Under the pieces are notes generated by a model, which saw only the letters and a program-made list of their open reading frames with translations, was not told the DNA's origin and did no database searches. Of a stretch of DNA of 64,000 nucleotides, positions 1-64,000 are shown piece after piece; within the stretch, counting starts at the first letter, position 1; each line of letters opens with the position of its first letter. This stretch comes from an uncultured Alphaproteobacteria bacterium (GTDB taxonomy: Bacteria > Pseudomonadota > Alphaproteobacteria > HIMB59), in NCBI GenBank assembly GCA_902599045.1, contig CACKEA010000001.1, positions 268,985 to 332,984 on the forward strand, in the 5' to 3' direction. Both the position numbers and the translations under genes were made by a program.

Positions 1-575
<575 letters not shown>

Positions 576-577
576 AC

Positions 578-943
578 ATGATCAATTTGAAGGTCGTATC
601 TCCTCAAAAAGTCATTTTTGAAAAAGAAGTTGAAATGGCAGTATTGCCAGGTGCGGAGGGTGATTTTGCTGCAATGCCCAACCATTCTCCGTTCATCAGC
701 TCCCTTCGACCAGGTCAAATGGTAACTATGTCTGCAAACAAAGTAGACGAGAGCTTCTTTGTTTCTGGTGGCTTAGTAATGCTGAAAGAAAAAGTTTGTG
801 AAGTCTTAGTTGATCAAATCGAGTCACTATCTAACGTCAATATTTCTAACTACCAACAATCCAAAACCTTCCAAGAACTAGAGGGGAATGAGACTGCTCT
901 TGGTACTTTTGAGCAGGTAGTAAACAACCCTCCTTATAAATAG
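578..943 (+). CDS. atpC: ATP synthase F1 subunit epsilon
   Basis: A 121-residue protein starting two bases after atpD. The N-terminal beta-sandwich is clear (MINLKVVSPQKVIFEKEVEM, then LPGAEGDFAAMPNHSPFISSL with the conserved GxxGDF..L.NH pattern). The C-terminal part after about residue 85 is short and poorly conserved compared with the roughly 135-140-residue E. coli protein, so the inhibitory helical hairpin may be reduced. The subunit couples and regulates rotation of F1. The last bases overlap the 3' end of convergent rppH by 10 bp, so the two operons meet without a spacer or visible terminator. Confidence 0.95.
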   Translation: MINLKVVSPQKVIFEKEVEMAVLPGAEGDFAAMPNHSPFISSLRPGQMVTMSANKVDESFFVSGGLVMLKEKVCEVLVDQIESLSNVNISNYQQSKTFQELEGNETALGTFEQVVNNPPYK

Positions 944-1407
944 TCTTTAAATTCTATTAATAATTTTTTGTATATAGCCTTTTTAAAAGGAACGATATTG
1001 GGTACAAGAAAATTTTGTTTAACCCACTTGTAGTCGGAGAATTCAGGGTGAGCTGTATGAATGTTTATATCTTTCTCACTTCCTTTGAACTCATATAAAA
1101 ACCATTTCTGGCGTTGACCCTTGTATTTACCTTTCCATAGAGTTTTTGATAAATCTTTAGGTAAAGAATAGTAATACCACTCTTTACTTTGAGAGATTAA
1201 TTTAACTTTACTCTTTTTTATTCCAACCTCTTCTTCCATTTCTCTTAGGGCTGCAACTTCAGATTTTTCTTTTGAGTCTATCCCCCCTTGTGGCATTTGC
1301 CAAAATTCGGATGGATGATCAATTCTTTTGCCAACAAAGATTTCTTTATGATTATTTAAAATCATCATACCAACATTTGGGCGATAATCCTTAGGATTGA
1401 TTTTCAT
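934..1407 (-). CDS. rppH: RNA pyrophosphohydrolase (Nudix)
   Basis: 157 residues with a complete Nudix box, GGIDSKEKSEVAALREMEEE (GX5EX7REUXEEXGU), preceded by FWQMPQGG, the usual RppH/diadenosine-polyphosphate hydrolase context, and beginning YRPNVGMMILN. RppH removes pyrophosphate from 5'-triphosphate RNA and starts mRNA decay in the cytoplasm. It is the last gene of the minus-strand operon. Its ATG shares a base with the stop of ctpA (TAATG), which implies translational coupling. rppH next to ctpA is common in alphaproteobacteria. Confidence 0.9.
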   Translation of the reverse strand: MKINPKDYRPNVGMMILNNHKEIFVGKRIDHPSEFWQMPQGGIDSKEKSEVAALREMEEEVGIKKSKVKLISQSKEWYYYSLPKDLSKTLWKGKYKGQRQKWFLYEFKGSEKDINIHTAHPEFSDYKWVKQNFLVPNIVPFKKAIYKKLLIEFKDYL

Positions 1408-2633
1408 TAATTTAAAACGGCAATTGTTTTCACTGCATCTACGGCACGAGACAGTTGATAATCTTTTTCAAGAATTTCACTTGGTGAGATTTCCTCTTCA
1501 CTTTCTTCATTGGTTTCGTTATCTAAAGCTTCACGGTAATCTGACTCTCTAAATGTAAAATTATTATCAATAACATTAAGCTCGGCTCTTGGAACCACAA
1601 CATCTGGTTCGATGCCTATTGCTTGTATAGAGTCTCCACTTGGGGTGTAATATTTGGCTATGGTCAGTCTGATAGCGCCACTGTCAATTGGAATTATAGT
1701 TTGAACAGATCCTTTCCCAAATGATTTGATACCCATTATAACTGCTCTATCATGATCTTGTAATGCACCTGCAACAATTTCAGAGGCTGACGCAGAACCT
1801 TCATTAATCAGTATTATCAGGGGTTTCCCATTAATAAGATCTCCTTTTTTAGCTGAGTAAACTTGGACATCTTTTTTCTCCCTGCCTCTGATTGAAACGA
1901 TTTCTCCTTGATCAAGAAATATATCTGTCACAGAAACAGACTCGTTCAATAGTCCGCCAGGATTATTTCTTAAATCCAAAACGTAACCAATCGGAGGGTT
2001 ATCACTCTCTTCAAGTTCTTTGATACTTTTTTTTAATCCACTTGTAGTTTGTTCGTTAAATTGAATTATTCTAATATATCCCACATCATTAATAAGACGA
2101 TGTTTCACAGATGCAACTTTAATGATATCTCTTTTAATGCTTACATCGAATGGCTCCTCGCTAGATCTAAAAATTGTCAAAACTATAATTGTTCCAGGTT
2201 CGCCTTTCATAATGTCGATTGCCTCTTTTAAAGTCATATCAACAACCGATGTACCATCTAAGTGCGTAATATAATCTCCAGCTAAAATTCCAGCATTGTA
2301 GGCGGGTGTGTCGTCAATTGGGGATACTACTTTTATAAAACCTTTATCAGTTGTAATTTCTATACCCAGTCCTCCAAAGGCACCTGAGGTGTCCATTTGC
2401 ATCTCTTTATAAATCTCTTCACTCATGAAGCTTGAGTGCGGGTCTAAGGCCTGAAGCATTCCATTCAAAGCCTTCTCTATTAACTCTTTATCAGTTACTT
2501 CTTCCACATATTGATTTTTTATTCGATTATATACCTCGTTAAAAATACTGAGTTGTTTATATGTTTCTTTTGTGTCGGATAAACTGACATTTGTATTAAA
2601 AACTAAAATGAGGATAAGAAGAATTCTTTGCAT
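1407..2633 (-). CDS. ctpA: C-terminal processing peptidase, S41 family
   Basis: The frame is open up to 2717, but the ATG at 2633 (10 bases after the rsfS stop) gives a sensible 408-residue exported protein with signal peptide MQRILLILILVFNTNVSLS; the upstream extension overlaps rsfS and is hydrophilic. A PDZ domain (about residues 88-165) precedes the S41 catalytic core. The nucleophile is in INEGSASASE (Ser about 280) and the general-base lysine in SFGKGSVQ (Lys about 307). Periplasmic Ctp proteases trim proteins such as peptidoglycan hydrolases and D1-type tails. An acidic stretch (NETNEESEEE) lies near the C-terminus. Confidence 0.9.
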   Translation of the reverse strand: MQRILLILILVFNTNVSLSDTKETYKQLSIFNEVYNRIKNQYVEEVTDKELIEKALNGMLQALDPHSSFMSEEIYKEMQMDTSGAFGGLGIEITTDKGFIKVVSPIDDTPAYNAGILAGDYITHLDGTSVVDMTLKEAIDIMKGEPGTIIVLTIFRSSEEPFDVSIKRDIIKVASVKHRLINDVGYIRIIQFNEQTTSGLKKSIKELEESDNPPIGYVLDLRNNPGGLLNESVSVTDIFLDQGEIVSIRGREKKDVQVYSAKKGDLINGKPLIILINEGSASASEIVAGALQDHDRAVIMGIKSFGKGSVQTIIPIDSGAIRLTIAKYYTPSGDSIQAIGIEPDVVVPRAELNVIDNNFTFRESDYREALDNETNEESEEEISPSEILEKDYQLSRAVDAVKTIAVLN

Positions 2634-2643
2634 AAGTGACTTT

Positions 2644-3012
2644 TTAAGAAGCTGTGTTAATGCTATTAAAGTCTTCGGACCATAATTTTTCCAAATCATA
2701 GATTTCACGTACTTCATTTCTAAAAATATGCACTAAAACGTGCCCCGCATCAATGACCGTCCAGTCGCAAAGGGGCTTTCCCTCAGGTTTGTTGCAATAA
2801 AGTTTATGTTTTTTAAGGTCTCGGTAAACTTTATCTGAAACTGAGTCCACATGTTTATTTGACCGTCCAGATGCAACAACCATAAATTCTGCAAACTCTG
2901 CTTTACCTTTAAGAGAAATAACTGAGATATTTTCTGCCTTATTGTCTTCAAGACAGTCAACTATCGCTTTTACTGAGATATCTTTATCGTGATTAGGAAT
3001 TTCGTAGCTCAC
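2644..3012 (-). CDS. rsfS: Ribosomal silencing factor RsfS
   Basis: 122 residues with the RsfS/Iojap core: ENISVISLKGKAEFAEFMVVASGRSNKHV, then GKPLCDWTVIDAGHVLVHIF and EVREIYDLEKLW. RsfS binds ribosomal protein L14 and blocks subunit joining when nutrients are poor. It overlaps the 3' end of nadD by 20 bp, the classic nadD-rsfS pairing. In many alphaproteobacteria rlmH follows directly; here ctpA follows instead (see findings). Confidence 0.93.
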   Translation of the reverse strand: MSYEIPNHDKDISVKAIVDCLEDNKAENISVISLKGKAEFAEFMVVASGRSNKHVDSVSDKVYRDLKKHKLYCNKPEGKPLCDWTVIDAGHVLVHIFRNEVREIYDLEKLWSEDFNSINTAS

Positions 3013-3550
3013 TTGATGATATTTCTACTCCTGAAACGTTAAGGATATGTGAACAGGGAGTAGAATTATTGATAAATGTTTCTAAATTAGGCATAAATAA
3101 ATGGGGATATTGTTTTTGGACTGTTGAATTTTCAATAAACTCATCATATCTCGGTCTATAAATAACGCAAATACTAATATTTTTTAGTATCCATTCATAT
3201 TCTTTCCATTTATGAAAATGACCAAGCTGATCAAGCCCCATTATTAAATAAAAAGAGTTAAGGTCACATTTCGTGCTAATCTTTTGAAGTACATCGTACG
3301 TGCATTTCATTTGATGGCGATGTTCAAAATCTGATACTTTGACTAAAGGCTCTTTGATTTGAGAGCGAATATTCGATAATTGATATTTTATTGGTTTGGA
3401 GTTTTGGTTTGACTTAAGGGGGTTTTGATAAGTAGGAAGGACTATCAGTTTTTGAAGATTTAAATTTGCTATAGAACTTTTTATTACATGAAGATGGCCT
3501 TCGTGAAAGGGATTAAAAAATCCACCATACAATCCAATCTTCTTAGACAT
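2993..3550 (-). CDS. nadD: Nicotinate-nucleotide adenylyltransferase
   Basis: 185 residues beginning KIGLYGGFFNPFHEGHLHVI, the nucleotidyltransferase GGxFxPxHxGH signature, with a C-terminal ILNVSGVEISSSELR corresponding to the ISSTxIR motif. The enzyme adenylates nicotinate mononucleotide in NAD synthesis. It lies in the proB-proA-x-nadD-rsfS run. Its start overlaps the end of the upstream small gene by 8 bases. Confidence 0.93.
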   Translation of the reverse strand: MSKKIGLYGGFFNPFHEGHLHVIKSSIANLNLQKLIVLPTYQNPLKSNQNSKPIKYQLSNIRSQIKEPLVKVSDFEHRHQMKCTYDVLQKISTKCDLNSFYLIMGLDQLGHFHKWKEYEWILKNISICVIYRPRYDEFIENSTVQKQYPHLFMPNLETFINNSTPCSHILNVSGVEISSSELRNS

Positions 3551-3956
3551 TTATTCCCATCAAAATTTTTTTAGAGACACCATTTTCTTTAAGAAATTTG
3601 AATAAGATGTCGATAGACTGTAATTGTAACTTTGAATTAGTATGAAACAAAATTGGCACCCTTTGTTTAAAAAAATAAAATAATGAAATGATAAAGTGAA
3701 GATCATTTTCTTCCTCTAGATAAACGACACCTTTGCTAACTAAGCGTTCTTTATTATATTTAAAGAAAAGATTATTAAAGGGTTCACTGGTAAGAGTCAC
3801 TTTATTGATTTCATTTAATTCCTCCTCATTAAAAATTTTTAAATTTTCTATTTCATATATTGACGATTTAATAATATGTGTAATATCCTCTTTTTTTAAA
3901 GAGCCAAGATAATCAATCTGAGATTTTAATTCTTTTAAATTTTGACGAAATTCCAT
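3543..3956 (-). CDS. Small protein of unknown function between proA and nadD
   Basis: 137 residues, no signal peptide or membrane segment, rich in Lys, Glu and Ile. It starts at an ATG that shares a base with the proA stop (TAATG) and overlaps nadD by 8 bases, so it is clearly co-translated and probably real. I do not recognise a family. By eye the C-terminal half (GVVYLEEENDLHF, then PILFHTNSKLQLQSIDILFK, then ENGVSKKIL) runs parallel to the aldehyde-dehydrogenase nucleotide-binding segment GVV..I.PWNFP...GN.VVLKPS...L..LLKE.GLP.GV. It could be a decayed or specialised ALDH-fold fragment. This is inference from pattern only. Confidence 0.7.
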   Translation of the reverse strand: MEFRQNLKELKSQIDYLGSLKKEDITHIIKSSIYEIENLKIFNEEELNEINKVTLTSEPFNNLFFKYNKERLVSKGVVYLEEENDLHFIISLFYFFKQRVPILFHTNSKLQLQSIDILFKFLKENGVSKKILMGINV

Positions 3957-5209
3957 TAAGGCCGGGTGGTGTGATTGCCTGTTACTTGATATTTAAAAGT
4001 TGTTAAGTGCTTTGCACTGACAGGTCCCCGGACATGGAGTTTATCAGTGGATATACCGATCTCTGCTCCAAATCCAAATTCACCACCATCAGCAAATTGA
4101 GTTGAGGCATTGTTCATTAGAATGGCACTTTTACAATTTTGAAAAAAATACTTGATGGACTCTTGATTTTCACTCAAGCAACTCTCTGTATGACCACTAG
4201 AGTATTTATTAATATGTTCGACAGATTCCTCAATATTATCAACTATTTTAACAGTTATTTTCTTATCTAAATATTCTGTAGACCAATCATCTTCTGTAGC
4301 AGCACGGTCAATTGAGTACATCTCTTTGAGGCGTGTACATCCTATGATTTCACATCCTTGCGATCTTAATTTATCTAGGACATGAGAAATATCCTCTGCT
4401 GAATTACCAGAATGTATGAGCAACGTTTCTGTTGCTCCACAAATCTCAGGCCTTCTCAGTTTGGCATTTGCAACTACCTCAGCAGCTTTCTCTTTGTCAT
4501 ATCCAATGTCCCAAAAAGTATGGCATAAACCCTCTAAATGTTTAATTGTCGGAACACGAGAATTCTGAGAGATTGTTTCGATTAAAGATTTTCCTCCTCG
4601 AGGAATGATGACATCAATGTCTCCCTCGGCTTTTAATAGTTCCTCAACAAAACTACGATCCGTGTTCTGAATGAAACAGACAAGATAAGGATCAAATTGC
4701 AAATCTTTTAAAGCTTCTTGAATACATTCATAAAGTTTTTTGTTAGTTTCAATACATTCAGAACCCCCCCTTAGAATAGAAACATTTCCAGATCTAAGAC
4801 AAAGACATGCAGCGTCTATTGTGACATTAGGTCGAGACTCATAAATAATTCCAATCACACCTATAGCAACAGAGACTTTTGTAAATTGTAATCCATTTGA
4901 GGGATTGGTCCAATTTTCTAAAGTTTGATTGAGGGGATCTTCCATTTGAGCTATTTTCTCCACGTCGCGTGATAGCTGATCTATTTTTTCGGAAGTCAGC
5001 ACTAGTCTATTGATCATCGGTGCAGAAATATTATTTGATTTAGCTCTATCGATGTCAATTCGATTAGCCTCTAAAATCCCATCCTTTTTAGATAAAAGGA
5101 ACCCACTAATATTCATTAAGACTCTACTTCTATCCTCAGCAGAGAGTTTGGACATAGCACTCGAAGCTTTTTTAGAGTGATTTAAAATCTCTTTGAAATA
5201 ATCACTCAT
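3956..5209 (-). CDS. proA: Gamma-glutamyl phosphate reductase
   Basis: 417 residues, full length. Family landmarks are VAIGVIGIIYESRPNVTIDA, the catalytic cysteine in RRPEICGATETLLIHS, and the C-terminal FADGGEFGFGAEIGISTDKL plus HVRGPVSAKHLTTFKY. It reduces gamma-glutamyl phosphate to glutamate semialdehyde with NADPH, the second step of proline synthesis. The start overlaps the proB stop by 4 bases (ATGA type). Confidence 0.96.
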   Translation of the reverse strand: MSDYFKEILNHSKKASSAMSKLSAEDRSRVLMNISGFLLSKKDGILEANRIDIDRAKSNNISAPMINRLVLTSEKIDQLSRDVEKIAQMEDPLNQTLENWTNPSNGLQFTKVSVAIGVIGIIYESRPNVTIDAACLCLRSGNVSILRGGSECIETNKKLYECIQEALKDLQFDPYLVCFIQNTDRSFVEELLKAEGDIDVIIPRGGKSLIETISQNSRVPTIKHLEGLCHTFWDIGYDKEKAAEVVANAKLRRPEICGATETLLIHSGNSAEDISHVLDKLRSQGCEIIGCTRLKEMYSIDRAATEDDWSTEYLDKKITVKIVDNIEESVEHINKYSSGHTESCLSENQESIKYFFQNCKSAILMNNASTQFADGGEFGFGAEIGISTDKLHVRGPVSAKHLTTFKYQVTGNHTTRP

Positions 5210-6324
5210 CTTGAGTTCACCAAGTTATCTTTATGCACAATCTCATCTTCACGAACAAAACCCAGAATTTTGCTGAATTCTTTTGATTTTCTGCCTTTAA
5301 TCTTATCCATTTCCTTAAAATCGTAATTAATCATACCTCTGGCCAATTCTTTTTTATTGTAATGGATCGAAACAGTATCGCCACGATAAAACTTTCCATC
5401 AATAGATTTCACACCGATTGCTAATAGACTTGAATTCTTCTTCAGTGCTTTTGAGGCACCTTCATCAATATGAACAATTGCTTTTTGAATTGGTCTATTC
5501 CAAATCCATTGCTGCCGACTTGTGAGAATATTTTTAGAAGGATGAAACCATGTTGAGGATGTTGGATGAATGTTACCTAGTGGATTATTGACTAGTCCAT
5601 TTGATATTATCATAGTGGATCCAGACTGAATACAAAGCTTAGCAGCATTTATTTTTGCTAACATTCCACCAGAACCAAATTCACTCAAATCTTTATCTAT
5701 ATATTTTTCTATTTCTTGATCCACTTCTTCAACAGATGTAATCAACTTAGCATCTGTTGATTTTTTTGGATTGGATGTATAAAGCCCATTCACATCAGAT
5801 AATAAAATTAGTAACTCAGCAGATAGTGCATTCGCAATCATTGCTGAAAGTTTATCATTGTCACCAAATCGAATTTCTTCTGTTGAGGTAGTGTCGTTCT
5901 CATTAATAATTGGAACAACATTTAAATCCATTAAAGAGTAAATTGTATTTCGGATGTTGAGATATTTTCTTCTTTCATTTAAATCTTCAGCTGTGATTAA
6001 AATCTGTGAACTTTGAATATTAAATTTAGCAAAAGCTTTTTGCCATTGCTGTGAGAGTTGTATTTGACCTATAGATGCCGCAGCTTGCTTTTCATGCAAA
6101 TTAGTTAACTTTTTTTTGGAGAGAATATTTCTCCCAAGAGCGATGGCACCAGAGGAGACGATAATAATTTTAGATCCTTTTTTTTGGAGTTTCTGAACAT
6201 CCTCAATTAGTGAGGTGAGCCATTTTTTTCTCAGCACATGCTTTTCATTAACTAAAATATTAGAGCCAACTTTGATGACAATAACTTTTGATTTTTTGGC
6301 TAATTCTGTGAATTTTTTATTCAT
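5206..6324 (-). CDS. proB: Glutamate 5-kinase
   Basis: 372 residues with an amino-acid-kinase domain (VIVIKVGSNILV, IIIVSSGAIALGR, PIINENDTTSTEEIRFGDND, LSDVNGLYTSNP, GSGGMLAKINAAK) and a C-terminal PUA domain from about residue 280. It phosphorylates glutamate as the first, feedback-controlled step of proline synthesis. It overlaps obgE by 8 bases upstream and proA by 4 downstream. Confidence 0.95.
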   Translation of the reverse strand: MNKKFTELAKKSKVIVIKVGSNILVNEKHVLRKKWLTSLIEDVQKLQKKGSKIIIVSSGAIALGRNILSKKKLTNLHEKQAAASIGQIQLSQQWQKAFAKFNIQSSQILITAEDLNERRKYLNIRNTIYSLMDLNVVPIINENDTTSTEEIRFGDNDKLSAMIANALSAELLILLSDVNGLYTSNPKKSTDAKLITSVEEVDQEIEKYIDKDLSEFGSGGMLAKINAAKLCIQSGSTMIISNGLVNNPLGNIHPTSSTWFHPSKNILTSRQQWIWNRPIQKAIVHIDEGASKALKKNSSLLAIGVKSIDGKFYRGDTVSIHYNKKELARGMINYDFKEMDKIKGRKSKEFSKILGFVREDEIVHKDNLVNSR

Positions 6325-7306
6325 CTTGTAAGTATTCTAAACATAAATTTGTTAATTGATCGAGTTGATATCCCGTAGCAGCAGAGATTAATTTTACCTC
6401 TTGCTTTAAAGATGACTCAAATTCCTTTTGAATTTCTGTAACCCTTCGCTTATCAGCAATTTCTATCTTGTTTAGTGCAATAATCTCTTTTTTTTGTTCT
6501 ATTTTAGCACCATAATTTAAAAGCTCTTGACGAATAATTTTATAATTATGAAAAGGTTTGTCTTCAGTGATATCTACTACATGAATTAGGATTTTACATC
6601 TTTCCACATGAGATAAAAAATCATGACCAAGACCTTTTCCATCACTTGCATGTTCTATTAGCCCTGGAATATCAGCTAATACAAATTCCAAATCTTCTTT
6701 TTGAACCATCCCGATATGTGGATGAAGAGTTGTAAACGCGTAATCAGCAACTTTTGATTTTGCATTTGTCACAAAATTTAAGATGGAGGATTTACCAGCA
6801 TTTGGCATACCTACTAAACCCACATCAGCTAATATTTTTAGCTTTAATCGAACAGTGGACTCTTGTCCTTTTTCTCCTTGTTGAAATTTACGAGGTGCTC
6901 TATTAGTAGAGCTTTTAAAGTGAGCGTTACCTTTTCCACCCTGGCCACCTCTTAAGAAATGATAGGTTTCATCATCATTTAAAATTTCATGAATTTTAAT
7001 ACTCATATCTTCGGTATAAATTTCTGTCCCACAAGGAACATCTAAAATGAGATCTTTTCCACTTGCCCCTGTTTTTAATTGACCAGCGCCACCCGTACCA
7101 TTTTGAGCATTATGATGCTGGTTAAAACGATATCGTTGTAAGGTATTAATCCCTTTGTTTCCCCGAAAAATTACATCTCCACCTTTACCACCGTTACCAC
7201 CATTAGGTCCTCCATACTCTACAAATTTTTCTCGACGAAAACTTAGAGCCCCATGGCCACCATTTCCTGATTTAATATATATTTTTGCTTTATCAATAAA
7301 TGCCAT
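6317..7306 (-). CDS. obgE: GTPase Obg/CgtA
   Basis: 329 residues: the glycine-rich Obg fold (FIDKAKIYIKSGNGGHGALSF, GGPNGGNGGKGGDVIF) followed by a GTPase domain with P-loop GMPNAGKSS, switch II DIPGLIEHASDGKGLG and NKIE as the G4 motif. The variable C-terminal OCT domain is absent, as in many alphaproteobacteria. Obg is a ribosome-associated assembly GTPase. It sits downstream of rplU-rpmA, its usual position. Confidence 0.96.
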   Translation of the reverse strand: MAFIDKAKIYIKSGNGGHGALSFRREKFVEYGGPNGGNGGKGGDVIFRGNKGINTLQRYRFNQHHNAQNGTGGAGQLKTGASGKDLILDVPCGTEIYTEDMSIKIHEILNDDETYHFLRGGQGGKGNAHFKSSTNRAPRKFQQGEKGQESTVRLKLKILADVGLVGMPNAGKSSILNFVTNAKSKVADYAFTTLHPHIGMVQKEDLEFVLADIPGLIEHASDGKGLGHDFLSHVERCKILIHVVDITEDKPFHNYKIIRQELLNYGAKIEQKKEIIALNKIEIADKRRVTEIQKEFESSLKQEVKLISAATGYQLDQLTNLCLEYLQDE

Positions 7307-7338
7307 AACAGTTTAATTTGAAGTTTTTTTTAGTGGGA

Positions 7339-7584
7339 TTAGCTAACGCAAACAAACTGTCTGTTACGGGATTTTTTGAACAGAACTTTGCCTTCGACTA
7401 AGGAGAAAAGAGTGTGGTCTTTTCCAATCCCTACATTATCGCCCGGGTAAAATTTAGTACCACGCTGACGAACAATAATATTTCCAGGAATTACGTGCTC
7501 TCCACCAAACTTTTTAACTCCAAGCCTTCTACCAGCCGAGTCTCTTCCGTTTTTGGAACTTCCACCTGCTTTTTTTGTTGCCAT
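7339..7584 (-). CDS. rpmA: 50S ribosomal protein L27
   Basis: 81 residues with the full L27 signature: [20 protein letters not shown], then [17 protein letters not shown] and [15 protein letters not shown]. The lysine- and glycine-rich N-terminus reaches towards the peptidyl transferase centre. It is four bases downstream of rplU. Confidence 0.97.
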
Positions 7585-7588
7585 AGTT

Positions 7589-8113
7589 TTACTTTTTTAC
7601 CTCAGTTGTTTCTTTTTTCACAGTCTTTTTTTCTGTAGCCTCAACCTTTTCAGGTTTTTCAGCTTTAGCTTCTACTTTTTTTGTTTCTGTAGCTTTTACT
7701 TCAGTTTTTTTTGGAGTTTCTGCCTTTTTTTCAACTTTTTTTGGAGTTTCTGTTTTTGGCACAGCTTTCTTAACTGGCTCTTTAAAGCTTTCTTCTCCTA
7801 TGGCGGACTTGATTGCCATGACCTTTAATATAGAGATGTATTGACGATGACCTTTAGTTCTTTGAAAGTGTTTTCTTCTATTCTTTCTAAAAACTCTGAT
7901 CTTATCGTCTCTAGTTTGGTACAATAATTTTGCTGATACTTCCGCACCTTTTACAGCTGGAGATCCAAGTTCAAACTTATCGCCATTTCCAACTGCCACA
8001 ATATCTTTAAAAGATATGGTATCACCAACGTTGCCCTCTATTTTATCAATCTTTAAAACATCTCCAGGAGATACTTTGAATTGCTTACCAACTGATTTAA
8101 GAACTGCGTACAT
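7589..8113 (-). CDS. rplU: 50S ribosomal protein L21 with long basic/acidic C-terminal tail
   Basis: Residues 1-103 are canonical L21 ([38 protein letters not shown]). They are followed by about 70 low-complexity residues made almost only of Lys, Glu, Thr, Val, Ala and Pro, with repeats of the [13 protein letters not shown] type. Many alphaproteobacterial L21 proteins carry a shorter extension of this kind. The tail is probably disordered and surface-exposed. This is the first gene of the rplU-to-rppH operon; a promoter is visible just upstream. Confidence 0.95.
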
Positions 8114-8125
8114 AATAAGTCGGTC

Positions 8126-8153
8126 AATATATATAGGTCTTTATTTATGTCAA
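8126..8153 (-). promoter_or_regulatory. Probable sigma-70 promoter of the rplU operon
   Basis: On the minus strand TTGACA (8153-8148) is followed after 16 bases by TATATT (8131-8126). The expected transcription start is only about 6 bases upstream of the rplU ATG at 8113, so the transcript would have almost no leader. No Shine-Dalgarno is visible between the box and the start. Confidence 0.6.
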
Positions 8154-8202
8154 TAGTCAAAAATGCAATAAAATAGGGATTTATTTGGAGATTAGTTTTT
8201 GA

Positions 8203-8616
8203 TTAATTTATTTTGCAAGACTTACACAAAACATAAAATTCAAGGTTATATCTTGTAATTTCTAATTGATTATCCTTAACCAGATCGCTGACACCATCCG
8301 TTAAATATTTATTTTTAATCTCTTTTACCTTTCCACATCTCTCGCAAATGGTAAAAGCGGTGTTACTCGCACAATTTGAGTTATTACATATTATAAAGGA
8401 GTTAATACTCTCAATTTTGTGAATTTTTCCTAATTCAACCAATTTATCTAAAGCTCTGTAAACTTGAAGAGGTGAGTTTAAGCCCTCTTTCTTCAGACTA
8501 TCTAATATAAAGTATGCCTTTAAAGGCTCTCCGCTGTTTTGTAAGAGATCAAGAACAATTCTTTGATTTTTGGTTAAACTTTGACTTTTTTTAGAGTGTG
8601 TATGTGTTGAACTCAT
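8203..8616 (-). CDS. zur: Zinc uptake regulator, Fur family
   Basis: 137 residues. An N-terminal winged helix (LTKNQRIVLDLLQ, SPLQVYRALDKLVELGKIHKI) is followed by a dimerisation domain with the structural zinc cysteines in FTICERCGKVKEI and LCKSC. The ICERCG context and fusion to znuCB make Zur the best call. The usual His-rich segment before the first CxxC is replaced by ICNNSNCASN, so the regulatory metal site has unusual ligands. It overlaps znuB by 4 bases and is last in the znuC-znuB-zur operon, so it probably autoregulates through the palindrome at 10,218. Confidence 0.88.
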   Translation of the reverse strand: MSSTHTHSKKSQSLTKNQRIVLDLLQNSGEPLKAYFILDSLKKEGLNSPLQVYRALDKLVELGKIHKIESINSFIICNNSNCASNTAFTICERCGKVKEIKNKYLTDGVSDLVKDNQLEITRYNLEFYVLCKSCKIN

Positions 8617-9440
8617 CTTTTATCAAACAATTCTATTTTTTTTTTCGAGATTAGCAATTTTTTCAGTGGCAATAGAGTTAATATAAAGACACCTAGAGTG
8701 ATTGTTAAAATAGTAGGACCAGTAGGGGTGTTCCAAATCATCGAGGTTAGAATACCAAGAACTACTGAAGCGACACCTATAATAGAGGATATGATTGCCA
8801 TCTGAATTGGTGTGGAGGACAAGTTTCTTGATGCAGATGCGGGGATGATTAGAAGACCAGTGATTAATAATATCCCAACAATTTTTATAGATATTGCAAT
8901 GACACTAGCTATTAGCAAAGTAAAGATTGCATTAGCTAAATCTGGATTTAATCCTTCTGCTTTGGCTAATTCTAAGTTAACTGTTCCAGCAAAAAGAGGT
9001 CTCCAAATTAATATCAATACAATTAAAACGATACCTCCTCCAATCCAGACAAATAATAAGTCGGTGACATTGACAGAGAGAATATCTCCAAAAAGCAAAC
9101 CCATGAGATCAATTCTTATGAATGAAAGTATACCTAAAAGAACTAATCCTATCGCTAGCACAGAGTGAGCTAACAGACCTAATAAAGCATCATCTGGAAG
9201 ATTGGTTCTCCTTTGTAAAAAAAGTAAAGACAGGGCAAGTAAGCAAGAAACAACTAATACGGCTATGATTATGTTGAAATCCAAAGCATAAGCAGTAACA
9301 ACTCCTAATAAGGCAGTGTGTGCAATGGTATCACCAAAATAAGATAGCCTTCTCCAAACTATAAAGCATCCCAGTGGACCTGTAATAAATGCTAAACCAA
9401 TTCCTGCTGCAAAAGCTCTAACAATAAAATCATCAAACAT
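8613..9440 (-). CDS. znuB: Zinc ABC transporter, permease subunit
   Basis: 275 residues with seven to eight membrane segments of the ABC-3 (ZnuB/TroC) family, beginning FDDFIVRAFAAGIGLAFITGPLGCFIVWRR and containing the SYFGDTIAHTALLG loop that couples to the ATPase. It forms the inner-membrane channel for zinc imported via ZnuA. It follows znuC after 2 bases and overlaps zur. Confidence 0.93.
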   Translation of the reverse strand: MFDDFIVRAFAAGIGLAFITGPLGCFIVWRRLSYFGDTIAHTALLGVVTAYALDFNIIIAVLVVSCLLALSLLFLQRRTNLPDDALLGLLAHSVLAIGLVLLGILSFIRIDLMGLLFGDILSVNVTDLLFVWIGGGIVLIVLILIWRPLFAGTVNLELAKAEGLNPDLANAIFTLLIASVIAISIKIVGILLITGLLIIPASASRNLSSTPIQMAIISSIIGVASVVLGILTSMIWNTPTGPTILTITLGVFILTLLPLKKLLISKKKIELFDKR

Positions 9441-9442
9441 TA

Positions 9443-10192
9443 TTATTCTTTCTTCGAGTCATCTATGCTCCCATCAGGTAAGTGTTCGTGATCATGGTCA
9501 TGTTGATAAAAAGCTAAGGTGGGATCAATATTCTTTCCAAATAATTTAAGGTACTCTGGTTCCTTTATGACAGTGTTGGGAGCCCCAGAACAACAAACAT
9601 GCCCATTAAGACAAATAACGTAATCAGTTTGTGACATCACCACATGTAAGTTATGTGAAATAAGTAATATTCCGCAGTTTATTTTTTTTACAATTTCTTG
9701 AATTGTTTTATATAACGCAATTTCTCCAGGATAGTCGACTCCTTGCACAGGTTCATCTAAAACCAGAAAATGAGGTTCTTTAGCTATTGCGCGAGCCATG
9801 AGTAATCTTTGAAATTCTCCTCCAGACAAATTTCTAACATCTTCATAAATAAGATGTTTGATTCCAGTGATACTAAGGGCATCATTAATCTCACTGGTTT
9901 TATGTTTTTTTACTAAATTAACAAAATCTATAGCCCTTAACGGGAGGGACCAATCAATTGAAATTTTTTGTGGCACATATGAAATTCGCATTCCTTTTTT
10001 GATAATATTTGTGCCTTCGTCAGGTTTTAAAATATCCAATGACATTTTTGCAGTTGTTGATTTGCCAGATCCGTTAGGTCCAATCAATGTTACAATTTCT
10101 CCTTGGGAAACTTTTAATGAGACACCCCTAACTAACCATTTATGGTTTCTTAAAACTCCACAGTTATTTAATTCAACTAAATAATTATTCAT
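9443..10192 (-). CDS. znuC: Zinc ABC transporter, ATP-binding subunit
   Basis: 249 residues. Walker A GPNGSGKSTTAK, signature LSGGEFQRLLMARA, Walker B FLVLDEPVQGVD and the switch histidine in LISHNLHVV are intact. The C-terminus carries a histidine-rich tail (HDHDHEH) that could bind zinc. It energises ZnuB. It starts 76 bases from divergent znuA, across the Zur-like palindrome. Confidence 0.93.
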   Translation of the reverse strand: MNNYLVELNNCGVLRNHKWLVRGVSLKVSQGEIVTLIGPNGSGKSTTAKMSLDILKPDEGTNIIKKGMRISYVPQKISIDWSLPLRAIDFVNLVKKHKTSEINDALSITGIKHLIYEDVRNLSGGEFQRLLMARAIAKEPHFLVLDEPVQGVDYPGEIALYKTIQEIVKKINCGILLISHNLHVVMSQTDYVICLNGHVCCSGAPNTVIKEPEYLKLFGKNIDPTLAFYQHDHDHEHLPDGSIDDSKKE

Positions 10193-10217
10193 TTTTTAAT
10201 ATTGACATATTTTTATG

Positions 10218-10247
10218 GTTATAATATTACATATGTAATATTATAAC
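10218..10247. promoter_or_regulatory. 30-bp perfect palindrome, probable double Zur operator
   Basis: The sequence is a perfect dyad centred at 10,232/10,233. Each half contains GTTATAATATTAC (or its complement), one base off the short palindromic core GTTATAATATAAC of proteobacterial Zur boxes. The dyad can therefore be read as two adjacent Zur sites. It lies between divergent znuC and znuA, so it can control both transcripts. Binding by the local Zur is inferred. Confidence 0.75.
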
Positions 10248-10268
10248 ACTTAGAGGTAGGTAATAGAC

Positions 10269-11288
10269 ATGAATTTCTTTCAAAAATCAATTATTTTTGT
10301 ACTTTCTATTTTATTTAGTAGTTTTTCTGCTCACGCAGACGTAAGCACAGACATCAAAGTAGTAACCACAATAAAGCCATTACATTCATTAATATCTAGA
10401 ATTATGGAAACAAGAGGAGAACCACAATTAATTATTGAGGGCACAAATAATCCTCACACTTTTGTCTTTAAACCATCACATGCAAAAATGATTGAAGAGG
10501 CAGATATTGTTTTTTGGATTGGAGAGGATTTGGAGGCATTTATGGAAAAACCTTTAAACTCTCTAGCAAAAGACACAAAAAAAATTGCATTTATGGACTC
10601 CGAGTTTATTGAAAAAATCGAATTTAGAGAAAAAAATATTTTTGATGATCATGATGGCCATGAAGATGAACATGATGGACATGAAGATGAAAATGAAGGC
10701 CATGAGGATGATGATGATGATCATGGTCACAAGGACGATGATCACGATGACGATCACAAGGACGCACATGCGCATGCACACGGTGAGTTTGATCCACACA
10801 TTTGGCTAGACCCAGAAAATGCTAAAGAAATGGTTAAAATTATCCGAGACGAATTAATTAAAATAGATCCAGAGGGTCAAAGACAATATTCAGTTAATAC
10901 TGCAGGGGCAACATTGGAACTAGATAATTTAATTAATAGTGTAGAAAAAGAATTATCAAAAGATATTAGCTATATTGTATTCCATGATGCTTACCAATAT
11001 TTTGAGAATAGATTTGGGGTAATTCCTGCTGGAGCATTGACTTTAAATCCAGATGTTTTACCAGGAGCTAAGCAAATAGCAGATATACAAGATGTTATAA
11101 ATGACAAAGGTATAAAATGTATTTTTTCTGAGCCTCAATATAATCCAAAGATCATTGAGACACTCGGCAACGATATGAATGTCTCTACTGGTGTTATGGA
11201 TCCTTTAGGAGCTTTCATAGATGCAGGACCTACAATGTATGTTGAACTAATTAATGGAATTGCAAATTCTATTAAAGAGTGTCACTAA
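10269..11288 (+). CDS. znuA: Zinc-binding periplasmic protein of the Znu transporter
   Basis: 339 residues with a signal peptide ending near SAHA. The cluster A-I metal-binding residues are present: His in TTIKPLHSL, FDPHIWLDPENA, and FHDAYQYF, with a C-terminal Asp region DPLGAFIDAG. Between about residues 127 and 170 is a His/Asp/Glu-rich loop built from HDGHEDE-type repeats, typical of ZnuA and thought to sense or collect zinc. It is divergent from znuCB-zur across the palindrome. An AGGTAGG sequence 11-17 bases before the ATG may act as ribosome binding site. Confidence 0.93.
   Translation: MNFFQKSIIFVLSILFSSFSAHADVSTDIKVVTTIKPLHSLISRIMETRGEPQLIIEGTNNPHTFVFKPSHAKMIEEADIVFWIGEDLEAFMEKPLNSLAKDTKKIAFMDSEFIEKIEFREKNIFDDHDGHEDEHDGHEDENEGHEDDDDDHGHKDDDHDDDHKDAHAHAHGEFDPHIWLDPENAKEMVKIIRDELIKIDPEGQRQYSVNTAGATLELDNLINSVEKELSKDISYIVFHDAYQYFENRFGVIPAGALTLNPDVLPGAKQIADIQDVINDKGIKCIFSEPQYNPKIIETLGNDMNVSTGVMDPLGAFIDAGPTMYVELINGIANSIKECH
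10645..10785 (+). repeat. Low-complexity GAT/CAT repeat encoding the metal-binding loop of ZnuA
   Basis: Imperfect repeats of gatgatcatgatggcca / gaagatgaacatgatgg encode alternating His, Asp and Glu. The repeat also opens long frames on both other strands and frames that are methionine/isoleucine-rich and clearly artefacts. Slippage could change loop length between strains. Confidence 0.7.
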
Positions 11289-11373
11289 GGAATTTTGAAA
11301 TAAGTTTCAGATAATTTCAATAATCAAAGAAACTTAAAGTCAAAAAAAAAACATATTTACAATTTTTTCATAT

Positions 11374-11390
11374 AGGCATTTTATATGCCT
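11374..11390. promoter_or_regulatory. Short inverted repeat directly before a small ORF
   Basis: AGGCAT-ttTAT-ATGCCT, six-base arms with a five-base spacer, ends one base before the ATG at 11,392. It could be an operator or an RNA hairpin hiding the start. Function unknown. Confidence 0.35.
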
Positions 11391-11391
11391 T

Positions 11392-11562
11392 ATGAGAAAA
11401 ACTAAAAACAAGGTTTGTAATCACAAAATAAAAAGAATCGTTGAAGAGAAGTATTACCCCATATCATTTATTGAAAGAGTGAATGTTATGTATCAGTTAA
11501 ATTCTCAAAAAAAGGTTAATGAGAATTTGCCTAGTTACTCAGCTAACTTAAATAAAACCTGA
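11392..11562 (+). CDS. Possible 56-residue small protein
   Basis: An ATG-to-TGA frame in the 392-base space between znuA and irr encodes a basic peptide beginning MRKTKNKVCNHKIKRIVEEK and continuing YYPISFIERVNVMY. It has one Cys and one His and no membrane segment. There is no clear Shine-Dalgarno, but few genes here have one. The rest of the space shows only an AT-rich dyad (TAAGTTTC at 11,301 and its complement at 11,329) with no U-tract. I recognise no family; it may be chance. Confidence 0.4.
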   Translation: MRKTKNKVCNHKIKRIVEEKYYPISFIERVNVMYQLNSQKKVNENLPSYSANLNKT

Positions 11563-11680
11563 TTTAATTGTTAACTCATCGTTTAATGAAATATATTACA
11601 TTCTAGCTAGTGCTGTTTTGTCTTAATATATTATGCCAGATGCTATTGAATAATAACCATTTTTAGCCTATTTTAGATCA

Positions 11681-12097
11681 ATGAATTTATCAGAAGCTAG
11701 TAAAAAAGAGATTGATGTAGTACTAGAGAAATGTGGATGGAGACAAACTAAGCAAAGAGTAGTTCTTCTAAAATCAATTTTCGATGGGAAAGACAAACAC
11801 TTTTCAATTAATCAAATGAACGAAACTTTGAAAGATAACAGAAGTTATTTTTCTTTAACAACACTATATGAAAATCTGAATACTTTAGTTGATAAAGGAT
11901 ATTTAAAGCAGATTGTTGTTGATAAACAATCATTCTACGATACTAACACAACTAATCATATTCATGTTTATCATCAAGAAGAGAATAAAATATACGATTA
12001 CGACGATTGCATAGAGCTTCACAAAGATCTTCCTATACCAGCTTGCTTATCACTTCTTGAAGAATACTCACTAGTCATTAATTTAAAAAAAAAGTAA
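11681..12097 (+). CDS. irr: Iron response regulator Irr (Fur family)
   Basis: 138 residues: winged helix GWRQTKQRVVLLKSIF ... FSLTTLYENLNTLVDKGYLKQI, then QSFYDTNTTNHIHVYHQEEN, which matches the Irr-type YFDTNTSDHHHF segment rather than a Fur zinc-cysteine site; no CxxC pair is present. Irr is the haem/iron-status regulator typical of alphaproteobacteria and usually represses iron- and haem-using genes when iron is scarce. Its neighbour is an iron-binding protein gene, consistent with iron control. Irr versus another cysteine-free Fur paralogue cannot be settled without a tree. Confidence 0.78.
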   Translation: MNLSEASKKEIDVVLEKCGWRQTKQRVVLLKSIFDGKDKHFSINQMNETLKDNRSYFSLTTLYENLNTLVDKGYLKQIVVDKQSFYDTNTTNHIHVYHQEENKIYDYDDCIELHKDLPIPACLSLLEEYSLVINLKKK

Positions 12098-12202
12098 ATT
12101 TTTAATCTGTAGTTTGTTTCAGAAATAGTTTTTTTCTATTCACTTGTAATGTTCATTTTTTTTTGCATTTAGAATTTTTCAATTTGAGATTATTAATATG
12201 AT

Positions 12203-13204
12203 ATGAAAAATTTGATTTCTTTTTTAATAAAGATTTTAGTAATTAATTTCTTTATTGGTTTTAGTGGTGCATATGCGGATGATGTATTAAAAATTTATTC
12301 AGAAAGACAACCAATGTTAAGTGAGCCTCTTTTAAATGAATTTGAGAGTCAAACTGGTATTGATGTTGAATGGATATATTCCAAAAAAGGCTTAGTTCAA
12401 AAAATTATTTTAGAAAAAGATAAGCCTGTAGCTGACGTATTCTTAGCATCAGATATATCAAGACTAATTGATATATCTGAATCAGGAGCCTCTATTAAAA
12501 TTAATTATTCTTCTGCTGTACCCTCTCATCTCCAAAGTGATAATTGGATAGGCCTTACTCAAAGAGCAAGAATTATATACGTGAATAAAGATTTAGGTCT
12601 TAATGATATTACTTATGAGGATTTAGTATCTGAAAAATATAAAGGAAGAATATGTACAAGATCAGGTTTTCACCCATATAATGTCTCATTGTTCGCATCT
12701 TTGATGGCTCATCATGGTGAGGAGTGGTTAGAGAATTATTTGATTAATTTAAAAGCAAATTTAGCTAGAAAACCTCAGGGTAACGACAGAGACCAAGTCA
12801 AAGCTATATATGCAGGAGTTTGTGATCTAAGTATCGGCAATCATTATTATTATTTTAAGATGCTTAATAATGAAGAACAAAAGATATGGCTCGAGAAAGC
12901 AACAATTGTTTTTCCTAACCAAAAGGATAGAGGAACTCATGTTAATATTTCTGGTATAGCTTTACTTAAAGAAAGTCATAGAGAAAAATCTGAAAAACTT
13001 TTGGATTTCTTAGTTAGTCAAAAAGCCCAGGGCATATACGCAAATGACAATAATGAATTTCCTGTTTCACCCGAAGTACCTTTATCAGATGGTGTTAATA
13101 AGTTAGCAGGAGGTGCTAAGTTTGACAATATTGATTTATTAAAAATAGCTGAAAATCGAAAAGTTGTTGTAAATATTTTAAATAAAATAAATTACGACGA
13201 GTAG
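12203..13204 (+). CDS. fbpA: Periplasmic ferric-iron-binding protein (FbpA/FutA type)
   Basis: 333 residues. The signal peptide ends near GAYA, and DDVLKIYSERQP begins the mature protein, as in FutA/IdiA. The C-lobe contains GNHYYYFKML, carrying the adjacent tyrosines that coordinate Fe(III), and an earlier KPQGNDRDQVKAIYAG segment. It delivers iron to an ABC importer, but no permease or ATPase gene is next to it here. A degenerate TTTAGAATTTTTCAA at 12,168-12,182 resembles half of an iron-control element; I give it little weight. Confidence 0.88.
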   Translation: MKNLISFLIKILVINFFIGFSGAYADDVLKIYSERQPMLSEPLLNEFESQTGIDVEWIYSKKGLVQKIILEKDKPVADVFLASDISRLIDISESGASIKINYSSAVPSHLQSDNWIGLTQRARIIYVNKDLGLNDITYEDLVSEKYKGRICTRSGFHPYNVSLFASLMAHHGEEWLENYLINLKANLARKPQGNDRDQVKAIYAGVCDLSIGNHYYYFKMLNNEEQKIWLEKATIVFPNQKDRGTHVNISGIALLKESHREKSEKLLDFLVSQKAQGIYANDNNEFPVSPEVPLSDGVNKLAGGAKFDNIDLLKIAENRKVVVNILNKINYDE

Positions 13205-13249
13205 TAGACTTTATATATTTCAAAGGTTGGTCGCTTTAAATAGGCCCGA

Positions 13250-13277
13250 TGCACCCCATTGGTTAGGGTGCAGTTTT
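13250..13277 (+). terminator. Rho-independent terminator after the iron-binding protein gene
   Basis: TGCACCC (13,250-13,256) and GGGTGCA (13,266-13,272) form a seven-base GC-rich stem with a nine-base loop, followed by GTTTTCATT. It stands out in very AT-rich DNA and lies 45 bases after the fbpA stop. Confidence 0.6.
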
Positions 13278-13346
13278 CATTAATGAATGTGAAATTGTAG
13301 CAATCGCTTCAGTTGAATAAATAATCTTTATAACTAAAATTTGTTT

Positions 13347-14552
13347 ATGAATAATTCTGAAATACTAAGTTTTTTATTAAAATCTGATAAAGAATTAATA
13401 ATTTATAGAAACTCAGAAAAAAATAATTTTGAAATTTATACAGATTTTGTTGAAAAGATTAATTTAAATACAATTAATTTAGATAAGTTCTTAAATAAAC
13501 TAGAGCGTTTTAAATCAAAAAAACCATACGATTGTTATATTGGTTTCTTTGGATACGAATTACTATGTAAAAATATAAATTTAAAAGTAAATAAAGATAG
13601 TTCATCTTTTCCAGAGGGTGTTTTTTTTCGACCTCAAACTAAAATTATTTTAGATAAAAAAATTAAGATCATAACAAAGTCTAAAACTGATTTATTGAAA
13701 GATCTGAAAGTTTTAAAAAAAACTAATAATTCAAATCATAACAAAGTGACTGTAAGTCCAAATGTCCAAGTCTATGAAAAAATCTTCAATAAATTTAAAA
13801 AAAATATAAGGGCAGGTGAAACCTATCAAATAAAAATTGCTCAAAAATATTCAAATAAAAAAGAGTTAGATATCGTTAATTTATTTTTTGACTTGATGAA
13901 AAAAAATCTAAGCCCAGAGTCTTTTTGTGTAAGAACAAAAGACTTTAATATAATTAGCTGCTCTCCTGAAAACTTATTTAAAGTAAGAGGAAAAAAAATA
14001 GTCACATCACCAATAGCAGGAACTGTGAGTAGGGATAAAATTAAATCAACAAAAGAGGCGAGGCGTTTTTTTGAAAATAATCAAAAAGAGGATAAAGAGC
14101 ACAATATGATTGTTGATTTAGAGAGAAATGATCTTAGTCGCATTACAAAACCAAATTCTGTCAAAATACAAAATTTAAAATTTGTACAAAAATACCAATA
14201 TATTTTTCATAATGTTTCTGAGATTTCAGGAACCCTTCTTGATAATGTAAGACTATCAGCAATAATTAAGGCAATGATGCCTGGAGGTTCAGTTATCGGA
14301 TGTCCCAAAATTAACACCTTAAAATTACTTAACAAAGAGGAAAAAGAGCCCAGAAGAATTTATACCGGCTCTTTTGGTTACTTTCGCTCTAAAGAAGATA
14401 TGAGCTTTAATATCATCATAAGGTCTATTTTAAATTTTAAAAAAAATAATGAAGTCTTTGCAGCTAGTGGAGTAATCTTAGATAGCACTGCTAAAAATGA
14501 GTATCATGAAAATTATTTAAAAGCTAAATCACTATTGGATTTATTAAAATGA
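13347..14552 (+). CDS. pabB: Chorismate-binding enzyme, para-aminobenzoate synthase component I
   Basis: The ATG at 13,347 is preferred to an in-frame TTG six bases earlier, giving 401 residues. The chorismate-utilising core includes GETYQIKIAQKY, SCSPENLFKVRG, DLERNDLSRI, MMPGGSVIGCPKI and RRIYTGSFGYF. Position in a pab-fol operon argues for aminodeoxychorismate synthesis. However, the catalytic-motif position that is PIKGT in typical PabB reads SPIAGT, the form found in anthranilate synthase TrpE. Function could be ADC synthase, anthranilate synthase or both. It overlaps pabA (ATGA). Confidence 0.82.
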   Translation: MNNSEILSFLLKSDKELIIYRNSEKNNFEIYTDFVEKINLNTINLDKFLNKLERFKSKKPYDCYIGFFGYELLCKNINLKVNKDSSSFPEGVFFRPQTKIILDKKIKIITKSKTDLLKDLKVLKKTNNSNHNKVTVSPNVQVYEKIFNKFKKNIRAGETYQIKIAQKYSNKKELDIVNLFFDLMKKNLSPESFCVRTKDFNIISCSPENLFKVRGKKIVTSPIAGTVSRDKIKSTKEARRFFENNQKEDKEHNMIVDLERNDLSRITKPNSVKIQNLKFVQKYQYIFHNVSEISGTLLDNVRLSAIIKAMMPGGSVIGCPKINTLKLLNKEEKEPRRIYTGSFGYFRSKEDMSFNIIIRSILNFKKNNEVFAASGVILDSTAKNEYHENYLKAKSLLDLLK

Positions 14553-15115
14553 ATTTATTACTTATAGATCATGAGGACTCCTTTACTTATAATCTAGCGC
14601 ATTTGCTATCTGATTTTGGCAACCTTGAAGTTACAAATTTTTATGATGTAAAAGAAAATTCTGTAAAAAAGTCAGATGTAATAATTTTTTCTCCTGGGCC
14701 TGGAAAGCCCTTAGATTATCCAGTATCATTGGATATTTATAATAATTACAAATCAAAGAAGAAAATTATTGGTATCTGCCTTGGATTTCAACTTATTGCT
14801 AACGGAGAAGGGGGAATTATATCTAAACAGGAAAAAATATTTCATGGTTATCAAACGTATATACGAACAAATTCTCAAAGTTTAAGATTTCCTAATAATG
14901 CTTTATATCAAGTAGGGAGATACCATTCTTTGAAACTAAAAGAGCCATTTAATTCCTCTTCAATGCATATTACAATGAGATGTGAGGAAACTAATGTAGC
15001 AATGTGTTTGGAAAGCCATAAATATGACATTTGTGGTTTACAATTTCACCCTGACTCATTTTTAACTCCAAATGGCAAACAATTTATTCGAAAAATCATT
15101 CAATTTAAAAAATAA
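14549..15115 (+). CDS. pabA: Glutamine amidotransferase, aminodeoxychorismate/anthranilate synthase component II
   Basis: 188 residues of a class I glutaminase. Present are LLIDHEDSFTYNL, the oxyanion region FSPGPGKP, the nucleophile in GICLGFQLIA (usually GxCLGHQ), and the C-terminal QFHPDSFLTPNG. The triad Glu of QFHPES is Asp here, a conservative but uncommon change. It supplies ammonia to PabB. Start overlaps the pabB stop by 4 bases. Confidence 0.85.
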   Translation: MNLLLIDHEDSFTYNLAHLLSDFGNLEVTNFYDVKENSVKKSDVIIFSPGPGKPLDYPVSLDIYNNYKSKKKIIGICLGFQLIANGEGGIISKQEKIFHGYQTYIRTNSQSLRFPNNALYQVGRYHSLKLKEPFNSSSMHITMRCEETNVAMCLESHKYDICGLQFHPDSFLTPNGKQFIRKIIQFKK

Positions 15116-15854
15116 CTCCTATTTATCCTCTAAATTTAAACCACTTTGGGGTCAGAAGGGTGTTTTTACGTCTATACCTGTCATTGGAAAAACACCAAGA
15201 TTTATAGGCTTAAACCGCTATTTAAGCACTTTTAATAATACATGCCGTGATTATAAATTTGATGCCAAACTTAATCCAAAAATGATCAGAGAATTAATTG
15301 GAGAAGATATTAAGCAAATTAAAATTTTTAACCACTTGCTAAGAATTGCTACTAATGGAACAACTTTATCAATATCACTTAGAAAAAGAACAACGACAAA
15401 GAGCAGTGTAATTGGATTTATAAAAAAATATAAAAGAAAAGACTTTAGAAATAAAAATTTATATTACAAAAAAATATTAAAATTTATGAGTGAGATAAAT
15501 TACTCTGAAAATGAAATTATACTATCAAGAAATGGTGAAATCACAGAGGGCGCAGTAACAAATTTAATTTTTATTAAAGAAGGAAAAGTATATATTCCAA
15601 AAATAGGATACTATTATGGTAATACTTTGAAACTTGTAGAGAAAATATCTAAATTTAAGTTTATTAAAAAAACAATTTTTGAAAAAGATCTTAATCAATA
15701 TAGTGAAATATTATCAATAGGTTCTGGAAGAGGTATTACGTCTATAAAAAGTATTCAAAGTATTTTTTGGAAAAGAAAATCTACGACATATTTTCAAAAA
15801 TTAAAAAAAGACTATGAAACTATGGTAAAAAATAATTACTATGAAATTCAATAA
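15072..15854 (+). CDS. pabC: Aminotransferase class IV, probable 4-amino-4-deoxychorismate lyase
   Basis: 260 residues from the only in-frame ATG, overlapping pabA by 44 bases. GQKGVFTSIPV corresponds to the KGVFETIRV start of class IV fold proteins. The C-terminal half has ILSRNGEITEGAVTNLIFIK (the E-x-x-x-SN-F motif, with Ser replaced by Thr) and GNTLKLVEK. Identity comes from fold and operon position: PabC would remove pyruvate from aminodeoxychorismate to give para-aminobenzoate. The sequence is highly diverged and Lys/Asn-rich, so a related branched-chain or D-amino-acid aminotransferase cannot be excluded. Confidence 0.72.
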   Translation: MANNLFEKSFNLKNNSYLSSKFKPLWGQKGVFTSIPVIGKTPRFIGLNRYLSTFNNTCRDYKFDAKLNPKMIRELIGEDIKQIKIFNHLLRIATNGTTLSISLRKRTTTKSSVIGFIKKYKRKDFRNKNLYYKKILKFMSEINYSENEIILSRNGEITEGAVTNLIFIKEGKVYIPKIGYYYGNTLKLVEKISKFKFIKKTIFEKDLNQYSEILSIGSGRGITSIKSIQSIFWKRKSTTYFQKLKKDYETMVKNNYYEIQ

Positions 15855-16656
15855 AAATTTATTTACTCTAAAAAAACCATTATTAGTGGGTATTTGTAAT
15901 TTTACTCCTGATTCCTTTAGTGATGGGGGCAAAACCTTTTCTCGCACTTCTGCACTTAATCATATTAACTCAATGGTTAAAGATGGAGCACAAATTATCG
16001 ATATTGGAGCTGAGAGTACTAGACCAAATAGTGAACCAATTACATACAAAGAAGAAATACGTCGGCTTTCAAAAATTCTACCGTATTTGAATTATAAGAA
16101 ATATCTCGTTTCATTAGACTCTTATAAACCTGAAACTCAAGAATATGCCCTTAAAAAAGGAGTTCATATCATTAATGATATAAATGGTGGTTCAGAGGAA
16201 TTGTTCAAACTTACAAAAAAGTACAATGCTGGATTATTCTTAATGCACAAAAGAGGAACACCAAAAGATATGCAAAAAAAACTAAATCCAAGAGCTAATA
16301 TGGTAAAAGAGTTTGATAAATTTATTGAAAAAAGACTGAAAATACTTGATAAAATGAAATTTAATCTAAAAAAAGTATGGTTTGATCCAGGAATAGGTTT
16401 TGGCAAAACACTAAACCAAAATTTACAATTAATGAGATCCTTATCAAAATATAGTTACAAAAATCTACAAATACTTTTAGGTTCATCACGAAAAAGTTGG
16501 ATAAACTTCATTGATCCTTCAAACGCCGATCAAAGAATAGGTGGATCTTTAGCTTCTATTACTCATGCCTTACAACAAAATGTCAATACGTTTCGAATTC
16601 ATGATGTCCAAGAGACAAATCAAATGATAAAAGTTTTGAAAGCTTTAAATAAATGA
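15841..16656 (+). CDS. folP: Dihydropteroate synthase
   Basis: 271 residues. Signature segments are VGICNFTPDSFSDGGK, GAQIIDIGAESTRPNSEPI, HIINDINGG, LMHKRGTPKDMQ, VWFDPGIGFGKTL and LLGSSRKSWI with the sulfonamide-binding KSR-like loop. It condenses para-aminobenzoate with hydroxymethyl-dihydropterin pyrophosphate. It overlaps pabC by 14 bases and folB by 4, so the para-aminobenzoate and pterin branches are joined in one operon. Confidence 0.94.
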   Translation: MKFNKNLFTLKKPLLVGICNFTPDSFSDGGKTFSRTSALNHINSMVKDGAQIIDIGAESTRPNSEPITYKEEIRRLSKILPYLNYKKYLVSLDSYKPETQEYALKKGVHIINDINGGSEELFKLTKKYNAGLFLMHKRGTPKDMQKKLNPRANMVKEFDKFIEKRLKILDKMKFNLKKVWFDPGIGFGKTLNQNLQLMRSLSKYSYKNLQILLGSSRKSWINFIDPSNADQRIGGSLASITHALQQNVNTFRIHDVQETNQMIKVLKALNK

Positions 16657-17000
16657 ATTTTTTTATAGAGATAGAGGACTTAAAAGTCGACACAATCATT
16701 GGAGTGTTTGATGAAGAAAGATTAAAACCACAAACAATATTAATTAGTATTAAATGCCAATTAGATATTGATCACAATCAAGATCTTGACAATATTGAAA
16801 ATGTTACAAGTTATTCTGATATAAAAAAAGAAATAGTAACATTTGTTTCAGCATCTCAATACAAAACATTGGAAAAATTAATTACAGAATTAAAAAAACA
16901 ATTGAACAATCAATTTCCAATTAAAATAGAAAAGTTGGAAATAAATAAAATTGAGATTGCCAAAAAATATAATGCAAAAAAAGTCAGCGTATCGATATAA
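16653..17000 (+). CDS. folB: Dihydroneopterin aldolase
   Basis: 115 residues: FIEIEDLKVDTIIGVFDEER (active-site Glu region), the conserved tyrosine in VTSYSD, and Lys in EIAKKYNAKKVSVSI. It cleaves dihydroneopterin to 6-hydroxymethyl-dihydropterin. It overlaps folP by 4 bases and folK by 29. Confidence 0.87.
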   Translation: MNFFIEIEDLKVDTIIGVFDEERLKPQTILISIKCQLDIDHNQDLDNIENVTSYSDIKKEIVTFVSASQYKTLEKLITELKKQLNNQFPIKIEKLEINKIEIAKKYNAKKVSVSI

Positions 17001-17499
17001 ATCATATATCGCTATTGGATCAAATATTGGCAACTGGAAAAGTAATTTTAATTTAGCATTAAAGCTAATGAATAAATTCGGACATGTCGAAAAGGTTAGC
17101 AGAGTCTATTTTACGAAACCTTTTGGGATAACTAACCAAAAATATTTTCACAATGCTGCCTTTTTATTTACTACAAATCTATACTTCAACGAATTATTTA
17201 TAAAAATGTGTTTTGTGGAAAAACAAATTAAAAAAAATAAAATTGTAATTAATGGGCCAAGAAAAATAGATCTCGATCTTATTCAATTTGAAAACTTGAA
17301 AATCAAAAACCACCTAATAACTATTCCTCATACATCCTCTCATTTAAGAGATTTTGTGATACAACCTATCCTAGATTTAAACCCAGATTTTATAGATTTA
17401 AAAACCCATAACTCTTATAAAAGCCTTTTAAATAATTTAGAGGAGAGGTTTATTGTTAAGAAATCTCGTCAAACCCAAGATTATCAAGAATTTTTATAA
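16972..17499 (+). CDS. folK: 2-amino-4-hydroxy-6-hydroxymethyldihydropteridine pyrophosphokinase
   Basis: The ATG at 16,972 is chosen over an upstream TTG, giving 175 residues. YIAIGSNIGNW is the HPPK start and NGPRKIDLDLIQF its GPRxxDxDxxxF motif; IPHTSSHLRDFVIQPI matches the C-terminal HP..RxFVL.PL pattern. It pyrophosphorylates the pterin for FolP. The 3' end overlaps convergent trpF by 44 bases. Confidence 0.91.
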   Translation: MQKKSAYRYKSYIAIGSNIGNWKSNFNLALKLMNKFGHVEKVSRVYFTKPFGITNQKYFHNAAFLFTTNLYFNELFIKMCFVEKQIKKNKIVINGPRKIDLDLIQFENLKIKNHLITIPHTSSHLRDFVIQPILDLNPDFIDLKTHNSYKSLLNNLEERFIVKKSRQTQDYQEFL

Positions 17500-18118
17500 G
17501 CTTTTCTTCATCAACGCTGTTTGATTTTTTTAACCCTGTCGATATATCAATTCCGTGTGGAGATACAGTTTTAATTGCCTCTTTGACATTACTAATATTA
17601 ATGCCTCCACCAAGATATAAAGGCTTTGCAAAACTCTTAAGTTGATTAATTTGACTCTCACACTCCATTAGAGATTTTTTCTCAATTACATCTTTTCTGT
17701 AAATATTAAGATCATAATAAAAACTACTAACATTATTTTTGATATGCTCAAAAAAATTATAATCAAAATTTTCGTAATTTATTGAAATTGATATTTTTGA
17801 ATTTGTTGAATTATTTAGTAATTCGATATCCTCAATCTTGTATTGATTAGATACACATACTTCCTTTATCTCTACTTGTTTTATAATGTCGATTATTTTT
17901 GGCATATGAATATTGCCAATCAATAGAATTGGATTTAATTTTAAATTGTAGGAAGCAATTGTAAGGTTATGAATTTCTTCAGTAGATAGTGTATTGGGGC
18001 CGTATAAGTAATTACTTACAAGGCCCACTGTTCTTACTGAATACTTTTGTATTACCTCTAACGATTTTTGATCTGTAATACCACAAACCTTGAGCTGGAT
18101 ATTACCATAATTGAACAT
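17456..18118 (-). CDS. trpF: Phosphoribosylanthranilate isomerase-like protein
   Basis: 220 residues of a TIM-barrel protein. The N-terminal LKVCGIT carries the catalytic cysteine, YLGGGINISNVKEAI is the phosphate-binding loop, and HGIDISTGLK matches the GVDVSSGVE end. The middle is diverged: the usual F.. SPR after strand 2 reads SNYLYGPN, and the GGTGxxFDW loop is not recognisable. TrpF isomerises phosphoribosylanthranilate in tryptophan synthesis. It lies alone between folK and katG, four bases from katG's stop. Function is probable but not certain. Confidence 0.72.
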   Translation of the reverse strand: MFNYGNIQLKVCGITDQKSLEVIQKYSVRTVGLVSNYLYGPNTLSTEEIHNLTIASYNLKLNPILLIGNIHMPKIIDIIKQVEIKEVCVSNQYKIEDIELLNNSTNSKISISINYENFDYNFFEHIKNNVSSFYYDLNIYRKDVIEKKSLMECESQINQLKSFAKPLYLGGGINISNVKEAIKTVSPHGIDISTGLKKSNSVDEEKLIKILDNLGFDEIS

Positions 18119-18121
18119 TAA

Positions 18122-20284
<2,163 letters not shown>

Positions 20285-20304
20285 CTACTTAATTAATGTT
20301 AAAA

Positions 20305-20334
20305 GTATTAAAATTTAACTTGTAAGTAAGTCAA
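20305..20334 (-). promoter_or_regulatory. Probable promoter of katG
   Basis: On the minus strand TTGACT (20,334-20,329) and TAATAC (20,310-20,305) are separated by 18 bases, followed by a leader with a strong Shine-Dalgarno. No OxyR or Fur-like dyad was recognised. Confidence 0.5.
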
Positions 20335-20378
20335 CAATACGAATTGTCTCTGTTAATAATTTACAAAAACCCTTGAAA

Positions 20379-21023
20379 TTATTTGCTTTTAAAGAACTGA
20401 TTGTACAAAAGGTAGGCAGCAAACATTCCAATGACTTGACAACTAATAAAAAATATTACGGTGGAGGGATTAATTCCCGTAAATGACTCAGTAAACATCC
20501 TAGCTATTGTTACAGCTGGATTTGCAAAACTTGTAGATGATGTAAATATAAGAGCTGCTGTGATATAAATTCCAACATTAAATGAAACTATATTTTTACC
20601 ATCAGATCTCGATAGAAGTATTACCAATAATAATCCCATTGCAGCAAAAATTTCGGAAATATATATATTTGCTCCGCTTCTTATATTCGAAGAAATTTCA
20701 ATTACATTTAATCCAAAAATATAATTTGCAAAAAATGTGCCTAGTATAGCTGCCACGATTTGTATTAGTATATAAAGAAATAAATCTTGAGAACTCAACT
20801 CTTTTTGTAAGAAAAACAAAATTGAAACAATAGGATTAAAATGAGCTCCAGAAAAATTAGCAAATATTCTTATTATAAAAATTAGTGTGAAACCTATGAC
20901 AACAGCATGACTAAATAATATTACCATTTGATCATTTGTATATTGCTGTCCTGCAATGCCAGAACCTACAATTGATACCAGCAAAACAAATGTACCAATA
21001 AATTCAGATATGTATTTTTGCAT
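20379..21023 (-). CDS. MIP-family channel (aquaporin/aquaglyceroporin-like)
   Basis: 214 residues with six membrane segments. The two pore loops are SGAHFNPIVS (NPI instead of NPA) and SFANPAVTIAR (canonical NPA). The second half, NPAVTIARMFTESFTGINPS, is of the type found in AqpS proteins of arsenic operons. No ars gene is nearby. It lies upstream of katG on the same strand, 103 bases apart. It may conduct water, glycerol, hydrogen peroxide or a metalloid; the substrate is unknown. Confidence 0.8.
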   Translation of the reverse strand: MQKYISEFIGTFVLLVSIVGSGIAGQQYTNDQMVILFSHAVVIGFTLIFIIRIFANFSGAHFNPIVSILFFLQKELSSQDLFLYILIQIVAAILGTFFANYIFGLNVIEISSNIRSGANIYISEIFAAMGLLLVILLSRSDGKNIVSFNVGIYITAALIFTSSTSFANPAVTIARMFTESFTGINPSTVIFFISCQVIGMFAAYLLYNQFFKSK

Positions 21024-21062
21024 TTACAAAGTCTTAATGTATCATTGCTAAGTAAAAAAGAA

Positions 21063-21368
21063 ATGTATTATGAATTTTTAGTTACACACTTAGACGCCCC
21101 ATTTTTATTACTTTCAGCGGTAACTACAGGCTTAATAATTCGTATCTTTTATAAACAATACATGAGTACAAACCTTGCAATGAGGGTTGTGATTTCAGTG
21201 GCTCTTTTTCTTATTAATGCAATTATTATTGTTCCGGGAATAGTCTTTATATACAGATGGATTATGTTGTGTGGTTTTTATCAACCGAGTGGTATTTTTG
21301 AAACTGGGTATGGCTGTAGCGGAGATGTCTTTAGTCTACGTGTTCCAAGGCTTTTTTTACCTTCGTAA
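21063..21368 (+). CDS. Small putative membrane protein
   Basis: From the ATG at 21,063 a 101-residue protein is encoded with two hydrophobic segments (FLLLSAVTTGLIIRIF; VVISVALFLINAIIIVPGIVFI). An earlier in-frame start overlaps the divergent aquaporin gene and is less likely. The last 38 bases overlap the 3' end of the convergent aminotransferase gene. No family is recognised. The membrane segments support a real gene, but the C-terminal third may be a run-on. Confidence 0.5.
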   Translation: MYYEFLVTHLDAPFLLLSAVTTGLIIRIFYKQYMSTNLAMRVVISVALFLINAIIIVPGIVFIYRWIMLCGFYQPSGIFETGYGCSGDVFSLRVPRLFLPS

Positions 21369-22644
21369 ACATTTCATCAACTTGACTATCGTTAATGATT
21401 AAAGGGGGAGAAAATGCAAGAGTATCTCCATTGGCTCTAACCATAAGACCAAGATCCCAAGCCTTCTTCATCGTCTCAAAGCCTCTGACACCTACGGCAC
21501 CTTTTTTAGGTTCTAGTTCTAGAGCAGCAATAACACCTAAATTTCTTATATCGATAATATGTTTAGTGCCTTTAAGACTATGGGCAGCTTCTTCAATAAC
21601 AGGAGCTATATGAGCTGCATTATCAAAAAGCCCTTCTTCTTTATAAATATCTAGTGTTGCCAAAGCTGCTGCGCACGCAACAGGATGACCAGAATAAGTG
21701 TATCCGTGAAATAATTCTATTGGAGCATCTGCATTCTCCATCATCGACTCATAGATAAAGTCTTGAACAATCGTGGCGCCCATTGGAATAGTCGCGTTCG
21801 TGATGCCTTTAGCACATGAAATTATATCAGGAGTTACACCAAAAAATTCTGATCCAGTGGCTTTTCCCATACGACCAAAAGCTGTTACCACTTCATCAAA
21901 GATTAATAAAATATCATGCTTCGTGCATAGTTCTCTGAGTCTTTTGAGGTAACCTTTTGGAGGTGGAAGTGCACCAGTTGATCCAGCAATTGGCTCAACG
22001 ATTACAGCAGCAATAGTTGATGCATCATGTAATTGGACAAGACGTTCTAAGTCATCTGCAAGTTCAGCGCCATGTTCAGGTTCACCTTTTGAAAAAGCAT
22101 TCAGTTCCAGATTATGAGTATGACGTAAATGATCAACACCATTGAGCATTGAGCCAAAGTACATTCTATTTTTCACCATACCCCCGACGGATATTCCACC
22201 GAAGCCAACACCGTGATATCCTCTCTCACGGCCAATCAATCTTGTTTTAGAAGAGTGTCCTCGTGCTCGTTGATAAGCAAGAGCAATTTTTAAGGCACTA
22301 TCTACTGCCTCTGATCCTGAGTTAGAAAAGAAAACATGATTCATTCCTTCAGGAAATATTTCAGCTAAGCGATTAGCCAGTTCAAATTGTTTAGGGTGTC
22401 CAAATTGGAACGGAGGAGAATAATCCAGATTTTCAATTTGTTCATTTACCGCTTCTTGAATTTTCTTTCGACCATGGCCAGCGTTTACACACCACAGTCC
22501 TGCAGTGCCATCTAAAATTTCTCTATTATCATCACTGATAAAATGCATATCCTTGGCTCCAACAATAATTCGAGGGTCTTTTTTGAATGTCTTGTTGGGA
22601 GTAAAAGGCATCCATAGCGGTTCTAAGTTATTGGGTTTATTCAT
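21331..22644 (-). CDS. Class III omega-amino acid:pyruvate aminotransferase
   Basis: 437 residues, full length. LEPLWMPFTPNKTFKKDPR, DGTAGLWCVNAGHGRKKI, the FFSNSGSEAVDSA phosphate loop, IGRERGYHGVGFGG, LLIFDEVVTAFGRMG, and the pyridoxal-phosphate lysine in ISCAKGITN are all in place. The closest characterised relatives are beta-alanine/omega-amino acid:pyruvate transaminases; taurine or polyamine-derived substrates are alternatives. A small gene of unknown function is directly upstream on the same strand. Confidence 0.9.
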   Translation of the reverse strand: MNKPNNLEPLWMPFTPNKTFKKDPRIIVGAKDMHFISDDNREILDGTAGLWCVNAGHGRKKIQEAVNEQIENLDYSPPFQFGHPKQFELANRLAEIFPEGMNHVFFSNSGSEAVDSALKIALAYQRARGHSSKTRLIGRERGYHGVGFGGISVGGMVKNRMYFGSMLNGVDHLRHTHNLELNAFSKGEPEHGAELADDLERLVQLHDASTIAAVIVEPIAGSTGALPPPKGYLKRLRELCTKHDILLIFDEVVTAFGRMGKATGSEFFGVTPDIISCAKGITNATIPMGATIVQDFIYESMMENADAPIELFHGYTYSGHPVACAAALATLDIYKEEGLFDNAAHIAPVIEEAAHSLKGTKHIIDIRNLGVIAALELEPKKGAVGVRGFETMKKAWDLGLMVRANGDTLAFSPPLIINDSQVDEMFTKVKKALEHVD

Positions 22645-22693
22645 ATACTGTTAAAAACTTATTCCTGAATTTGCATTCTGTCTATGATTGTTT

Positions 22694-22981
22694 TTAGGAC
22701 TTATAGCCCGACAAATAAATATCAACCATTACAGATATCATTACTTTAGAATATTCATTCTTATAGAACTCAGGATAATGACTGTCCTCTTTTAAGATGC
22801 CTTCATAATCCCATTCTAGGCCAAATGCTTTGTATTCACCGTTTTGAAGTAATTTATAAAAATACTCTTCGTTTATTTTTGAAAAACTATCCTCCTTGAT
22901 TTTATGTTTCTTGTTCCTTAGTAAAAAATACAGATAAAGTGCGAATATGTTAGTTTTTTCCCTATCCAAATTAGATTTCAT
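22694..22981 (-). CDS. Small protein of unknown function
   Basis: 95 residues beginning MKSNLDREKTNIFALYLYFL, charged and aromatic-rich, with EYKAFGLEWDYEGILKEDSH in the middle. It has no signal peptide, membrane segment or metal motif. It ends 49 bases before the aminotransferase on the same strand and may be co-transcribed with it. I do not recognise the family. Confidence 0.6.
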   Translation of the reverse strand: MKSNLDREKTNIFALYLYFLLRNKKHKIKEDSFSKINEEYFYKLLQNGEYKAFGLEWDYEGILKEDSHYPEFYKNEYSKVMISVMVDIYLSGYKS

Positions 22982-23029
22982 TCTTAGATTTTATGATGGC
23001 GTTTATAAATTTCCATACTATTTTTAACT

Positions 23030-23482
23030 ATGTCTGAATTATCTATAAACTTAAAATGGAAACTTGGAGAGGGAGAATTAGTACCAGGCAAATTCTCCAA
23101 TTCTCATGAAATTTCTTTCAATGATAATTATAATATTACTGCAGATGCTGCCCCTGATTGGGGAGGGAGCCCTGATTATACAAATCCAGAACAAGCCTTG
23201 GCAGCCTCAGTTAGCAGTTGCCACATGATGACTTTTTTAGCATTAGCAGCCAAAATGAAATGGCCAGTAAATTCCTATGAAGATAAGGCTGACGCTTATT
23301 TAGGCAAAAATTCCAAAGGGCAGATGGCTGTGACTAAGATAGTCCTTCATCCTGTTGTGACATTTATTGGAGAATTTACGATTAGTGACCAAGATATGAA
23401 GGACATGCATGATAGATCTCATCGATATTGTTTTGTTGCTAACTCGTTGGCTGATGAAGTTGTATTTGAAGTTAGTTTATGA
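23030..23482 (+). CDS. OsmC-family peroxiredoxin-like protein
   Basis: 150 residues. NPEQALAASVSSCHMMTFLA holds the peroxidatic cysteine, and HDRSHRYCFVANSL the second cysteine, in the usual OsmC/Ohr spacing. Such proteins reduce organic hydroperoxides or act on acyl-thioesters. It is the first gene of a three-gene operon with a crotonase (4-base overlap) and an acyl-CoA ligase, which favours a role linked to CoA-ester metabolism. Confidence 0.9.
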   Translation: MSELSINLKWKLGEGELVPGKFSNSHEISFNDNYNITADAAPDWGGSPDYTNPEQALAASVSSCHMMTFLALAAKMKWPVNSYEDKADAYLGKNSKGQMAVTKIVLHPVVTFIGEFTISDQDMKDMHDRSHRYCFVANSLADEVVFEVSL

Positions 23483-24282
23483 GCACAGATAGACAATCAT
23501 CACTTGTAAAAATCACTGAATTGGAAAACGGGATATTTAAAATCATCCTCAGCGATCCAAGTCATCAAAACACCTTATCAGAAAAAATGATTGATGAGCT
23601 TCAATCTGCATTTGATCATTTCAATTCTAGTCCTAGTAGGGTTATCATTTTATCCTCTACAGGAAAAGTTTTCTCAGCTGGTCATGATCTAAAAGAACTT
23701 AAAGCTGCTCGCTCTCATCCTGATAAGGGCAAAGAGTATTTTCAATCAATTTTAAAAAAATGCTCAAGATTAATGCAAACAATAGTCAACCATTCGAAAC
23801 CTGTCATAGCCCACGTAGATGGAGTTGCTACAGCTGCAGGATGCCAATTGGCACTAAGTTGTGATTTGGTTTATGCCTCTTCTAACTCAAGGTTTGCTAC
23901 ACCTGGAGTAAACATTGGCCTTTTTTGTTCAACTCCAATGGTTGCCCTTTCTCGAAATACAACCTCAAAGCATTCCATGGAAATGCTTCTTACAGGGGAG
24001 CTAATATCTGCTGACGATGCAGAGAAAAAAGGTCTTATTAATAAGAGTGTTAATGAGGAAGAGCTAGAAAACCTAATATTAGAAAAAGCAACTAAAATCA
24101 GCTCAAAATCTGGTACCACATTAAAAATTGGTAAAAAAGCATTTTATCAACAAATTGAAATGCCTTTAGCTGAAGCATATGAGTATGCTTCAAAAGTAAT
24201 GCTTGAAAACATGTTGGACCAAGATGCTAAAGAGGGAATAGAAGCTTTTTTAGAAAAACGATCTCCAAATTGGAAAGAATAA
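23479..24282 (+). CDS. Enoyl-CoA hydratase/isomerase family protein (ECHDC3-like)
   Basis: 267 residues of the crotonase fold. The oxyanion segments are KVFSAGHDLKEL and DGVATAAGCQLALSCDLVYA, and GVNIGLFCSTPMVALSR is typical of the ECHDC3-type subgroup. The usual catalytic glutamates of mitochondrial crotonase are not obvious, so hydratase activity is uncertain. It overlaps osmC by 4 bases and is 9 bases before the ligase gene. Confidence 0.88.
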   Translation: MSTDRQSSLVKITELENGIFKIILSDPSHQNTLSEKMIDELQSAFDHFNSSPSRVIILSSTGKVFSAGHDLKELKAARSHPDKGKEYFQSILKKCSRLMQTIVNHSKPVIAHVDGVATAAGCQLALSCDLVYASSNSRFATPGVNIGLFCSTPMVALSRNTTSKHSMEMLLTGELISADDAEKKGLINKSVNEEELENLILEKATKISSKSGTTLKIGKKAFYQQIEMPLAEAYEYASKVMLENMLDQDAKEGIEAFLEKRSPNWKE

Positions 24283-24291
24283 AATCTTAAG

Positions 24292-25938
24292 ATGGTCAAT
24301 CCCTATAATCAGGATTTGGATGCAAATTCTGCTAACTATCAACCTCTCACCCCATTATCATTTCTAGAAAGAGCTGCAGATGTATTTCCAGAGTTTACTG
24401 CAATTGTTCATGGTAATCTTCGAAGATCCTATGCTGAATTTTATCTTCGCTCTAAAAAATTAGCCTCAGCTTTATCTCAGCAGGGCATGACAAGAGGAAG
24501 TACAATATCAACTTTGTTGTTGAATACACCTCCAATGCTCGAAGCTCATTATGGTATTCCAATGTGTGGAGGAGTAATCCATGCCATCAACACCCGTCTT
24601 GATGCCGCGACTATTGCATTTCAACTTGAGCACGCTGACTCACAGTTTTTATTATTTGATCGAGAGTTATCAGCAACTGTAAAAGAAGTTTTGAGTCAAT
24701 GCAAAGTCAAACCCCAATTAATTGAATTTATAGATAAAGAATATTCCTATGAATCTCTAGATAATTTTGATCTAGATGTAATAGATTATGAGGAATTTTT
24801 GGATCGAGGAGATAGTAATTATCAATGGCTCATGCCAGAAAATGAGTGGGATGCAATTTCTGTTGGATACACTTCTGGTACTACCGGTGATCCCAAAGGA
24901 GTAGTCTCTCATCATCGTGGGGCTTATTTATTAGCTCAAGGTAATGCAATGGTTGCCTCAATGCCTAAACATTCAGTGTATCTTTGGACACTCCCGATGT
25001 TTCATTGTAACGGCTGGTGTTTTCCATGGACTATCTCAGCAATTATTGGAACTCATGTTTGTCTGCGCCAAGTTAGGGCAGAACCAATATGGAATAGCAT
25101 AAAAAACCATAAAGTTAGCCATTTATGTGGGGCACCCATCGTAATGTCAGTTATTTTATCACAAGACCAAAAAAACAGATTTAACATAACTCATGAGGTT
25201 CAATTTTTTACTGCAGCTGCACCACCACCAGAAAATATTCTTAGAGAAATGCAAGAGTCAGGATTTTTAGTAACCCATCTTTATGGTTTGACTGAAACAT
25301 ATGGACCAGCTGTCATTAATGAGTGGCATCAAGAATGGAATTCATTAGACTTGAATGCACAGGCATCACTTAAAGCTAGGCAGGGTGTACGATACCTTCC
25401 TCTAGAACATCTCAAAGTTCTTGACCCAGATACTATGAAGCAGGTTCCTGCCGATGGCAAAACAATTGGTGAAGTTATGTTTCAAGGAAATATTGTGATG
25501 AAGGGTTATTTAAAAAATAAATCTGCAAATCAAAAAGCTTTTGAAGGTGGTTGGTTTCACTCAGGAGATTTAGCAGTGATGCACCCTGACGGTTATCTCC
25601 AGCTAAAAGATCGATCAAAAGATATTATAATATCTGGTGGAGAAAATATTTCATCGATTGAAATTGAGGAAGTATTCTTAAAAAATGATTGTGTAAGTGC
25701 TGCAGCAGTCATAGCTATTCCTGATCAAAAGTGGGGCGAAGTCCCCTGTGCTTTTATTGAACTAAAGAAAGATCAAAATTGGAATGAGATACATGCAAAA
25801 CAGTGGTGCGAAGAAAACTTGGCATCATTTAAAGTTCCTAAATATTATTTTTTTGAGAACATTCCTCGAACTTCTACTGGCAAAATTCAAAAATTTGTAT
25901 TGAGAGAAAAAGGAAAGAGTCTTACTGGAACAAATTGA
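24292..25938 (+). CDS. Acyl-CoA synthetase (AMP-forming), DmdB-like
   Basis: 548 residues. The AMP-binding motif is VGYTSGTTGDPKGVVSHHRG; YGLTETYGP, HSGDLAV, LKDRSKDIIISGGENIS and the C-terminal lysine in RTSTGKIQKF complete the ANL enzyme set. The N-terminus (NPYNQDLDANSANYQPLTPL) resembles short/medium-chain ligases that include methylmercaptopropionate-CoA ligase DmdB. Two DmdA-family genes lie elsewhere in the window, so a DMSP-demethylation role is possible but unproven. Confidence 0.88.
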   Translation: MVNPYNQDLDANSANYQPLTPLSFLERAADVFPEFTAIVHGNLRRSYAEFYLRSKKLASALSQQGMTRGSTISTLLLNTPPMLEAHYGIPMCGGVIHAINTRLDAATIAFQLEHADSQFLLFDRELSATVKEVLSQCKVKPQLIEFIDKEYSYESLDNFDLDVIDYEEFLDRGDSNYQWLMPENEWDAISVGYTSGTTGDPKGVVSHHRGAYLLAQGNAMVASMPKHSVYLWTLPMFHCNGWCFPWTISAIIGTHVCLRQVRAEPIWNSIKNHKVSHLCGAPIVMSVILSQDQKNRFNITHEVQFFTAAAPPPENILREMQESGFLVTHLYGLTETYGPAVINEWHQEWNSLDLNAQASLKARQGVRYLPLEHLKVLDPDTMKQVPADGKTIGEVMFQGNIVMKGYLKNKSANQKAFEGGWFHSGDLAVMHPDGYLQLKDRSKDIIISGGENISSIEIEEVFLKNDCVSAAAVIAIPDQKWGEVPCAFIELKKDQNWNEIHAKQWCEENLASFKVPKYYFFENIPRTSTGKIQKFVLREKGKSLTGTN

Positions 25939-25966
25939 GGGTGGCCCTCACCACCCCCAAAAAAAC

Positions 25967-26050
25967 TTATAATTTTGAACCCACGATCCCGGCTATTAAC
26001 CAAATAATCATTATTATAAAAGGGTAGTGTCCTGTGAACATGTCAGCCAT
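25967..26050 (-). CDS. 27-residue single-span membrane peptide with ideal Shine-Dalgarno
   Basis: Reading the minus strand, AGGAGG (26,062-26,057) is followed after six bases by ATG at 26,050 and an open frame of 27 codons ending in TAA. The peptide starts MADMFTGHYP, continues with a hydrophobic span FIIMIIWLIAGIVG and ends SKL. A perfect Shine-Dalgarno at ideal spacing is unusual here and is seen mainly for strongly expressed genes such as the ABC-transporter binding protein at 53,212. I recognise no family. The peptide is probably an abundant small membrane protein, perhaps a partner of a larger complex. Confidence 0.65.
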   Translation of the reverse strand: MADMFTGHYPFIIMIIWLIAGIVGSKL

Positions 26051-26097
26051 TTAAAACCTCCTAGATTCCATGGAATAAGATTAAAGTTTTATAAGTA

Positions 26098-26116
26098 ATA
26101 TGCAATAATTGCATAT
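26098..26116. promoter_or_regulatory. Inverted repeat upstream of the 27-residue membrane peptide
   Basis: ATATGCAA-TAA-TTGCATAT has perfect eight-base arms and lies in the divergent space between the microprotein (minus) and pncC (plus). A further TATGCAAT half-site is present about 60 bases downstream near 26,173. It may be an operator; no regulator is assigned. Confidence 0.45.
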
Positions 26117-26241
26117 ATTATTTTTTAAATTGTTGATTTTTCTGTTGATAATCAGATTAAAAATCATTTTTTTATGCAATTTTTAGATACCTATAAGTAC
26201 CATTGTTATTTTGTAGTCCTTATAATAAGTATATCTTGTTG

Positions 26242-26721
26242 ATGACAGTAGAATCAAAGATAATCAAATATCTCTTAAATGAAAATATTACCCTATCTAC
26301 AGCGGAGTCTTGTACGGGTGGTTTGCTGGCAGCGAAATTTACATCTAAGCCAGGTATATCTAAAATTTATAAGAGTGGATTTATTACATATTCAAATGAC
26401 TCAAAAATTAAACATCTAAAAATCTCCCCCAATACTCTCAAAAGATATGGTGCTGTCAGTCGCCAAGTCTGTGCTCAGATGTGTTTTCAATTACATAAAA
26501 TTACAAAAAGCCAACTAACGTTTTCGACAACAGGTGTGGCTGGCCCAGATGGAGGAACTAAATTAAAACCAGTAGGTTTAGTTTTCATAGGAGTATATTT
26601 TAAAAAAAAAATTTATGTTGAACAATTAAAGTTTGGTCCAAGACTCTCAAGAGCACAAATTCAAAAGGCTACAGTTAAGGAATGTTTTCAAATGGTAAGC
26701 GAGATACTAAATGGGCTATAA
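26242..26721 (+). CDS. pncC: Nicotinamide-nucleotide amidohydrolase (CinA C-terminal domain)
   Basis: The ATG at 26,242 gives 159 residues, matching stand-alone PncC. ITLSTAESCTGGLLAAKF contains the catalytic serine, followed by GFITYSNDSKIKHL and STTGVAGPDGGTKLKPVG. It converts NMN to nicotinate mononucleotide, recycling NAD. Upstream residues of the open frame (MLFCSPYNKY) have no homology pattern. It overlaps the helicase gene by 11 bases. Confidence 0.9.
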   Translation: MTVESKIIKYLLNENITLSTAESCTGGLLAAKFTSKPGISKIYKSGFITYSNDSKIKHLKISPNTLKRYGAVSRQVCAQMCFQLHKITKSQLTFSTTGVAGPDGGTKLKPVGLVFIGVYFKKKIYVEQLKFGPRLSRAQIQKATVKECFQMVSEILNGL

Positions 26722-28012
26722 GCGAAATTATAATAGTTTGCTACCTGATGATTTTGAGTTGAGTGAAGAATTTGAGACAATTATCGAACAGTTAGAAAAT
26801 ACAAAAGATCATTTTTATATTACAGGAAAGGCAGGAAGTGGTAAGTCGACTTTGTTAGCATATTTTCGATCCATCACAAAAAAAAATACTGCTGTTCTCG
26901 CTCCTACAGGTGTCGCTGCAATCCGTGTCAAGGGACAAACTATTCACTCATTTTTTGGCTTTCCTCCCAAGGTTATTCAGACAAGGCACATTAAGAAAGT
27001 AAGACAAATTGAAGTGCTCCAAAATTTAGAAACTCTCATTATAGATGAAGTATCAATGGTGCGTGCTGATGTCTTTGATGCAATTGATTATAGTCTTCGT
27101 GTTCATCGCAAAAAACTTACTCAGCCTTTTGGAGGAGTTCAGTTGGTTGTATTTGGGGACTTATTTCAACTCCCACCAGTCGTCAACATGGATGAGTCTG
27201 GTCTTCTACAGCGTATTTACTCGAAAGGTCATTTCTTCTTTCACTCAAATATTTTTCAGGATGCTCAATTTAAAACCCTTGAATTATATAGTATATATCG
27301 TCAAAAAGATGATCACTTTATTCATTTACTTAACTCTGTTCGAGATGGCTCTATAACACACTCTCAAATAGATAATATCAATGACTCTTTAATTGATCAT
27401 ATTGAGATGGACGAGGGAAAAATAATACTTACTACTACCAACGCTCGAGCAAGTAGTATTAATCAAAAATACCTAAGTCAGTTGAATGAAGAAGAGTTTT
27501 CCTACCGAGGACAGGCGACAGGTCAGTTTTACAAAGAATTATTTCCTACAGATGAAATTTTGAAATTAAAAAAAGGGGCTCAAGTAATTATGATCAAAAA
27601 TGATCCTGAAAAAAGATGGGTTAATGGATCAATAGGTATTATTCACGATATTGCACAAAAAAAAATCAAAGTAAAAATCGATAACAAAATCTTTGAAGTC
27701 AAAAAAGAAAAATGGGATCGCATACAGTATACTTATGATGATGATCAACAAGAAGTTCAAGAAGAGATAACAGGATCTTTTAAACAGTATCCAATGCGAT
27801 TAGCTTGGGCAATTACTATTCACAAAAGCCAAGGACAAACCTTTGAAAAAGTAATAATAGATATGAGCCAAGGTTCCTTTGCTCCAGGACAGCTTTATGT
27901 TGCATTAAGTAGATGTATAAGTTTAGAGGGTATAGAACTTCTAAGACCTATTAAAAAATCTGATATCATTGTTAACAATCAGTTGATAGGTTTCCAGGAT
28001 AGATTAATTTAA
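26711..28012 (+). CDS. Pif1/RecD-like superfamily 1B DNA helicase
   Basis: 433 residues. Motif I is ITGKAGSGKSTLLAYF, motif II LIIDEVSMVRADVFD, motif III VVFGDLFQLPPV, and the C-terminal motifs WAITIHKSQGQTFEKVIIDM and PGQLYVALSRC. This is the compact bacterial Pif1-like form without an extra nuclease domain. It probably unwinds G-quadruplexes or stalled forks. It is coupled to pncC by overlap and to a small membrane ORF downstream. Confidence 0.88.
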   Translation: MGYKRNYNSLLPDDFELSEEFETIIEQLENTKDHFYITGKAGSGKSTLLAYFRSITKKNTAVLAPTGVAAIRVKGQTIHSFFGFPPKVIQTRHIKKVRQIEVLQNLETLIIDEVSMVRADVFDAIDYSLRVHRKKLTQPFGGVQLVVFGDLFQLPPVVNMDESGLLQRIYSKGHFFFHSNIFQDAQFKTLELYSIYRQKDDHFIHLLNSVRDGSITHSQIDNINDSLIDHIEMDEGKIILTTTNARASSINQKYLSQLNEEEFSYRGQATGQFYKELFPTDEILKLKKGAQVIMIKNDPEKRWVNGSIGIIHDIAQKKIKVKIDNKIFEVKKEKWDRIQYTYDDDQQEVQEEITGSFKQYPMRLAWAITIHKSQGQTFEKVIIDMSQGSFAPGQLYVALSRCISLEGIELLRPIKKSDIIVNNQLIGFQDRLI

Positions 28013-28013
28013 G

Positions 28014-28187
28014 ATGAGTAAGAAAATTTTATATAGTATTGCAGTCTTTAGCATCATTGGTATTGGTTTATATATTTCCTCAACTTTTGAATACCATGAA
28101 TACTATGAGGAATGTGAAAAACAAAGTAATACCCAAGGAGGCATTGAGTCCTGTGTTGATTATAAGATACAAGAAGCAAAAAAATGA
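28014..28187 (+). CDS. 57-residue membrane protein coupled to alaX
   Basis: An ATG one base after the helicase stop opens a 57-codon frame whose TGA overlaps the alaX ATG (ATGA). The peptide starts MSKKILYSIAVFSIIGIGLY, a clear membrane anchor or uncleaved signal, followed by a hydrophilic domain with two cysteines (EYYEECEKQS, IESCVDY) that could form a disulfide outside the membrane. Exact coupling on both sides makes it a likely real gene. No family is recognised. Confidence 0.65.
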   Translation: MSKKILYSIAVFSIIGIGLYISSTFEYHEYYEECEKQSNTQGGIESCVDYKIQEAKK

Positions 28188-28867
28188 TTTACCTTAAAGA
28201 TAGCTACATCAAGAATTTTGAAGAGAAAATTGTATTAGTTGAGGAAGACAAAATCATCACTCAAGATAGCTCTTTTTATGCCCAAAGCGGCGGGCAACCT
28301 GGAGATAAAGGAATATTGGAAATCAATGATCAAAAATTCAATGTTATCAATACAATTAAGCATGAAATGGGCATAGCCCATGTTGTTGATACAGAAATAA
28401 GTGATCTTTCGGGGGATATCAAAGGGCATATTGATTGGGATCATCGTTATCGTTTAATGAAGATGCACACCACTATGCATCTTTTGTGCGCAGCATTACC
28501 TTATTATGTTACTGGAGGTTCAATTGGATTAGAAAAAAGCCGATTGGATTTTGATTTAGGAGAGGAAACATTTGAATTTGAAACGTTAAACAAAATTATT
28601 AATGAATTTATTCAACAATCCCACTCGATTACGTATCAGTGGATTACAAATGAAGAGCTTGATCAAAAACCTGAATTGGTTCGCACACTTTCTGTCAAAC
28701 CTCCAAGAACAAATGATAAAATTCGTTTAGTTAAAATTGGAGATATTGATTTACAGCCATGTGGGGGAACTCATGTAGCCAATAGTAGTGAGATTGGAGA
28801 ATTTAAATTTATTAAATATGAGAGTAAAGGAAAAATGAATAAGCGTGTTCAGTTTACTCTTATATAA
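28184..28867 (+). CDS. alaX: Alanyl-tRNA editing protein AlaX
   Basis: 227 residues: an N-terminal beta-barrel with the DSSFYAQSGGQPGDKG loop, then the AlaRS-type editing domain with zinc ligands in HTTMHLL (HxxxH) and QPCGGTHV (CxxxH). It deacylates Ser-tRNA(Ala) or Gly-tRNA(Ala) in trans. It overlaps the following DMT gene by one base. Confidence 0.93.
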   Translation: MIYLKDSYIKNFEEKIVLVEEDKIITQDSSFYAQSGGQPGDKGILEINDQKFNVINTIKHEMGIAHVVDTEISDLSGDIKGHIDWDHRYRLMKMHTTMHLLCAALPYYVTGGSIGLEKSRLDFDLGEETFEFETLNKIINEFIQQSHSITYQWITNEELDQKPELVRTLSVKPPRTNDKIRLVKIGDIDLQPCGGTHVANSSEIGEFKFIKYESKGKMNKRVQFTLI

Positions 28868-29766
28868 TGCATAAAGCGTCTCTTAAAGATTTTATACTAT
28901 TATTTGTATTAGCTGGTATATGGGGTAGCGCCTTTTTTAATATTAAAATCGCCTCAGAGAGTTATACTCCAATGGCCCTTGCTTTTGGTAGAATTTTTTT
29001 TGCTGCAATCGTAATGCTTATTTACTGTTGGATTAGAAAAATTTCTATTGAAGCATTTGGAGAAAACTGGCTATGGTATGCAACTATAGGATTTGTAAAT
29101 TTAGTTCTACCTTTTTTTTTTATCTCATTTGGAATAGTAAAAGTTCAAAGTAATCTAGCTGCTATCTTGATGTCCACAGCTCCTATCGCAGCAACAATAT
29201 TGGGTCATCTATTTATTCAAAATGAAAAAATTAATCTTTTAAAATTTCTAGGAATTCTAATTGGCTTTCTAGGGATTGTTTATCTGTTCTCAGATAATAT
29301 CTTAATCAATCAATCAAATATCTTCTATGCATTTATGGTAATTTTAGGACCAGTTTGTTACACCATTGGCGGTTTGTTTTCACTTAAGCTAAAACATATA
29401 AAAAATGAAGTACTCACCTCTAGTATTCTAATATGGGCTGTAATTATCTTATTCCCTATTATGTTTATCTTCGAAAATCCAACAGAATTAAGACCCTCTT
29501 TGAACGCTACAATTTCTCTTATTTATCTGGGAATTGTTGCTACTGCGATTGCTTGGCTAATGAGATTTTATATTCTTAAAAATAATGGGTTAGTATTTCA
29601 ATCTCAAGTTGCCTACATCATCCCAATATTTGGCCTAATATTTGGGTATCTCTTTTTAGATGAAAAAATAACTTATAAAATAATAGTGGCATTGATTGCT
29701 GTTTTGATAAGCACATATCTAATTGAAAAAAGTAAAAAAGTAAAAGTTACAGATAAACTATCTTGA
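28867..29766 (+). CDS. DMT-superfamily (EamA) transporter
   Basis: 299 residues with ten membrane segments in two EamA repeats, beginning with LLFVLAGIWGSAFFNIKIA and containing the second-repeat AYIIPIFGLIFGYLFLDEKI. It is an inner-membrane carrier, usually exporting amino acids or related metabolites; the substrate is unknown. It follows alaX with a one-base overlap. Confidence 0.9.
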   Translation: MHKASLKDFILLFVLAGIWGSAFFNIKIASESYTPMALAFGRIFFAAIVMLIYCWIRKISIEAFGENWLWYATIGFVNLVLPFFFISFGIVKVQSNLAAILMSTAPIAATILGHLFIQNEKINLLKFLGILIGFLGIVYLFSDNILINQSNIFYAFMVILGPVCYTIGGLFSLKLKHIKNEVLTSSILIWAVIILFPIMFIFENPTELRPSLNATISLIYLGIVATAIAWLMRFYILKNNGLVFQSQVAYIIPIFGLIFGYLFLDEKITYKIIVALIAVLISTYLIEKSKKVKVTDKLS

Positions 29767-29803
29767 TGTTATTGACTTATAATATACTGTACGCAATCTA
29801 ATT

Positions 29804-30733
29804 ATGTCAGCAGATATTCTAATTAAAATTGAGAATTTAAAAAAATCATTTCAGGGAGGTCTAGAGGCTCTCAAGGGAGTTAATTTGGAAATTCAAAGAG
29901 GTGAAATTTTAGCACTCTTGGGCCCCAATGGTGCTGGAAAAACTACACTCATTAATGCGATATGCGGAATAGTCTTGCCAACCTCTGGTAGCATTACAGT
30001 TGATGGTTACGATGTAGTAAAAGATTATAGAAGAACAAGGTCTATGATTGGACTTGTGCCCCAAGAACTTCATTTAGAGGCTTTTGAAAAAGTTTTTCAA
30101 AACGTATCTTACACCAGAGGCCTTTATGGCAAGAAAAAAGACCCTGCTTTTATTGAAAAAATTTTAAGAGACCTCAGTCTTTGGGATAAAAAAGATAGTA
30201 AACTTCGAGAGCTTTCTGGGGGCATGAAGAAAAGAGCTTTGATCGCGAAAGCCCTAAGTCATGAACCAAAAATATTATTTTTAGATGAACCAACTGCAGG
30301 TGTTGATATTAATTTGCGAAGAGACATGTGGAGAGCAGTTAGAGAATTAAAAGAAAAAGGCGTAACAATAATCCTTACAACACATTACATCGAAGAAGCA
30401 GAGGCAATTTCTGATAGAGTTTCTGTGATAAATAATGGTGAAATAATAATTACAGATAATAAAGACGATTTAATGCAGAAAATGGGCCAAAAGAATTTAA
30501 CCATAGAATTCCAAGAGCCTTTTAAGGAAATCCCATCTTCTCTAGGAACGTACAATCTTAAAATGAATAATAATATTTCATTAACCTATACTTATGACTC
30601 TCAGGGGTCCTCAACAGGTATTACCGCACTGCTTCAAGATATAAAATCAGCTGGGCTTAAACTAAAAGATTTAAATTCCTCCCAGACATCTTTAGAGACA
30701 ATATTTGAAAAATTATTGGAGGAAAGTGCATGA
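29804..30733 (+). CDS. ABC exporter ATP-binding protein (YadG-like)
   Basis: 309 residues. Walker A LLGPNGAGKTTLINAI, signature LSGGMKKRALIAKAL, Walker B ILFLDEPTAGVD, switch His in TTHYIEEAEAI, and a C-terminal regulatory extension. Length and partner match the YadG/YadH type ABC-2 exporter. It overlaps the permease by 4 bases. The substrate is unknown; drug, polysaccharide or lipid are possibilities. Confidence 0.9.
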   Translation: MSADILIKIENLKKSFQGGLEALKGVNLEIQRGEILALLGPNGAGKTTLINAICGIVLPTSGSITVDGYDVVKDYRRTRSMIGLVPQELHLEAFEKVFQNVSYTRGLYGKKKDPAFIEKILRDLSLWDKKDSKLRELSGGMKKRALIAKALSHEPKILFLDEPTAGVDINLRRDMWRAVRELKEKGVTIILTTHYIEEAEAISDRVSVINNGEIIITDNKDDLMQKMGQKNLTIEFQEPFKEIPSSLGTYNLKMNNNISLTYTYDSQGSSTGITALLQDIKSAGLKLKDLNSSQTSLETIFEKLLEESA

Positions 30734-31491
30734 ATTGGACAGGTATCATAGCAATTTACTTGCATGAAATGGACCGTATGAGAAGGACAACAGTTCAAAG
30801 TATATTTTCTCCTGTCATCTCCTCCTCTTTATATTTTGTTGTATTTGGTGCAGCAATTGGTAGCCGAATACCTGTAATTGAGGATATTTCTTATGGATCT
30901 TTTATAGTTCCAGGTATGATAATGTTAGCCCTACTTACACAGAGCGTTTCAAACGCTTCGTCTGGAATTTTCTTTCCTAAATTTTTAGGCACTATTAATG
31001 AAATCTATGCCGCGCCTTTATCAACTACAGAAATTGTTATTGGTTTTGTTGGAGCAGCAACCACTAAATCTATAATTCTGGGGAGCTTAATTTTGGCAAC
31101 GGGTTTATTTTTTGTTGAAATTTATATAATGCACCCATTTGCAATGATCCTGATGCTTGTTTTAACATCTCTAACTTTTAGTTTACTTGGTTTTTTGATT
31201 GGAATGCTGTCAACTAATTGGGAAGAACTCTCTATATTTCCAACTCTTATTTTATCACCACTTGTTTTTCTTGGGGGTTCACTATACTCCATAAATTGGC
31301 TACCAGAATTTTGGCAGAATGTGTCTCTAGTAAATCCCGTGCTTTATTTAGTGAGTGGCTTTCGATGGAGCTTTTATGAAATGGCTGATGTAAGCATTAC
31401 TACAAGTCTAATCATGATATTTACCTTTCTAATACTTAATATCACAGCAATTATTTATATTTTCTCTAAGGGCTTTAAAATCAAAGATTAA
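30730..31491 (+). CDS. ABC-2 type permease (YadH-like)
   Basis: 253 residues with six membrane segments. An N-terminal amphipathic stretch (EMDRMRRTTVQSIFSPVISS) and the LSPLVFLGGSLYSINWLPEFWQ motif are typical of the ABC-2 family. It forms the membrane part of an exporter with the preceding ATPase. The photolyase gene follows after 6 bases. Confidence 0.9.
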   Translation: MNWTGIIAIYLHEMDRMRRTTVQSIFSPVISSSLYFVVFGAAIGSRIPVIEDISYGSFIVPGMIMLALLTQSVSNASSGIFFPKFLGTINEIYAAPLSTTEIVIGFVGAATTKSIILGSLILATGLFFVEIYIMHPFAMILMLVLTSLTFSLLGFLIGMLSTNWEELSIFPTLILSPLVFLGGSLYSINWLPEFWQNVSLVNPVLYLVSGFRWSFYEMADVSITTSLIMIFTFLILNITAIIYIFSKGFKIKD

Positions 31492-31497
31492 TTACAG

Positions 31498-32931
31498 ATG
31501 TCAAACAGGATCGTCTGGTTTAAAAAAAATTTAAGGTATAAGGATAACGAAATCTTAATCGATGAAGATAAAAAATCGATCTTAATTTATATAATTGAAC
31601 CTGAACTCTGGAAACAAAAGGACATGTCTCTAAGACAATGGCAATTTACTTTAGACAGCTTAAAAGATCTTCAAAAACAATTAATTAAAAATAATTTATA
31701 TCTAAATATTTTATGTGGAGACGCTTTAGAGATATTTAAGTTTTTAAAGGATAAATATAATTTTGATAGTGTTATAAGCGAACAAGAAACAGGAATAAAA
31801 TGGACTTTTGAAAGAGATAAAAAATTAAAATCTTTTTTTATGCAAAATGATATTCATTGGACTGAGTGTGCCTATCCGGGCGTAAGACGTGGACGTCATG
31901 ATAGAAATCAATGGGCAAAATTTTTTAGAAAGGATATTCTTAGATATCCAAATTTACCTGTCATAAAACAATCGATAAATTTAGGATTGAAAAATTACGA
32001 TTTACCAAAAATTTTCTATGACACAACTCCTTGTCCTAATAGGCAGAAAGGGGGCTCACGAGAGGCAGAAAAATTATTAAGCACTTTTCTTAACAGTAGA
32101 GGTGAAAATTATCAATATGAGATGTCCAGTCCTATAAGTGCAGAAAAAAGCTGCTCAAGATTATCGACTCATTTGACGTACGGGACGATATCGCATCGTT
32201 CAGTTTTCCAAGAAGCTACTCAAAAAAAAGAAAAGATACAATTGACTAATAAAAATTTTGCTAAATCTATAAATTCTTTTTTATCTCGTTTACATTGGAG
32301 ATCACATTTTATCCAAAAATTGGAGGACCAACCATCAATCGAGTACGAGAGTTTTATTCCAGTCTATGACCAAATACGTGAAAAAGATTTTAAAAAATTA
32401 GATGCATGGATAGAGGGCAAAACAGGCGTGCACTTTATAGATGCATGTATGATTTATCTTCGAAATCATGGATGGATTAATTTTAGAATGAGGGCAATGC
32501 TAGCCTCGTTCGCATCCTATAATCTATGGCTAGATTGGAGATATTTTGGCCCACGCCTAGCAGCCTTATTTACTGACTTTGAACCTGGGATACATTACAG
32601 CCAGCTACAAATGCAATCAGGAACGACCGGAATAAATACTATCAGAATGTATAATCCATATAAACAAGCCTTAGATCAAGACCCTGAGGCAAAATTTATA
32701 AAATCACAATTACCTGAATATAATAATTTTCCACCCAGCTTTTTTTTTAAACCTCCTGAACTATCTAATAATGAAAATCTATTTAACGACTCTAAACTTG
32801 AAACAATAGTTGATGTCACTAAAACAGCAAAGTTCGCGAGGGATAAAATTTTTAGTATTAGGAAGCTCGCAGAGCATCAAAAGATGGCCAAAAATGTTTT
32901 TATCAGACATGGTAGCAGACAGAATAGATAA
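31498..32931 (+). CDS. DNA photolyase/cryptochrome family flavoprotein
   Basis: 477 residues. The Rossmann-type antenna domain starts IVWFKKNLRYKDNEIL; the FAD domain includes SRLSTHLTYGTISHRSV, FLSRLHWRSHFIQKLED, HFIDACMIYLRNHGWINFRMRAMLASF and QMQSGTTGINTIRMYNPYKQ. It repairs ultraviolet pyrimidine dimers or senses blue light; the sunlit-ocean setting suits either. The exact subclass (class I, proteobacterial or other) needs a tree. Confidence 0.9.
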   Translation: MSNRIVWFKKNLRYKDNEILIDEDKKSILIYIIEPELWKQKDMSLRQWQFTLDSLKDLQKQLIKNNLYLNILCGDALEIFKFLKDKYNFDSVISEQETGIKWTFERDKKLKSFFMQNDIHWTECAYPGVRRGRHDRNQWAKFFRKDILRYPNLPVIKQSINLGLKNYDLPKIFYDTTPCPNRQKGGSREAEKLLSTFLNSRGENYQYEMSSPISAEKSCSRLSTHLTYGTISHRSVFQEATQKKEKIQLTNKNFAKSINSFLSRLHWRSHFIQKLEDQPSIEYESFIPVYDQIREKDFKKLDAWIEGKTGVHFIDACMIYLRNHGWINFRMRAMLASFASYNLWLDWRYFGPRLAALFTDFEPGIHYSQLQMQSGTTGINTIRMYNPYKQALDQDPEAKFIKSQLPEYNNFPPSFFFKPPELSNNENLFNDSKLETIVDVTKTAKFARDKIFSIRKLAEHQKMAKNVFIRHGSRQNR

Positions 32932-32990
32932 AAATTTTAATTGATTTTTGAAGTTTACTTTTTTTAAAACAACCTGTTAACTCTTTTTAG

Positions 32991-34649
32991 ATGTTTGAAA
33001 ATCCTGATTATATTGTAATTGGTTCTGGATCGGCAGGATCGACAATAGCATACAGACTAGGGGAGAACCCAAAGTTAAAAATTCTAGTTTTGGAATTTGG
33101 TGGACTAGATAAGAGTCCATTTATTCAAATGCCTGCCGCTCTTTCTTACCCTATGAACATGGATAAGTTCGATTGGGGTTATAAAGCTGAACCAGAACAA
33201 GCATTAAACGGAAGGTCTTTAGCCTGTCCTAGAGGCAAAGTTATTGGAGGATCCTCTTCAATTAATGGAATGATTTATGTAAGAGGAAATGCTGGTGACT
33301 ATAATCAGTGGGCAGAGAGTGGAGCAAAAGGTTGGGATTATCCTGATGTTCTTCCATATTTTCAAAGAATGGAAGCAAGCCATGGAGGAAATTCTGAATT
33401 TAGAGGGAAATCTGGCCCTTTAAACATTACTCATGGCAAAAGAGATAATCCTTTACATAACGCGTTTGTAAAAGCAACTGAACAAGCAGGGTATACATAC
33501 ACTGAAGATTATAATGGTTTTCGACAAGAGGGATTTGGACCAGCTGACATGAATGTTTGGAAAGGTTCACGTTTTTCCACAGCTAAAGCTTATTTAAAAC
33601 CGGCATTAGCGAAGAAAAATGTACATTTAATTACTAAAGTCTTAGTAGATAGAATAATATTCAGTGAAGACAAGGCTAAAGGTGTGGAAGTATTTCATCA
33701 AGGCCAAAAAAAAATTTTTAACGCTAATATCGGAGTTGTTTTATCAGCTGGTGCTATTAATAGTCCAACGATTCTTCAAAGATCAGGAATTGGAGAGGGC
33801 AATGATTTAAATAAATTAGGAATTAAGGTTATTAAAAACTTACCGGGTGTAGGTAAAAATTTACAAGATCATTTAGAAGTTTATTTTCAAGTGAAGTGTT
33901 TACAACCAGTAACACTTAACAAGTACTTAAACCCATTTTCTAAATTGTTAATCGGAATGCAATGGATGTTTCTTAAAAGTGGGCCAGGTTCCACAAACCA
34001 ATTTGAAACACTTGGATTTATTCGTTCGGATAAAAATATTCCATATCCTGATATTCAATTTCATTTTCTCCCGGTTGCAATAAGATATGATGGTAAAGCA
34101 CCAAGTAAAGGACATGGTTTTCAATTACATGTGGGACCCATGCGTTCAAAATCCCGTGGATTTGTAAAATTGAAGTCTAGCAATCCTTTTGAGGCACCTA
34201 TAATAAAATTTAATTATATGTCTCATAAAGATGATTTTCCAAACTTTAGAAAATCACTCAGACTTTCTAGAGAAATTCTTAACCAAGATGCTTTAGCTCC
34301 TTTTAAAGGAAGTGAAATTCAACCTGGAGATAATGTCGTATCAGATGAGGGACTTGATGAATTTATAAAAAATAACTGCGAAAGTGCTTACCATCCATGT
34401 GGTACGTGCAAGATAGGAGAAGAAGATGATCCTTCATCGGTTGTTCAAAATGATTGTAAAGTAAAGGGTTTTTCAAATTTTTACCTTGCAGACTCCTCAA
34501 TTTTTCCTCAAATCTGTAATGGAAACCTCAATGCACCTTCCATAATGACTGGTGAAAAAGCATCAGATCATATTTTGGGAAAACCTCTTTTAGCTCCATC
34601 TAATTTACAACCCTATACTCATCCAAACTGGCAGAATTCTCAGAGATAA
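32991..34649 (+). CDS. GMC-family FAD oxidoreductase (choline/alcohol dehydrogenase-like)
   Basis: 552 residues. The FAD-binding dinucleotide fold is YIVIGSGSAGSTIAYRL, GKVIGGSSSINGMIYVRG is the first GMC signature and GVVLSAGAINSPTILQRSGIG the second. The catalytic His lies in SAYHPCGTCKIG, with the second His/Asn position in CNGNLNAPSIMTGEKASD. It may oxidise an alcohol such as choline in the cytoplasm. BetA is a possible but not secure name, since this family has many substrates. Confidence 0.88.
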   Translation: MFENPDYIVIGSGSAGSTIAYRLGENPKLKILVLEFGGLDKSPFIQMPAALSYPMNMDKFDWGYKAEPEQALNGRSLACPRGKVIGGSSSINGMIYVRGNAGDYNQWAESGAKGWDYPDVLPYFQRMEASHGGNSEFRGKSGPLNITHGKRDNPLHNAFVKATEQAGYTYTEDYNGFRQEGFGPADMNVWKGSRFSTAKAYLKPALAKKNVHLITKVLVDRIIFSEDKAKGVEVFHQGQKKIFNANIGVVLSAGAINSPTILQRSGIGEGNDLNKLGIKVIKNLPGVGKNLQDHLEVYFQVKCLQPVTLNKYLNPFSKLLIGMQWMFLKSGPGSTNQFETLGFIRSDKNIPYPDIQFHFLPVAIRYDGKAPSKGHGFQLHVGPMRSKSRGFVKLKSSNPFEAPIIKFNYMSHKDDFPNFRKSLRLSREILNQDALAPFKGSEIQPGDNVVSDEGLDEFIKNNCESAYHPCGTCKIGEEDDPSSVVQNDCKVKGFSNFYLADSSIFPQICNGNLNAPSIMTGEKASDHILGKPLLAPSNLQPYTHPNWQNSQR

Positions 34650-34654
34650 AATTG

Positions 34655-35188
34655 ATGATCAGACTCATTCTCTTGTTATTAACATTCCCATTAATTGCTT
34701 ATTCAGATAAACACATCCCTTATTATAAGTCTTTAGCTCATGATGAGTCTTGGCTACGTCATTATCCAGAAAATCAAGATTTGAGTAAACAAACAGAGAA
34801 ATTTCTTCTCACAGAAGAAAATATGCCAGTGAAGATTATTGAAGAGTTTCAAAATAGTTGGAGTTCATATACTGACTGGTATCGTATTGAATTATTTAAT
34901 GGGATACAGGGTTGGATTGCACATAATCAGTTATCTAAAAAAAGAACTTTGTTAGTCTTAGAGGATACTGAATTATATGCTTTGAAATCTTATGATCCTG
35001 AGTCTCTCTTAACTATTCAAAAAGGATTAATTCTTGCACCGAAAATTGTAAACTTATTAGAGGTTAATGAGACAATGGTAAAGATAAGTATTCCAGAAGG
35101 TAAAAAATCTTCGATTAAAGGTTGGATACCTATAGATAAGAGACTGTGGGGTGTTTCTAATACAGAAACACAATTTATCAATGATTAG
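34655..35188 (+). CDS. Exported bacterial SH3-domain protein
   Basis: The ATG at 34,655 (over a TTG three bases earlier) gives 177 residues with signal peptide MIRLILLLLTFPLIAYS. Two SH3-like repeats are visible: the first with DWYRIELFNGIQGWIAHNQL and the second with SIKGWIPIDKRLWG. Such periplasmic SH3 proteins are of unknown function and may bind the wall. It overlaps the SOUL gene by 8 bases. Confidence 0.78.
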   Translation: MIRLILLLLTFPLIAYSDKHIPYYKSLAHDESWLRHYPENQDLSKQTEKFLLTEENMPVKIIEEFQNSWSSYTDWYRIELFNGIQGWIAHNQLSKKRTLLVLEDTELYALKSYDPESLLTIQKGLILAPKIVNLLEVNETMVKISIPEGKKSSIKGWIPIDKRLWGVSNTETQFIND

Positions 35189-35735
35189 ATACTTACTATT
35201 GTTGTTACTCATGATACAAAACTTGATGGCTTACACTGAATCTCCTTATAAGATTGTTTATCAAACGGACACTTATGAAATTCGATACTATGAGGAACGC
35301 TTAATAGTAGAAACTCAATACTCTAATCAAAATAATGGATTTCAGAAACTCTTTAAATACATTTCAGGTAACAACAAACAAAGTCAAAAAATTGAAATGA
35401 CCACACCTGTTAATGTTACAGAAATTGAAAATCAGTTTGTTATGCAATTTTACTTACCTAAAAGATTTCAACAAAATGAGATACCTCTACCCTCAGATAA
35501 ATCATTAAAAATTTCAACAATAGAACCAGGATATTTTGCAGTAATTAGATATTCAGGTTTTGCATCAGATAAAAATTTTCACAAACATAGAGAAATTTTA
35601 AAAAGCGAATTAAATGCCGATGATATAAAAGTCTTAGGTTCAGCTATAAAAGCTACATATGATGGCCCTTTCACACTTCCCAATCTTCGAAGAAATGAAG
35701 CAATTTTTTTAGTTAATTGGAAGGAGCCTCTTTGA
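35181..35735 (+). CDS. SOUL/HEBP-family haem-binding protein, exported
   Basis: The ATG at 35,181 gives 184 residues starting with signal peptide MIRYLLLLLLMIQNLMAY. YKIVYQTDTYEIRYYEERLIVET, FQKLFKYISGNNKQSQKIEM, TPVNVT, and the C-terminal LPNLRRNEAIFLVNW are the SOUL domain landmarks. It probably binds haem or another tetrapyrrole in the periplasm. Its stop overlaps the next ATG. Confidence 0.88.
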   Translation: MIRYLLLLLLMIQNLMAYTESPYKIVYQTDTYEIRYYEERLIVETQYSNQNNGFQKLFKYISGNNKQSQKIEMTTPVNVTEIENQFVMQFYLPKRFQQNEIPLPSDKSLKISTIEPGYFAVIRYSGFASDKNFHKHREILKSELNADDIKVLGSAIKATYDGPFTLPNLRRNEAIFLVNWKEPL

Positions 35736-36886
35736 TGCAAAGTAAAAACACAGATAAAAATTTTGGATTTGGCACTCAAATTAGAAAATCTCCTTTTTTT
35801 GATGCTACAGTTAGATGGGGGGCCACTGGCTTTTCTGTTTATAATCATATGTATATACCAAGGGATTTTGGTGACCCTGAGAAAAATTTTTGGAATTTAG
35901 TTAATGATGCGATTTTATGTGATGTAGCAGTTGAAAGACAAGTTGAGATAACCGGTCCTGATGCATTCCATTTTATTCAATTACTTACACCGCGTGATCT
36001 TAGCAAATTATCTATAGGGCAGTGTAAATATGTACTTATTACCAATGAAAAAGGGGGAATACTCAATGATCCTGTCTTACTACGCCTCGGTGAAAATCAT
36101 TTTTGGTTATCTCTATCTGACAGCGATATCTTACTATGGGCTCAAGGCGTTGCAGTAAATTCTGGACTAAATGTTAGTATCGAAGAACCAGATGTTTCTC
36201 CTCTTCAGTTGCAAGGACCAAAGTCAAGGGAGATTATGGTAAAATTATTTGGAGAAAATATTAGAGATTTAAAATATTACTGGCTCAAAGAATTAGAATT
36301 GGATGGTATTCCCTTAGTTGTATCTCGCACTGGATGGTCAACAGAACTTGGATACGAATTATTTTTACGTGATGGAACTCAGGGAGATAGATTATGGGAG
36401 ACGATCATGATGGCAGGGAATGAATATGGTCTTCAGCCTGGTCACACATCAAGCATTCGCCGTATCGAAGGAGGTATGTTGTCATATCACGCGGATGCAG
36501 ACATACACTCGAACCCGTTTGAGATGGGACTTGAAAGATTAGTATCTTTGGATAGTGATATTAATTTCATTGGTAAAAAAGCACTTATTGAAATTCAAAA
36601 AAAAGGAATAAAACGTCAACAAATTGGTTTGGAAATAGAGGGAGATTCTTTGACAGGCCCAAACACAATATTTTGGAAAATATTCTGTGATGATAAAATC
36701 ATTGGAAAAGTAACTTCTGCAGTATATTCACCACGATTAGAAAAAAATATAGCATTGGCTATGGTTGATAAAAATTACACTGAAATAGGAATGAAATTAT
36801 TAGTTGAAATTTATGGGGTTCTTAGAGATGCAATCATAGTAGAAAAGCCTTTTTTTGATCCTAAAAAAGCGCTTCCAAGTTCCTGA
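35735..36886 (+). CDS. DmdA/GcvT-family aminomethyltransferase (first copy)
   Basis: The ATG at 35,735 has AAGGAG at suitable spacing and gives 383 residues. Features are YNHMYIPRDFGDP, DVAVERQVEITGPDAF, FWLSLSDSDILLWAQG, LQLQGPKSREIM, SRTGWSTELGYELFL and SIRRIEGGMLSYHADAD. These align with dimethylsulfoniopropionate demethylase DmdA and differ from glycine-cleavage T protein in the folate-domain spacing. It would transfer a methyl or methylene group to tetrahydrofolate. It is less DmdA-like than the copy at 42,829; the substrate could be a related methylated compound. Confidence 0.75.
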   Translation: MQSKNTDKNFGFGTQIRKSPFFDATVRWGATGFSVYNHMYIPRDFGDPEKNFWNLVNDAILCDVAVERQVEITGPDAFHFIQLLTPRDLSKLSIGQCKYVLITNEKGGILNDPVLLRLGENHFWLSLSDSDILLWAQGVAVNSGLNVSIEEPDVSPLQLQGPKSREIMVKLFGENIRDLKYYWLKELELDGIPLVVSRTGWSTELGYELFLRDGTQGDRLWETIMMAGNEYGLQPGHTSSIRRIEGGMLSYHADADIHSNPFEMGLERLVSLDSDINFIGKKALIEIQKKGIKRQQIGLEIEGDSLTGPNTIFWKIFCDDKIIGKVTSAVYSPRLEKNIALAMVDKNYTEIGMKLLVEIYGVLRDAIIVEKPFFDPKKALPSS

Positions 36887-37022
36887 TAAAATAGAAATAT
36901 CGTTGATATTATTTAATTTCTTTTGATATTCACTAGATGCATAGTTTCGTTAACTTCTTAGCATTATTTTTTTTTTGATTCAGAATTTATAAATTTATTA
37001 CTCAAAATATAGAGAGGTATTT

Positions 37023-37364
37023 ATGAAACTAATAACAGCAATTATCAAGCCAGACAAAGTAGAAGCTTTGAGACAGGCACTTACAGGTGTTGATATTCAA
37101 GGTTTAACTATTGTTGAGGCTAAAGGATATGGGCGCCAAAAGGGTCATACCGAACTGTACCGAGGCGCAGAATATGAGGTACATTTTCTTCCTAAATCTC
37201 GAGCAGAGGTTTTAGTAGATTCTGCTGACGCCGAAAAGGTCATTACTACTATTTCTGAGGCAGTTAAATCAGGAAAAATTGGTGATGGTAAAATTTATGT
37301 AACTGAAGTGCAAGAGGTTGTCCGAATACGTACTGGAGAACGAGGCGCTGAGGCTATTAAATAA
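37023..37364 (+). CDS. glnK: Nitrogen regulatory protein P-II
   Basis: 113 residues. MKLITAIIKPDKVEAL, the T-loop GHTELYRGAEYEVHFLPK with the uridylylated tyrosine, and the C-terminal VRIRTGERGAEAI are canonical. PII senses 2-oxoglutarate and ATP/ADP and binds AmtB. GAGAGG precedes the ATG. The 136-base upstream space holds AT-rich DNA without a recognisable NtrC site. amtB follows after 9 bases. Confidence 0.96.
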   Translation: MKLITAIIKPDKVEALRQALTGVDIQGLTIVEAKGYGRQKGHTELYRGAEYEVHFLPKSRAEVLVDSADAEKVITTISEAVKSGKIGDGKIYVTEVQEVVRIRTGERGAEAIK

Positions 37365-37373
37365 GGAGATCGT

Positions 37374-38654
37374 ATGAAAAAAATATTAACTTTTTTAATT
37401 CCTACCTTGTTCCTCTCCGGAGTAGCAAGTGCAGAAGTTTCTGCTGAAACAGCTTTTGTATTTAATACATTTTTATTTGTTTTTAGTGGAGTCTTAGTGA
37501 TGTTCATGGCATTAGGCTTTTCCATGTTAGAAGCTGGATTTGTTCGTAAAAAAAACACATCGGCAATTTTATTAAAAAATATAGCTTTATACTCAATTGC
37601 AGGAATAATGTTTTATCTGATCGGATACAGCCTAATGTATGTTGACGTTTCTGGATATATAGGATCACTAGGTGGTGCTTTTTACGACACAGCTGACGAT
37701 TTGACTGTTGCTGCAGAAGAGGGGGGCTACTCATTAGCATCGGATTGGTTCTTCCAGATGGTGTTTTGTGCAACTGCTATTTCGATTGTATCTGGTGCTT
37801 GTGCGGAGAGAATAAAAGTATGGCCTTTTATGATATTTGCTGCATTTATGACAGGAATTATCTACCCAATCTATGGTGCATGGACCTGGGGCGGCGGATG
37901 GCTTACAGAAATGGGCTTCTCTGATTTTGCAGGTTCAACAATTGTTCACTCAGTTGGTGGATGGGCGGCTCTAACTGGATGTTTAATCCTCGGCCCGAGA
38001 GCTGGAAAATACGGCTCTGATGGAAAAATAACTCCAATTGCTGGCGCAAATATGCCATTAGCATGTCTAGGTACCTTTATCCTATGGTTTGGATGGTTTG
38101 GATTTAATGGCGGATCACAATTAGCTTTAGGTAGTGCGGCAGACGCATCTGCAATGTCAATCGTTGTTGTAAATACTAATATCGCTGCTTGTGGAGGTGT
38201 TGTTGCAGCAATAATTTTATCTCAATTTTTATATAAGAAGATTGATTTATCAATCGCACTTAATGGTGCCATTGCTGGTCTTGTTGCTATTACAGCTGGC
38301 CCTGACCTAACCAATCATTTCTTATCTATGATTGTTGGTGCGATAGGTGGTATTCTCTGTACAGTTGCTATCCCAATTCTCGATAAAATGAAAATCGATG
38401 ATGTTGTGGGAGCTATATCTGCACACTTAGTAGCAGGTATTTGGGGAACGTTGGCCGTAGGTATCTTCGGTGCTGGTGACTTCTTAGTACAATTGATTGG
38501 CATTATCGCAGCTGCTGTATTAGTTGTGCCTTTAAGTGGTGTATTCTTCTATATCCTTAAGGGAACAGTTGGTTTAAGAGTATCTGAAGAAACTGAAGCT
38601 TCAGGTCTTGATAAAGCTGAACTTACTACAGAAGCTTACCCAGAATTTAAATAA
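37374..38654 (+). CDS. amtB: Ammonium transporter
   Basis: 426 residues with a cleavable signal sequence (ending GVASA) and eleven membrane segments. The pore twin histidines lie in STIVHSVGGWAA and GAISAHLVAGIWGTLAVG, and FCATAISIVSGACAERI and WFGWFGFNGGSQLA are family motifs. It carries ammonium across the inner membrane and is gated by GlnK. A strong terminator follows. Confidence 0.97.
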   Translation: MKKILTFLIPTLFLSGVASAEVSAETAFVFNTFLFVFSGVLVMFMALGFSMLEAGFVRKKNTSAILLKNIALYSIAGIMFYLIGYSLMYVDVSGYIGSLGGAFYDTADDLTVAAEEGGYSLASDWFFQMVFCATAISIVSGACAERIKVWPFMIFAAFMTGIIYPIYGAWTWGGGWLTEMGFSDFAGSTIVHSVGGWAALTGCLILGPRAGKYGSDGKITPIAGANMPLACLGTFILWFGWFGFNGGSQLALGSAADASAMSIVVVNTNIAACGGVVAAIILSQFLYKKIDLSIALNGAIAGLVAITAGPDLTNHFLSMIVGAIGGILCTVAIPILDKMKIDDVVGAISAHLVAGIWGTLAVGIFGAGDFLVQLIGIIAAAVLVVPLSGVFFYILKGTVGLRVSEETEASGLDKAELTTEAYPEFK

Positions 38655-38674
38655 TTCTTATTTATAGTACTCCT

Positions 38675-38705
38675 AAAAAAGGGCGCTTATCGCGCCCTTT
38701 TTTTT
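38675..38705. terminator. Bidirectional rho-independent terminator between amtB and glutathione peroxidase
   Basis: An A-tract, GGGCGC (38,681-38,686), loop TTATC, GCGCCC (38,692-38,697) and a T-tract form a symmetric terminator that works for amtB (+) and for the convergent peroxidase gene (-). Confidence 0.9.
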
Positions 38706-39228
38706 ATGTTAACTGATCTATTAAATCTGTAATTTTTGAACTATCAGGCTTAGTCATAGAAGACCAACTTTTAACTAATTTTCCTTCACCATCAAAAAGA
38801 TATTTATAAAAATTCCATTTTGGAGTTTCATTATAAGTTGATGCCATCCAACTATATATTGGGTGGGCATTCTCTCCATTTACATCAATGATTTCAGAAA
38901 TGATAAATTTTGTATCATAATTAACTAAACAAAATTCTTTAACATCCTCTTCATCAGCTAACTCTTGTCCAAAGCTGTTTGAGGGAGTTCCAATAATCAC
39001 TAAATTTTTATCTAAATATTCACGATGAAGATTGGACAAATTAGCGTACTGTTTTGTGAAACCACATCTACTAGCAGTATTCACAAGAAGAACCGGTTTA
39101 CCTTTAAATTTATCAAGATTAATTTGATTACCATCAATATCTTGAATACTAAAGTTATGTAGGTTTTGTGCCATAATAATTCCTATATTTGTGAGTAAAA
39201 CACTCAAGGTTATCAAGAGAATTCTCAT
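38704..39228 (-). CDS. Glutathione peroxidase-family thiol peroxidase, probably exported
   Basis: 174 residues. The peroxidatic cysteine is in NTASRCGFTKQY, GTPSNSFGQELADEEDV replaces the FPCNQFGxQE motif (its Cys is Ser here), and WNFYKYLFDGEGKLV holds the tetrad Trp/Asn. A hydrophobic leader MRILLITLSVLLTNIGIIMA precedes the domain, suggesting export; starting at the internal ATG (MAQ) would give a cytosolic enzyme. It reduces hydroperoxides, probably with thioredoxin-type reductants. Confidence 0.88.
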   Translation of the reverse strand: MRILLITLSVLLTNIGIIMAQNLHNFSIQDIDGNQINLDKFKGKPVLLVNTASRCGFTKQYANLSNLHREYLDKNLVIIGTPSNSFGQELADEEDVKEFCLVNYDTKFIISEIIDVNGENAHPIYSWMASTYNETPKWNFYKYLFDGEGKLVKSWSSMTKPDSSKITDLIDQLT

Positions 39229-39269
39229 GTCATTTTATACTGACTTAAAAAAATCTGGATTTGCTAATC

Positions 39270-39875
39270 TTAAATTTTTGGTAATCCCAAAACTTCGCTT
39301 TTTTTTATAAATTCCTCTTTATACGGAGGTCTTTTAAAAATCTCTTTTATCATAGGCTTAAAAAAGTCTAGATCTTTGTTCTCATATTCTGGGTCAAAAG
39401 ATTTTTGATCCCATCTTTCGCAGAAGTCAGCGCATGTTTGAAAATAAATATTATCTTTAAATTTATCCCTAGCATTTTTATCCCAACCATAATGATGGGC
39501 GTAATAAATCATTTGAAAAATTCCATGATGTTCAACCACCCAAGTTACTTCTTCTCTAACATAAGGTCTTATAACCTCAGCAGAAAATCTATCGTGATTT
39601 TGAGGAGCGAGTCCATCACCAATATCATGAAGTAATGTACCAACAATCCAATCAATATCAGCCCCATCGTTATAAGCTCTTGTTGCTGATTGAAGTCCAT
39701 GATCCAGTCTGGTAATTTTATAGCCCTCCATAGTATTCTGTCCTTGTCTAGATAGTTCTTCGATAATTCTTTCGTAAGTCAGAGAGACATATCTTTTCTC
39801 GTATTCTTGAAGTAATAAATAATCATCCTTATCACCATCTTTCATATGTTTAAATTTTACATTCTTTTCAACCAA
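39270..39875 (-). CDS. HD-domain diiron oxygenase, TmpB/PhnZ-like
   Basis: 201 residues. The metal ligands follow the MIOX/PhnZ oxygenase order: His59 (TRLDHGLQSA), His83-Asp84 (TLLHDIGDGL), His94 (QNHDRFSA), His116/117 (VEHHGIF) and a distal Asp (TCADFCERWD). PhnZ and TmpB cleave the C-P bond of 1-hydroxylated phosphonates with a mixed-valent diiron centre. The gene overlaps by 8 bases a BBOX-like dioxygenase gene, the same pairing as tmpA-tmpB. Specific substrate is inferred from that pairing. Confidence 0.78.
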   Translation of the reverse strand: MVEKNVKFKHMKDGDKDDYLLLQEYEKRYVSLTYERIIEELSRQGQNTMEGYKITRLDHGLQSATRAYNDGADIDWIVGTLLHDIGDGLAPQNHDRFSAEVIRPYVREEVTWVVEHHGIFQMIYYAHHYGWDKNARDKFKDNIYFQTCADFCERWDQKSFDPEYENKDLDFFKPMIKEIFKRPPYKEEFIKKSEVLGLPKI

Positions 39876-40998
39876 AATTTTTAGATCCTTTTTCTATATA
39901 TTTTCTATGTAAATGTCTAAGTTTGCCATCCGTCGAGTCAAAATCTAGATAACAACCTTGAAGGTGTCTGGCACCTTCATTTGAATCGTATGCGGTTCTT
40001 CCATGTAGCAGTCTGTGATTATCAAACATCATAATGTCCCCAGGTTTAAGCTTAAAACTAATCTCAAAATCTGATGAGGAATATAAATCACTTAGTAGTT
40101 TTCTAGCTTTATAGAAAGTTGTAAGTCTTTTTTGATCAATTGGCGGAACATAATCAACTCTTGTGCTATATCTTACTTGTTTGTAATCTCCCTCTTTATC
40201 CAACTCAATAAGTTCTCCCCAATTTTCTAAAATAATATCTTTATCTTGAAATTGATATCTCAGATTAGTTTTAGTCAAAGACTCAAAAGCTTCAGGGTTA
40301 TTGACCTTAATATACTCAGCAACTGCAAAACCATCTACCAAAGTTGAAAAACCACCACTCACCTCATTTTTTAGACAATGTAAGAATTGAATCCCAGGTG
40401 CAGCTGGCTTTCTATAGGGGTTGTCCGTATGAGGAGGAAGAGCGATAGGCTTATAAGCTAAATCATTGGGGTTAGGTTTGGACATCACATCAAAATACTC
40501 TCCAAAATTAGTTACTTTTACAGGGCCTATTGAACTCACAAATTTTAGTAAATATTGATCTTTTGTTGGAACGTTTTTAATAATTATAAAACCATATTTA
40601 TAAAAATCCACTAGAAGTCTATACATCGACTCTTTCTCAACCATATCTTCTTCAAACTCTATATTTGGAAATACTTTTAAATTTGAGTTCCAAAGTATTC
40701 TTTTTGGTATAGGGCCGCGTTTGTTTTTGTCGTTATCAAACTCTATTAGAAGATTTTGAATATTATATTTGCCTTTGGCCCCATCATTGAATTCAATATT
40801 AAGTTTTTCTTCAAAAATTTTTGCTTTTTTAATTTGTAAATCTAATTTTATGGAAGAGGGTTCATAGAGTCTTTGATTTGTATCTTTGTCGATATAGTCA
40901 TTTCCTGGTAATCTCTCTCTTAACCAAATAGGGTGTAAATCATAATCATGATTTTGGTGTGTCACTTTTAGTGAGTCACTTGAAAACTGAACCTTCAT
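39868..40998 (-). CDS. Fe(II)/2-oxoglutarate dioxygenase, TmpA/gamma-butyrobetaine hydroxylase-like
   Basis: 376 residues: an N-terminal DUF971-type domain (HPIWLRERLPGNDYID, lacking the zinc cysteines of true gamma-butyrobetaine hydroxylase) and a TauD-like barrel. The iron ligands are His190 and Asp192 (PPHTDNPYRKP) and His332 (LLHGRTAY), with the 2-oxoglutarate Arg at about 344 (GARHLQGCY). TmpA hydroxylates 2-trimethylaminoethylphosphonate. The adjoining HD oxygenase strongly favours TmpA over carnitine synthesis. Confidence 0.8.
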   Translation of the reverse strand: MKVQFSSDSLKVTHQNHDYDLHPIWLRERLPGNDYIDKDTNQRLYEPSSIKLDLQIKKAKIFEEKLNIEFNDGAKGKYNIQNLLIEFDNDKNKRGPIPKRILWNSNLKVFPNIEFEEDMVEKESMYRLLVDFYKYGFIIIKNVPTKDQYLLKFVSSIGPVKVTNFGEYFDVMSKPNPNDLAYKPIALPPHTDNPYRKPAAPGIQFLHCLKNEVSGGFSTLVDGFAVAEYIKVNNPEAFESLTKTNLRYQFQDKDIILENWGELIELDKEGDYKQVRYSTRVDYVPPIDQKRLTTFYKARKLLSDLYSSSDFEISFKLKPGDIMMFDNHRLLHGRTAYDSNEGARHLQGCYLDFDSTDGKLRHLHRKYIEKGSKNFG

Positions 40999-41066
40999 GG
41001 CGCTACTCTCAAAATTTATTCTTAATAAGATTTTTTGTTAATTAATGATATTTGTCAATTAAGAAA

Positions 41067-41528
41067 TTAAGATGCTACTTTAAATATAGCCTCAATTTCA
41101 ACTGAGAAGCCTAAAGGAAGAGAGTTTACACCTACTGCTGCACGAGCATGAATGCCCTTTTCACCAAAGATTTTTTGCATAAGATCTGAACAACCATTAA
41201 TAACTTGAGGTTGTTGGGTAAAATTATCTAAACAGTTTACAAAACCTGTCAATTTTATTAATTGTTCTACTCTATCCAGATCTTTAATTTCATTTTTTAG
41301 GGCAGATAGTATTGCCAAACCACATTTTTGCGCATGTTCTTGAGCTAACTCCAAACTCAAATCTTTACCTACAACGCCTTTTGCAAAACTTCCATCCTCC
41401 ATAAGTGGACCTTGGCCTGAAATATAAGCAATATTATCGACCATTACACAAGGTTTGTAACTTCCAGCAGGTTTTGCAGGTTGGGGCAAAACAATTCCTA
41501 ACTCTTTTAACTTATCTTCTATACTCAC
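41067..41528 (-). CDS. ridA: RidA-family enamine/imine deaminase
   Basis: 153 residues of the longer YjgF/RidA subtype: MVDNIAYISGQGPLMEDG, LIKLTGFVNCLDNFTQQPQVINGCS, and GIHARAAVGVNSLPLGFSVEIEAIF with the catalytic-type arginine. It removes reactive enamines formed by pyridoxal-phosphate enzymes. It lies between the dioxygenase and an MFS carrier gene, with a one-base overlap to the latter. Confidence 0.88.
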   Translation of the reverse strand: MSIEDKLKELGIVLPQPAKPAGSYKPCVMVDNIAYISGQGPLMEDGSFAKGVVGKDLSLELAQEHAQKCGLAILSALKNEIKDLDRVEQLIKLTGFVNCLDNFTQQPQVINGCSDLMQKIFGEKGIHARAAVGVNSLPLGFSVEIEAIFKVAS

Positions 41529-42790
41529 TATGAGACTCCCTCTTCTTCTTCAATTTTATTTATAATCTGTTCTGTGGCTAATTGCATTCCAATAGAAGAG
41601 GTATTTCTAGGAACGATCATTGAAGGTGTATTCTCTTCATAGATATCACTAGTTCTCCCCACTCTAATTCTAAAATAATTATAAGGAGCCACTAAAGAAT
41701 ACACAACTATCATATAAATAAAAAAACCATAGGGTCCAAAATAAGCCATAAAACCTGAGGCTAAAATAGGACCTGCTACCATACCTAAAGCATTAACAAG
41801 TGTTAATGTTGAACTGGCTGAAACAATCTCGTCTTTTTCCAAGAAATCATTCATATGTGAAATAACGACAGCATAATAAGGTAACGAAACAGCAGAATGA
41901 ATACCAATAAACACTAATAGAACATAAAATGAGAATGAACCAAATATAAAGGCCAGTATTAAAGAGCCAATAGCTATTAAATTTAGAACAAATAAAATAG
42001 TTCTTCGATCGTAACGATCAGAGATTTTTCCAATGGGATACTGAAAAATAGCTCCAATAAACATATTGACAAAAACTAAAATTGAAATTTGAAATATACT
42101 AAAACCAATTTTAGCACCAAAAACTGCAATTAAACTGAATAAAGCACTGTAAACCATTCCAATTGAAAAAGAGCCAACAAAAGCCATAGGTGATTTATTA
42201 TATAATTCTTTAAGACTTAAAAATTTAGGTGTTGTGAATTCAGGAGCAGGTTTCTTAGTAAGCAATATAGGAACCAAAGCAAGGGATATCAACAAAGATG
42301 ATAGAATGTAAAGATGCGCTTCTGTGGTTGTACCTATATTTATTAACATTACTCCGATACTCGTAGAAATATATAAAACAATCATATAGAAACCAATTAA
42401 TTGGCCTCTAGTTTGATTATCTGCTCGATCATTTAACCAGCTCTCACAGACTATATAAATGGCAGCATAGGAGAAACCAGTAATCATTCTAAAGATTAAC
42501 CAAAGAACTGGATCGACAAATATCCAATGTAATAAGATAGCTATTGATCCTAAAGATGCAAAGGCAGCAAATACTCTAATATGCCCGACATTTTTAATTA
42601 GTTTAGGACATTGAATTGAGCTAAAAAGAAATCCTATGAAATATCCTGTAAATACATAACCAATCTCAAAGTCTGAAAAATTGAAAAAAACAGAATTGAT
42701 ATTTAGCAAGGTTCCTTGAAGAGTATGAGCTATCATTATTAGCCCAAAGCCACAAAAAAGCGCCCATGAATTTAAAATAGTTCCAAACAC
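41528..42790 (-). CDS. MFS transporter (YcaD-like)
   Basis: 420 residues with twelve membrane segments. SYAAIYIVCESWLNDRADNQTRGQLIGFYMIVLY and the loop PIGKISDRYDRRTILF are typical of the YcaD-type major facilitator subgroup. The C-terminal 50 residues are hydrophilic and acidic. The substrate is unknown; position next to ridA, the oxygenase pair and dmdA suggests uptake or release of a small nitrogen or sulfur compound. Confidence 0.87.
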   Translation of the reverse strand: MFGTILNSWALFCGFGLIMIAHTLQGTLLNINSVFFNFSDFEIGYVFTGYFIGFLFSSIQCPKLIKNVGHIRVFAAFASLGSIAILLHWIFVDPVLWLIFRMITGFSYAAIYIVCESWLNDRADNQTRGQLIGFYMIVLYISTSIGVMLINIGTTTEAHLYILSSLLISLALVPILLTKKPAPEFTTPKFLSLKELYNKSPMAFVGSFSIGMVYSALFSLIAVFGAKIGFSIFQISILVFVNMFIGAIFQYPIGKISDRYDRRTILFVLNLIAIGSLILAFIFGSFSFYVLLVFIGIHSAVSLPYYAVVISHMNDFLEKDEIVSASSTLTLVNALGMVAGPILASGFMAYFGPYGFFIYMIVVYSLVAPYNYFRIRVGRTSDIYEENTPSMIVPRNTSSIGMQLATEQIINKIEEEEGVS

Positions 42791-42828
42791 CCGCGAATAG
42801 ATAAACTTTTAGTTTAAGAATGCAATAG

Positions 42829-43935
42829 CTATTTTGAAAAAGGTAATGTCGTCATCTGGGATTGCACTTCTAGATTATCAATCAACAGTGTTTTGACTTC
42901 ATCAAAATTCTGAAACTTGGTTTGTATCATTGCGATACCGAGACAGCATCCAAAATCAGGGCTAAAACAACCAGATCTTAATTCACCAATAATCTGCCCA
43001 TCTAATTGTATAGGTAGGTATTTTGTTATAGATAAATTATCAAGCTTAAGTTTTAAACCAATCAAGGACCTTTTTACTCCCTCTTGATTTTGTTTTTCTA
43101 GTACTGATTTTCCTAAGTAATCTATATCTGGATTAAAAGAAACGAAAGGATTTAGGCCACATTCAAGAGGAGTATCTTCCATGGTCATATCATTCCCAAA
43201 AGAAAGCAGACCTCCTTCGATCCTCTCAATTAAATTTGGACAGCCAGGTCTGACATTTAAATCTTCTCCATTAGTAATTAGGCTATCATAAAGATTAAGA
43301 CCAACTTCATCATCATCAACATAAATTTCAAATCCACCCTGTTTTGACCAACCTGATCTTGCGATTAATAATTTATGACCTTGAAATTCGTATCTTTTGA
43401 AATTAAAAAATTTTAATTTTTTAATTTCTTCACCAAAAACTCTCTCCATTAAATCAAAAGATTTAGGTCCTTGCACAGCTAATATATTGACATTAGGCTC
43501 AGTAATTTCGACATCTAAACTCATACCAATGGTAATACCTTTTGCATATAATAAAATATCTGAGTCAGCAATAGATAACCACCAAGTATCATCACTAACT
43601 TTCATAATCAATGGATCATTAAGAATTTTTCCTTTTTCATCAATAATTGGTGCATAGTAACAAAGATAATCTTTTGCATTAGATAGATCTCTACAAGTGA
43701 TCAGTTGTGTAAGCTTAGCAGCATCAGGGCCTTTAAATTGAACTTGTCTTTCTACTGATACATCCCAAACTTGGACATTATTTTTTAGATGAAGGCAGTC
43801 CTCCTCTACCCCTTTAAAAGATGCTGGTAAAATCATGTGATTATAAACTGTGTAAGATTGAACCCCATATTCTTCTATTCTTTTGGTATAGGGTGTGGAA
43901 CGAAGTCGGGCACTTTTAGCAATTAAATGGTTCAT
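42829..43935 (-). CDS. dmdA: Dimethylsulfoniopropionate demethylase (second DmdA-family copy)
   Basis: 368 residues, the length of Pelagibacter DmdA. YTVYNHMILPASF, HLKNNVQVWDVSVERQV, WWLSIADSDILLYAKGI, AVQGPKSFDLMERVFGEE, ARSGWSKQGGFEIYV and GCPNLIERIEGGLLSFGNDM follow the DmdA pattern. DmdA moves a methyl group from DMSP to tetrahydrofolate, giving methylmercaptopropionate. It is the better DmdA candidate of the two. It is head-to-head with a small TPR protein gene. Confidence 0.8.
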   Translation of the reverse strand: MNHLIAKSARLRSTPYTKRIEEYGVQSYTVYNHMILPASFKGVEEDCLHLKNNVQVWDVSVERQVQFKGPDAAKLTQLITCRDLSNAKDYLCYYAPIIDEKGKILNDPLIMKVSDDTWWLSIADSDILLYAKGITIGMSLDVEITEPNVNILAVQGPKSFDLMERVFGEEIKKLKFFNFKRYEFQGHKLLIARSGWSKQGGFEIYVDDDEVGLNLYDSLITNGEDLNVRPGCPNLIERIEGGLLSFGNDMTMEDTPLECGLNPFVSFNPDIDYLGKSVLEKQNQEGVKRSLIGLKLKLDNLSITKYLPIQLDGQIIGELRSGCFSPDFGCCLGIAMIQTKFQNFDEVKTLLIDNLEVQSQMTTLPFSK

Positions 43936-43964
43936 AAAATTTCGGATTTAGTTAATATGTATTC

Positions 43965-44516
43965 TTGATACAAAGCAAACGATATTTTTTTATAATTTTA
44001 ATTTTATTATCATATCAAGTTTGTACATCTCAGGTACATGCAAATAGCAATTCTGATCGTGTAGACTATTTAATAGATTTATTGCAAGAACCACTAGATA
44101 CGGAATCCCAAAAAGAAATTAAGGGTGCTATTATAAGAATTTGGAAACTTTCAAAAAGCGAGGAAATACAACAAAAAATGAATAATATTGGACATTTTAT
44201 AAGATTTAGGCAGTACCAAGAAGCGGAAGATTTCCTATCTAACATTATTCTAGAGCAAGATGATTTTATGGATGCCTATTATCAAAGAGCAATCATTCAT
44301 TATTATCAAGGTGAGGTCAACGAAGCTCGTTTAGACCTTTTAAATGTCTTGTCTTTGGAGCCCAGACATTTTGATGCATTAAAAGTTTTAGCCTTAGTTT
44401 ACGAGAAACAAAATAAAAAAACCGAAGCTTATTACATATACAAAAGGCTTGAAAAAATACTTCCTCACGACGAAAATGTAAGAAGTAAATTAAAATCTTT
44501 AGAAAATTTAATTTAA
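43965..44516 (+). CDS. Exported TPR-repeat protein
   Basis: 183 residues from a TTG start (no in-frame ATG nearby). A signal-like segment YFFIILILLSYQVCTSQVHA is followed, from about residue 75, by tetratricopeptide helices (AEDFLSNIILEQDDFMDAYY, EARLDLLNVLSLEPRHFDAL, AYYIYKRLEKILPHDENVR). It probably works as a periplasmic scaffold; partner unknown. It converges on the YeiH gene with no gap. Confidence 0.75.
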   Translation: MIQSKRYFFIILILLSYQVCTSQVHANSNSDRVDYLIDLLQEPLDTESQKEIKGAIIRIWKLSKSEEIQQKMNNIGHFIRFRQYQEAEDFLSNIILEQDDFMDAYYQRAIIHYYQGEVNEARLDLLNVLSLEPRHFDALKVLALVYEKQNKKTEAYYIYKRLEKILPHDENVRSKLKSLENLI

Positions 44517-45572
44517 TTAGATGTTTAGCCTTAGAATAAAAATTAAAATACAAATAGTAAAAAAACTTACAAGACTATAAATCATTCCAATTACTATAGG
44601 GACATAGCTTTGACTGAATATTTTTTTTAAATTGATTGAAGCTCCAAGAGCAGTTAATGCCAAACCAAATAAAATAGTAATGATATCTTCTAAAATTTCT
44701 AAAACATTAATCCAAGTTACAGAATTTAAATAATATCTATCTATAATAGCACGAATGATAATTAAAACAATAAAACCTATTACAAATAATGGTATTGTAT
44801 TTTTAATTTTTTCCAAAATTGATAAATTTTTGGAAGTAGTTTTTTCTTCTCTATTTTTTAAAATAACTAAAGATGGAATTAATATTACTAGAAATAAATT
44901 TCTGAGTAGTTTAGTAATAGTAGCGATTTCAAGAACTTTACTATTTTGGTATAAATCATTATGCACCATTGCTGCAGCTAATACTTGACTTGTATCATGG
45001 ATACCTATACCTAAAAAAATCCCCTTAGCTAGATCAGATATAAAATACCATTCTATAAAAAAAGGATAAACCAATAAAGCTAAGCTGCCCCAGAGAACAA
45101 CAATCAATACTGCAGTACCAACATCATAATCTTTAGATTTTAAAACACTAGAGGAGACCATTATTGCTGTAACACCGCAAATGGATGTCCCAATTGCTAA
45201 TAATTTTGAGACTTCTTTTTGAATGGGCCATAACTTTGAAAGGGCCAAATATGTCAATAAAATCAATAAAATTGTAACTATTATTATCCCTAATGATTGA
45301 ATGCTAACACTAGCAAGTTGTGTAAAACTTATTTTTATACCCAGCAATACAATTGCTAATTGAAGAACATTTTTTTTTATAAAATCACGTCCTTGCAGAA
45401 TTTTTTCTGAAAATTGGAATAAATTAAAGAACAATATTCCCAAAATAAGACACAGTAAACTTAATGGCAAAACCGATATATTTAAAATATAACTAAAGGG
45501 TTGTCTTAAAAAAATTGCAATTATGTAAATTAGACAAATAACTGTAATTCCAGATATATTTCTACTAATCAT
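44517..45572 (-). CDS. YeiH/UPF0324-family membrane protein (putative sulfate exporter family)
   Basis: 351 residues with about ten membrane segments. LLGIKISFTQLASVSIQSLGIII, LAIGTSICGVTAIMVSSSVLKSKDYDVGTAV, and the FLGIGIHDTSQVLAAAMV loop are YeiH signatures. The family is listed as putative sulfate exporters but is little studied. It is the last gene of the operon that starts with the betaine-type transporter, overlapping the DUF3726-like gene by 8 bases. Confidence 0.87.
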   Translation of the reverse strand: MISRNISGITVICLIYIIAIFLRQPFSYILNISVLPLSLLCLILGILFFNLFQFSEKILQGRDFIKKNVLQLAIVLLGIKISFTQLASVSIQSLGIIIVTILLILLTYLALSKLWPIQKEVSKLLAIGTSICGVTAIMVSSSVLKSKDYDVGTAVLIVVLWGSLALLVYPFFIEWYFISDLAKGIFLGIGIHDTSQVLAAAMVHNDLYQNSKVLEIATITKLLRNLFLVILIPSLVILKNREEKTTSKNLSILEKIKNTIPLFVIGFIVLIIIRAIIDRYYLNSVTWINVLEILEDIITILFGLALTALGASINLKKIFSQSYVPIVIGMIYSLVSFFTICILIFILRLNI

Positions 45573-46161
45573 TATCTGTTAAACCAGCACCAGCTCCAGA
45601 AATTTTCTTCTCTTCTGTCTCTTCGACAAAAGTTTCAAGTGATAGTTTATATAGATAATCCCAAGAACTTTGGTCATATAAGCTTTTCCTTTGAGTTGAA
45701 ATGGTCAAAGAAAAATCTGATAAATTATTAGGTACCACATTTTGATCTATAAAAAAAATATCCCCAGGACTTATCGTGAAATTTAAATCTGATGACTTAA
45801 AATCAAAATAGAGTAAATTACTTTTTGCTGACTTAGATAAAAAAGGAAGAATTAATAGGGGCTCATTTATATTCTTGAACCTATGAATACGATGTAGGTC
45901 TTTATTATGAGATTGGTCAAGAAAAAAAATTCCAAAATGTATGGGGCATAGATTACTGGTATCAGATTGACCCACGTCCAAAAGTTTATTAAGTTTAGTT
46001 AAACCTAAATCAACTAATCTCTTAAAACTTTCTAATCCTTGAAATTTAGATTGCTCTAATACTCTTACTGCCTTCCCAGCTTCCTCAGAGACTCCCCAAC
46101 TTAGTCCCTTAGCACGCGATGATCTCTTAATTGTTGTTTCAATTTCATATAAGGAGTGCAT
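45565..46161 (-). CDS. DUF3726-like protein of unknown function
   Basis: The ATG at 46,161 shares a base with the upstream stop (TAATG) and gives 198 residues; an earlier in-frame codon is less likely. The N-terminus MHSLYEIETTIKRSSRAKGL then SWGVSEEAGKAVRVLE matches the DUF3726 pattern as I know it. The rest is beta-rich with a glycine/alanine C-terminus (ISGAGAGL). No catalytic motif is evident. It is locked between a 551-residue unknown and the YeiH-type exporter. Confidence 0.72.
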   Translation of the reverse strand: MHSLYEIETTIKRSSRAKGLSWGVSEEAGKAVRVLEQSKFQGLESFKRLVDLGLTKLNKLLDVGQSDTSNLCPIHFGIFFLDQSHNKDLHRIHRFKNINEPLLILPFLSKSAKSNLLYFDFKSSDLNFTISPGDIFFIDQNVVPNNLSDFSLTISTQRKSLYDQSSWDYLYKLSLETFVEETEEKKISGAGAGLTDND

Positions 46162-47816
46162 TAAGCTATCTTTTTGTAAGACCACGTATCATTAGATGTG
46201 CTTATTTCTTTCATTAAGGGAGCTCCTTGATACATAGTAATTCTTACCCATCGATCAGAACGAGGATCAAATCGTGTTGCACCAAAAAAGGATAGCTTTA
46301 GTCGAAGCATATCAACTGGGATTAAGGTTTTTGAGATAGTGTTATCTTGAATTTCAGAGTAGGGCAGTTTTTCACATATCAGAACCCTTCTTAATATATG
46401 GCGATATTCTTGATTTTTTAACAAATAATAGCCTAAGTCTCTTTTTAAATCATAAGATTTTAAATCACCATAAAGTGCACTTATATCTCTTGCTATAGCT
46501 AGGGGTAGCTCTAATTCTGAGCCTTCCTCAGAAAATCTATCTGACATCCGAGGCTCTTGTTTATTTTTTGAGTAATACCAAAAATTAAAAATATTTTCTT
46601 TGTTATCAAAATCAATATTTAGCAACCAGGTATATTGATTTTCAATTAATTTACACACCTCATCAATTGTCTTTGATGTATCAATATCAAAGTATTCATC
46701 TTCATTTATAGACATTTCATAACTGAGAGGTTCTACAATATCTGGATAAACCTCCATCATTAATGAAACAATAAACTCACAGCATTCAGATTGAGTATTT
46801 GCTTCTATCCACTCGTAAATAGAATTCCAAAAATAATTTTTCAAGGTATATGATGAATAAAAATTTTGAAAACTATCTAAGTCCTTTAAAAGCTGTTTAT
46901 TTTTTTTCTTTTGGTAATCACTTTCCGTTTTCCAATATTTAATATTCTCTTGAGTAGCAGAAAGATATGACTCAAAAATATCTTTATCTTTTTGACTCAC
47001 AGATAAGATTGATCGAATGGCTTTTAATGCTTTTTCTTTCGCAATGATCCATTGATTTAATAGAGCTGGATGATTTACTATAAATGGTGCCATTCCCAAA
47101 CCTGTAGAATTACCAATACCTAAATTTCTAGCAATATCTTCGCTAAGTTTAGTTGCTTTATCAGGTGAGCGGAAATAAGCCACATGGTTGACGACATCGA
47201 AAGTAAATTGCCTTGCAAGGTATACAAGCATCATCTCCAACCTAAATGGTCCTTTAAGTTCTTCTCTATCTTGAATTTTAATTCTATCAGCTAATCCAAA
47301 TTTTCCAGAGCCATAAACAGCAGTAGTTCGATAAAGATATCCCACGCTGTATAAAAGCTTAGTATCTGGTTGTATACCTTTAGACAGTTTATCTACTACA
47401 TGTTCAAAAACTCGTATTGATTTGTTAGCTCGAGATAGGCAAAGTTCCTTTTCACTCACTCTTCCCTGCTCTTGGAGAGGAACATTAGCTTTAAGCCTTT
47501 CAATATCCTCTTTAGCTGGAACTCCATCAAATAAAACAAAAGATGCATCCCATTTCGTAGCTATAACTCGATCAGATCTTTCGCTATCCTCAATATGATT
47601 AGAAAAACAAATCAGGGAGTATTGTTTTTGCCCATTATTTACAACATAAACAATATGACCAAAGCCTTGATTGTCTAAGTTGAATTCTTTAGTTTGAAAT
47701 TCCCAATTCTTAAACTCTCTTATAAAACTTCTAAGAAAAGACAATTTAGATTGATGAAAGGACCCAAGTCGGTCTAATTTCATGACTAATTCTGGTTTTC
47801 TTAAATCTATTTGCAT
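46161..47816 (-). CDS. 551-residue conserved-looking protein of unknown function
   Basis: A soluble protein without signal peptide or membrane segments. Striking stretches are LYRTTAVYGSGKFGLADRIK (about residues 161-180), GPFRLEMMLVYLARQFTFDV (189-208) and ARNLGIGNSTGLGMAPFIVN (229-248), which look strongly conserved and glycine-rich, followed by a charged helical region (270-330). I cannot assign a fold or reaction. Start and stop both overlap neighbours in TAATG fashion (dipeptidase-family gene upstream, DUF3726-like downstream), so the three are co-translated. Confidence 0.85.
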   Translation of the reverse strand: MQIDLRKPELVMKLDRLGSFHQSKLSFLRSFIREFKNWEFQTKEFNLDNQGFGHIVYVVNNGQKQYSLICFSNHIEDSERSDRVIATKWDASFVLFDGVPAKEDIERLKANVPLQEQGRVSEKELCLSRANKSIRVFEHVVDKLSKGIQPDTKLLYSVGYLYRTTAVYGSGKFGLADRIKIQDREELKGPFRLEMMLVYLARQFTFDVVNHVAYFRSPDKATKLSEDIARNLGIGNSTGLGMAPFIVNHPALLNQWIIAKEKALKAIRSILSVSQKDKDIFESYLSATQENIKYWKTESDYQKKKNKQLLKDLDSFQNFYSSYTLKNYFWNSIYEWIEANTQSECCEFIVSLMMEVYPDIVEPLSYEMSINEDEYFDIDTSKTIDEVCKLIENQYTWLLNIDFDNKENIFNFWYYSKNKQEPRMSDRFSEEGSELELPLAIARDISALYGDLKSYDLKRDLGYYLLKNQEYRHILRRVLICEKLPYSEIQDNTISKTLIPVDMLRLKLSFFGATRFDPRSDRWVRITMYQGAPLMKEISTSNDTWSYKKIA

Positions 47817-48784
47817 TAATCAAACTTTTTATAAAAATTGTACCAATTATTACCCAAGATGTCGTGCGTCTCATCTTCGCTGAAGCCAACATCTTTCAGA
47901 CCTTTATGGAGATTTTCAAAGCCTCTGGCATCTTCAAACCATGAGGGTTGTGGAGGAAAACCTGCATTATCTAAAGTTCCTTCACCAAAATCTTTTGTCT
48001 TTGTCCAAGTACCATTTCTCATCCATTCAACTATGCTATCTGGATGATGAATACAAAGATCTGAACCAATACCAATTTGCTTTATAGATATTTTTTTTGT
48101 ACTTTCTGCAATCATCTCACAAAATGATTGTAGAGTGCAATTTGAAGCATCTTTAAGATGGTGAGGATATAATGAGAACCCGATCATTCCACCACTATCG
48201 TTTAATGCTTTTAATACCTTATCTGATTTATTTCGAACCCCCTGATGCCAAAACAAAGGATTGGCATGACTAACAACAATTGGCTGAATAGAAATTTCAA
48301 TTGCTTCCAATGTTGAAAATTCTGCGGAGTGGGACATATCAATAATCATATTTACCCGGTTCATTTCTTTGATAACCTCTCTCCCCATTCGAGTAATACC
48401 ACTATCACGTTTCTCGTAACATCCAGTAGCTAGTAATGATTGATTATTGTAAGTAAGTTGCATAAATAGTACGCCCAATTTCTTTAGAGACTCAACATAA
48501 TCAATATTATCTTCAACAGGAGAGCAATTTTGTAACCCGTAAAAAATAGCAGTCTTATTCTCGAGCCTTGCTTTAGCAATATCTTTTGAACTTTTGCCCA
48601 AAAAAATTAAATCTTTATTTTTTTCAAAATAATTATTCCAAGTCTTTATATTAGAGAGAACTTCGTCGTAATCCTCGTGATAACAAATCGTGGCGTGAAC
48701 TGCATCTAATTGTGCTTCGTGATTAATTTCAAATATTTCTCTAGACCAGTTACAATACTGAAGATTGTCGACTCGAAAATTCAT
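47816..48784 (-). CDS. Membrane-dipeptidase (peptidase M19/COG2355) family protein
   Basis: 322 residues, no signal peptide. The M19 pattern is clear in IIDMSHSAEFSTLEAI and PIVVSHANPLFWH (His152, His173), LKALNDSGGMIGFSLYPHHL and IGIGSDL. The N-terminal HxD metal pair is missing (the start reads VDNLQYCNW), and the bridging glutamate position reads FYGLQNCSP with Gln. This is therefore probably not a classic dizinc dipeptidase. It is the fifth gene of the betaine-type transporter operon and may act on an N-substituted amino acid. Confidence 0.82.
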   Translation of the reverse strand: MNFRVDNLQYCNWSREIFEINHEAQLDAVHATICYHEDYDEVLSNIKTWNNYFEKNKDLIFLGKSSKDIAKARLENKTAIFYGLQNCSPVEDNIDYVESLKKLGVLFMQLTYNNQSLLATGCYEKRDSGITRMGREVIKEMNRVNMIIDMSHSAEFSTLEAIEISIQPIVVSHANPLFWHQGVRNKSDKVLKALNDSGGMIGFSLYPHHLKDASNCTLQSFCEMIAESTKKISIKQIGIGSDLCIHHPDSIVEWMRNGTWTKTKDFGEGTLDNAGFPPQPSWFEDARGFENLHKGLKDVGFSEDETHDILGNNWYNFYKKFD

Positions 48785-48791
48785 CCGAGAA

Positions 48792-50231
48792 TTATACGGA
48801 CCCAGAATTAATGTAGGAAGTTTTTACTTGAGAGTAAAAGTCTCTTGCGTATGTTCCTTGTTCACGAGGACCAAAACTTGAGGCTTTTCTTCCACCAAAA
48901 GGCACATGATAGTCTAAGCCAGCGGTTGGTAAATTAACAGTTGTTACACCCGTTTTAATGTTTTGCTTAAAAAACTCAGCTTTAGCTAGAGACCGAGTAA
49001 TAATACCACTAGAAAGTCCGAAATCTGTTTCATTAGCAATTTCAAGAGCATGATCTAAGTTCTTTGTTGGAATTACACATGCGATCGGTCCAAACATTTC
49101 CTCTTGGTTAATACGAGATTTATTATCTCCATCAATAAACAAGGTTGGTTCCATATAATATCCTAGGGTTCTCATATTCATAGGGTTTCCTCCAAACTCA
49201 AGTTTAGCCTCACCTTTACCAATATCGATATACTCCAAGTTTGACTCAAACTGAGATTGATTTGATGCAGGTCCCATTTGTGTCCCTTCATCTAAGGCAT
49301 GTCCTACTTTTAAATTTTTTATACTTTCTAATAAGCCTTTAACAAAATCTTTATAAATATTTTCATGAACAATTAATCTTGAGGAAGCAGTACACTTTTG
49401 ACCCGTTCCACCATATGCTCCATTAACTGCACATGTAATGGCTGTTTTCAAATCTGCATCATCCATAACAACTAGAGGGTTTTTAGAGCCCATTTCCATT
49501 TGCATTTTTTTCATGGTGGATGAGGAGTTTTGATAAAGTTTTTTTCCTACCTCAACAGAACCAGTAAAAGTTATTGCTGCTATCTTAGGATGAGTTGATA
49601 TTTTGTGGCCGATATCACTTCCAGAACCTAAAACTAAATTAAATAAACCAGCAGGGATATCTTGTTTAGCAATTATCTCAGTTAAAGCGATAGCACTTCC
49701 TATTGTTAGAGAGGCTGGTTTTAAGATCACTGCATTACCACACATCATTGCAGGTGCTGCTTTCCATGCGGGAATTGCTATCGGAAAATTCCATGGTGAA
49801 ATAATACCAATTACACCAAGAGGCTCTCTTGAGATTTCAACCTGAAATCCAGGTCTAGTTGAAGGAATTTTCTCACCATATAAACGTAAACACTCTGACC
49901 CGTAATACTGAAATTGTTGGCCAGCTCTTGCTACTTCCCCAATACCCTCGTTTAATGGTTTCCCCTCTTCGCGAGATAATAATTCTCCAATTTGTTGAGA
50001 CTTTTGGATTAGTTCATTACCTATCTTTATAAGTATCTGTGATTTCTTTTCAATTCCTACGGTCTCCCACTCTTTTTGAGCGATAGCGGCAGAACGAATA
50101 GATTGTTCAAATTGTTCATCAGTACAAGTAGTATACTCATCGATCAATTCGGAAGTGTCAGAAGGGTTAATATTTTTAATTGAACTGGTGCCCTCGACCC
50201 ACTGGCCTGCAATATAGTTAGATTTTTTCAT
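48792..50231 (-). CDS. NAD(P)-dependent aldehyde dehydrogenase
   Basis: 479 residues. GVIGIISPWNFPIAIPAWKAAPAMMCGNAVILKPAS, the catalytic glutamate in QMEMGSKNPLVVMD, the cysteine in GGTGQKCTASSRL, and EEMFGPIACVIP are complete. The sequence style is of the 2-oxoglutarate-semialdehyde/succinate-semialdehyde/betaine-aldehyde group. Three bases separate it from the transporter ATPase, so its substrate probably derives from the imported compound. Confidence 0.92.
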   Translation of the reverse strand: MKKSNYIAGQWVEGTSSIKNINPSDTSELIDEYTTCTDEQFEQSIRSAAIAQKEWETVGIEKKSQILIKIGNELIQKSQQIGELLSREEGKPLNEGIGEVARAGQQFQYYGSECLRLYGEKIPSTRPGFQVEISREPLGVIGIISPWNFPIAIPAWKAAPAMMCGNAVILKPASLTIGSAIALTEIIAKQDIPAGLFNLVLGSGSDIGHKISTHPKIAAITFTGSVEVGKKLYQNSSSTMKKMQMEMGSKNPLVVMDDADLKTAITCAVNGAYGGTGQKCTASSRLIVHENIYKDFVKGLLESIKNLKVGHALDEGTQMGPASNQSQFESNLEYIDIGKGEAKLEFGGNPMNMRTLGYYMEPTLFIDGDNKSRINQEEMFGPIACVIPTKNLDHALEIANETDFGLSSGIITRSLAKAEFFKQNIKTGVTTVNLPTAGLDYHVPFGGRKASSFGPREQGTYARDFYSQVKTSYINSGSV

Positions 50232-50234
50232 ATA

Positions 50235-51257
50235 TTATCTTTTTAAGATCTCGGAAAGTTTTTTTGTAGATAAAAAACCTACATTTTTTTTGTCTTTGTC
50301 TTGAATAATTAAGTTATCGGGTTTATCAGAAATAACTTTATCAATAAAACGATCAATAAAATCATCTTGGTCTATTGGCATAGCCCCACTAAGATCTTGG
50401 CCATTAATTTCACTCATTATATGTTTTGCTTTAATCACTCTTGCTCTATTTACATCTTCTACGAAGTCTTTTACATACTTTGTTTTTGGATTTAGCAAAA
50501 TCTCTGCGGGTATTCCCTCTTGATCCATAATTCCATCTTTTAAAATAGCAATACGGTCTCCAATTTTTAAAGCCTCGTCAAGGTCATGTGTAATAAAAAC
50601 AACTGTTTTATGAAGTTCGTCCTGAAGTTCTAAAAGTATATCTTGCATATCTTTACGGATTAAAGGATCCAGTGCACTAAAAGCTTCATCCATTAAAAGA
50701 ATATCACCGTCATTAGTTAAGGCCCTTGCTAAACCAACGCGTTGTTGCATTCCACCAGATAAATGTTGAGGATATTTATCTTCATAACCTGATAAACCAA
50801 CTCTTTCAATCCAACGAAGAGCACTTTTGTTAGCATCCTCTTCACTAATATTCTGTATATGAAGACCAAAAATGGTATTTTGCAAAACAGTTTTATGTGG
50901 AAGTAAGGCAAAACGTTGGAAGACCATTGCGGTTTTGCTTCTTCTAAAACTTCGAAGTTCCTCTTCATTCATTTTTAAAACTTCATCACCATCGACAGTT
51001 ACACTCCCATCTGTGGGTTCAATTAACCTATTGATATGTCTAATTAAAGTTGATTTTCCAGATCCAGATAATCCCATAACAACCTGAACAGATTGAGCGT
51101 GAATATCGAGGTTAATATCTTTTAGTCCAAGAACATGATTATGTTTTTCCAGCAATTCATCTTTTCCAACTCCATTTTTTACGTTCTCCATTGCACCTTT
51201 GGGATTTTTTCCAAAGATTTTATAAAGATTTTTAATCTGTATTTTTGCTTCTGACAT
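50235..51257 (-). CDS. Betaine/proline-type ABC transporter, ATP-binding subunit
   Basis: 340 residues of the ProV/OpuAA type. KNLYKIFGKNPKGAMENV is the ProV-like start, VMGLSGSGKSTLIRHINRL is Walker A, LSGGMQQRVGLARAL the signature and ILLMDEAFSALDPLIR Walker B. A CBS-like C-terminal region follows (about 275-340). It drives import of a quaternary ammonium or sulfonium osmolyte. It adjoins the permease gene with no gap. Confidence 0.92.
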   Translation of the reverse strand: MSEAKIQIKNLYKIFGKNPKGAMENVKNGVGKDELLEKHNHVLGLKDINLDIHAQSVQVVMGLSGSGKSTLIRHINRLIEPTDGSVTVDGDEVLKMNEEELRSFRRSKTAMVFQRFALLPHKTVLQNTIFGLHIQNISEEDANKSALRWIERVGLSGYEDKYPQHLSGGMQQRVGLARALTNDGDILLMDEAFSALDPLIRKDMQDILLELQDELHKTVVFITHDLDEALKIGDRIAILKDGIMDQEGIPAEILLNPKTKYVKDFVEDVNRARVIKAKHIMSEINGQDLSGAMPIDQDDFIDRFIDKVISDKPDNLIIQDKDKKNVGFLSTKKLSEILKR

Positions 51258-52148
51258 TTATACTATTTTACCGGAGCGATGTTTTTGAATACGTTGACCA
51301 TAAGACTGAGATACTCTATCAAAAACAATAGCCACGATTACTATGGCAAGTCCATATAATACACCTTTGGTAAAATATTGATTATATATAGATTGTAAAA
51401 CTGGTTGGCCTAAGCCTTTCACACCTATCATTGAAGCAATAATAACCATTGCCAAAGCCATCATGATGGTCTGATTAATGCCAGCAAAAATTGTTGGTAA
51501 AGCCAAAGGGAGTTGAACCTGATATAGCTTTTGTTTTTTGGTAGCACCAAATGCATCTGCAGCTTCCAAAGCCTCTTTATCCACTTCTCGAATACCTAAA
51601 TTAGTGAGTCTAATTAAAGGAGGTATTGCATAAATTACAACAGCAATCAATCCTGGTATCTTTCCAATGCCCATTAACATTACGATAGGTATCAAATACA
51701 CAAATGGTGGCATTGTTTGCATGACATCTAAAATTGGGGTAACTATACTTTGCGTACGATCAGATCTAGACATTGCTATTCCTGTCGGTAGGCCTATAAC
51801 AACGGACATAATCACTGAAGTAAGTATGATAGCAATAGTGCTCATTGTTTCATCCCACATCCTAAAGTACCCTATAAATACAAAAGCTAAAAAAGTTCCA
51901 ATAACTAACTTAATACTCCTACTTCCCCAATAGGTAAGACCTAAAAGAACAATCATAAAAATTGGCCAAGGTGTAGCAATGAGGGTTTTTTCAAAAAAAA
52001 CTAGCATTTTAAGGAGAGGATCAAACATTGCATCAATTAAATCTCCCCACTCACGAGCAAAATCTTTATAACTAGCATCAACGCCCTTTTTGAATTCGCG
52101 AAACTGCTTGTTAGGCATTTCTGGAAAATCTGTTAGAAAATTAGACAT
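51258..52148 (-). CDS. Betaine/proline-type ABC transporter, permease subunit
   Basis: 296 residues of the ProW/OpuAB type: a hydrophilic N-terminal region, then six or seven membrane segments with TPILDVMQTMPPFVYLIPIVM and the ATPase-contact loop KEALEAADAFGATKKQKLYQVQLPLALPTIFAG. It is separated from the binding-protein gene by a hairpin with a U-tract. Confidence 0.92.
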   Translation of the reverse strand: MSNFLTDFPEMPNKQFREFKKGVDASYKDFAREWGDLIDAMFDPLLKMLVFFEKTLIATPWPIFMIVLLGLTYWGSRSIKLVIGTFLAFVFIGYFRMWDETMSTIAIILTSVIMSVVIGLPTGIAMSRSDRTQSIVTPILDVMQTMPPFVYLIPIVMLMGIGKIPGLIAVVIYAIPPLIRLTNLGIREVDKEALEAADAFGATKKQKLYQVQLPLALPTIFAGINQTIMMALAMVIIASMIGVKGLGQPVLQSIYNQYFTKGVLYGLAIVIVAIVFDRVSQSYGQRIQKHRSGKIV

Positions 52149-52167
52149 GTATGTATAAATTCATTTC

Positions 52168-52197
52168 AAAAAAAACCTGGGGACATAGTCCCCAGGT
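52168..52197 (-). terminator. Intra-operon terminator/attenuator between binding protein and permease genes
   Basis: On the minus strand a perfect ten-base stem (ACCTGGGGAC ... GTCCCCAGGT, three-base loop) is followed by about eight T residues. Placed 3' of the binding-protein gene and before the permease gene, it should make binding-protein mRNA more abundant than the rest. Confidence 0.88.
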
Positions 52198-52213
52198 AAA
52201 GTAATACAAGCTT

Positions 52214-53212
52214 TTATAGAGAGTTTTGTATATCTAGTTTTTGGTCAAATGGTACCCATTGTCCCCAAACATTAGAAAAATTCTCTAAGAAATAGTAAGC
52301 TGTCTCTTCAGCCTCAGCTTGATTTTCTTCTTTCCATGCGAGTATTTGACTTAGAAGAGTATTGTTAAAGCTTCTCTTCTCCAAGTATCCCATAACTTCA
52401 GAATTTCCTAGCATATCTTTACCAACATAAGTTTCCACTGTTGAGGCAGGATATTTATTTCTGCCTGGAGCTTCTACATTTAGATCATTGATTTCTGAAA
52501 GCCAAGTTTCTTGGTTGTGATCAACACCTTCATCAAGTTTTGTCATATCATACTTACCAAGGATAGCTGTTGGGCCCCAGTAGTAACCCATCCAACCTTC
52601 ACCTTTGTTGTATGCCTCACCCATTGCACCTGAAAGAGCACCACCTGAACCTGGATCAATAAATTCAAATCCAGCATCAGCCATACCGAATGCCTTAAAC
52701 ATTTGAGTTGTAGTAATCTGACAGTTCCAACCAGCAGGACATCCGTAGAAACCAGCTACACTTGAATCTTCAGGGTGTGGGAATAAATCAGGTCTTGCAA
52801 GAGCATCATCGATAGTAACAATACCATGTTCTTGAGCTATGTATGTTGGTATCCAAATTGCTTCCTCACCACCATCCTCAAACACTTTACCAACGTTTTT
52901 GATTAAACCCTCAGCTTCAGCAGGATCTAAGATTGGCTTAATATTTTGAGACCATAATTCAGGAGCTATTGAAGGCTCACCTTTTTCAACTAGAGATGTT
53001 GCTGTTGGCATAGTATCTCCAGGAATTAATTCCACTTCACATCCAAGTCCTCTTAAGAGAACAGCGTCGATGTGTGCGATGACCTGAGCAGAAGCCCAGT
53101 TCATTTCTGCAATTGTAACATTACTGCAGTGTGCCCCAGCTTTAACATTAGAAGAAATGGAGGTTATCCCTAATGCAAGGAAGAGCGCGGTAAATAATCG
53201 TAAAATTGACAT
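52214..53212 (-). CDS. Betaine-type ABC transporter, periplasmic substrate-binding protein
   Basis: 332 residues. The signal peptide ends near NVKA; CSNVTIAEMNWASAQVIAHI starts the mature OpuAC/ProX-type fold. Several aromatic residues that could form a cation-binding box are visible (APELWSQN, GYYWGPTAILG, NVWGQWVPF). Ligands in this family include glycine betaine, choline, carnitine, TMAO and DMSP; the sequence alone does not decide. AGGAGG just before the ATG marks strong translation, as usual for such binding proteins. Confidence 0.92.
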   Translation of the reverse strand: MSILRLFTALFLALGITSISSNVKAGAHCSNVTIAEMNWASAQVIAHIDAVLLRGLGCEVELIPGDTMPTATSLVEKGEPSIAPELWSQNIKPILDPAEAEGLIKNVGKVFEDGGEEAIWIPTYIAQEHGIVTIDDALARPDLFPHPEDSSVAGFYGCPAGWNCQITTTQMFKAFGMADAGFEFIDPGSGGALSGAMGEAYNKGEGWMGYYWGPTAILGKYDMTKLDEGVDHNQETWLSEINDLNVEAPGRNKYPASTVETYVGKDMLGNSEVMGYLEKRSFNNTLLSQILAWKEENQAEAEETAYYFLENFSNVWGQWVPFDQKLDIQNSL

Positions 53213-53340
53213 ATTTCCTCCTTATGTAGATATATCTAAATATATATAAACATTTAGGACATAATCATGCAAATAGTATTTGTGTCTAAATTGTCTTATA
53301 AGCTCTATTTATCTTGATTCATTTAATAAAAGTCATTTAA

Positions 53341-54339
53341 TTGATTATATTGCCTTATTTTAAAAAATCTCTGGCCAAAAATTTAGCTTCTGAAAAGCTG
53401 TTAAAATCAGGTTGCTCTGTAAAAAATTCCAAGGGAATAATTGATGGTATAATTGACGCCGAACATTGCAACATCAAAAGTCACGGTTTTCACTATTTAC
53501 CAATATATTGCAATCATCTTAAGATAGGTAAGATAAAAGGTAAAGCTTCCCCAACATTTGAACAAATTTCTAATTCATCGATCAAAGTTGATGCAGATAA
53601 TGGTTTTGCACACACAGCAATTTATATCGGTTTAAAGCATTTAATTGAAATGAGTTCCAACGAGGGAATTTCCTGCATGTCTATTTACAATTCATATAAC
53701 TGTGGAGTTCTTGGTTTTCACACCAAAAGAATAGCTGAAAAAAATTTAATCGGATTAGGTTTCACAAATGCACCAGCTTCAATAGCACCTATTGGAGGTA
53801 TTAAACCAGTGATTGGAACTAACCCTTATTCAATAGCAGTACCCTTAAATGGAAAACCTTCAATTGTTATTGATCAATCTGCCAGCGTTGTAGCAAAAAG
53901 TGAAATTTCTGTAAGAGCAAAAACTGACGAGCCAATACCAAAGGGATGGGCATATGATAAAGATGGTAAAGTTACGACAAATGCAAAAGAGGCTCTTAAA
54001 GGAACAATGGCTCCTAGTGGTGGTTACAAAGGTTTTAGCACAGGATTATTGGTTGAAATCTTAACAGCATGTGTAGCTGGAGGAAACTTAGGCACACAAG
54101 CCTCATCATTTGCAGGTGAGGATGGCGGCCCCCCATCTACAGGTCAATTTTTTATAGCTATTAATCCAAAAAAATTTAATCAAGATTTTGAATCTCGTTT
54201 AGAGCAACTTCTTATTTCCATTGCATCCCAAGAAGGTTCCAGAGTGCCTGGTTCAAAGCGATTGAAAGCATTTGAAGAAAATATTAATAAAGATATTTTT
54301 ATTTCAGATGAACTTATGAGTCGTATCGATCAAATTTAA
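53341..54339 (+). CDS. Malate/L-lactate dehydrogenase (Ldh_2) family oxidoreductase
   Basis: 332 residues, possibly from TTG. DAEHCNIKSHGFHYLPIY contains the family SHG motif, SIYNSYNCGVLGFHTKRIAEKN and IGTNPYSIAVPL follow, with MAPSGGYKGFSTGLLVEILT near the C-terminus. Relatives reduce cyclic imino acids (pyrroline/piperideine-2-carboxylate) or oxidise 2-hydroxy acids with NAD(P). It is divergent from the transporter operon across 128 bases, so it may belong to the same pathway. Confidence 0.87.
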   Translation: MIILPYFKKSLAKNLASEKLLKSGCSVKNSKGIIDGIIDAEHCNIKSHGFHYLPIYCNHLKIGKIKGKASPTFEQISNSSIKVDADNGFAHTAIYIGLKHLIEMSSNEGISCMSIYNSYNCGVLGFHTKRIAEKNLIGLGFTNAPASIAPIGGIKPVIGTNPYSIAVPLNGKPSIVIDQSASVVAKSEISVRAKTDEPIPKGWAYDKDGKVTTNAKEALKGTMAPSGGYKGFSTGLLVEILTACVAGGNLGTQASSFAGEDGGPPSTGQFFIAINPKKFNQDFESRLEQLLISIASQEGSRVPGSKRLKAFEENINKDIFISDELMSRIDQI

Positions 54340-54924
54340 TTATTTTTTTGTAACAGCATATGGAGCAAACGTAGCATCAGTTTTTTTAGTTCCTGAACTA
54401 ATATTTTTAGCAGGGATACCAACCATAATTCCACCTTTAGGTACGTCTTTAGTAACAACAGCATTTGAACCAATACGTGCACAACTCTTTACTAAAACAG
54501 GGCCCAATATTTGAGCACCAGATCCTACAATCACATCATCTTCAAGAGTAGGGTGTCTTTTAACGCCTACTTGTTCTGAGGATTTAATAGCAGGAGATAT
54601 TCCACCTAAAGTTACTCCATGATAAATAGTAACGTTGTTGCCTATCTCAGCTGTCTCTCCAATCACAACACCCATTCCATGATCAATAAAAAAATTTTTT
54701 CCAATTTTTGCAGCAGGGTGAATTTCAATTCCAGTCAAAAATCTAGATAATTGTGAGATCATTCTTCCTAAAATTTTTAAATTAAGTTCCCAGATGAAAT
54801 TTGCTATCCGATGAAAGAACACTGCTTTAACTCCCGGGTATGTTAGAATAATAAGTAATAACGAGGTCGCTGCAGGATCTCTGGCTTTAATGGACTCAAT
54901 ATATTTTTTTAAATTATCAAACAT
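54340..54924 (-). CDS. cysE: Serine O-acetyltransferase
   Basis: 194 residues. A short helical N-domain ([30 protein letters not shown]) precedes the left-handed hexapeptide barrel [43 protein letters not shown], and [21 protein letters not shown]. It makes O-acetylserine for cysteine synthesis. The gene ends one base from the convergent Ldh_2 gene. Confidence 0.93.
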
Positions 54925-55018
54925 ATCTATTATACAGATAAGGCTTATCGCTCTAAGATCAAGTCTTTAATGAATAATTATATAAATGAATGCGATTAAT
55001 TGTTAGATTGATAGTTAA

Positions 55019-55447
55019 ATGTTCACAATAGAAAAACCAAAACAAATACATCTACAGAGTTGGAAGAATATAATCAATGAGAGTGCCTCATCAAATTCTT
55101 TTCAATTTGATGAAGTAAATTTTAGTTTATTTTGGACGTGTGTATTTCAGGATGACTACTTTGCTTTTGCAGCAAAAAATAAAGATAAATTTATGGGAAT
55201 TATTGTTGCAAAAATTAATGAGACTTATTATGAAAAAAATATTGTTTTAGATGTTTTGTACGTATTGCAAGATTTTAGAAAAATTGGTGTTGCAAGATCT
55301 TTAATGAACAAAGTAGAAGAAATAGCAAAAGATCAAAAGCTTGATCTCATTATTAAAGGAGTAGAAAAAAGTAATTTACTCGCTCAGAAGCTTTTTAAAA
55401 ATTACACTGTTGTTAATAGAACGAGATATCTGAAAAAGCATAATTGA
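55019..55447 (+). CDS. GNAT-family N-acetyltransferase
   Basis: 142 residues. The acetyl-CoA-binding core is VLDVLYVLQDFRKIGVARSLMNKVEEIA (R/Q-x-x-G-x-A/G motif with KIGVA), followed by LIIKGVEKSNLLAQKLFKNY. The substrate is unknown. It stands alone between cysE and a small ORF. Confidence 0.8.
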   Translation: MFTIEKPKQIHLQSWKNIINESASSNSFQFDEVNFSLFWTCVFQDDYFAFAAKNKDKFMGIIVAKINETYYEKNIVLDVLYVLQDFRKIGVARSLMNKVEEIAKDQKLDLIIKGVEKSNLLAQKLFKNYTVVNRTRYLKKHN

Positions 55448-55478
55448 TTTTGATTAATTTATATTATATTTAAATATT

Positions 55479-55619
55479 ATGGCTGATCCCGATAAAAATG
55501 GTGAAAATTATGATAAGAAAAATAGATGGGTATGGATTATAATTGTTCTAATTACGTTGAGCTCAGTTTATGTAATGTCAAAAATATTTATTCAGACACC
55601 TTGGCAGTACCTGCAGTAG
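55479..55619 (+). CDS. 46-residue single-span membrane protein
   Basis: ATG at 55,479 opens a 46-codon frame: a hydrophilic start MADPDKNGENYDKKNRW, a membrane span VWIIIVLITLSSVYVM, and a short tail ending QTPWQYLQ. It follows the GNAT gene by 31 bases and overlaps the 3' end of the convergent sbmA-like gene by 32 bases. It has the look of a real small membrane protein; no family is recognised. Confidence 0.5.
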   Translation: MADPDKNGENYDKKNRWVWIIIVLITLSSVYVMSKIFIQTPWQYLQ

Positions 55620-56583
55620 CTTTAAGTTTTCTCTCAAATTCTCTTAATCTTTTATAAACACTAGCTAACTCAATAATCGTTGGCCAAGATTTTAATAAAT
55701 ATTGCATTGATCCTTCAACTCTTCCAAAGGCACGGATAATTTGTTGCATTACACCAAGAGTAATTACTCCTGCAACTATTGCTGGAGCTAAGAATACATA
55801 AGCACTTAAAACATTAGCTTGTAAATAGGCAATTCTGCCAATATTAAAGTATAGGTAACGAATATATGAAACAAAATGAATTTTTCTTACGTCGTCAAAT
55901 AATTCTTCAATTGTTTTAGGACGAACAGTTTCATCATCTTCAGCAATCACCAACACTTTCCTGTAAGCTGCCTCTTGTTTTTGTAAATCATACTCTACAC
56001 CTACAAGGCGAAGGATAATTCCAAGAAGTATTAAAAAAATAGTTCCACCAACTGACCATATTAATGCACCAACAACTAAACCGTATTCCCAATCACCAAA
56101 AAAGAATATTGGAATACCAGCGCTGAGTCCTAATAAAATTGGTAAGAATTGAACAATAATCATAACAGACTCAATTAAACTAGTTCCGAGACCCTCCATT
56201 ATTCTACCAAACTTTATAGTGTCTTCTTGAACTCTTTGAGCTGCTCCTTCAATTGTACGAGCATAGTTGTAAACGCTGTGATACCACTCCACCATTGCAG
56301 TTCTCCATCTAAATAAGAAATGGGCAGTGAAGAAACTCACTAAAACAGCAATAGCAACATAAATACCAGCAAGAGTAATAAAAGACATTAAGCCAGCCCA
56401 ATATTCCTCAATAGTAATCGAATTAGGCTCAGCAAGAGCTTTTTGAATCATATCGTAAAAAGTTCCAAACCACTCATTGATTTTGACATCGATTTCTACC
56501 TGAACCCATAGGCTTCCTAAAATCGCAGCTGATCCAGCCCAAGCCCATAAAAACCATTTTTTTGAATTAAAAAATCTGAACAT
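55588..56583 (-). CDS. sbmA: SbmA/BacA-family peptide transporter
   Basis: 331 residues. WFGTFYDMIQKAL, HFLFRWRTAMVEWYHSVYNYARTIEGAAQRVQEDT, YRKVLVIAEDDE, and YFNIGRIAYLQANV ... AGVITLGVMQQI match SbmA/BacA. Compared with the roughly 406-residue E. coli protein it lacks about 75 N-terminal residues (the first one or two membrane spans). The family imports peptides and very-long-chain-fatty-acid-related cargo by proton motive force. Single gene, minus strand. Confidence 0.88.
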   Translation of the reverse strand: MFRFFNSKKWFLWAWAGSAAILGSLWVQVEIDVKINEWFGTFYDMIQKALAEPNSITIEEYWAGLMSFITLAGIYVAIAVLVSFFTAHFLFRWRTAMVEWYHSVYNYARTIEGAAQRVQEDTIKFGRIMEGLGTSLIESVMIIVQFLPILLGLSAGIPIFFFGDWEYGLVVGALIWSVGGTIFLILLGIILRLVGVEYDLQKQEAAYRKVLVIAEDDETVRPKTIEELFDDVRKIHFVSYIRYLYFNIGRIAYLQANVLSAYVFLAPAIVAGVITLGVMQQIIRAFGRVEGSMQYLLKSWPTIIELASVYKRLREFERKLKATAGTAKVSE

Positions 56584-56683
56584 TTAATTTGCAACAATAT
56601 GCGAAAAATTACATTTTTTGAAGAGTTAAGTGCTTCAATACGCTTAATTTATTTTAATACCTAATTAAATATATAATAAGACT

Positions 56684-57160
56684 ATGCCAAATATTAAAGA
56701 TATTAAAAAAATTAAATTAAATGATGAGTACGTATATTTTGGCCCTGAGTCAATTGTTAGTGAAATAGCTGACAGTATGGATTTAAAGAATATTGGAGCA
56801 GTTCCAATATTAGATGATCAAAAAATATTATTAGGTGTTGTATCAGAGAGGGATATAGTTCGGAAATGTGTTAAAGATGGAAGAGATCCAGATTTAGTAT
56901 CAGCATCAGACATTATGACCACTGAAATTATAACTGTAGATTTAAAAATGTCCTCAGAAATAGCAATTAAAATTATGGGTGAAAATAATATTAGACACCT
57001 TCCAGTTGTTGATGACCAAAATAAATTAATTAATTTTATATCTCACAGAGACCTAATTAGTTCTGTAAGAGGGAGCACTAAGCTAAATATAATTTTGATT
57101 ACTTTTATTTGTATGATCATCCCAATAGTATTTTTGACTAAATCATTTGGCTGGATATGA
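56684..57160 (+). CDS. CBS-domain pair protein with C-terminal membrane anchor
   Basis: 158 residues. Two CBS motifs are clear: IGAVPILDDQKILLGVVSERDIVRK and NIRHLPVVDDQNKLINFISHRDLI. A hydrophobic C-terminal segment LIILITF-like (about residues 135-155) anchors it in the membrane, which is unusual for stand-alone CBS proteins. It probably senses adenine nucleotides. It overlaps rmlA by 4 bases. Confidence 0.85.
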   Translation: MPNIKDIKKIKLNDEYVYFGPESIVSEIADSMDLKNIGAVPILDDQKILLGVVSERDIVRKCVKDGRDPDLVSASDIMTTEIITVDLKMSSEIAIKIMGENNIRHLPVVDDQNKLINFISHRDLISSVRGSTKLNIILITFICMIIPIVFLTKSFGWI

Positions 57161-58038
57161 AAACTAAAGGGATTATTCTTGCCGCTGGTAAGGGTACAAG
57201 ATTAATGCCAGCTACAATTCCTGCCTCAAAGCCATTATTGCCATTGTATGATAAGCCAATGATTTATTATCCTTTGGAAACATTAATTAGATTGGGTATT
57301 AAGGATATCTTATTTATCGTTCAGGAGGATGACCTTTTAATATTTAAAAAAACATTTGGTTCTGGTTCTGATGTAGGTCTTAATTTTTCTTACGAAATAC
57401 AAAATATACAAAAAGGTATAGCTGATGCATATTTTATTGCTGACAAGTATTTAGATGGGAACCCCTCAGTTTTAGCATTGAGTGATAATGTCTTTCTTGG
57501 CAAAAAATATTTTGATTATGCTAATTCAGCTCTTCTTAAGATGCAAGATGTAGGCGGAAGTGTATTTGGATTACCAGTTCCGGATCCAGAAAAATTTGGT
57601 GTAATAGAATTAGATGAAAATAATAATATTATTGGCATAGAAGAAAAGCCATCGAAGCCTAAAAGTAATTTGATAATTCCAGGGTTTTATTTTTTTGACT
57701 CAGATGCCTCAGAGTATGCAAAGACACTTAAACCGTCGAACAGAGGCGAGTTAGAGATAACTGATTTAATTGAGATTTATTTATCCAAAAAAAAACTAGC
57801 TTTGGAAATTTTAGATGACTCAATTGTCTGGCACGATACTGGAAATGCTAACGCTTTATTAGAAGCAGCCCAAAAAGTAAAACTATATGAAGAGAATAAT
57901 GAATTAAAAATTGGTTCTTATGAAATTGCTTCTTTTGAACAGGGGTTTATCAATAAAAATGAATTAAATAACATAGCAGAAAAATTAATTAAATCTGATT
58001 ATGGAAAATATATAAAAGAATATTTAACTAATATCTAA
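57157..58038 (+). CDS. rfbA: Glucose-1-phosphate thymidylyltransferase (RmlA/RfbA)
   Basis: 293 residues. GIILAAGKGTRLMPATIPAS is the nucleotide-binding loop (usually AGGSGTRL.P.T), LLPLYDKPMIYYPLETLIRLGI and SYEIQNIQKGIADAYFIADKYL follow the RmlA pattern, and GRGELEITDLIEIYL-like residues (RGELEITDL) near 190 contact the sugar. It makes dTDP- or UDP-glucose for surface polysaccharide. No other rml gene is nearby. A UTP-glucose-1-phosphate role is the alternative. Confidence 0.85.
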   Translation: MKTKGIILAAGKGTRLMPATIPASKPLLPLYDKPMIYYPLETLIRLGIKDILFIVQEDDLLIFKKTFGSGSDVGLNFSYEIQNIQKGIADAYFIADKYLDGNPSVLALSDNVFLGKKYFDYANSALLKMQDVGGSVFGLPVPDPEKFGVIELDENNNIIGIEEKPSKPKSNLIIPGFYFFDSDASEYAKTLKPSNRGELEITDLIEIYLSKKKLALEILDDSIVWHDTGNANALLEAAQKVKLYEENNELKIGSYEIASFEQGFINKNELNNIAEKLIKSDYGKYIKEYLTNI

Positions 58039-58040
58039 TT

Positions 58041-59468
58041 TTAATCCCATTTTGCTGACTCATTGTTTAAAAAGGTTATAACTTTTTGTTTAAACTGAAC
58101 TTTCTCATTTTCATCTGTTATCATTTTATCTAAGTCAGTGTCTAAGCTAGAAAGTATCTTGTTTTTAGAATTCCATTTAGATTTATCATCATCATTAAAA
58201 CGTTCTTTTATTTCAAATTCATAATTTCTCTTTTCATTTTCAGGTAGAGTATGAGGAGCTATTTCATATAAAATTCTTATTGCAATTTCTTTATATCGGT
58301 CGTCTTTAAAGTGTTTTGCAATTTCATACTTCTTCTCATTCGAAGAAGTATGAAAATCAATCATTAGTTTTTTATCTTGATGTGATGGAAAGCTTTCAAA
58401 AATTCTATCTTCAACATTAAAAGGCTCAGGCCACTCTTTTTGATTAGAAAGATGGAGTTTGATCAACCTTGAGCAAAACTGTTCATTTTTTTTTATAACA
58501 TTTGCTCTCTTTCTTAACTCATCCACACCTAATTCTGCATATTTAGTATCTTTGAATGAATAACTTTCATTCAAAAGTGTTTTTGATTTTGAGCCATCAA
58601 AAACCTCACAAATTCTCTTTGCCCCATCATTCATCTTTTTAAGTAGATCTTTGTCATCCAAATCCATAAGCTTAGTTGGATCAGTATGCAAATTATAAAC
58701 TAGATAGTGATGATTTCTTCCTGGAATACCACCTATAAGAGTTTGAGATTTAATCGTCGGTCTTCTTCCCCAAAAAGTAGTATTGGTGAACACTAAATTT
58801 TCTAACATGAATTTTTTAGGAGTATCTCTATTACGAAATTCATAGGCTGCATTCCAAATTTTTGGACATCTCACATTTAGTATCTTATTAAGCTCTAAGG
58901 TGACAAGGCTATCAAAAACAGCATCATGTGGTCCTGCTTCATAGCTTATTGAAATCTTGTTGAGCTTAAAAATTTCTTCTAATTTGAGTATGGGGTAACC
59001 TTGATCGTCAGTATTAAATTTTATATGTTCTGGGCTGTATACTGAGACTAATCTTAATATATCAAAAACGTCCATACGCACATTATTGTTTGTTACTGTC
59101 ATATAAATCTCAGGTAACAAATTTTGATAAAGTGCCTGTCTTAAAAAGGGCTCATCAAAGTTTATATTATTAAAACCTACAAAAATTGCAGATGACGATG
59201 ACCATTCTTGAAAAGTTTCATACAATTGAGCGCTTGCTTCGTAATAATTTGGATAATTATTTTGAATTAAACTTCTTGGATCAACACCAGTTGTAATTAA
59301 CGCACCTGGCTCAAACCATTTTCCCTCTCTTAATTTGCTATGTATTTCTAATTTATCTTTCACTTCAAAGTTATGATCTGTTAATACAGCGCCTACTTGA
59401 GTTATTTGATTAAATTTATCATTTCGCCCTGTCGTCTCCAGATCCCAAAAAATAAAACGATCACTCAT
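58041..59468 (-). CDS. sbcB: Exodeoxyribonuclease I
   Basis: The ATG at 59,468 gives 475 residues, the usual length; the frame extends to another start at 59,492. The DEDDh sites are FIFWDLETTG, FVGFNNINFDEPFLRQAL and AGPHDAVFDSLVTLEL. SH3-like and C-terminal ExoI domains follow (PTIKSQTLIGGIPGRNHHYL). It degrades single-stranded DNA 3' to 5' in recombination and mismatch repair. Confidence 0.92.
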   Translation of the reverse strand: MSDRFIFWDLETTGRNDKFNQITQVGAVLTDHNFEVKDKLEIHSKLREGKWFEPGALITTGVDPRSLIQNNYPNYYEASAQLYETFQEWSSSSAIFVGFNNINFDEPFLRQALYQNLLPEIYMTVTNNNVRMDVFDILRLVSVYSPEHIKFNTDDQGYPILKLEEIFKLNKISISYEAGPHDAVFDSLVTLELNKILNVRCPKIWNAAYEFRNRDTPKKFMLENLVFTNTTFWGRRPTIKSQTLIGGIPGRNHHYLVYNLHTDPTKLMDLDDKDLLKKMNDGAKRICEVFDGSKSKTLLNESYSFKDTKYAELGVDELRKRANVIKKNEQFCSRLIKLHLSNQKEWPEPFNVEDRIFESFPSHQDKKLMIDFHTSSNEKKYEIAKHFKDDRYKEIAIRILYEIAPHTLPENEKRNYEFEIKERFNDDDKSKWNSKNKILSSLDTDLDKMITDENEKVQFKQKVITFLNNESAKWD

Positions 59469-59543
59469 ATTTAAAAAATTATATGCATTCAATTTGCATA
59501 ATAAAGTTCTACTTAAAAAATTTAATATTTTGAAAATTTAAAT

Positions 59544-59597
59544 AAAACTAGCTCCGGAGGAATAAGTAAGAATAGGAATAAGGTTGGAGCTAGTTTT
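59544..59597. ncRNA. Long stem-loop, candidate structured RNA or regulatory element
   Basis: AAAACTAGCTCC (59,544-59,555) and its exact complement GGAGCTAGTTTT (59,586-59,597) form a perfect 12-base stem. The 30-base loop repeats GGA/AGGAATAAG motifs on the plus strand. A second hairpin follows at 59,655. No gene explains it; it lies upstream of sbcB and downstream of a small minus-strand gene. Direction of transcription is unknown. The remaining bases of 59,493-59,691 are plain AT-rich DNA. Confidence 0.5.
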
Positions 59598-59654
59598 ACG
59601 AATGACTATAAGTACTAATATTCTGTTTAAAATTAAATTGCAGAAATTAAAAAG

Positions 59655-59679
59655 TAGCTGTGCAAAATATGCATAGCTA
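59655..59679. ncRNA. Second stem-loop in the same intergenic space
   Basis: TAGCTGTGCA, five-base loop, TGCATAGCTA: a ten-base stem with one G-U pair. It is 57 bases after the first hairpin and directly beyond the 3' end of the cysteine-pair protein gene on the minus strand. There is no good T-tract on either side, so it is not an ordinary terminator. Confidence 0.45.
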
Positions 59680-59691
59680 TAAATATTGATT

Positions 59692-59850
59692 TTATTGAAT
59701 TTTAAATAATTTTTTAATTTTCTTATAATAAATTAGTGAGCAACCAGCACCGCAAAAAAATACTTTTTTTGGGATATTATAAAATTTTGGATCGGCCCAA
59801 TATAGTGTTTCTATAATTTTCTTTTTGCATACTTCACAATTATTATTCAT
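59692..59850 (-). CDS. 52-residue cysteine-pair (zinc-ribbon-like) protein
   Basis: The frame starts at ATG 59,850, nine bases after the phosphatase stop, and encodes 52 residues beginning MNNNCEVCKKKIIETLYWAD, with a second pair in FFCGAGCSLIYYKK. Two Cys pairs (CxxC and CxxxC) about 25 residues apart suggest a zinc-binding knuckle. The lysine-rich tail could contact nucleic acid. It is probably co-transcribed with the phosphatase. No family is recognised. Confidence 0.6.
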   Translation of the reverse strand: MNNNCEVCKKKIIETLYWADPKFYNIPKKVFFCGAGCSLIYYKKIKKLFKIQ

Positions 59851-59859
59851 AAAATTATC

Positions 59860-60366
59860 TTAAAAATTTAATTCTACAATTCTACTTTCTTCAATTGGTT
59901 CAGGGTTAAAATAAGGAACAGACCCATAAAGTCTGTTGTTTAAGTCCAATATTTCATCATAATACTTCATCATAATTTTATTAGGACTAGCATGTGGGGC
60001 TATTTCTTTCAGATTTTCAATGATTAATTCAATGTTCTCAGGTGCAAATTTTCCTGCAACCCCTAAACTTGTTGCGGTAGAGCGACTTATGCCCATATGG
60101 CAATGAATTAATATAGGTTTGGTTTTATCCCAGTCATCAGTAAAATCTAATAATTCTTGAGCATGATGTTTTTCAGGTAATATAAATCCATCTCTAGGCT
60201 CAGATATATCATCAATTAACATTTTAAGGTGTCTATTTTTATCCATACCTTGGGGTGTCTCAGGTTCAAAGTTTTTATTAATGATGGTTAGCATTTTATC
60301 CGGATTGTATTTATCAACACAATATTGAATATCTGCTAATCCACATATAATTATTTTTTTTTGCAT
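59860..60366 (-). CDS. Dual-specificity/tyrosine phosphatase-like protein
   Basis: 168 residues. The CX5R signature is ILIHCHMGISRSTA, with an upstream aspartate-containing segment LIDDISEPRDGF that could supply the general acid. Related bacterial proteins act on phosphotyrosine or phosphoinositides; substrate unknown. It may form a two-gene unit with the small Cys-pair protein downstream. Confidence 0.85.
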   Translation of the reverse strand: MQKKIIICGLADIQYCVDKYNPDKMLTIINKNFEPETPQGMDKNRHLKMLIDDISEPRDGFILPEKHHAQELLDFTDDWDKTKPILIHCHMGISRSTATSLGVAGKFAPENIELIIENLKEIAPHASPNKIMMKYYDEILDLNNRLYGSVPYFNPEPIEESRIVELNF

Positions 60367-60422
60367 AAGAAGTTTTATTAATATATAGCTTTAATAAGTA
60401 TTAAGAAACAATATTTATTTTC

Positions 60423-61382
60423 ATGATATCTCAATTAGAAAGTCTAAAAAAATTCTCATCAGTTGTTGCTGATACCGGAGATATAGACAGTATACAAAAA
60501 TTTAGCCCTGATGATTGTACGACAAATCCATCTTTAATATTTAAAGCAGTTCAATCCAATAAATATAAAAAACTTTTTGATGAAGTATTAGCTAATTCAA
60601 AAAGTAGAAAATTTAATCAATTAAATGATCAAGTTGATTATATTGCAGATCAACTTGCAATAGCTTTTGGAATAGAATTGACAAAAATAGTGCCAGGTTA
60701 CGTTTCAACCGAGGTGGACTCTGATTTATCATTTAATACAGAGGCAACTGTTGAAAAAGCCAAACAAATTATCAATAGTTACGAACAATCTGGTGTTCCT
60801 AGAAATAGAATTTTAATAAAAATAGCTGGAACTTGGGAAGGTATTCAAGCTGTTAAAAAATTAGAAGCGGAGGGAATATCATGTAATTGCACATTGATAT
60901 TTTCTTTAACCCAAGCTGTAGCGTGTGCAGAGGCGGGTGCTTTTTTGATATCACCATTTGTTGGAAGAATTCTTGACTGGTTCAAAGCAAACAGCTCAAA
61001 AGACTATGATGCAACTAACGATCCTGGTGTCGAAAGTGTTGAGAAAATTTATAATTATTTTAAGAAGTACAATTATAATACGATTGTAATGGCTGCATCT
61101 TTTAGAAACAAAGAGGAAATAATCAATTTAGCAGGATGTGATAAATTAACAATAAGCCCACCTCTGCTTGAAGAATTAAATAAATCAGAAGGCGATTTGG
61201 ATCAAAAACTATCACAAAATCAATCTAGCCAAATAGATATTGATAGAATAAATGTAAACGAAAGTTCTTTTCGTTGGCATCTAAATGAGAATCAAATGGC
61301 TTCCTTTAAGCTTGCTGAGGGAATTAGATTATTCAACAAAGACCTACATAAACTCAAGGAAACTATTAAAGAACAATTATAA
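60423..61382 (+). CDS. tal: Transaldolase (TalB type)
   Basis: 319 residues. VVADTGDIDSIQKFSPDDCTTNPSLI is the N-terminal signature, VSTEVDSDLSFN follows, and the Schiff-base lysine is in RILIKIAGTWEGIQA. ISPFVGRILDWFKAN and AASFRNKEEIINLAGCDKLTISP complete the barrel. It exchanges dihydroxyacetone units in the non-oxidative pentose phosphate pathway. Single gene. Confidence 0.96.
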   Translation: MISQLESLKKFSSVVADTGDIDSIQKFSPDDCTTNPSLIFKAVQSNKYKKLFDEVLANSKSRKFNQLNDQVDYIADQLAIAFGIELTKIVPGYVSTEVDSDLSFNTEATVEKAKQIINSYEQSGVPRNRILIKIAGTWEGIQAVKKLEAEGISCNCTLIFSLTQAVACAEAGAFLISPFVGRILDWFKANSSKDYDATNDPGVESVEKIYNYFKKYNYNTIVMAASFRNKEEIINLAGCDKLTISPPLLEELNKSEGDLDQKLSQNQSSQIDIDRINVNESSFRWHLNENQMASFKLAEGIRLFNKDLHKLKETIKEQL

Positions 61383-61420
61383 TTATTGCCAAACTTCAAA
61401 CAAAATTATAAATAATATCT

Positions 61421-61969
61421 ATGCAAAATAGAAAAAATATCACAATTCTCAGTCAATATTTATCTAGTAATGTTTCGAAATTAGGTTTTTTCTTATTAGG
61501 CATTATTCTTTTGTCTGTATCTAGCAAAATAAGTATTCCATTTTACCCAGTTCCTATGACTCTTCAAACCTTTGTGGTTTATTTTATTGCTGCCTCTATG
61601 GGGATGGTTGGGTTCTACTCAACTTTATCCTATGTTATTCTCGGGTTAATAGGACTGCCTATTTTTGCTGCTGGTGGAGGATTTGGCTATATGATGTCGC
61701 CAACCTTTGGCTTTTTGTATGGCATGGTTTTAGCTTCTTTTGTAATCGCTTATTTTTCAAAAAATTTATTTAATAAAAATTTACTAAAGGTCACTTTTTC
61801 GGTATTAATTGGGGCGGCTATAATTTTTGTTTGTGGATTATCTCATCTTGCTGGTTTTATTGGTTTTGAAAAATCAATTAAAGCTGGTTTATATCCTTTT
61901 ATTTACAGCGAACTTTTAAAAATAGCATTAGCTATCTCAATTTCTTATTTGTTAATAAAAAAAAATTAA
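61421..61969 (+). CDS. bioY: Biotin transporter BioY
   Basis: 182 residues with about six membrane segments. SSKISIPFYPVPMTLQTFVVYFIAASMG and LGLIGLPIFAAGGGFGYMMSPTFGFLYGM are BioY hallmarks. It binds and imports biotin as the S component of an ECF transporter; no EcfA/T genes are adjacent, so it may act alone or with distant partners. It suggests the cell takes up biotin. It ends 4 bases into convergent msrB. Confidence 0.93.
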   Translation: MQNRKNITILSQYLSSNVSKLGFFLLGIILLSVSSKISIPFYPVPMTLQTFVVYFIAASMGMVGFYSTLSYVILGLIGLPIFAAGGGFGYMMSPTFGFLYGMVLASFVIAYFSKNLFNKNLLKVTFSVLIGAAIIFVCGLSHLAGFIGFEKSIKAGLYPFIYSELLKIALAISISYLLIKKN

Positions 61970-62424
61970 CTTGGAATAAACTTTAAAGCAAAACCATTAT
62001 TGCAGTATCTTAGTCCAGTTGGTTCTGGACCATCTTTGAAGACATGACCATGATGACCACCACATCTTGCGCAATGATATTCTTTTCTTGGTATTACAAT
62101 TTTAAAATCTGTTTTAAAACCCAATGAATTTGGAATGTAATCAAAAAATGATGGCCAACCAGTTCCACTATCAAATTTCATATCAGAATTAAATAAAGGA
62201 AGATCACATCCAGCACACTGATAGACACCGTTCCTTTTTTCATTATTTAAGACGCTTGAGCCAGGGCGCTCTGTTCCTGACTGTCTAAGTATATAATATT
62301 CCTCTTCTGTGAGTTTTGCTTTCCATTCTGTTTCTGTTAGCACTAATTTTTCCATAGATAATAAAGATTTCAACCCAACTAAACACCCTCCTAAAGTAAA
62401 AGTTAAAAAAAATCTTCTATTCAA
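61966..62424 (-). CDS. msrB: Peptide-methionine (R)-S-oxide reductase, probably exported
   Basis: 152 residues. An N-terminal MNRRFFLTFTLGGCLVGL resembles a signal with a lipobox-like LGGC, then EWKAKLTEEEYYILRQSGTERPGSS. Zinc-binding CAGC and CARC pairs and the catalytic GLRYCNNGFALKF are present. It repairs oxidised methionine in proteins; the leader suggests a periplasmic, perhaps lipid-anchored form. Confidence 0.92.
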   Translation of the reverse strand: MNRRFFLTFTLGGCLVGLKSLLSMEKLVLTETEWKAKLTEEEYYILRQSGTERPGSSVLNNEKRNGVYQCAGCDLPLFNSDMKFDSGTGWPSFFDYIPNSLGFKTDFKIVIPRKEYHCARCGGHHGHVFKDGPEPTGLRYCNNGFALKFIPS

Positions 62425-62469
62425 AATATTAGTTTTATTTTAAGAATAAAAAATTAAAAATGAACATAA

Positions 62470-62553
62470 TTATTTCTTTTTCGCTCTTCGTTTAGCGCGA
62501 CGTTTTCGAGAACCGATTTTACGTCTACCACGATGTTTTTTAGGATAACCCAT
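62470..62553 (-). CDS. 27-residue highly basic peptide, candidate ribosome-associated protein
   Basis: ATG at 62,553 opens 27 codons ending TAA at 62,470. The peptide starts MGYPKKHRGRRKIG and is almost entirely Lys/Arg to the end (RKRRAKRRAKKK), with no acidic residue. Composition and size resemble tiny ribosomal proteins (bTHX-like) or the basic C-terminus of mitochondrial mS38. The codon choice is G+C-rich for this region (CGT, CGA, CGC). A TATTAT box ends about 8 bases before the ATG, consistent with a near-leaderless transcript. Confidence 0.65.
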   Translation of the reverse strand: MGYPKKHRGRRKIGSRKRRAKRRAKKK

Positions 62554-62619
62554 GACGGCGTATAATAGATATTTAACTTAAAAAATAAACATATTTTTTT
62601 TCTACCATTAATATAATTT

Positions 62620-63822
62620 ATGCGGATGAAATCGTTTTTCCTCATATTAATCAGTGGATTAATACTATGTGTAGGTAATGGTTTTAGAATGTCTTTAGGT
62701 ATTTACGTTCCTGATTTATTAGGCTCAACTGTTTTTAGTGCTTCATTAATTGGACTTACATATGGAATTTTTAACTTACTGTGGGGCTCCATGTCACCTA
62801 TAGCAGGGGCATTTGCTGAACAAAAAGGGTATGTAAAAACTCTCTGTGTAGGATTTATCGGTGTCTCTTTATCATTTTATGTTGCATCTTCCGCTGTTGA
62901 CCCGATTCATTTCTTATTTGGTATTGGCGTTATAGGTGGACTTTCAGCTGGAGTAATTTCTGTACCAGTTATTATTGGAGGCGTGTCAAAGTTTTATGCA
63001 GATGATAAAACACAAAGTACTGTAACAGGGATATTAATGTCTATTGCTGCGTCTGGTATGTTCATATTTACACCGATAAATCAATTTTTAGTATCCACAT
63101 ATCAATGGAGTTTATCATTTCAAATAACATCAATTTTTTTCTTATTTATGATACCTTTATCTCTAATTTTTTTACTACCTAAACCTGAAAAGAAAAATAA
63201 AAAAGAATTTACCAAAAGAAAAATCTCAGATGTTCTTCAAGAGGCTTTCAAAGATAAAAGTTATAAATATTTAATCTTAGGATTTTTTGTTTGCGGCTTA
63301 CATGTAGCTTTAATCTCAAATTATCTTCCAGTTTTTACAAAATTAAAAGGACTTGAAACTACTATTGCCGCAACAGGATTAACATTAATTGGAATATTTA
63401 ACATGATGGGTACTTTGATATCAGGAAAGATTTCTGGAATTATTAAAAAAAAATATGTCCTTTCTTTTATTTATTTTTTAAGGAGCATAGTAATATTCTT
63501 ACTATTAATGTTACCAACTAATAATTTTGTTGTTATTGGCTTTAGTTGCTTAATTGGCTTACTCTGGCTTTCAACAGTTCCTCCAACTTCAGGTATTGTT
63601 GCAAATAGATTTGGAACACGATACCTATCAACTCTTTTTGGTATTGTAATGGTTTCTCATCAAGCAGGTGCTTTTTTTGGATCTTTTGTGGGTGGCTTAG
63701 TAATAGATGCTTATGGTTCTCTTGACTTAGCATGGATAATGGCAATAGTTATCTCATTATTTTCTGCTTTTATTCACCTACCTATTGTAGAAAAAGAAAA
63801 ATCAGAAGAAGTTTTTGCCTAA
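62620..63822 (+). CDS. MFS transporter
   Basis: 400 residues, twelve membrane segments. NGFRMSLGIYVPDLLGSTVFSAS and TYGIFNLLWGSMSPIAGAFAEQKGYVKTL are typical of the monocarboxylate/oxalate-formate-like MFS branch, as is the second-half VPPTSGIVANRFGTRYLSTLFGIVM. The substrate is unknown. It overlaps the next gene by 8 bases. Confidence 0.88.
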   Translation: MRMKSFFLILISGLILCVGNGFRMSLGIYVPDLLGSTVFSASLIGLTYGIFNLLWGSMSPIAGAFAEQKGYVKTLCVGFIGVSLSFYVASSAVDPIHFLFGIGVIGGLSAGVISVPVIIGGVSKFYADDKTQSTVTGILMSIAASGMFIFTPINQFLVSTYQWSLSFQITSIFFLFMIPLSLIFLLPKPEKKNKKEFTKRKISDVLQEAFKDKSYKYLILGFFVCGLHVALISNYLPVFTKLKGLETTIAATGLTLIGIFNMMGTLISGKISGIIKKKYVLSFIYFLRSIVIFLLLMLPTNNFVVIGFSCLIGLLWLSTVPPTSGIVANRFGTRYLSTLFGIVMVSHQAGAFFGSFVGGLVIDAYGSLDLAWIMAIVISLFSAFIHLPIVEKEKSEEVFA

Positions 63823-64000
63823 AATTAACCCATTCTTTATTTTAATAATAGGTGCCATTGCGATTGCTTTCTCCCCGATCTTTGTAAGATTTTCTGATGT
63901 AGATCCAATTATGACTGCTTTTTATAGAATTTTTATAAGCTTGCCCTTTTTTTTATTTTTTTCATCTTTCAATATAATTGAGAAAGTTAAATTTCCTGAA
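63815..64000 (+). CDS. DMT-superfamily (EamA) transporter, N-terminal part (cut by window edge)
   Basis: From a TTG at 63,815 the frame is open to the last base (62 codons). It reads LPKINPFFILIIGAIAIAFS, then PIFVRFSDVDPIMTAFYRIF, the usual first membrane span and P.FVR.....P....F.R motif of EamA carriers. The start codon is uncertain. Confidence 0.8.
   Translation, partial: MPKINPFFILIIGAIAIAFSPIFVRFSDVDPIMTAFYRIFISLPFFLFFSSFNIIEKVKFPE

Follow-up and report, generated by a model that had tools for sequence, protein, structure and literature searches.

The catabolic pathway of homarine (N-methylpicolinate) in environmental bacteria was reportedly published in 2026 in Nat Microbiol. This study is said to place homABCDER, a set of five catabolic genes with their regulator, in Rhodobacterales, SAR11, and SAR116, and the abstract of the preprint reportedly gives the operon as homABCDER and the products as N-methylglutamate and glutamate; our literature search found no mention of homABCDER. 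According to a paper in which the homarine pathway paper is cited (2026, PMC13390433), N-methylglutamate dehydrogenase (Mgd) takes part in homarine catabolism. The literature describes homarine, a nitrogen compound, as an osmolyte of phytoplankton that is drawn down quickly by R. pomeroyi, and indicates that an early report of its high abundance was later corrected downward. In trigonelline degradation an N-methylpyridinium ring is opened (TgnA/TgnB), and the paper concerned judges TgnA/TgnB unlikely to act on homarine (PMC8269262). As to uptake, a further report presents DmpXWV as an ABC transporter of the sulfur osmolyte DMSP (ISME J 2023, PMC10030565).

The locus described here lies in a window of 64,000 nucleotides, which is the whole stretch of DNA that was analysed. 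An ORF check of positions 44517-53212 gave eight ORFs, all on the minus strand and at the predicted coordinates. In the order of transcription, their Pfam families are OpuAC, BPD_transp_1, ABC_tran, Aldedh, Peptidase_M19, none (the 551-residue protein), DUF3726, and PF03601. The gaps are 65 bases between the binding protein and the permease, 0 between the permease and the ATPase, 3 between the ATPase and the aldehyde dehydrogenase (ALDH), 7 between the ALDH and the M19-like protein, and -8 between DUF3726 and YeiH; the M19-551 and 551-DUF3726 junctions (both -1) are one-base overlaps of the TAATG type. A terminator-like hairpin (52175..52197, minus strand), having a 10-bp stem with seven G-C pairs and a T7 tail, occupies the gap between the binding protein and the permease. 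The eight-gene, single-strand operon of the original prediction was thus borne out in its ORFs, gaps, overlaps, and terminator after the binding-protein gene.

This operon brings together two modules, a catabolic cassette and an importer-YeiH-DmdA group. The former comprises the ALDH, the M19-like protein, the 551-residue orphan, and DUF3726, together with the divergent Ldh_2 gene at 53341. With moderate confidence, we consider that the cassette serves catabolism of homarine, and would then be the operon reported in 2026, or of a closely similar N-methylated heterocyclic betaine, the pathway leading to N-methylglutamate. In the genus of the window, the cassette is located inside an importer-YeiH-DmdA (DMSP) locus and is predicted to be co-transcribed with the betaine ABC importer. 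The earlier statement that no described pathway uses this set is probably outdated, since the homarine pathway has reportedly been published in 2026; the identity of its genes with those of the cassette is what we infer.

The importer is encoded by an OpuAC-type substrate-binding protein (52214..53212, minus strand; Pfam OpuAC 167.7 bits), an ABC permease of the ProW/ChoW type (51258..52148, minus strand; BPD_transp_1, with the ChoW and ProW models best and both below cut-off), and an ABC ATPase of the ProV type (50235..51257, minus strand; TIGR01186 339.7 bits, cut-off 326.6). The nearest solved relative of the binding protein is the DMSP-binding DmpX (7yle; phmmer E 1.5e-57). Seven of the eight residues of the DmpX pocket (W35, T64, W84, E113, W152, Y200, and W202) are kept in the window's protein, whereas A153 is replaced by N. 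When near-copies and own-genome duplicates were removed, the eight residues were identical in 10 of 11 same-genus binding proteins adjacent to the cassette, the exception (L033) having G at 153, and the same eight were also found in all 10 same-genus binding proteins from loci without the cassette. The pocket was therefore of no use as a discriminator between DMSP and homarine, the residues being alike beside the cassette and without it. Nor does it decide the ligand, since between five and seven of these residues are retained in cassette-linked binding proteins from other orders as well.

The last gene of the operon encodes a YeiH-type transporter (44517..45572, minus strand), which meets Pfam PF03601 (185.8 bits) but misses the cut-off of the NCBIfam YeiH model (TIGR00698, sulfate exporter) with 120.6 of 232.6 bits. 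Adjoining the operon is the DMSP demethylase DmdA (42829..43935, minus strand; NF009133 504.9 bits, cut-off 410). This neighbour was absent from the original prediction. The importer, YeiH, and DmdA occur together without the cassette in 10/10 intact sister loci, in one of which (L190) YeiH is split over two overlapping frames. YeiH is absent from 5 of the 14 distinct cassette loci reaching DmdA; at L109 a DddP-like gene, not YeiH, fills the space between DUF3726 and DmdA. YeiH was therefore rejected as a pathway member: it tracks DmdA, not the cassette, and belongs with the importer-YeiH-DmdA module, though it is borne by the operon here. The predicted coupling of an importer to a catabolic set stood, as a conserved set lies beside a betaine-type importer, whereas disposal of a by-product by YeiH did not, and annotation of YeiH as a component of a homarine-type pathway is put in question. 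YeiH and dmdA occurred together in none of three papers examined.

Conservation of the gene order, proposed as a check in the original prediction, was found: the order recurs in same-genus loci, and the cassette order recurs across the class. The cassette recurs among Alphaproteobacteria, where its frequent companions are LysR, a betaine importer, or genes of the N-methylglutamate dehydrogenase type. The order LysR-ALDH-M19-(BCCT)-551-DUF3726-Ldh_2, apart from one gene or another being absent or displaced, is seen on five Rhodobacterales and Hyphomicrobiales plasmids and in Shinella; no LysR was matched beside the cassette in the window's genus. Importers matched or annotated beside ALDH-bearing cassettes are of the BCCT or OpuA type. 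A homologue in S. meliloti, which shares 28.6% identity with the Phaeobacter protein, is accompanied by an ABC importer of another type. ALDH and Ldh_2 are not present at every 551 locus, and many loci of the cassette genes have no DmdA match.

The Ldh_2 oxidoreductase is encoded on the plus strand (53341..54339) and passes the PF02615 gathering cut-off (293.9 bits versus 38.8; profile positions 6-332 of 333). Its orthologue is found in 18/18 same-genus genomes with the 551 gene versus 2 of the 20 listed genomes without it (Fisher 5.7e-9, relatedness uncorrected), the 44 unlisted genomes of the order lying outside this count. In the two exceptions, the contig breaks off within M19 or within Ldh_2. 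This co-occurrence supports the earlier suggestion that the divergent gene belongs with the set. The closest solved relative of the protein is delta1-piperideine-2-carboxylate reductase (1wtj, 142.7 bits), an enzyme also called N-methyl amino acid dehydrogenase DpkA; sulfolactate dehydrogenase (2x06) is only slightly behind, at 135.9 bits. The best NCBIfam model is that of sulfolactate dehydrogenase, with 183.3 of a cut-off of 500.

The ALDH (48792..50231, minus strand) is closest to the models of 2,5-dioxovalerate and alpha-ketoglutaric semialdehyde dehydrogenase, below their cut-offs. Against these 2-oxoglutarate-semialdehyde dehydrogenase models it scores 483.4 of 770 bits (NF042993) and 486.5 of 750 bits (NF052305); judged from its sequence, these two models are its nearest, and it belongs to neither. 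The same two models also came out best for three more cassette ALDHs, among them a near-copy. Of the 25 genomes carrying the 551 gene, 13 have no ALDH from this clade at E up to 1e-120.

The M19-like protein (47816..48784, minus strand; PF01244 235.1 bits) matches the same Pfam family as the membrane dipeptidases such as renal dipeptidase. The canonical binuclear zinc ligands of M19 dipeptidases are H, D, E, H, and H, and this set was incomplete in the 54 homologues compared, among which the M19 fragment L098 was not counted. Two canonical positions are still His (H30 in 50/54 and H173 in 54/54). In alignments to solved dipeptidases, however, the bridging Glu is Q in all 54, and the second His is kept in 1/54. 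In the H-x-D motif, 53/54 have T in place of the Asp, by motif position only and outside those alignments. At least two, probably three, of the five ligands are thus lost; the protein is probably not a dipeptidase, and its annotation as "membrane dipeptidase" is put in question.

The 551-residue orphan (46161..47816, minus strand) belongs to no Pfam family, and a sequence search of the PDB at E up to 10 found no relative. A pattern scan of viral contigs likewise gave none. Among 62 homologues, 35 positions are at least 97% conserved, of which H249 (61/62) is the only His; a multi-histidine metal site is accordingly unsupported. AlphaFold2 with 13 close relatives gave a mean pLDDT of 53.7. In the 551 tree, which omits the truncated L036 and six near-copies (L027, L028, L029, L030, L038, and L108, the last being one and the same contig as L035), the window's protein falls within a Rhodobacterales-type clade.

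DUF3726 (45565..46161, minus strand) carries PF12525, which is found in 18/18 members. Its start is most likely the ATG at 46161, giving 198 amino acids: the ORF of a relative begins at the equivalent ATG, whereas the mechanical ORF list had a GTG at 46185. In Foldseek with the AlphaFold2 model (pLDDT 62.1), the first four matches were of the Ldh_2 family at E 0.048 to 0.17, and no match reached E 0.001. The N-terminal profile match to Ldh_2 had E 0.0044 with a probability of 7.9% by hhalign, and E 0.034 with a probability of 1.5% in another run. The Foldseek and N-terminal matches are only suggestive, and DUF3726 may be descended from Ldh_2. No mention of DUF3726 was found in our literature search.

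Mgd/sox-type genes are located within 10 kb of the cassette in 9/56 loci. Beside the cassettes of Phaeobacter and Aliiroseovarius are a GbdR-like AraC-type regulator and genes whose annotation is sarcosine oxidase subunit, the two regulators being 67% identical; in R. pomeroyi, the AraC-type regulator TmaR adjoins mgdABCD. In the soxB tree, all six cassette-linked soxB proteins tested fell in one 20-row clade with a support of 100. The same clade holds three soxB genes 15-22 kb from gmaS, and the soxB of the window's genome stands apart. No Mgd-type soxB was found in the window's own assembly; one is present in 14/17 other cassette genomes of the genus and in 15/20 cassette-free genomes. Co-occurrence of Mgd with the cassette inside the genus therefore carries no signal (14/18 with versus 15/20 without).

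From these data we infer the substrate and the order of reactions as follows. The importer would take up the zwitterion. Acting with DUF3726 and the M19-like protein, the 551-residue protein would open the pyridinium ring between C5 and C6, so that an N-methyl C5 semialdehyde is formed and the C6 carbon is released. The C5 aldehyde would be oxidised by the ALDH. The Ldh_2 protein would reduce the resulting 2-(methylimino)glutarate to N-methylglutamate, which would then be converted to glutamate and a one-carbon unit by an N-methylglutamate dehydrogenase encoded elsewhere. More tentatively, and with some doubt, the 551-residue protein, DUF3726, and the M19 protein with its changed metal site may constitute an undescribed system for opening N-methylpyridinium rings, unlike the TgnA/TgnB oxygenase, in which DUF3726 would be a reduced, Ldh_2-derived partner subunit.

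The homarine reading is supported by the conserved cassette order, the part of Mgd in homarine catabolism, the sarcosine oxidase-type genes and regulators beside some cassettes, the Mgd-type soxB clade, the nearest models of ALDH and Ldh_2, the BCCT/OpuA-type importers, and the co-occurrence of Ldh_2. Against it stand the lack of Mgd-type soxB in the window's assembly, the incomplete occurrence of the ALDH clade and of Mgd-type neighbours, the different importer in S. meliloti, the lack of a LysR match beside the cassette in the genus, and the best NCBIfam model of Ldh_2. The variation of importers near the 551 gene, from BCCT and OpuA-type ABC to the type in S. meliloti, would also be expected if the cassette were a general module for N-containing acids whose substrate is set by the importer in each lineage, here some other betaine; the occasional absence of ALDH and Ldh_2 fits this as well. 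We regard this as unlikely, as the window's 551 protein is within the Rhodobacterales-type clade, some members of which have Mgd-type neighbours and betaine importers.

2-Oxoglutarate-semialdehyde dehydrogenases serve hydroxyproline breakdown, and the nearness of the ALDH to them, together with FAD-dependent demethylase-like genes near several cassettes, would agree with degradation of a different N-methylated ring betaine, for instance hydroxyproline betaine or a pyrrolidine betaine, by demethylation elsewhere, ring opening to 2-oxoglutarate semialdehyde, and oxidation by the ALDH. To our knowledge, however, known routes of this kind need no two or three orphan proteins, and the Mgd-type genes beside the cassette would be left unexplained; this seems quite improbable. 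It is highly improbable that all eight genes serve DMSP, with uptake by the importer, demethylation by DmdA, export of a sulfur anion by YeiH, and the rest acting on downstream carbon. The adjoining DmdA, the cassette-free importer-YeiH-DmdA loci, and the DmpX-like binding protein with its pocket speak for DMSP, but those sister loci do without the catabolic genes, which in turn recur in many loci lacking a DmdA match, and we know of no DMSP pathway containing M19, 551, or DUF3726 proteins.

If the homarine reading is true, homarine can be turned into glutamate by a group of ocean bacteria with small genomes, which gained this route as a cassette next to a DMSP gene and exchanged the importer along with it. 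The likeliest ring-opening proteins would then be named, and the open question of enzymology would become testable in culturable Roseobacter. Compared with trigonelline degradation, the proteins of the operon have no above-cut-off Pfam or NCBIfam match to an oxygenase. Mgd takes part in the homarine pathway (PMC13390433). The cassette of the window has no LysR match nearby and a divergent Ldh_2 gene, and it also differs from that pathway in its setting, being placed, along with an ABC importer, within a locus of the DMSP type.

The operon on the minus strand of the window (44517-53212) consists of eight open reading frames, as the original prediction had described: binding protein, permease, ATPase, aldehyde dehydrogenase (ALDH), M19-like protein, 551-residue protein, DUF3726 protein, and YeiH. 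The gaps between successive genes are 65, 0, 3, 7, -1, -1, and -8 bases, the first of which holds a terminator-like hairpin. A Pfam search confirmed the gene families and assigned none to the 551-residue protein. For the DUF3726 gene, the ATG at 46161 is the better start. Beyond the operon lies a gene for the DMSP demethylase DmdA (504.9 bits; cut-off 410), which the prediction did not mention.

The operon is real and conserved. Relatives of the 551-residue protein were found in 86 of 150 genomes of the order and in 53 of 385 genomes sampled class-wide, its own genome counted in both. Among 58 mapped loci bearing the 551 gene (the window included, one contig counted twice), the locus table gives an M19 match in 55 and a DUF3726 match in 49; loci missing either are truncated or diverged. 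Conservation of gene order had been proposed as a check, and the cassette order recurs across these loci and in plasmids. In Phaeobacter and Tritonibacter plasmids it reads LysR, ALDH, M19, (BCCT), 551, DUF3726, Ldh_2; an Aliiroseovarius plasmid has the same order except that BCCT is at the end, and a Sulfitobacter plasmid has it without an annotated Ldh_2. The Sulfitobacter cassette is flanked by a RidA gene. A betaine ABC importer comes after the cassette in both Aminobacter and Sinorhizobium sp. RAC02, and Sinorhizobium sp. RAC02 additionally has purU there. In Shinella, ALDH, M19, and 551 are present, and Ldh_2 and the importer lie on the opposite strand.

The same-genus comparison covered 38 genomes: 18 that carry the 551 gene and 20 listed without it. 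Ldh_2 orthologues occur in 18/18 of the former and 2/20 of the latter (Fisher 5.7e-9, relatedness uncorrected). This means that the divergent Ldh_2 gene at 53341, tentatively included before, belongs to the set. Twelve loci were fetched from genomes without a 551 match. Ten are intact from CysE to DmdA and read CysE-ATPase-binding protein-permease-YeiH-DmdA, with no match to ALDH, M19, 551, DUF3726, or Ldh_2. The remaining two are the Ldh_2 exceptions, whose contigs end inside M19 and inside Ldh_2, respectively. YeiH is missing from five of the 14 distinct cassette loci reaching DmdA (L033, L034, L035, L107, and L109). Therefore, the importer, YeiH, and DmdA are one module, and ALDH-M19-551-DUF3726 with Ldh_2 is another. 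The predicted coupling of a betaine-type importer to catabolic genes is upheld; the assignment of YeiH to the catabolic pathway is not, in view of its position in these two kinds of loci. In all ten intact loci (L189-L195 and L198-L200), DmdA directly follows YeiH on the same strand, which suggests that YeiH is a sulfur-anion exporter linked to DMSP demethylation. In L190, YeiH is split over two frames.

In the 551 tree, the window's genus groups (support 100) with a pair of genomes of 1.2-1.3 Mb that belong to another order, probably SAR11-like to judge by size and gene content. All of these lie inside a Rhodobacterales-type clade, whereas family f2, a sister family within the window's own order, forms a separate branch. 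This topology suggests horizontal transfer. The cassette-adjacent binding proteins of the genus fall into three lineages, one of which (L033) groups with proteins encoded next to 551 in other orders; the importer has thus been exchanged as well.

In the window, the region 32991-36886 holds betA, for choline dehydrogenase (762.2 bits; cut-off 732.1), as well as a gene for a second DmdA-like protein of the GcvT family (381.1 bits; cut-off 410); together with the operon, these look like an osmolyte-degradation island. At 39270-40998, a dioxygenase nearest the model of TmpA, 2-trimethylaminoethylphosphonate dioxygenase (343.2 bits; cut-off 400), adjoins an HD-domain protein of 201 residues, and the two may be a TmpAB-like pair. 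A RidA/YjgF-like protein (41067-41528) is encoded in the DmdA run, downstream of its MFS gene. In the sister-family locus L105 (9077-18885), the genes close to 551 include a true DmdA (541.4 bits against a cut-off of 410), one for a protein resembling ectoine hydrolase (470 of 613 bits), and sox genes of the N-methylglutamate dehydrogenase (Mgd) type. In the cassette locus L109, a DddP-like (DMSP lyase) M24-family gene (3990-5270; 360.2 bits, cut-off 600) lies between DUF3726 and DmdA.

The best matches of four cassette ALDHs, including two from the genus, are 2-oxoglutarate-semialdehyde dehydrogenase models, with scores below the cut-offs. The nearest PDB relative of Ldh_2 is piperideine-2-carboxylate reductase, with sulfolactate dehydrogenase a close second. 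Among 54 M19 homologues (53 different), aligned to solved dipeptidases, 50 retain H30 and all retain H173, whereas the bridging Glu is replaced by Gln in all and the second His survives in one. The Asp of the H-x-D motif, assigned by motif position in a region outside these alignments, is Thr in 53 of 54. These altered ligand residues make canonical dipeptidase action unlikely. The DUF3726 protein has a conserved GAGAGLTDND-like C-terminal tail. Its N-terminus weakly matches Ldh_2 in profile comparison, and its low-confidence model has Ldh_2-family proteins as its first four Foldseek matches (E 0.048 to 0.17). In the poorly modelled 551-residue protein, the conserved positions include many arginines and a single His.

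Degradation of homarine (N-methylpicolinate) or a close N-methyl heterocycle is the main reading of the cassette, and several observations count against it. Mgd-type soxB was not found in the window's own assembly; of the 17 further genomes in the genus that carry the cassette, 14 have it, and it is not cassette-specific there (14/18 with the cassette, 15/20 without). Of 25 genomes carrying the 551 gene, 13 lack an ALDH of this clade, and outside the genus close Ldh_2 orthologues likewise have a patchy distribution. A distant 551 homologue in Sinorhizobium meliloti is accompanied by a different importer type, and its trio with a hypothetical protein and a dipeptidase may serve other substrates. 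At this pSymB locus (L125, 8947-12393), the importer, of an ABC type, is joined by IclR and an aminotransferase. Ruegeria pomeroyi is reported to grow more poorly on homarine than on trigonelline, yet to draw homarine down. The binding-protein pocket matches that of the DMSP-binding DmpX at seven of eight residues, so the importer may serve DMSP also, or mainly.

Neighboring genes point to a possible link between the cassette and N-methylglutamate. In Phaeobacter and Aliiroseovarius, annotated sarcosine oxidase subunit genes and a GbdR-like AraC-type regulator adjoin the cassette; in R. pomeroyi, mgdABCD is described as adjoined by the AraC-type regulator TmaR (PMC13390433). The same paper assigns Mgd a role in homarine catabolism and cites the 2026 publication on the homarine pathway. 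Mgd/sox-type genes lie within 10 kb of the 551 gene in nine of the 56 loci of the tree. All six tested cassette-linked soxB genes (L041, L130, L139, L142, L144, and L145) fall in one 20-row clade (support 100), which also holds the three soxB genes that lie 15-22 kb away from gmaS (L131, L137, and L139). The only soxB of the window's genome (L150) lies outside it.

By our bond count, conversion of homarine to N-methylglutamate would remove ring carbon C6 and turn C5 into a carboxylate. The orphan proteins would open the ring between C5 and C6 to an N-methyl C5 semialdehyde, possibly N-formylated; trigonelline breakdown has an N-formylated intermediate. ALDH would oxidize the semialdehyde, deformylation, perhaps by the M19-like protein, would give 2-(methylimino)glutarate, and Ldh_2 would reduce this to N-methylglutamate. 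In this scheme, inferred as a whole, ALDH and Ldh_2 would act near the reactions of their closest relatives, and ring opening falls to the orphan proteins.

A homarine operon, homABCDER, is reportedly present in Rhodobacterales, SAR11, and SAR116, and its products are said to be N-methylglutamate and glutamate. The cassette with LysR would fit the five genes and regulator of homABCDER. Most likely, the operon represents a variant form of the homarine operon already published, here situated within a DMSP locus.
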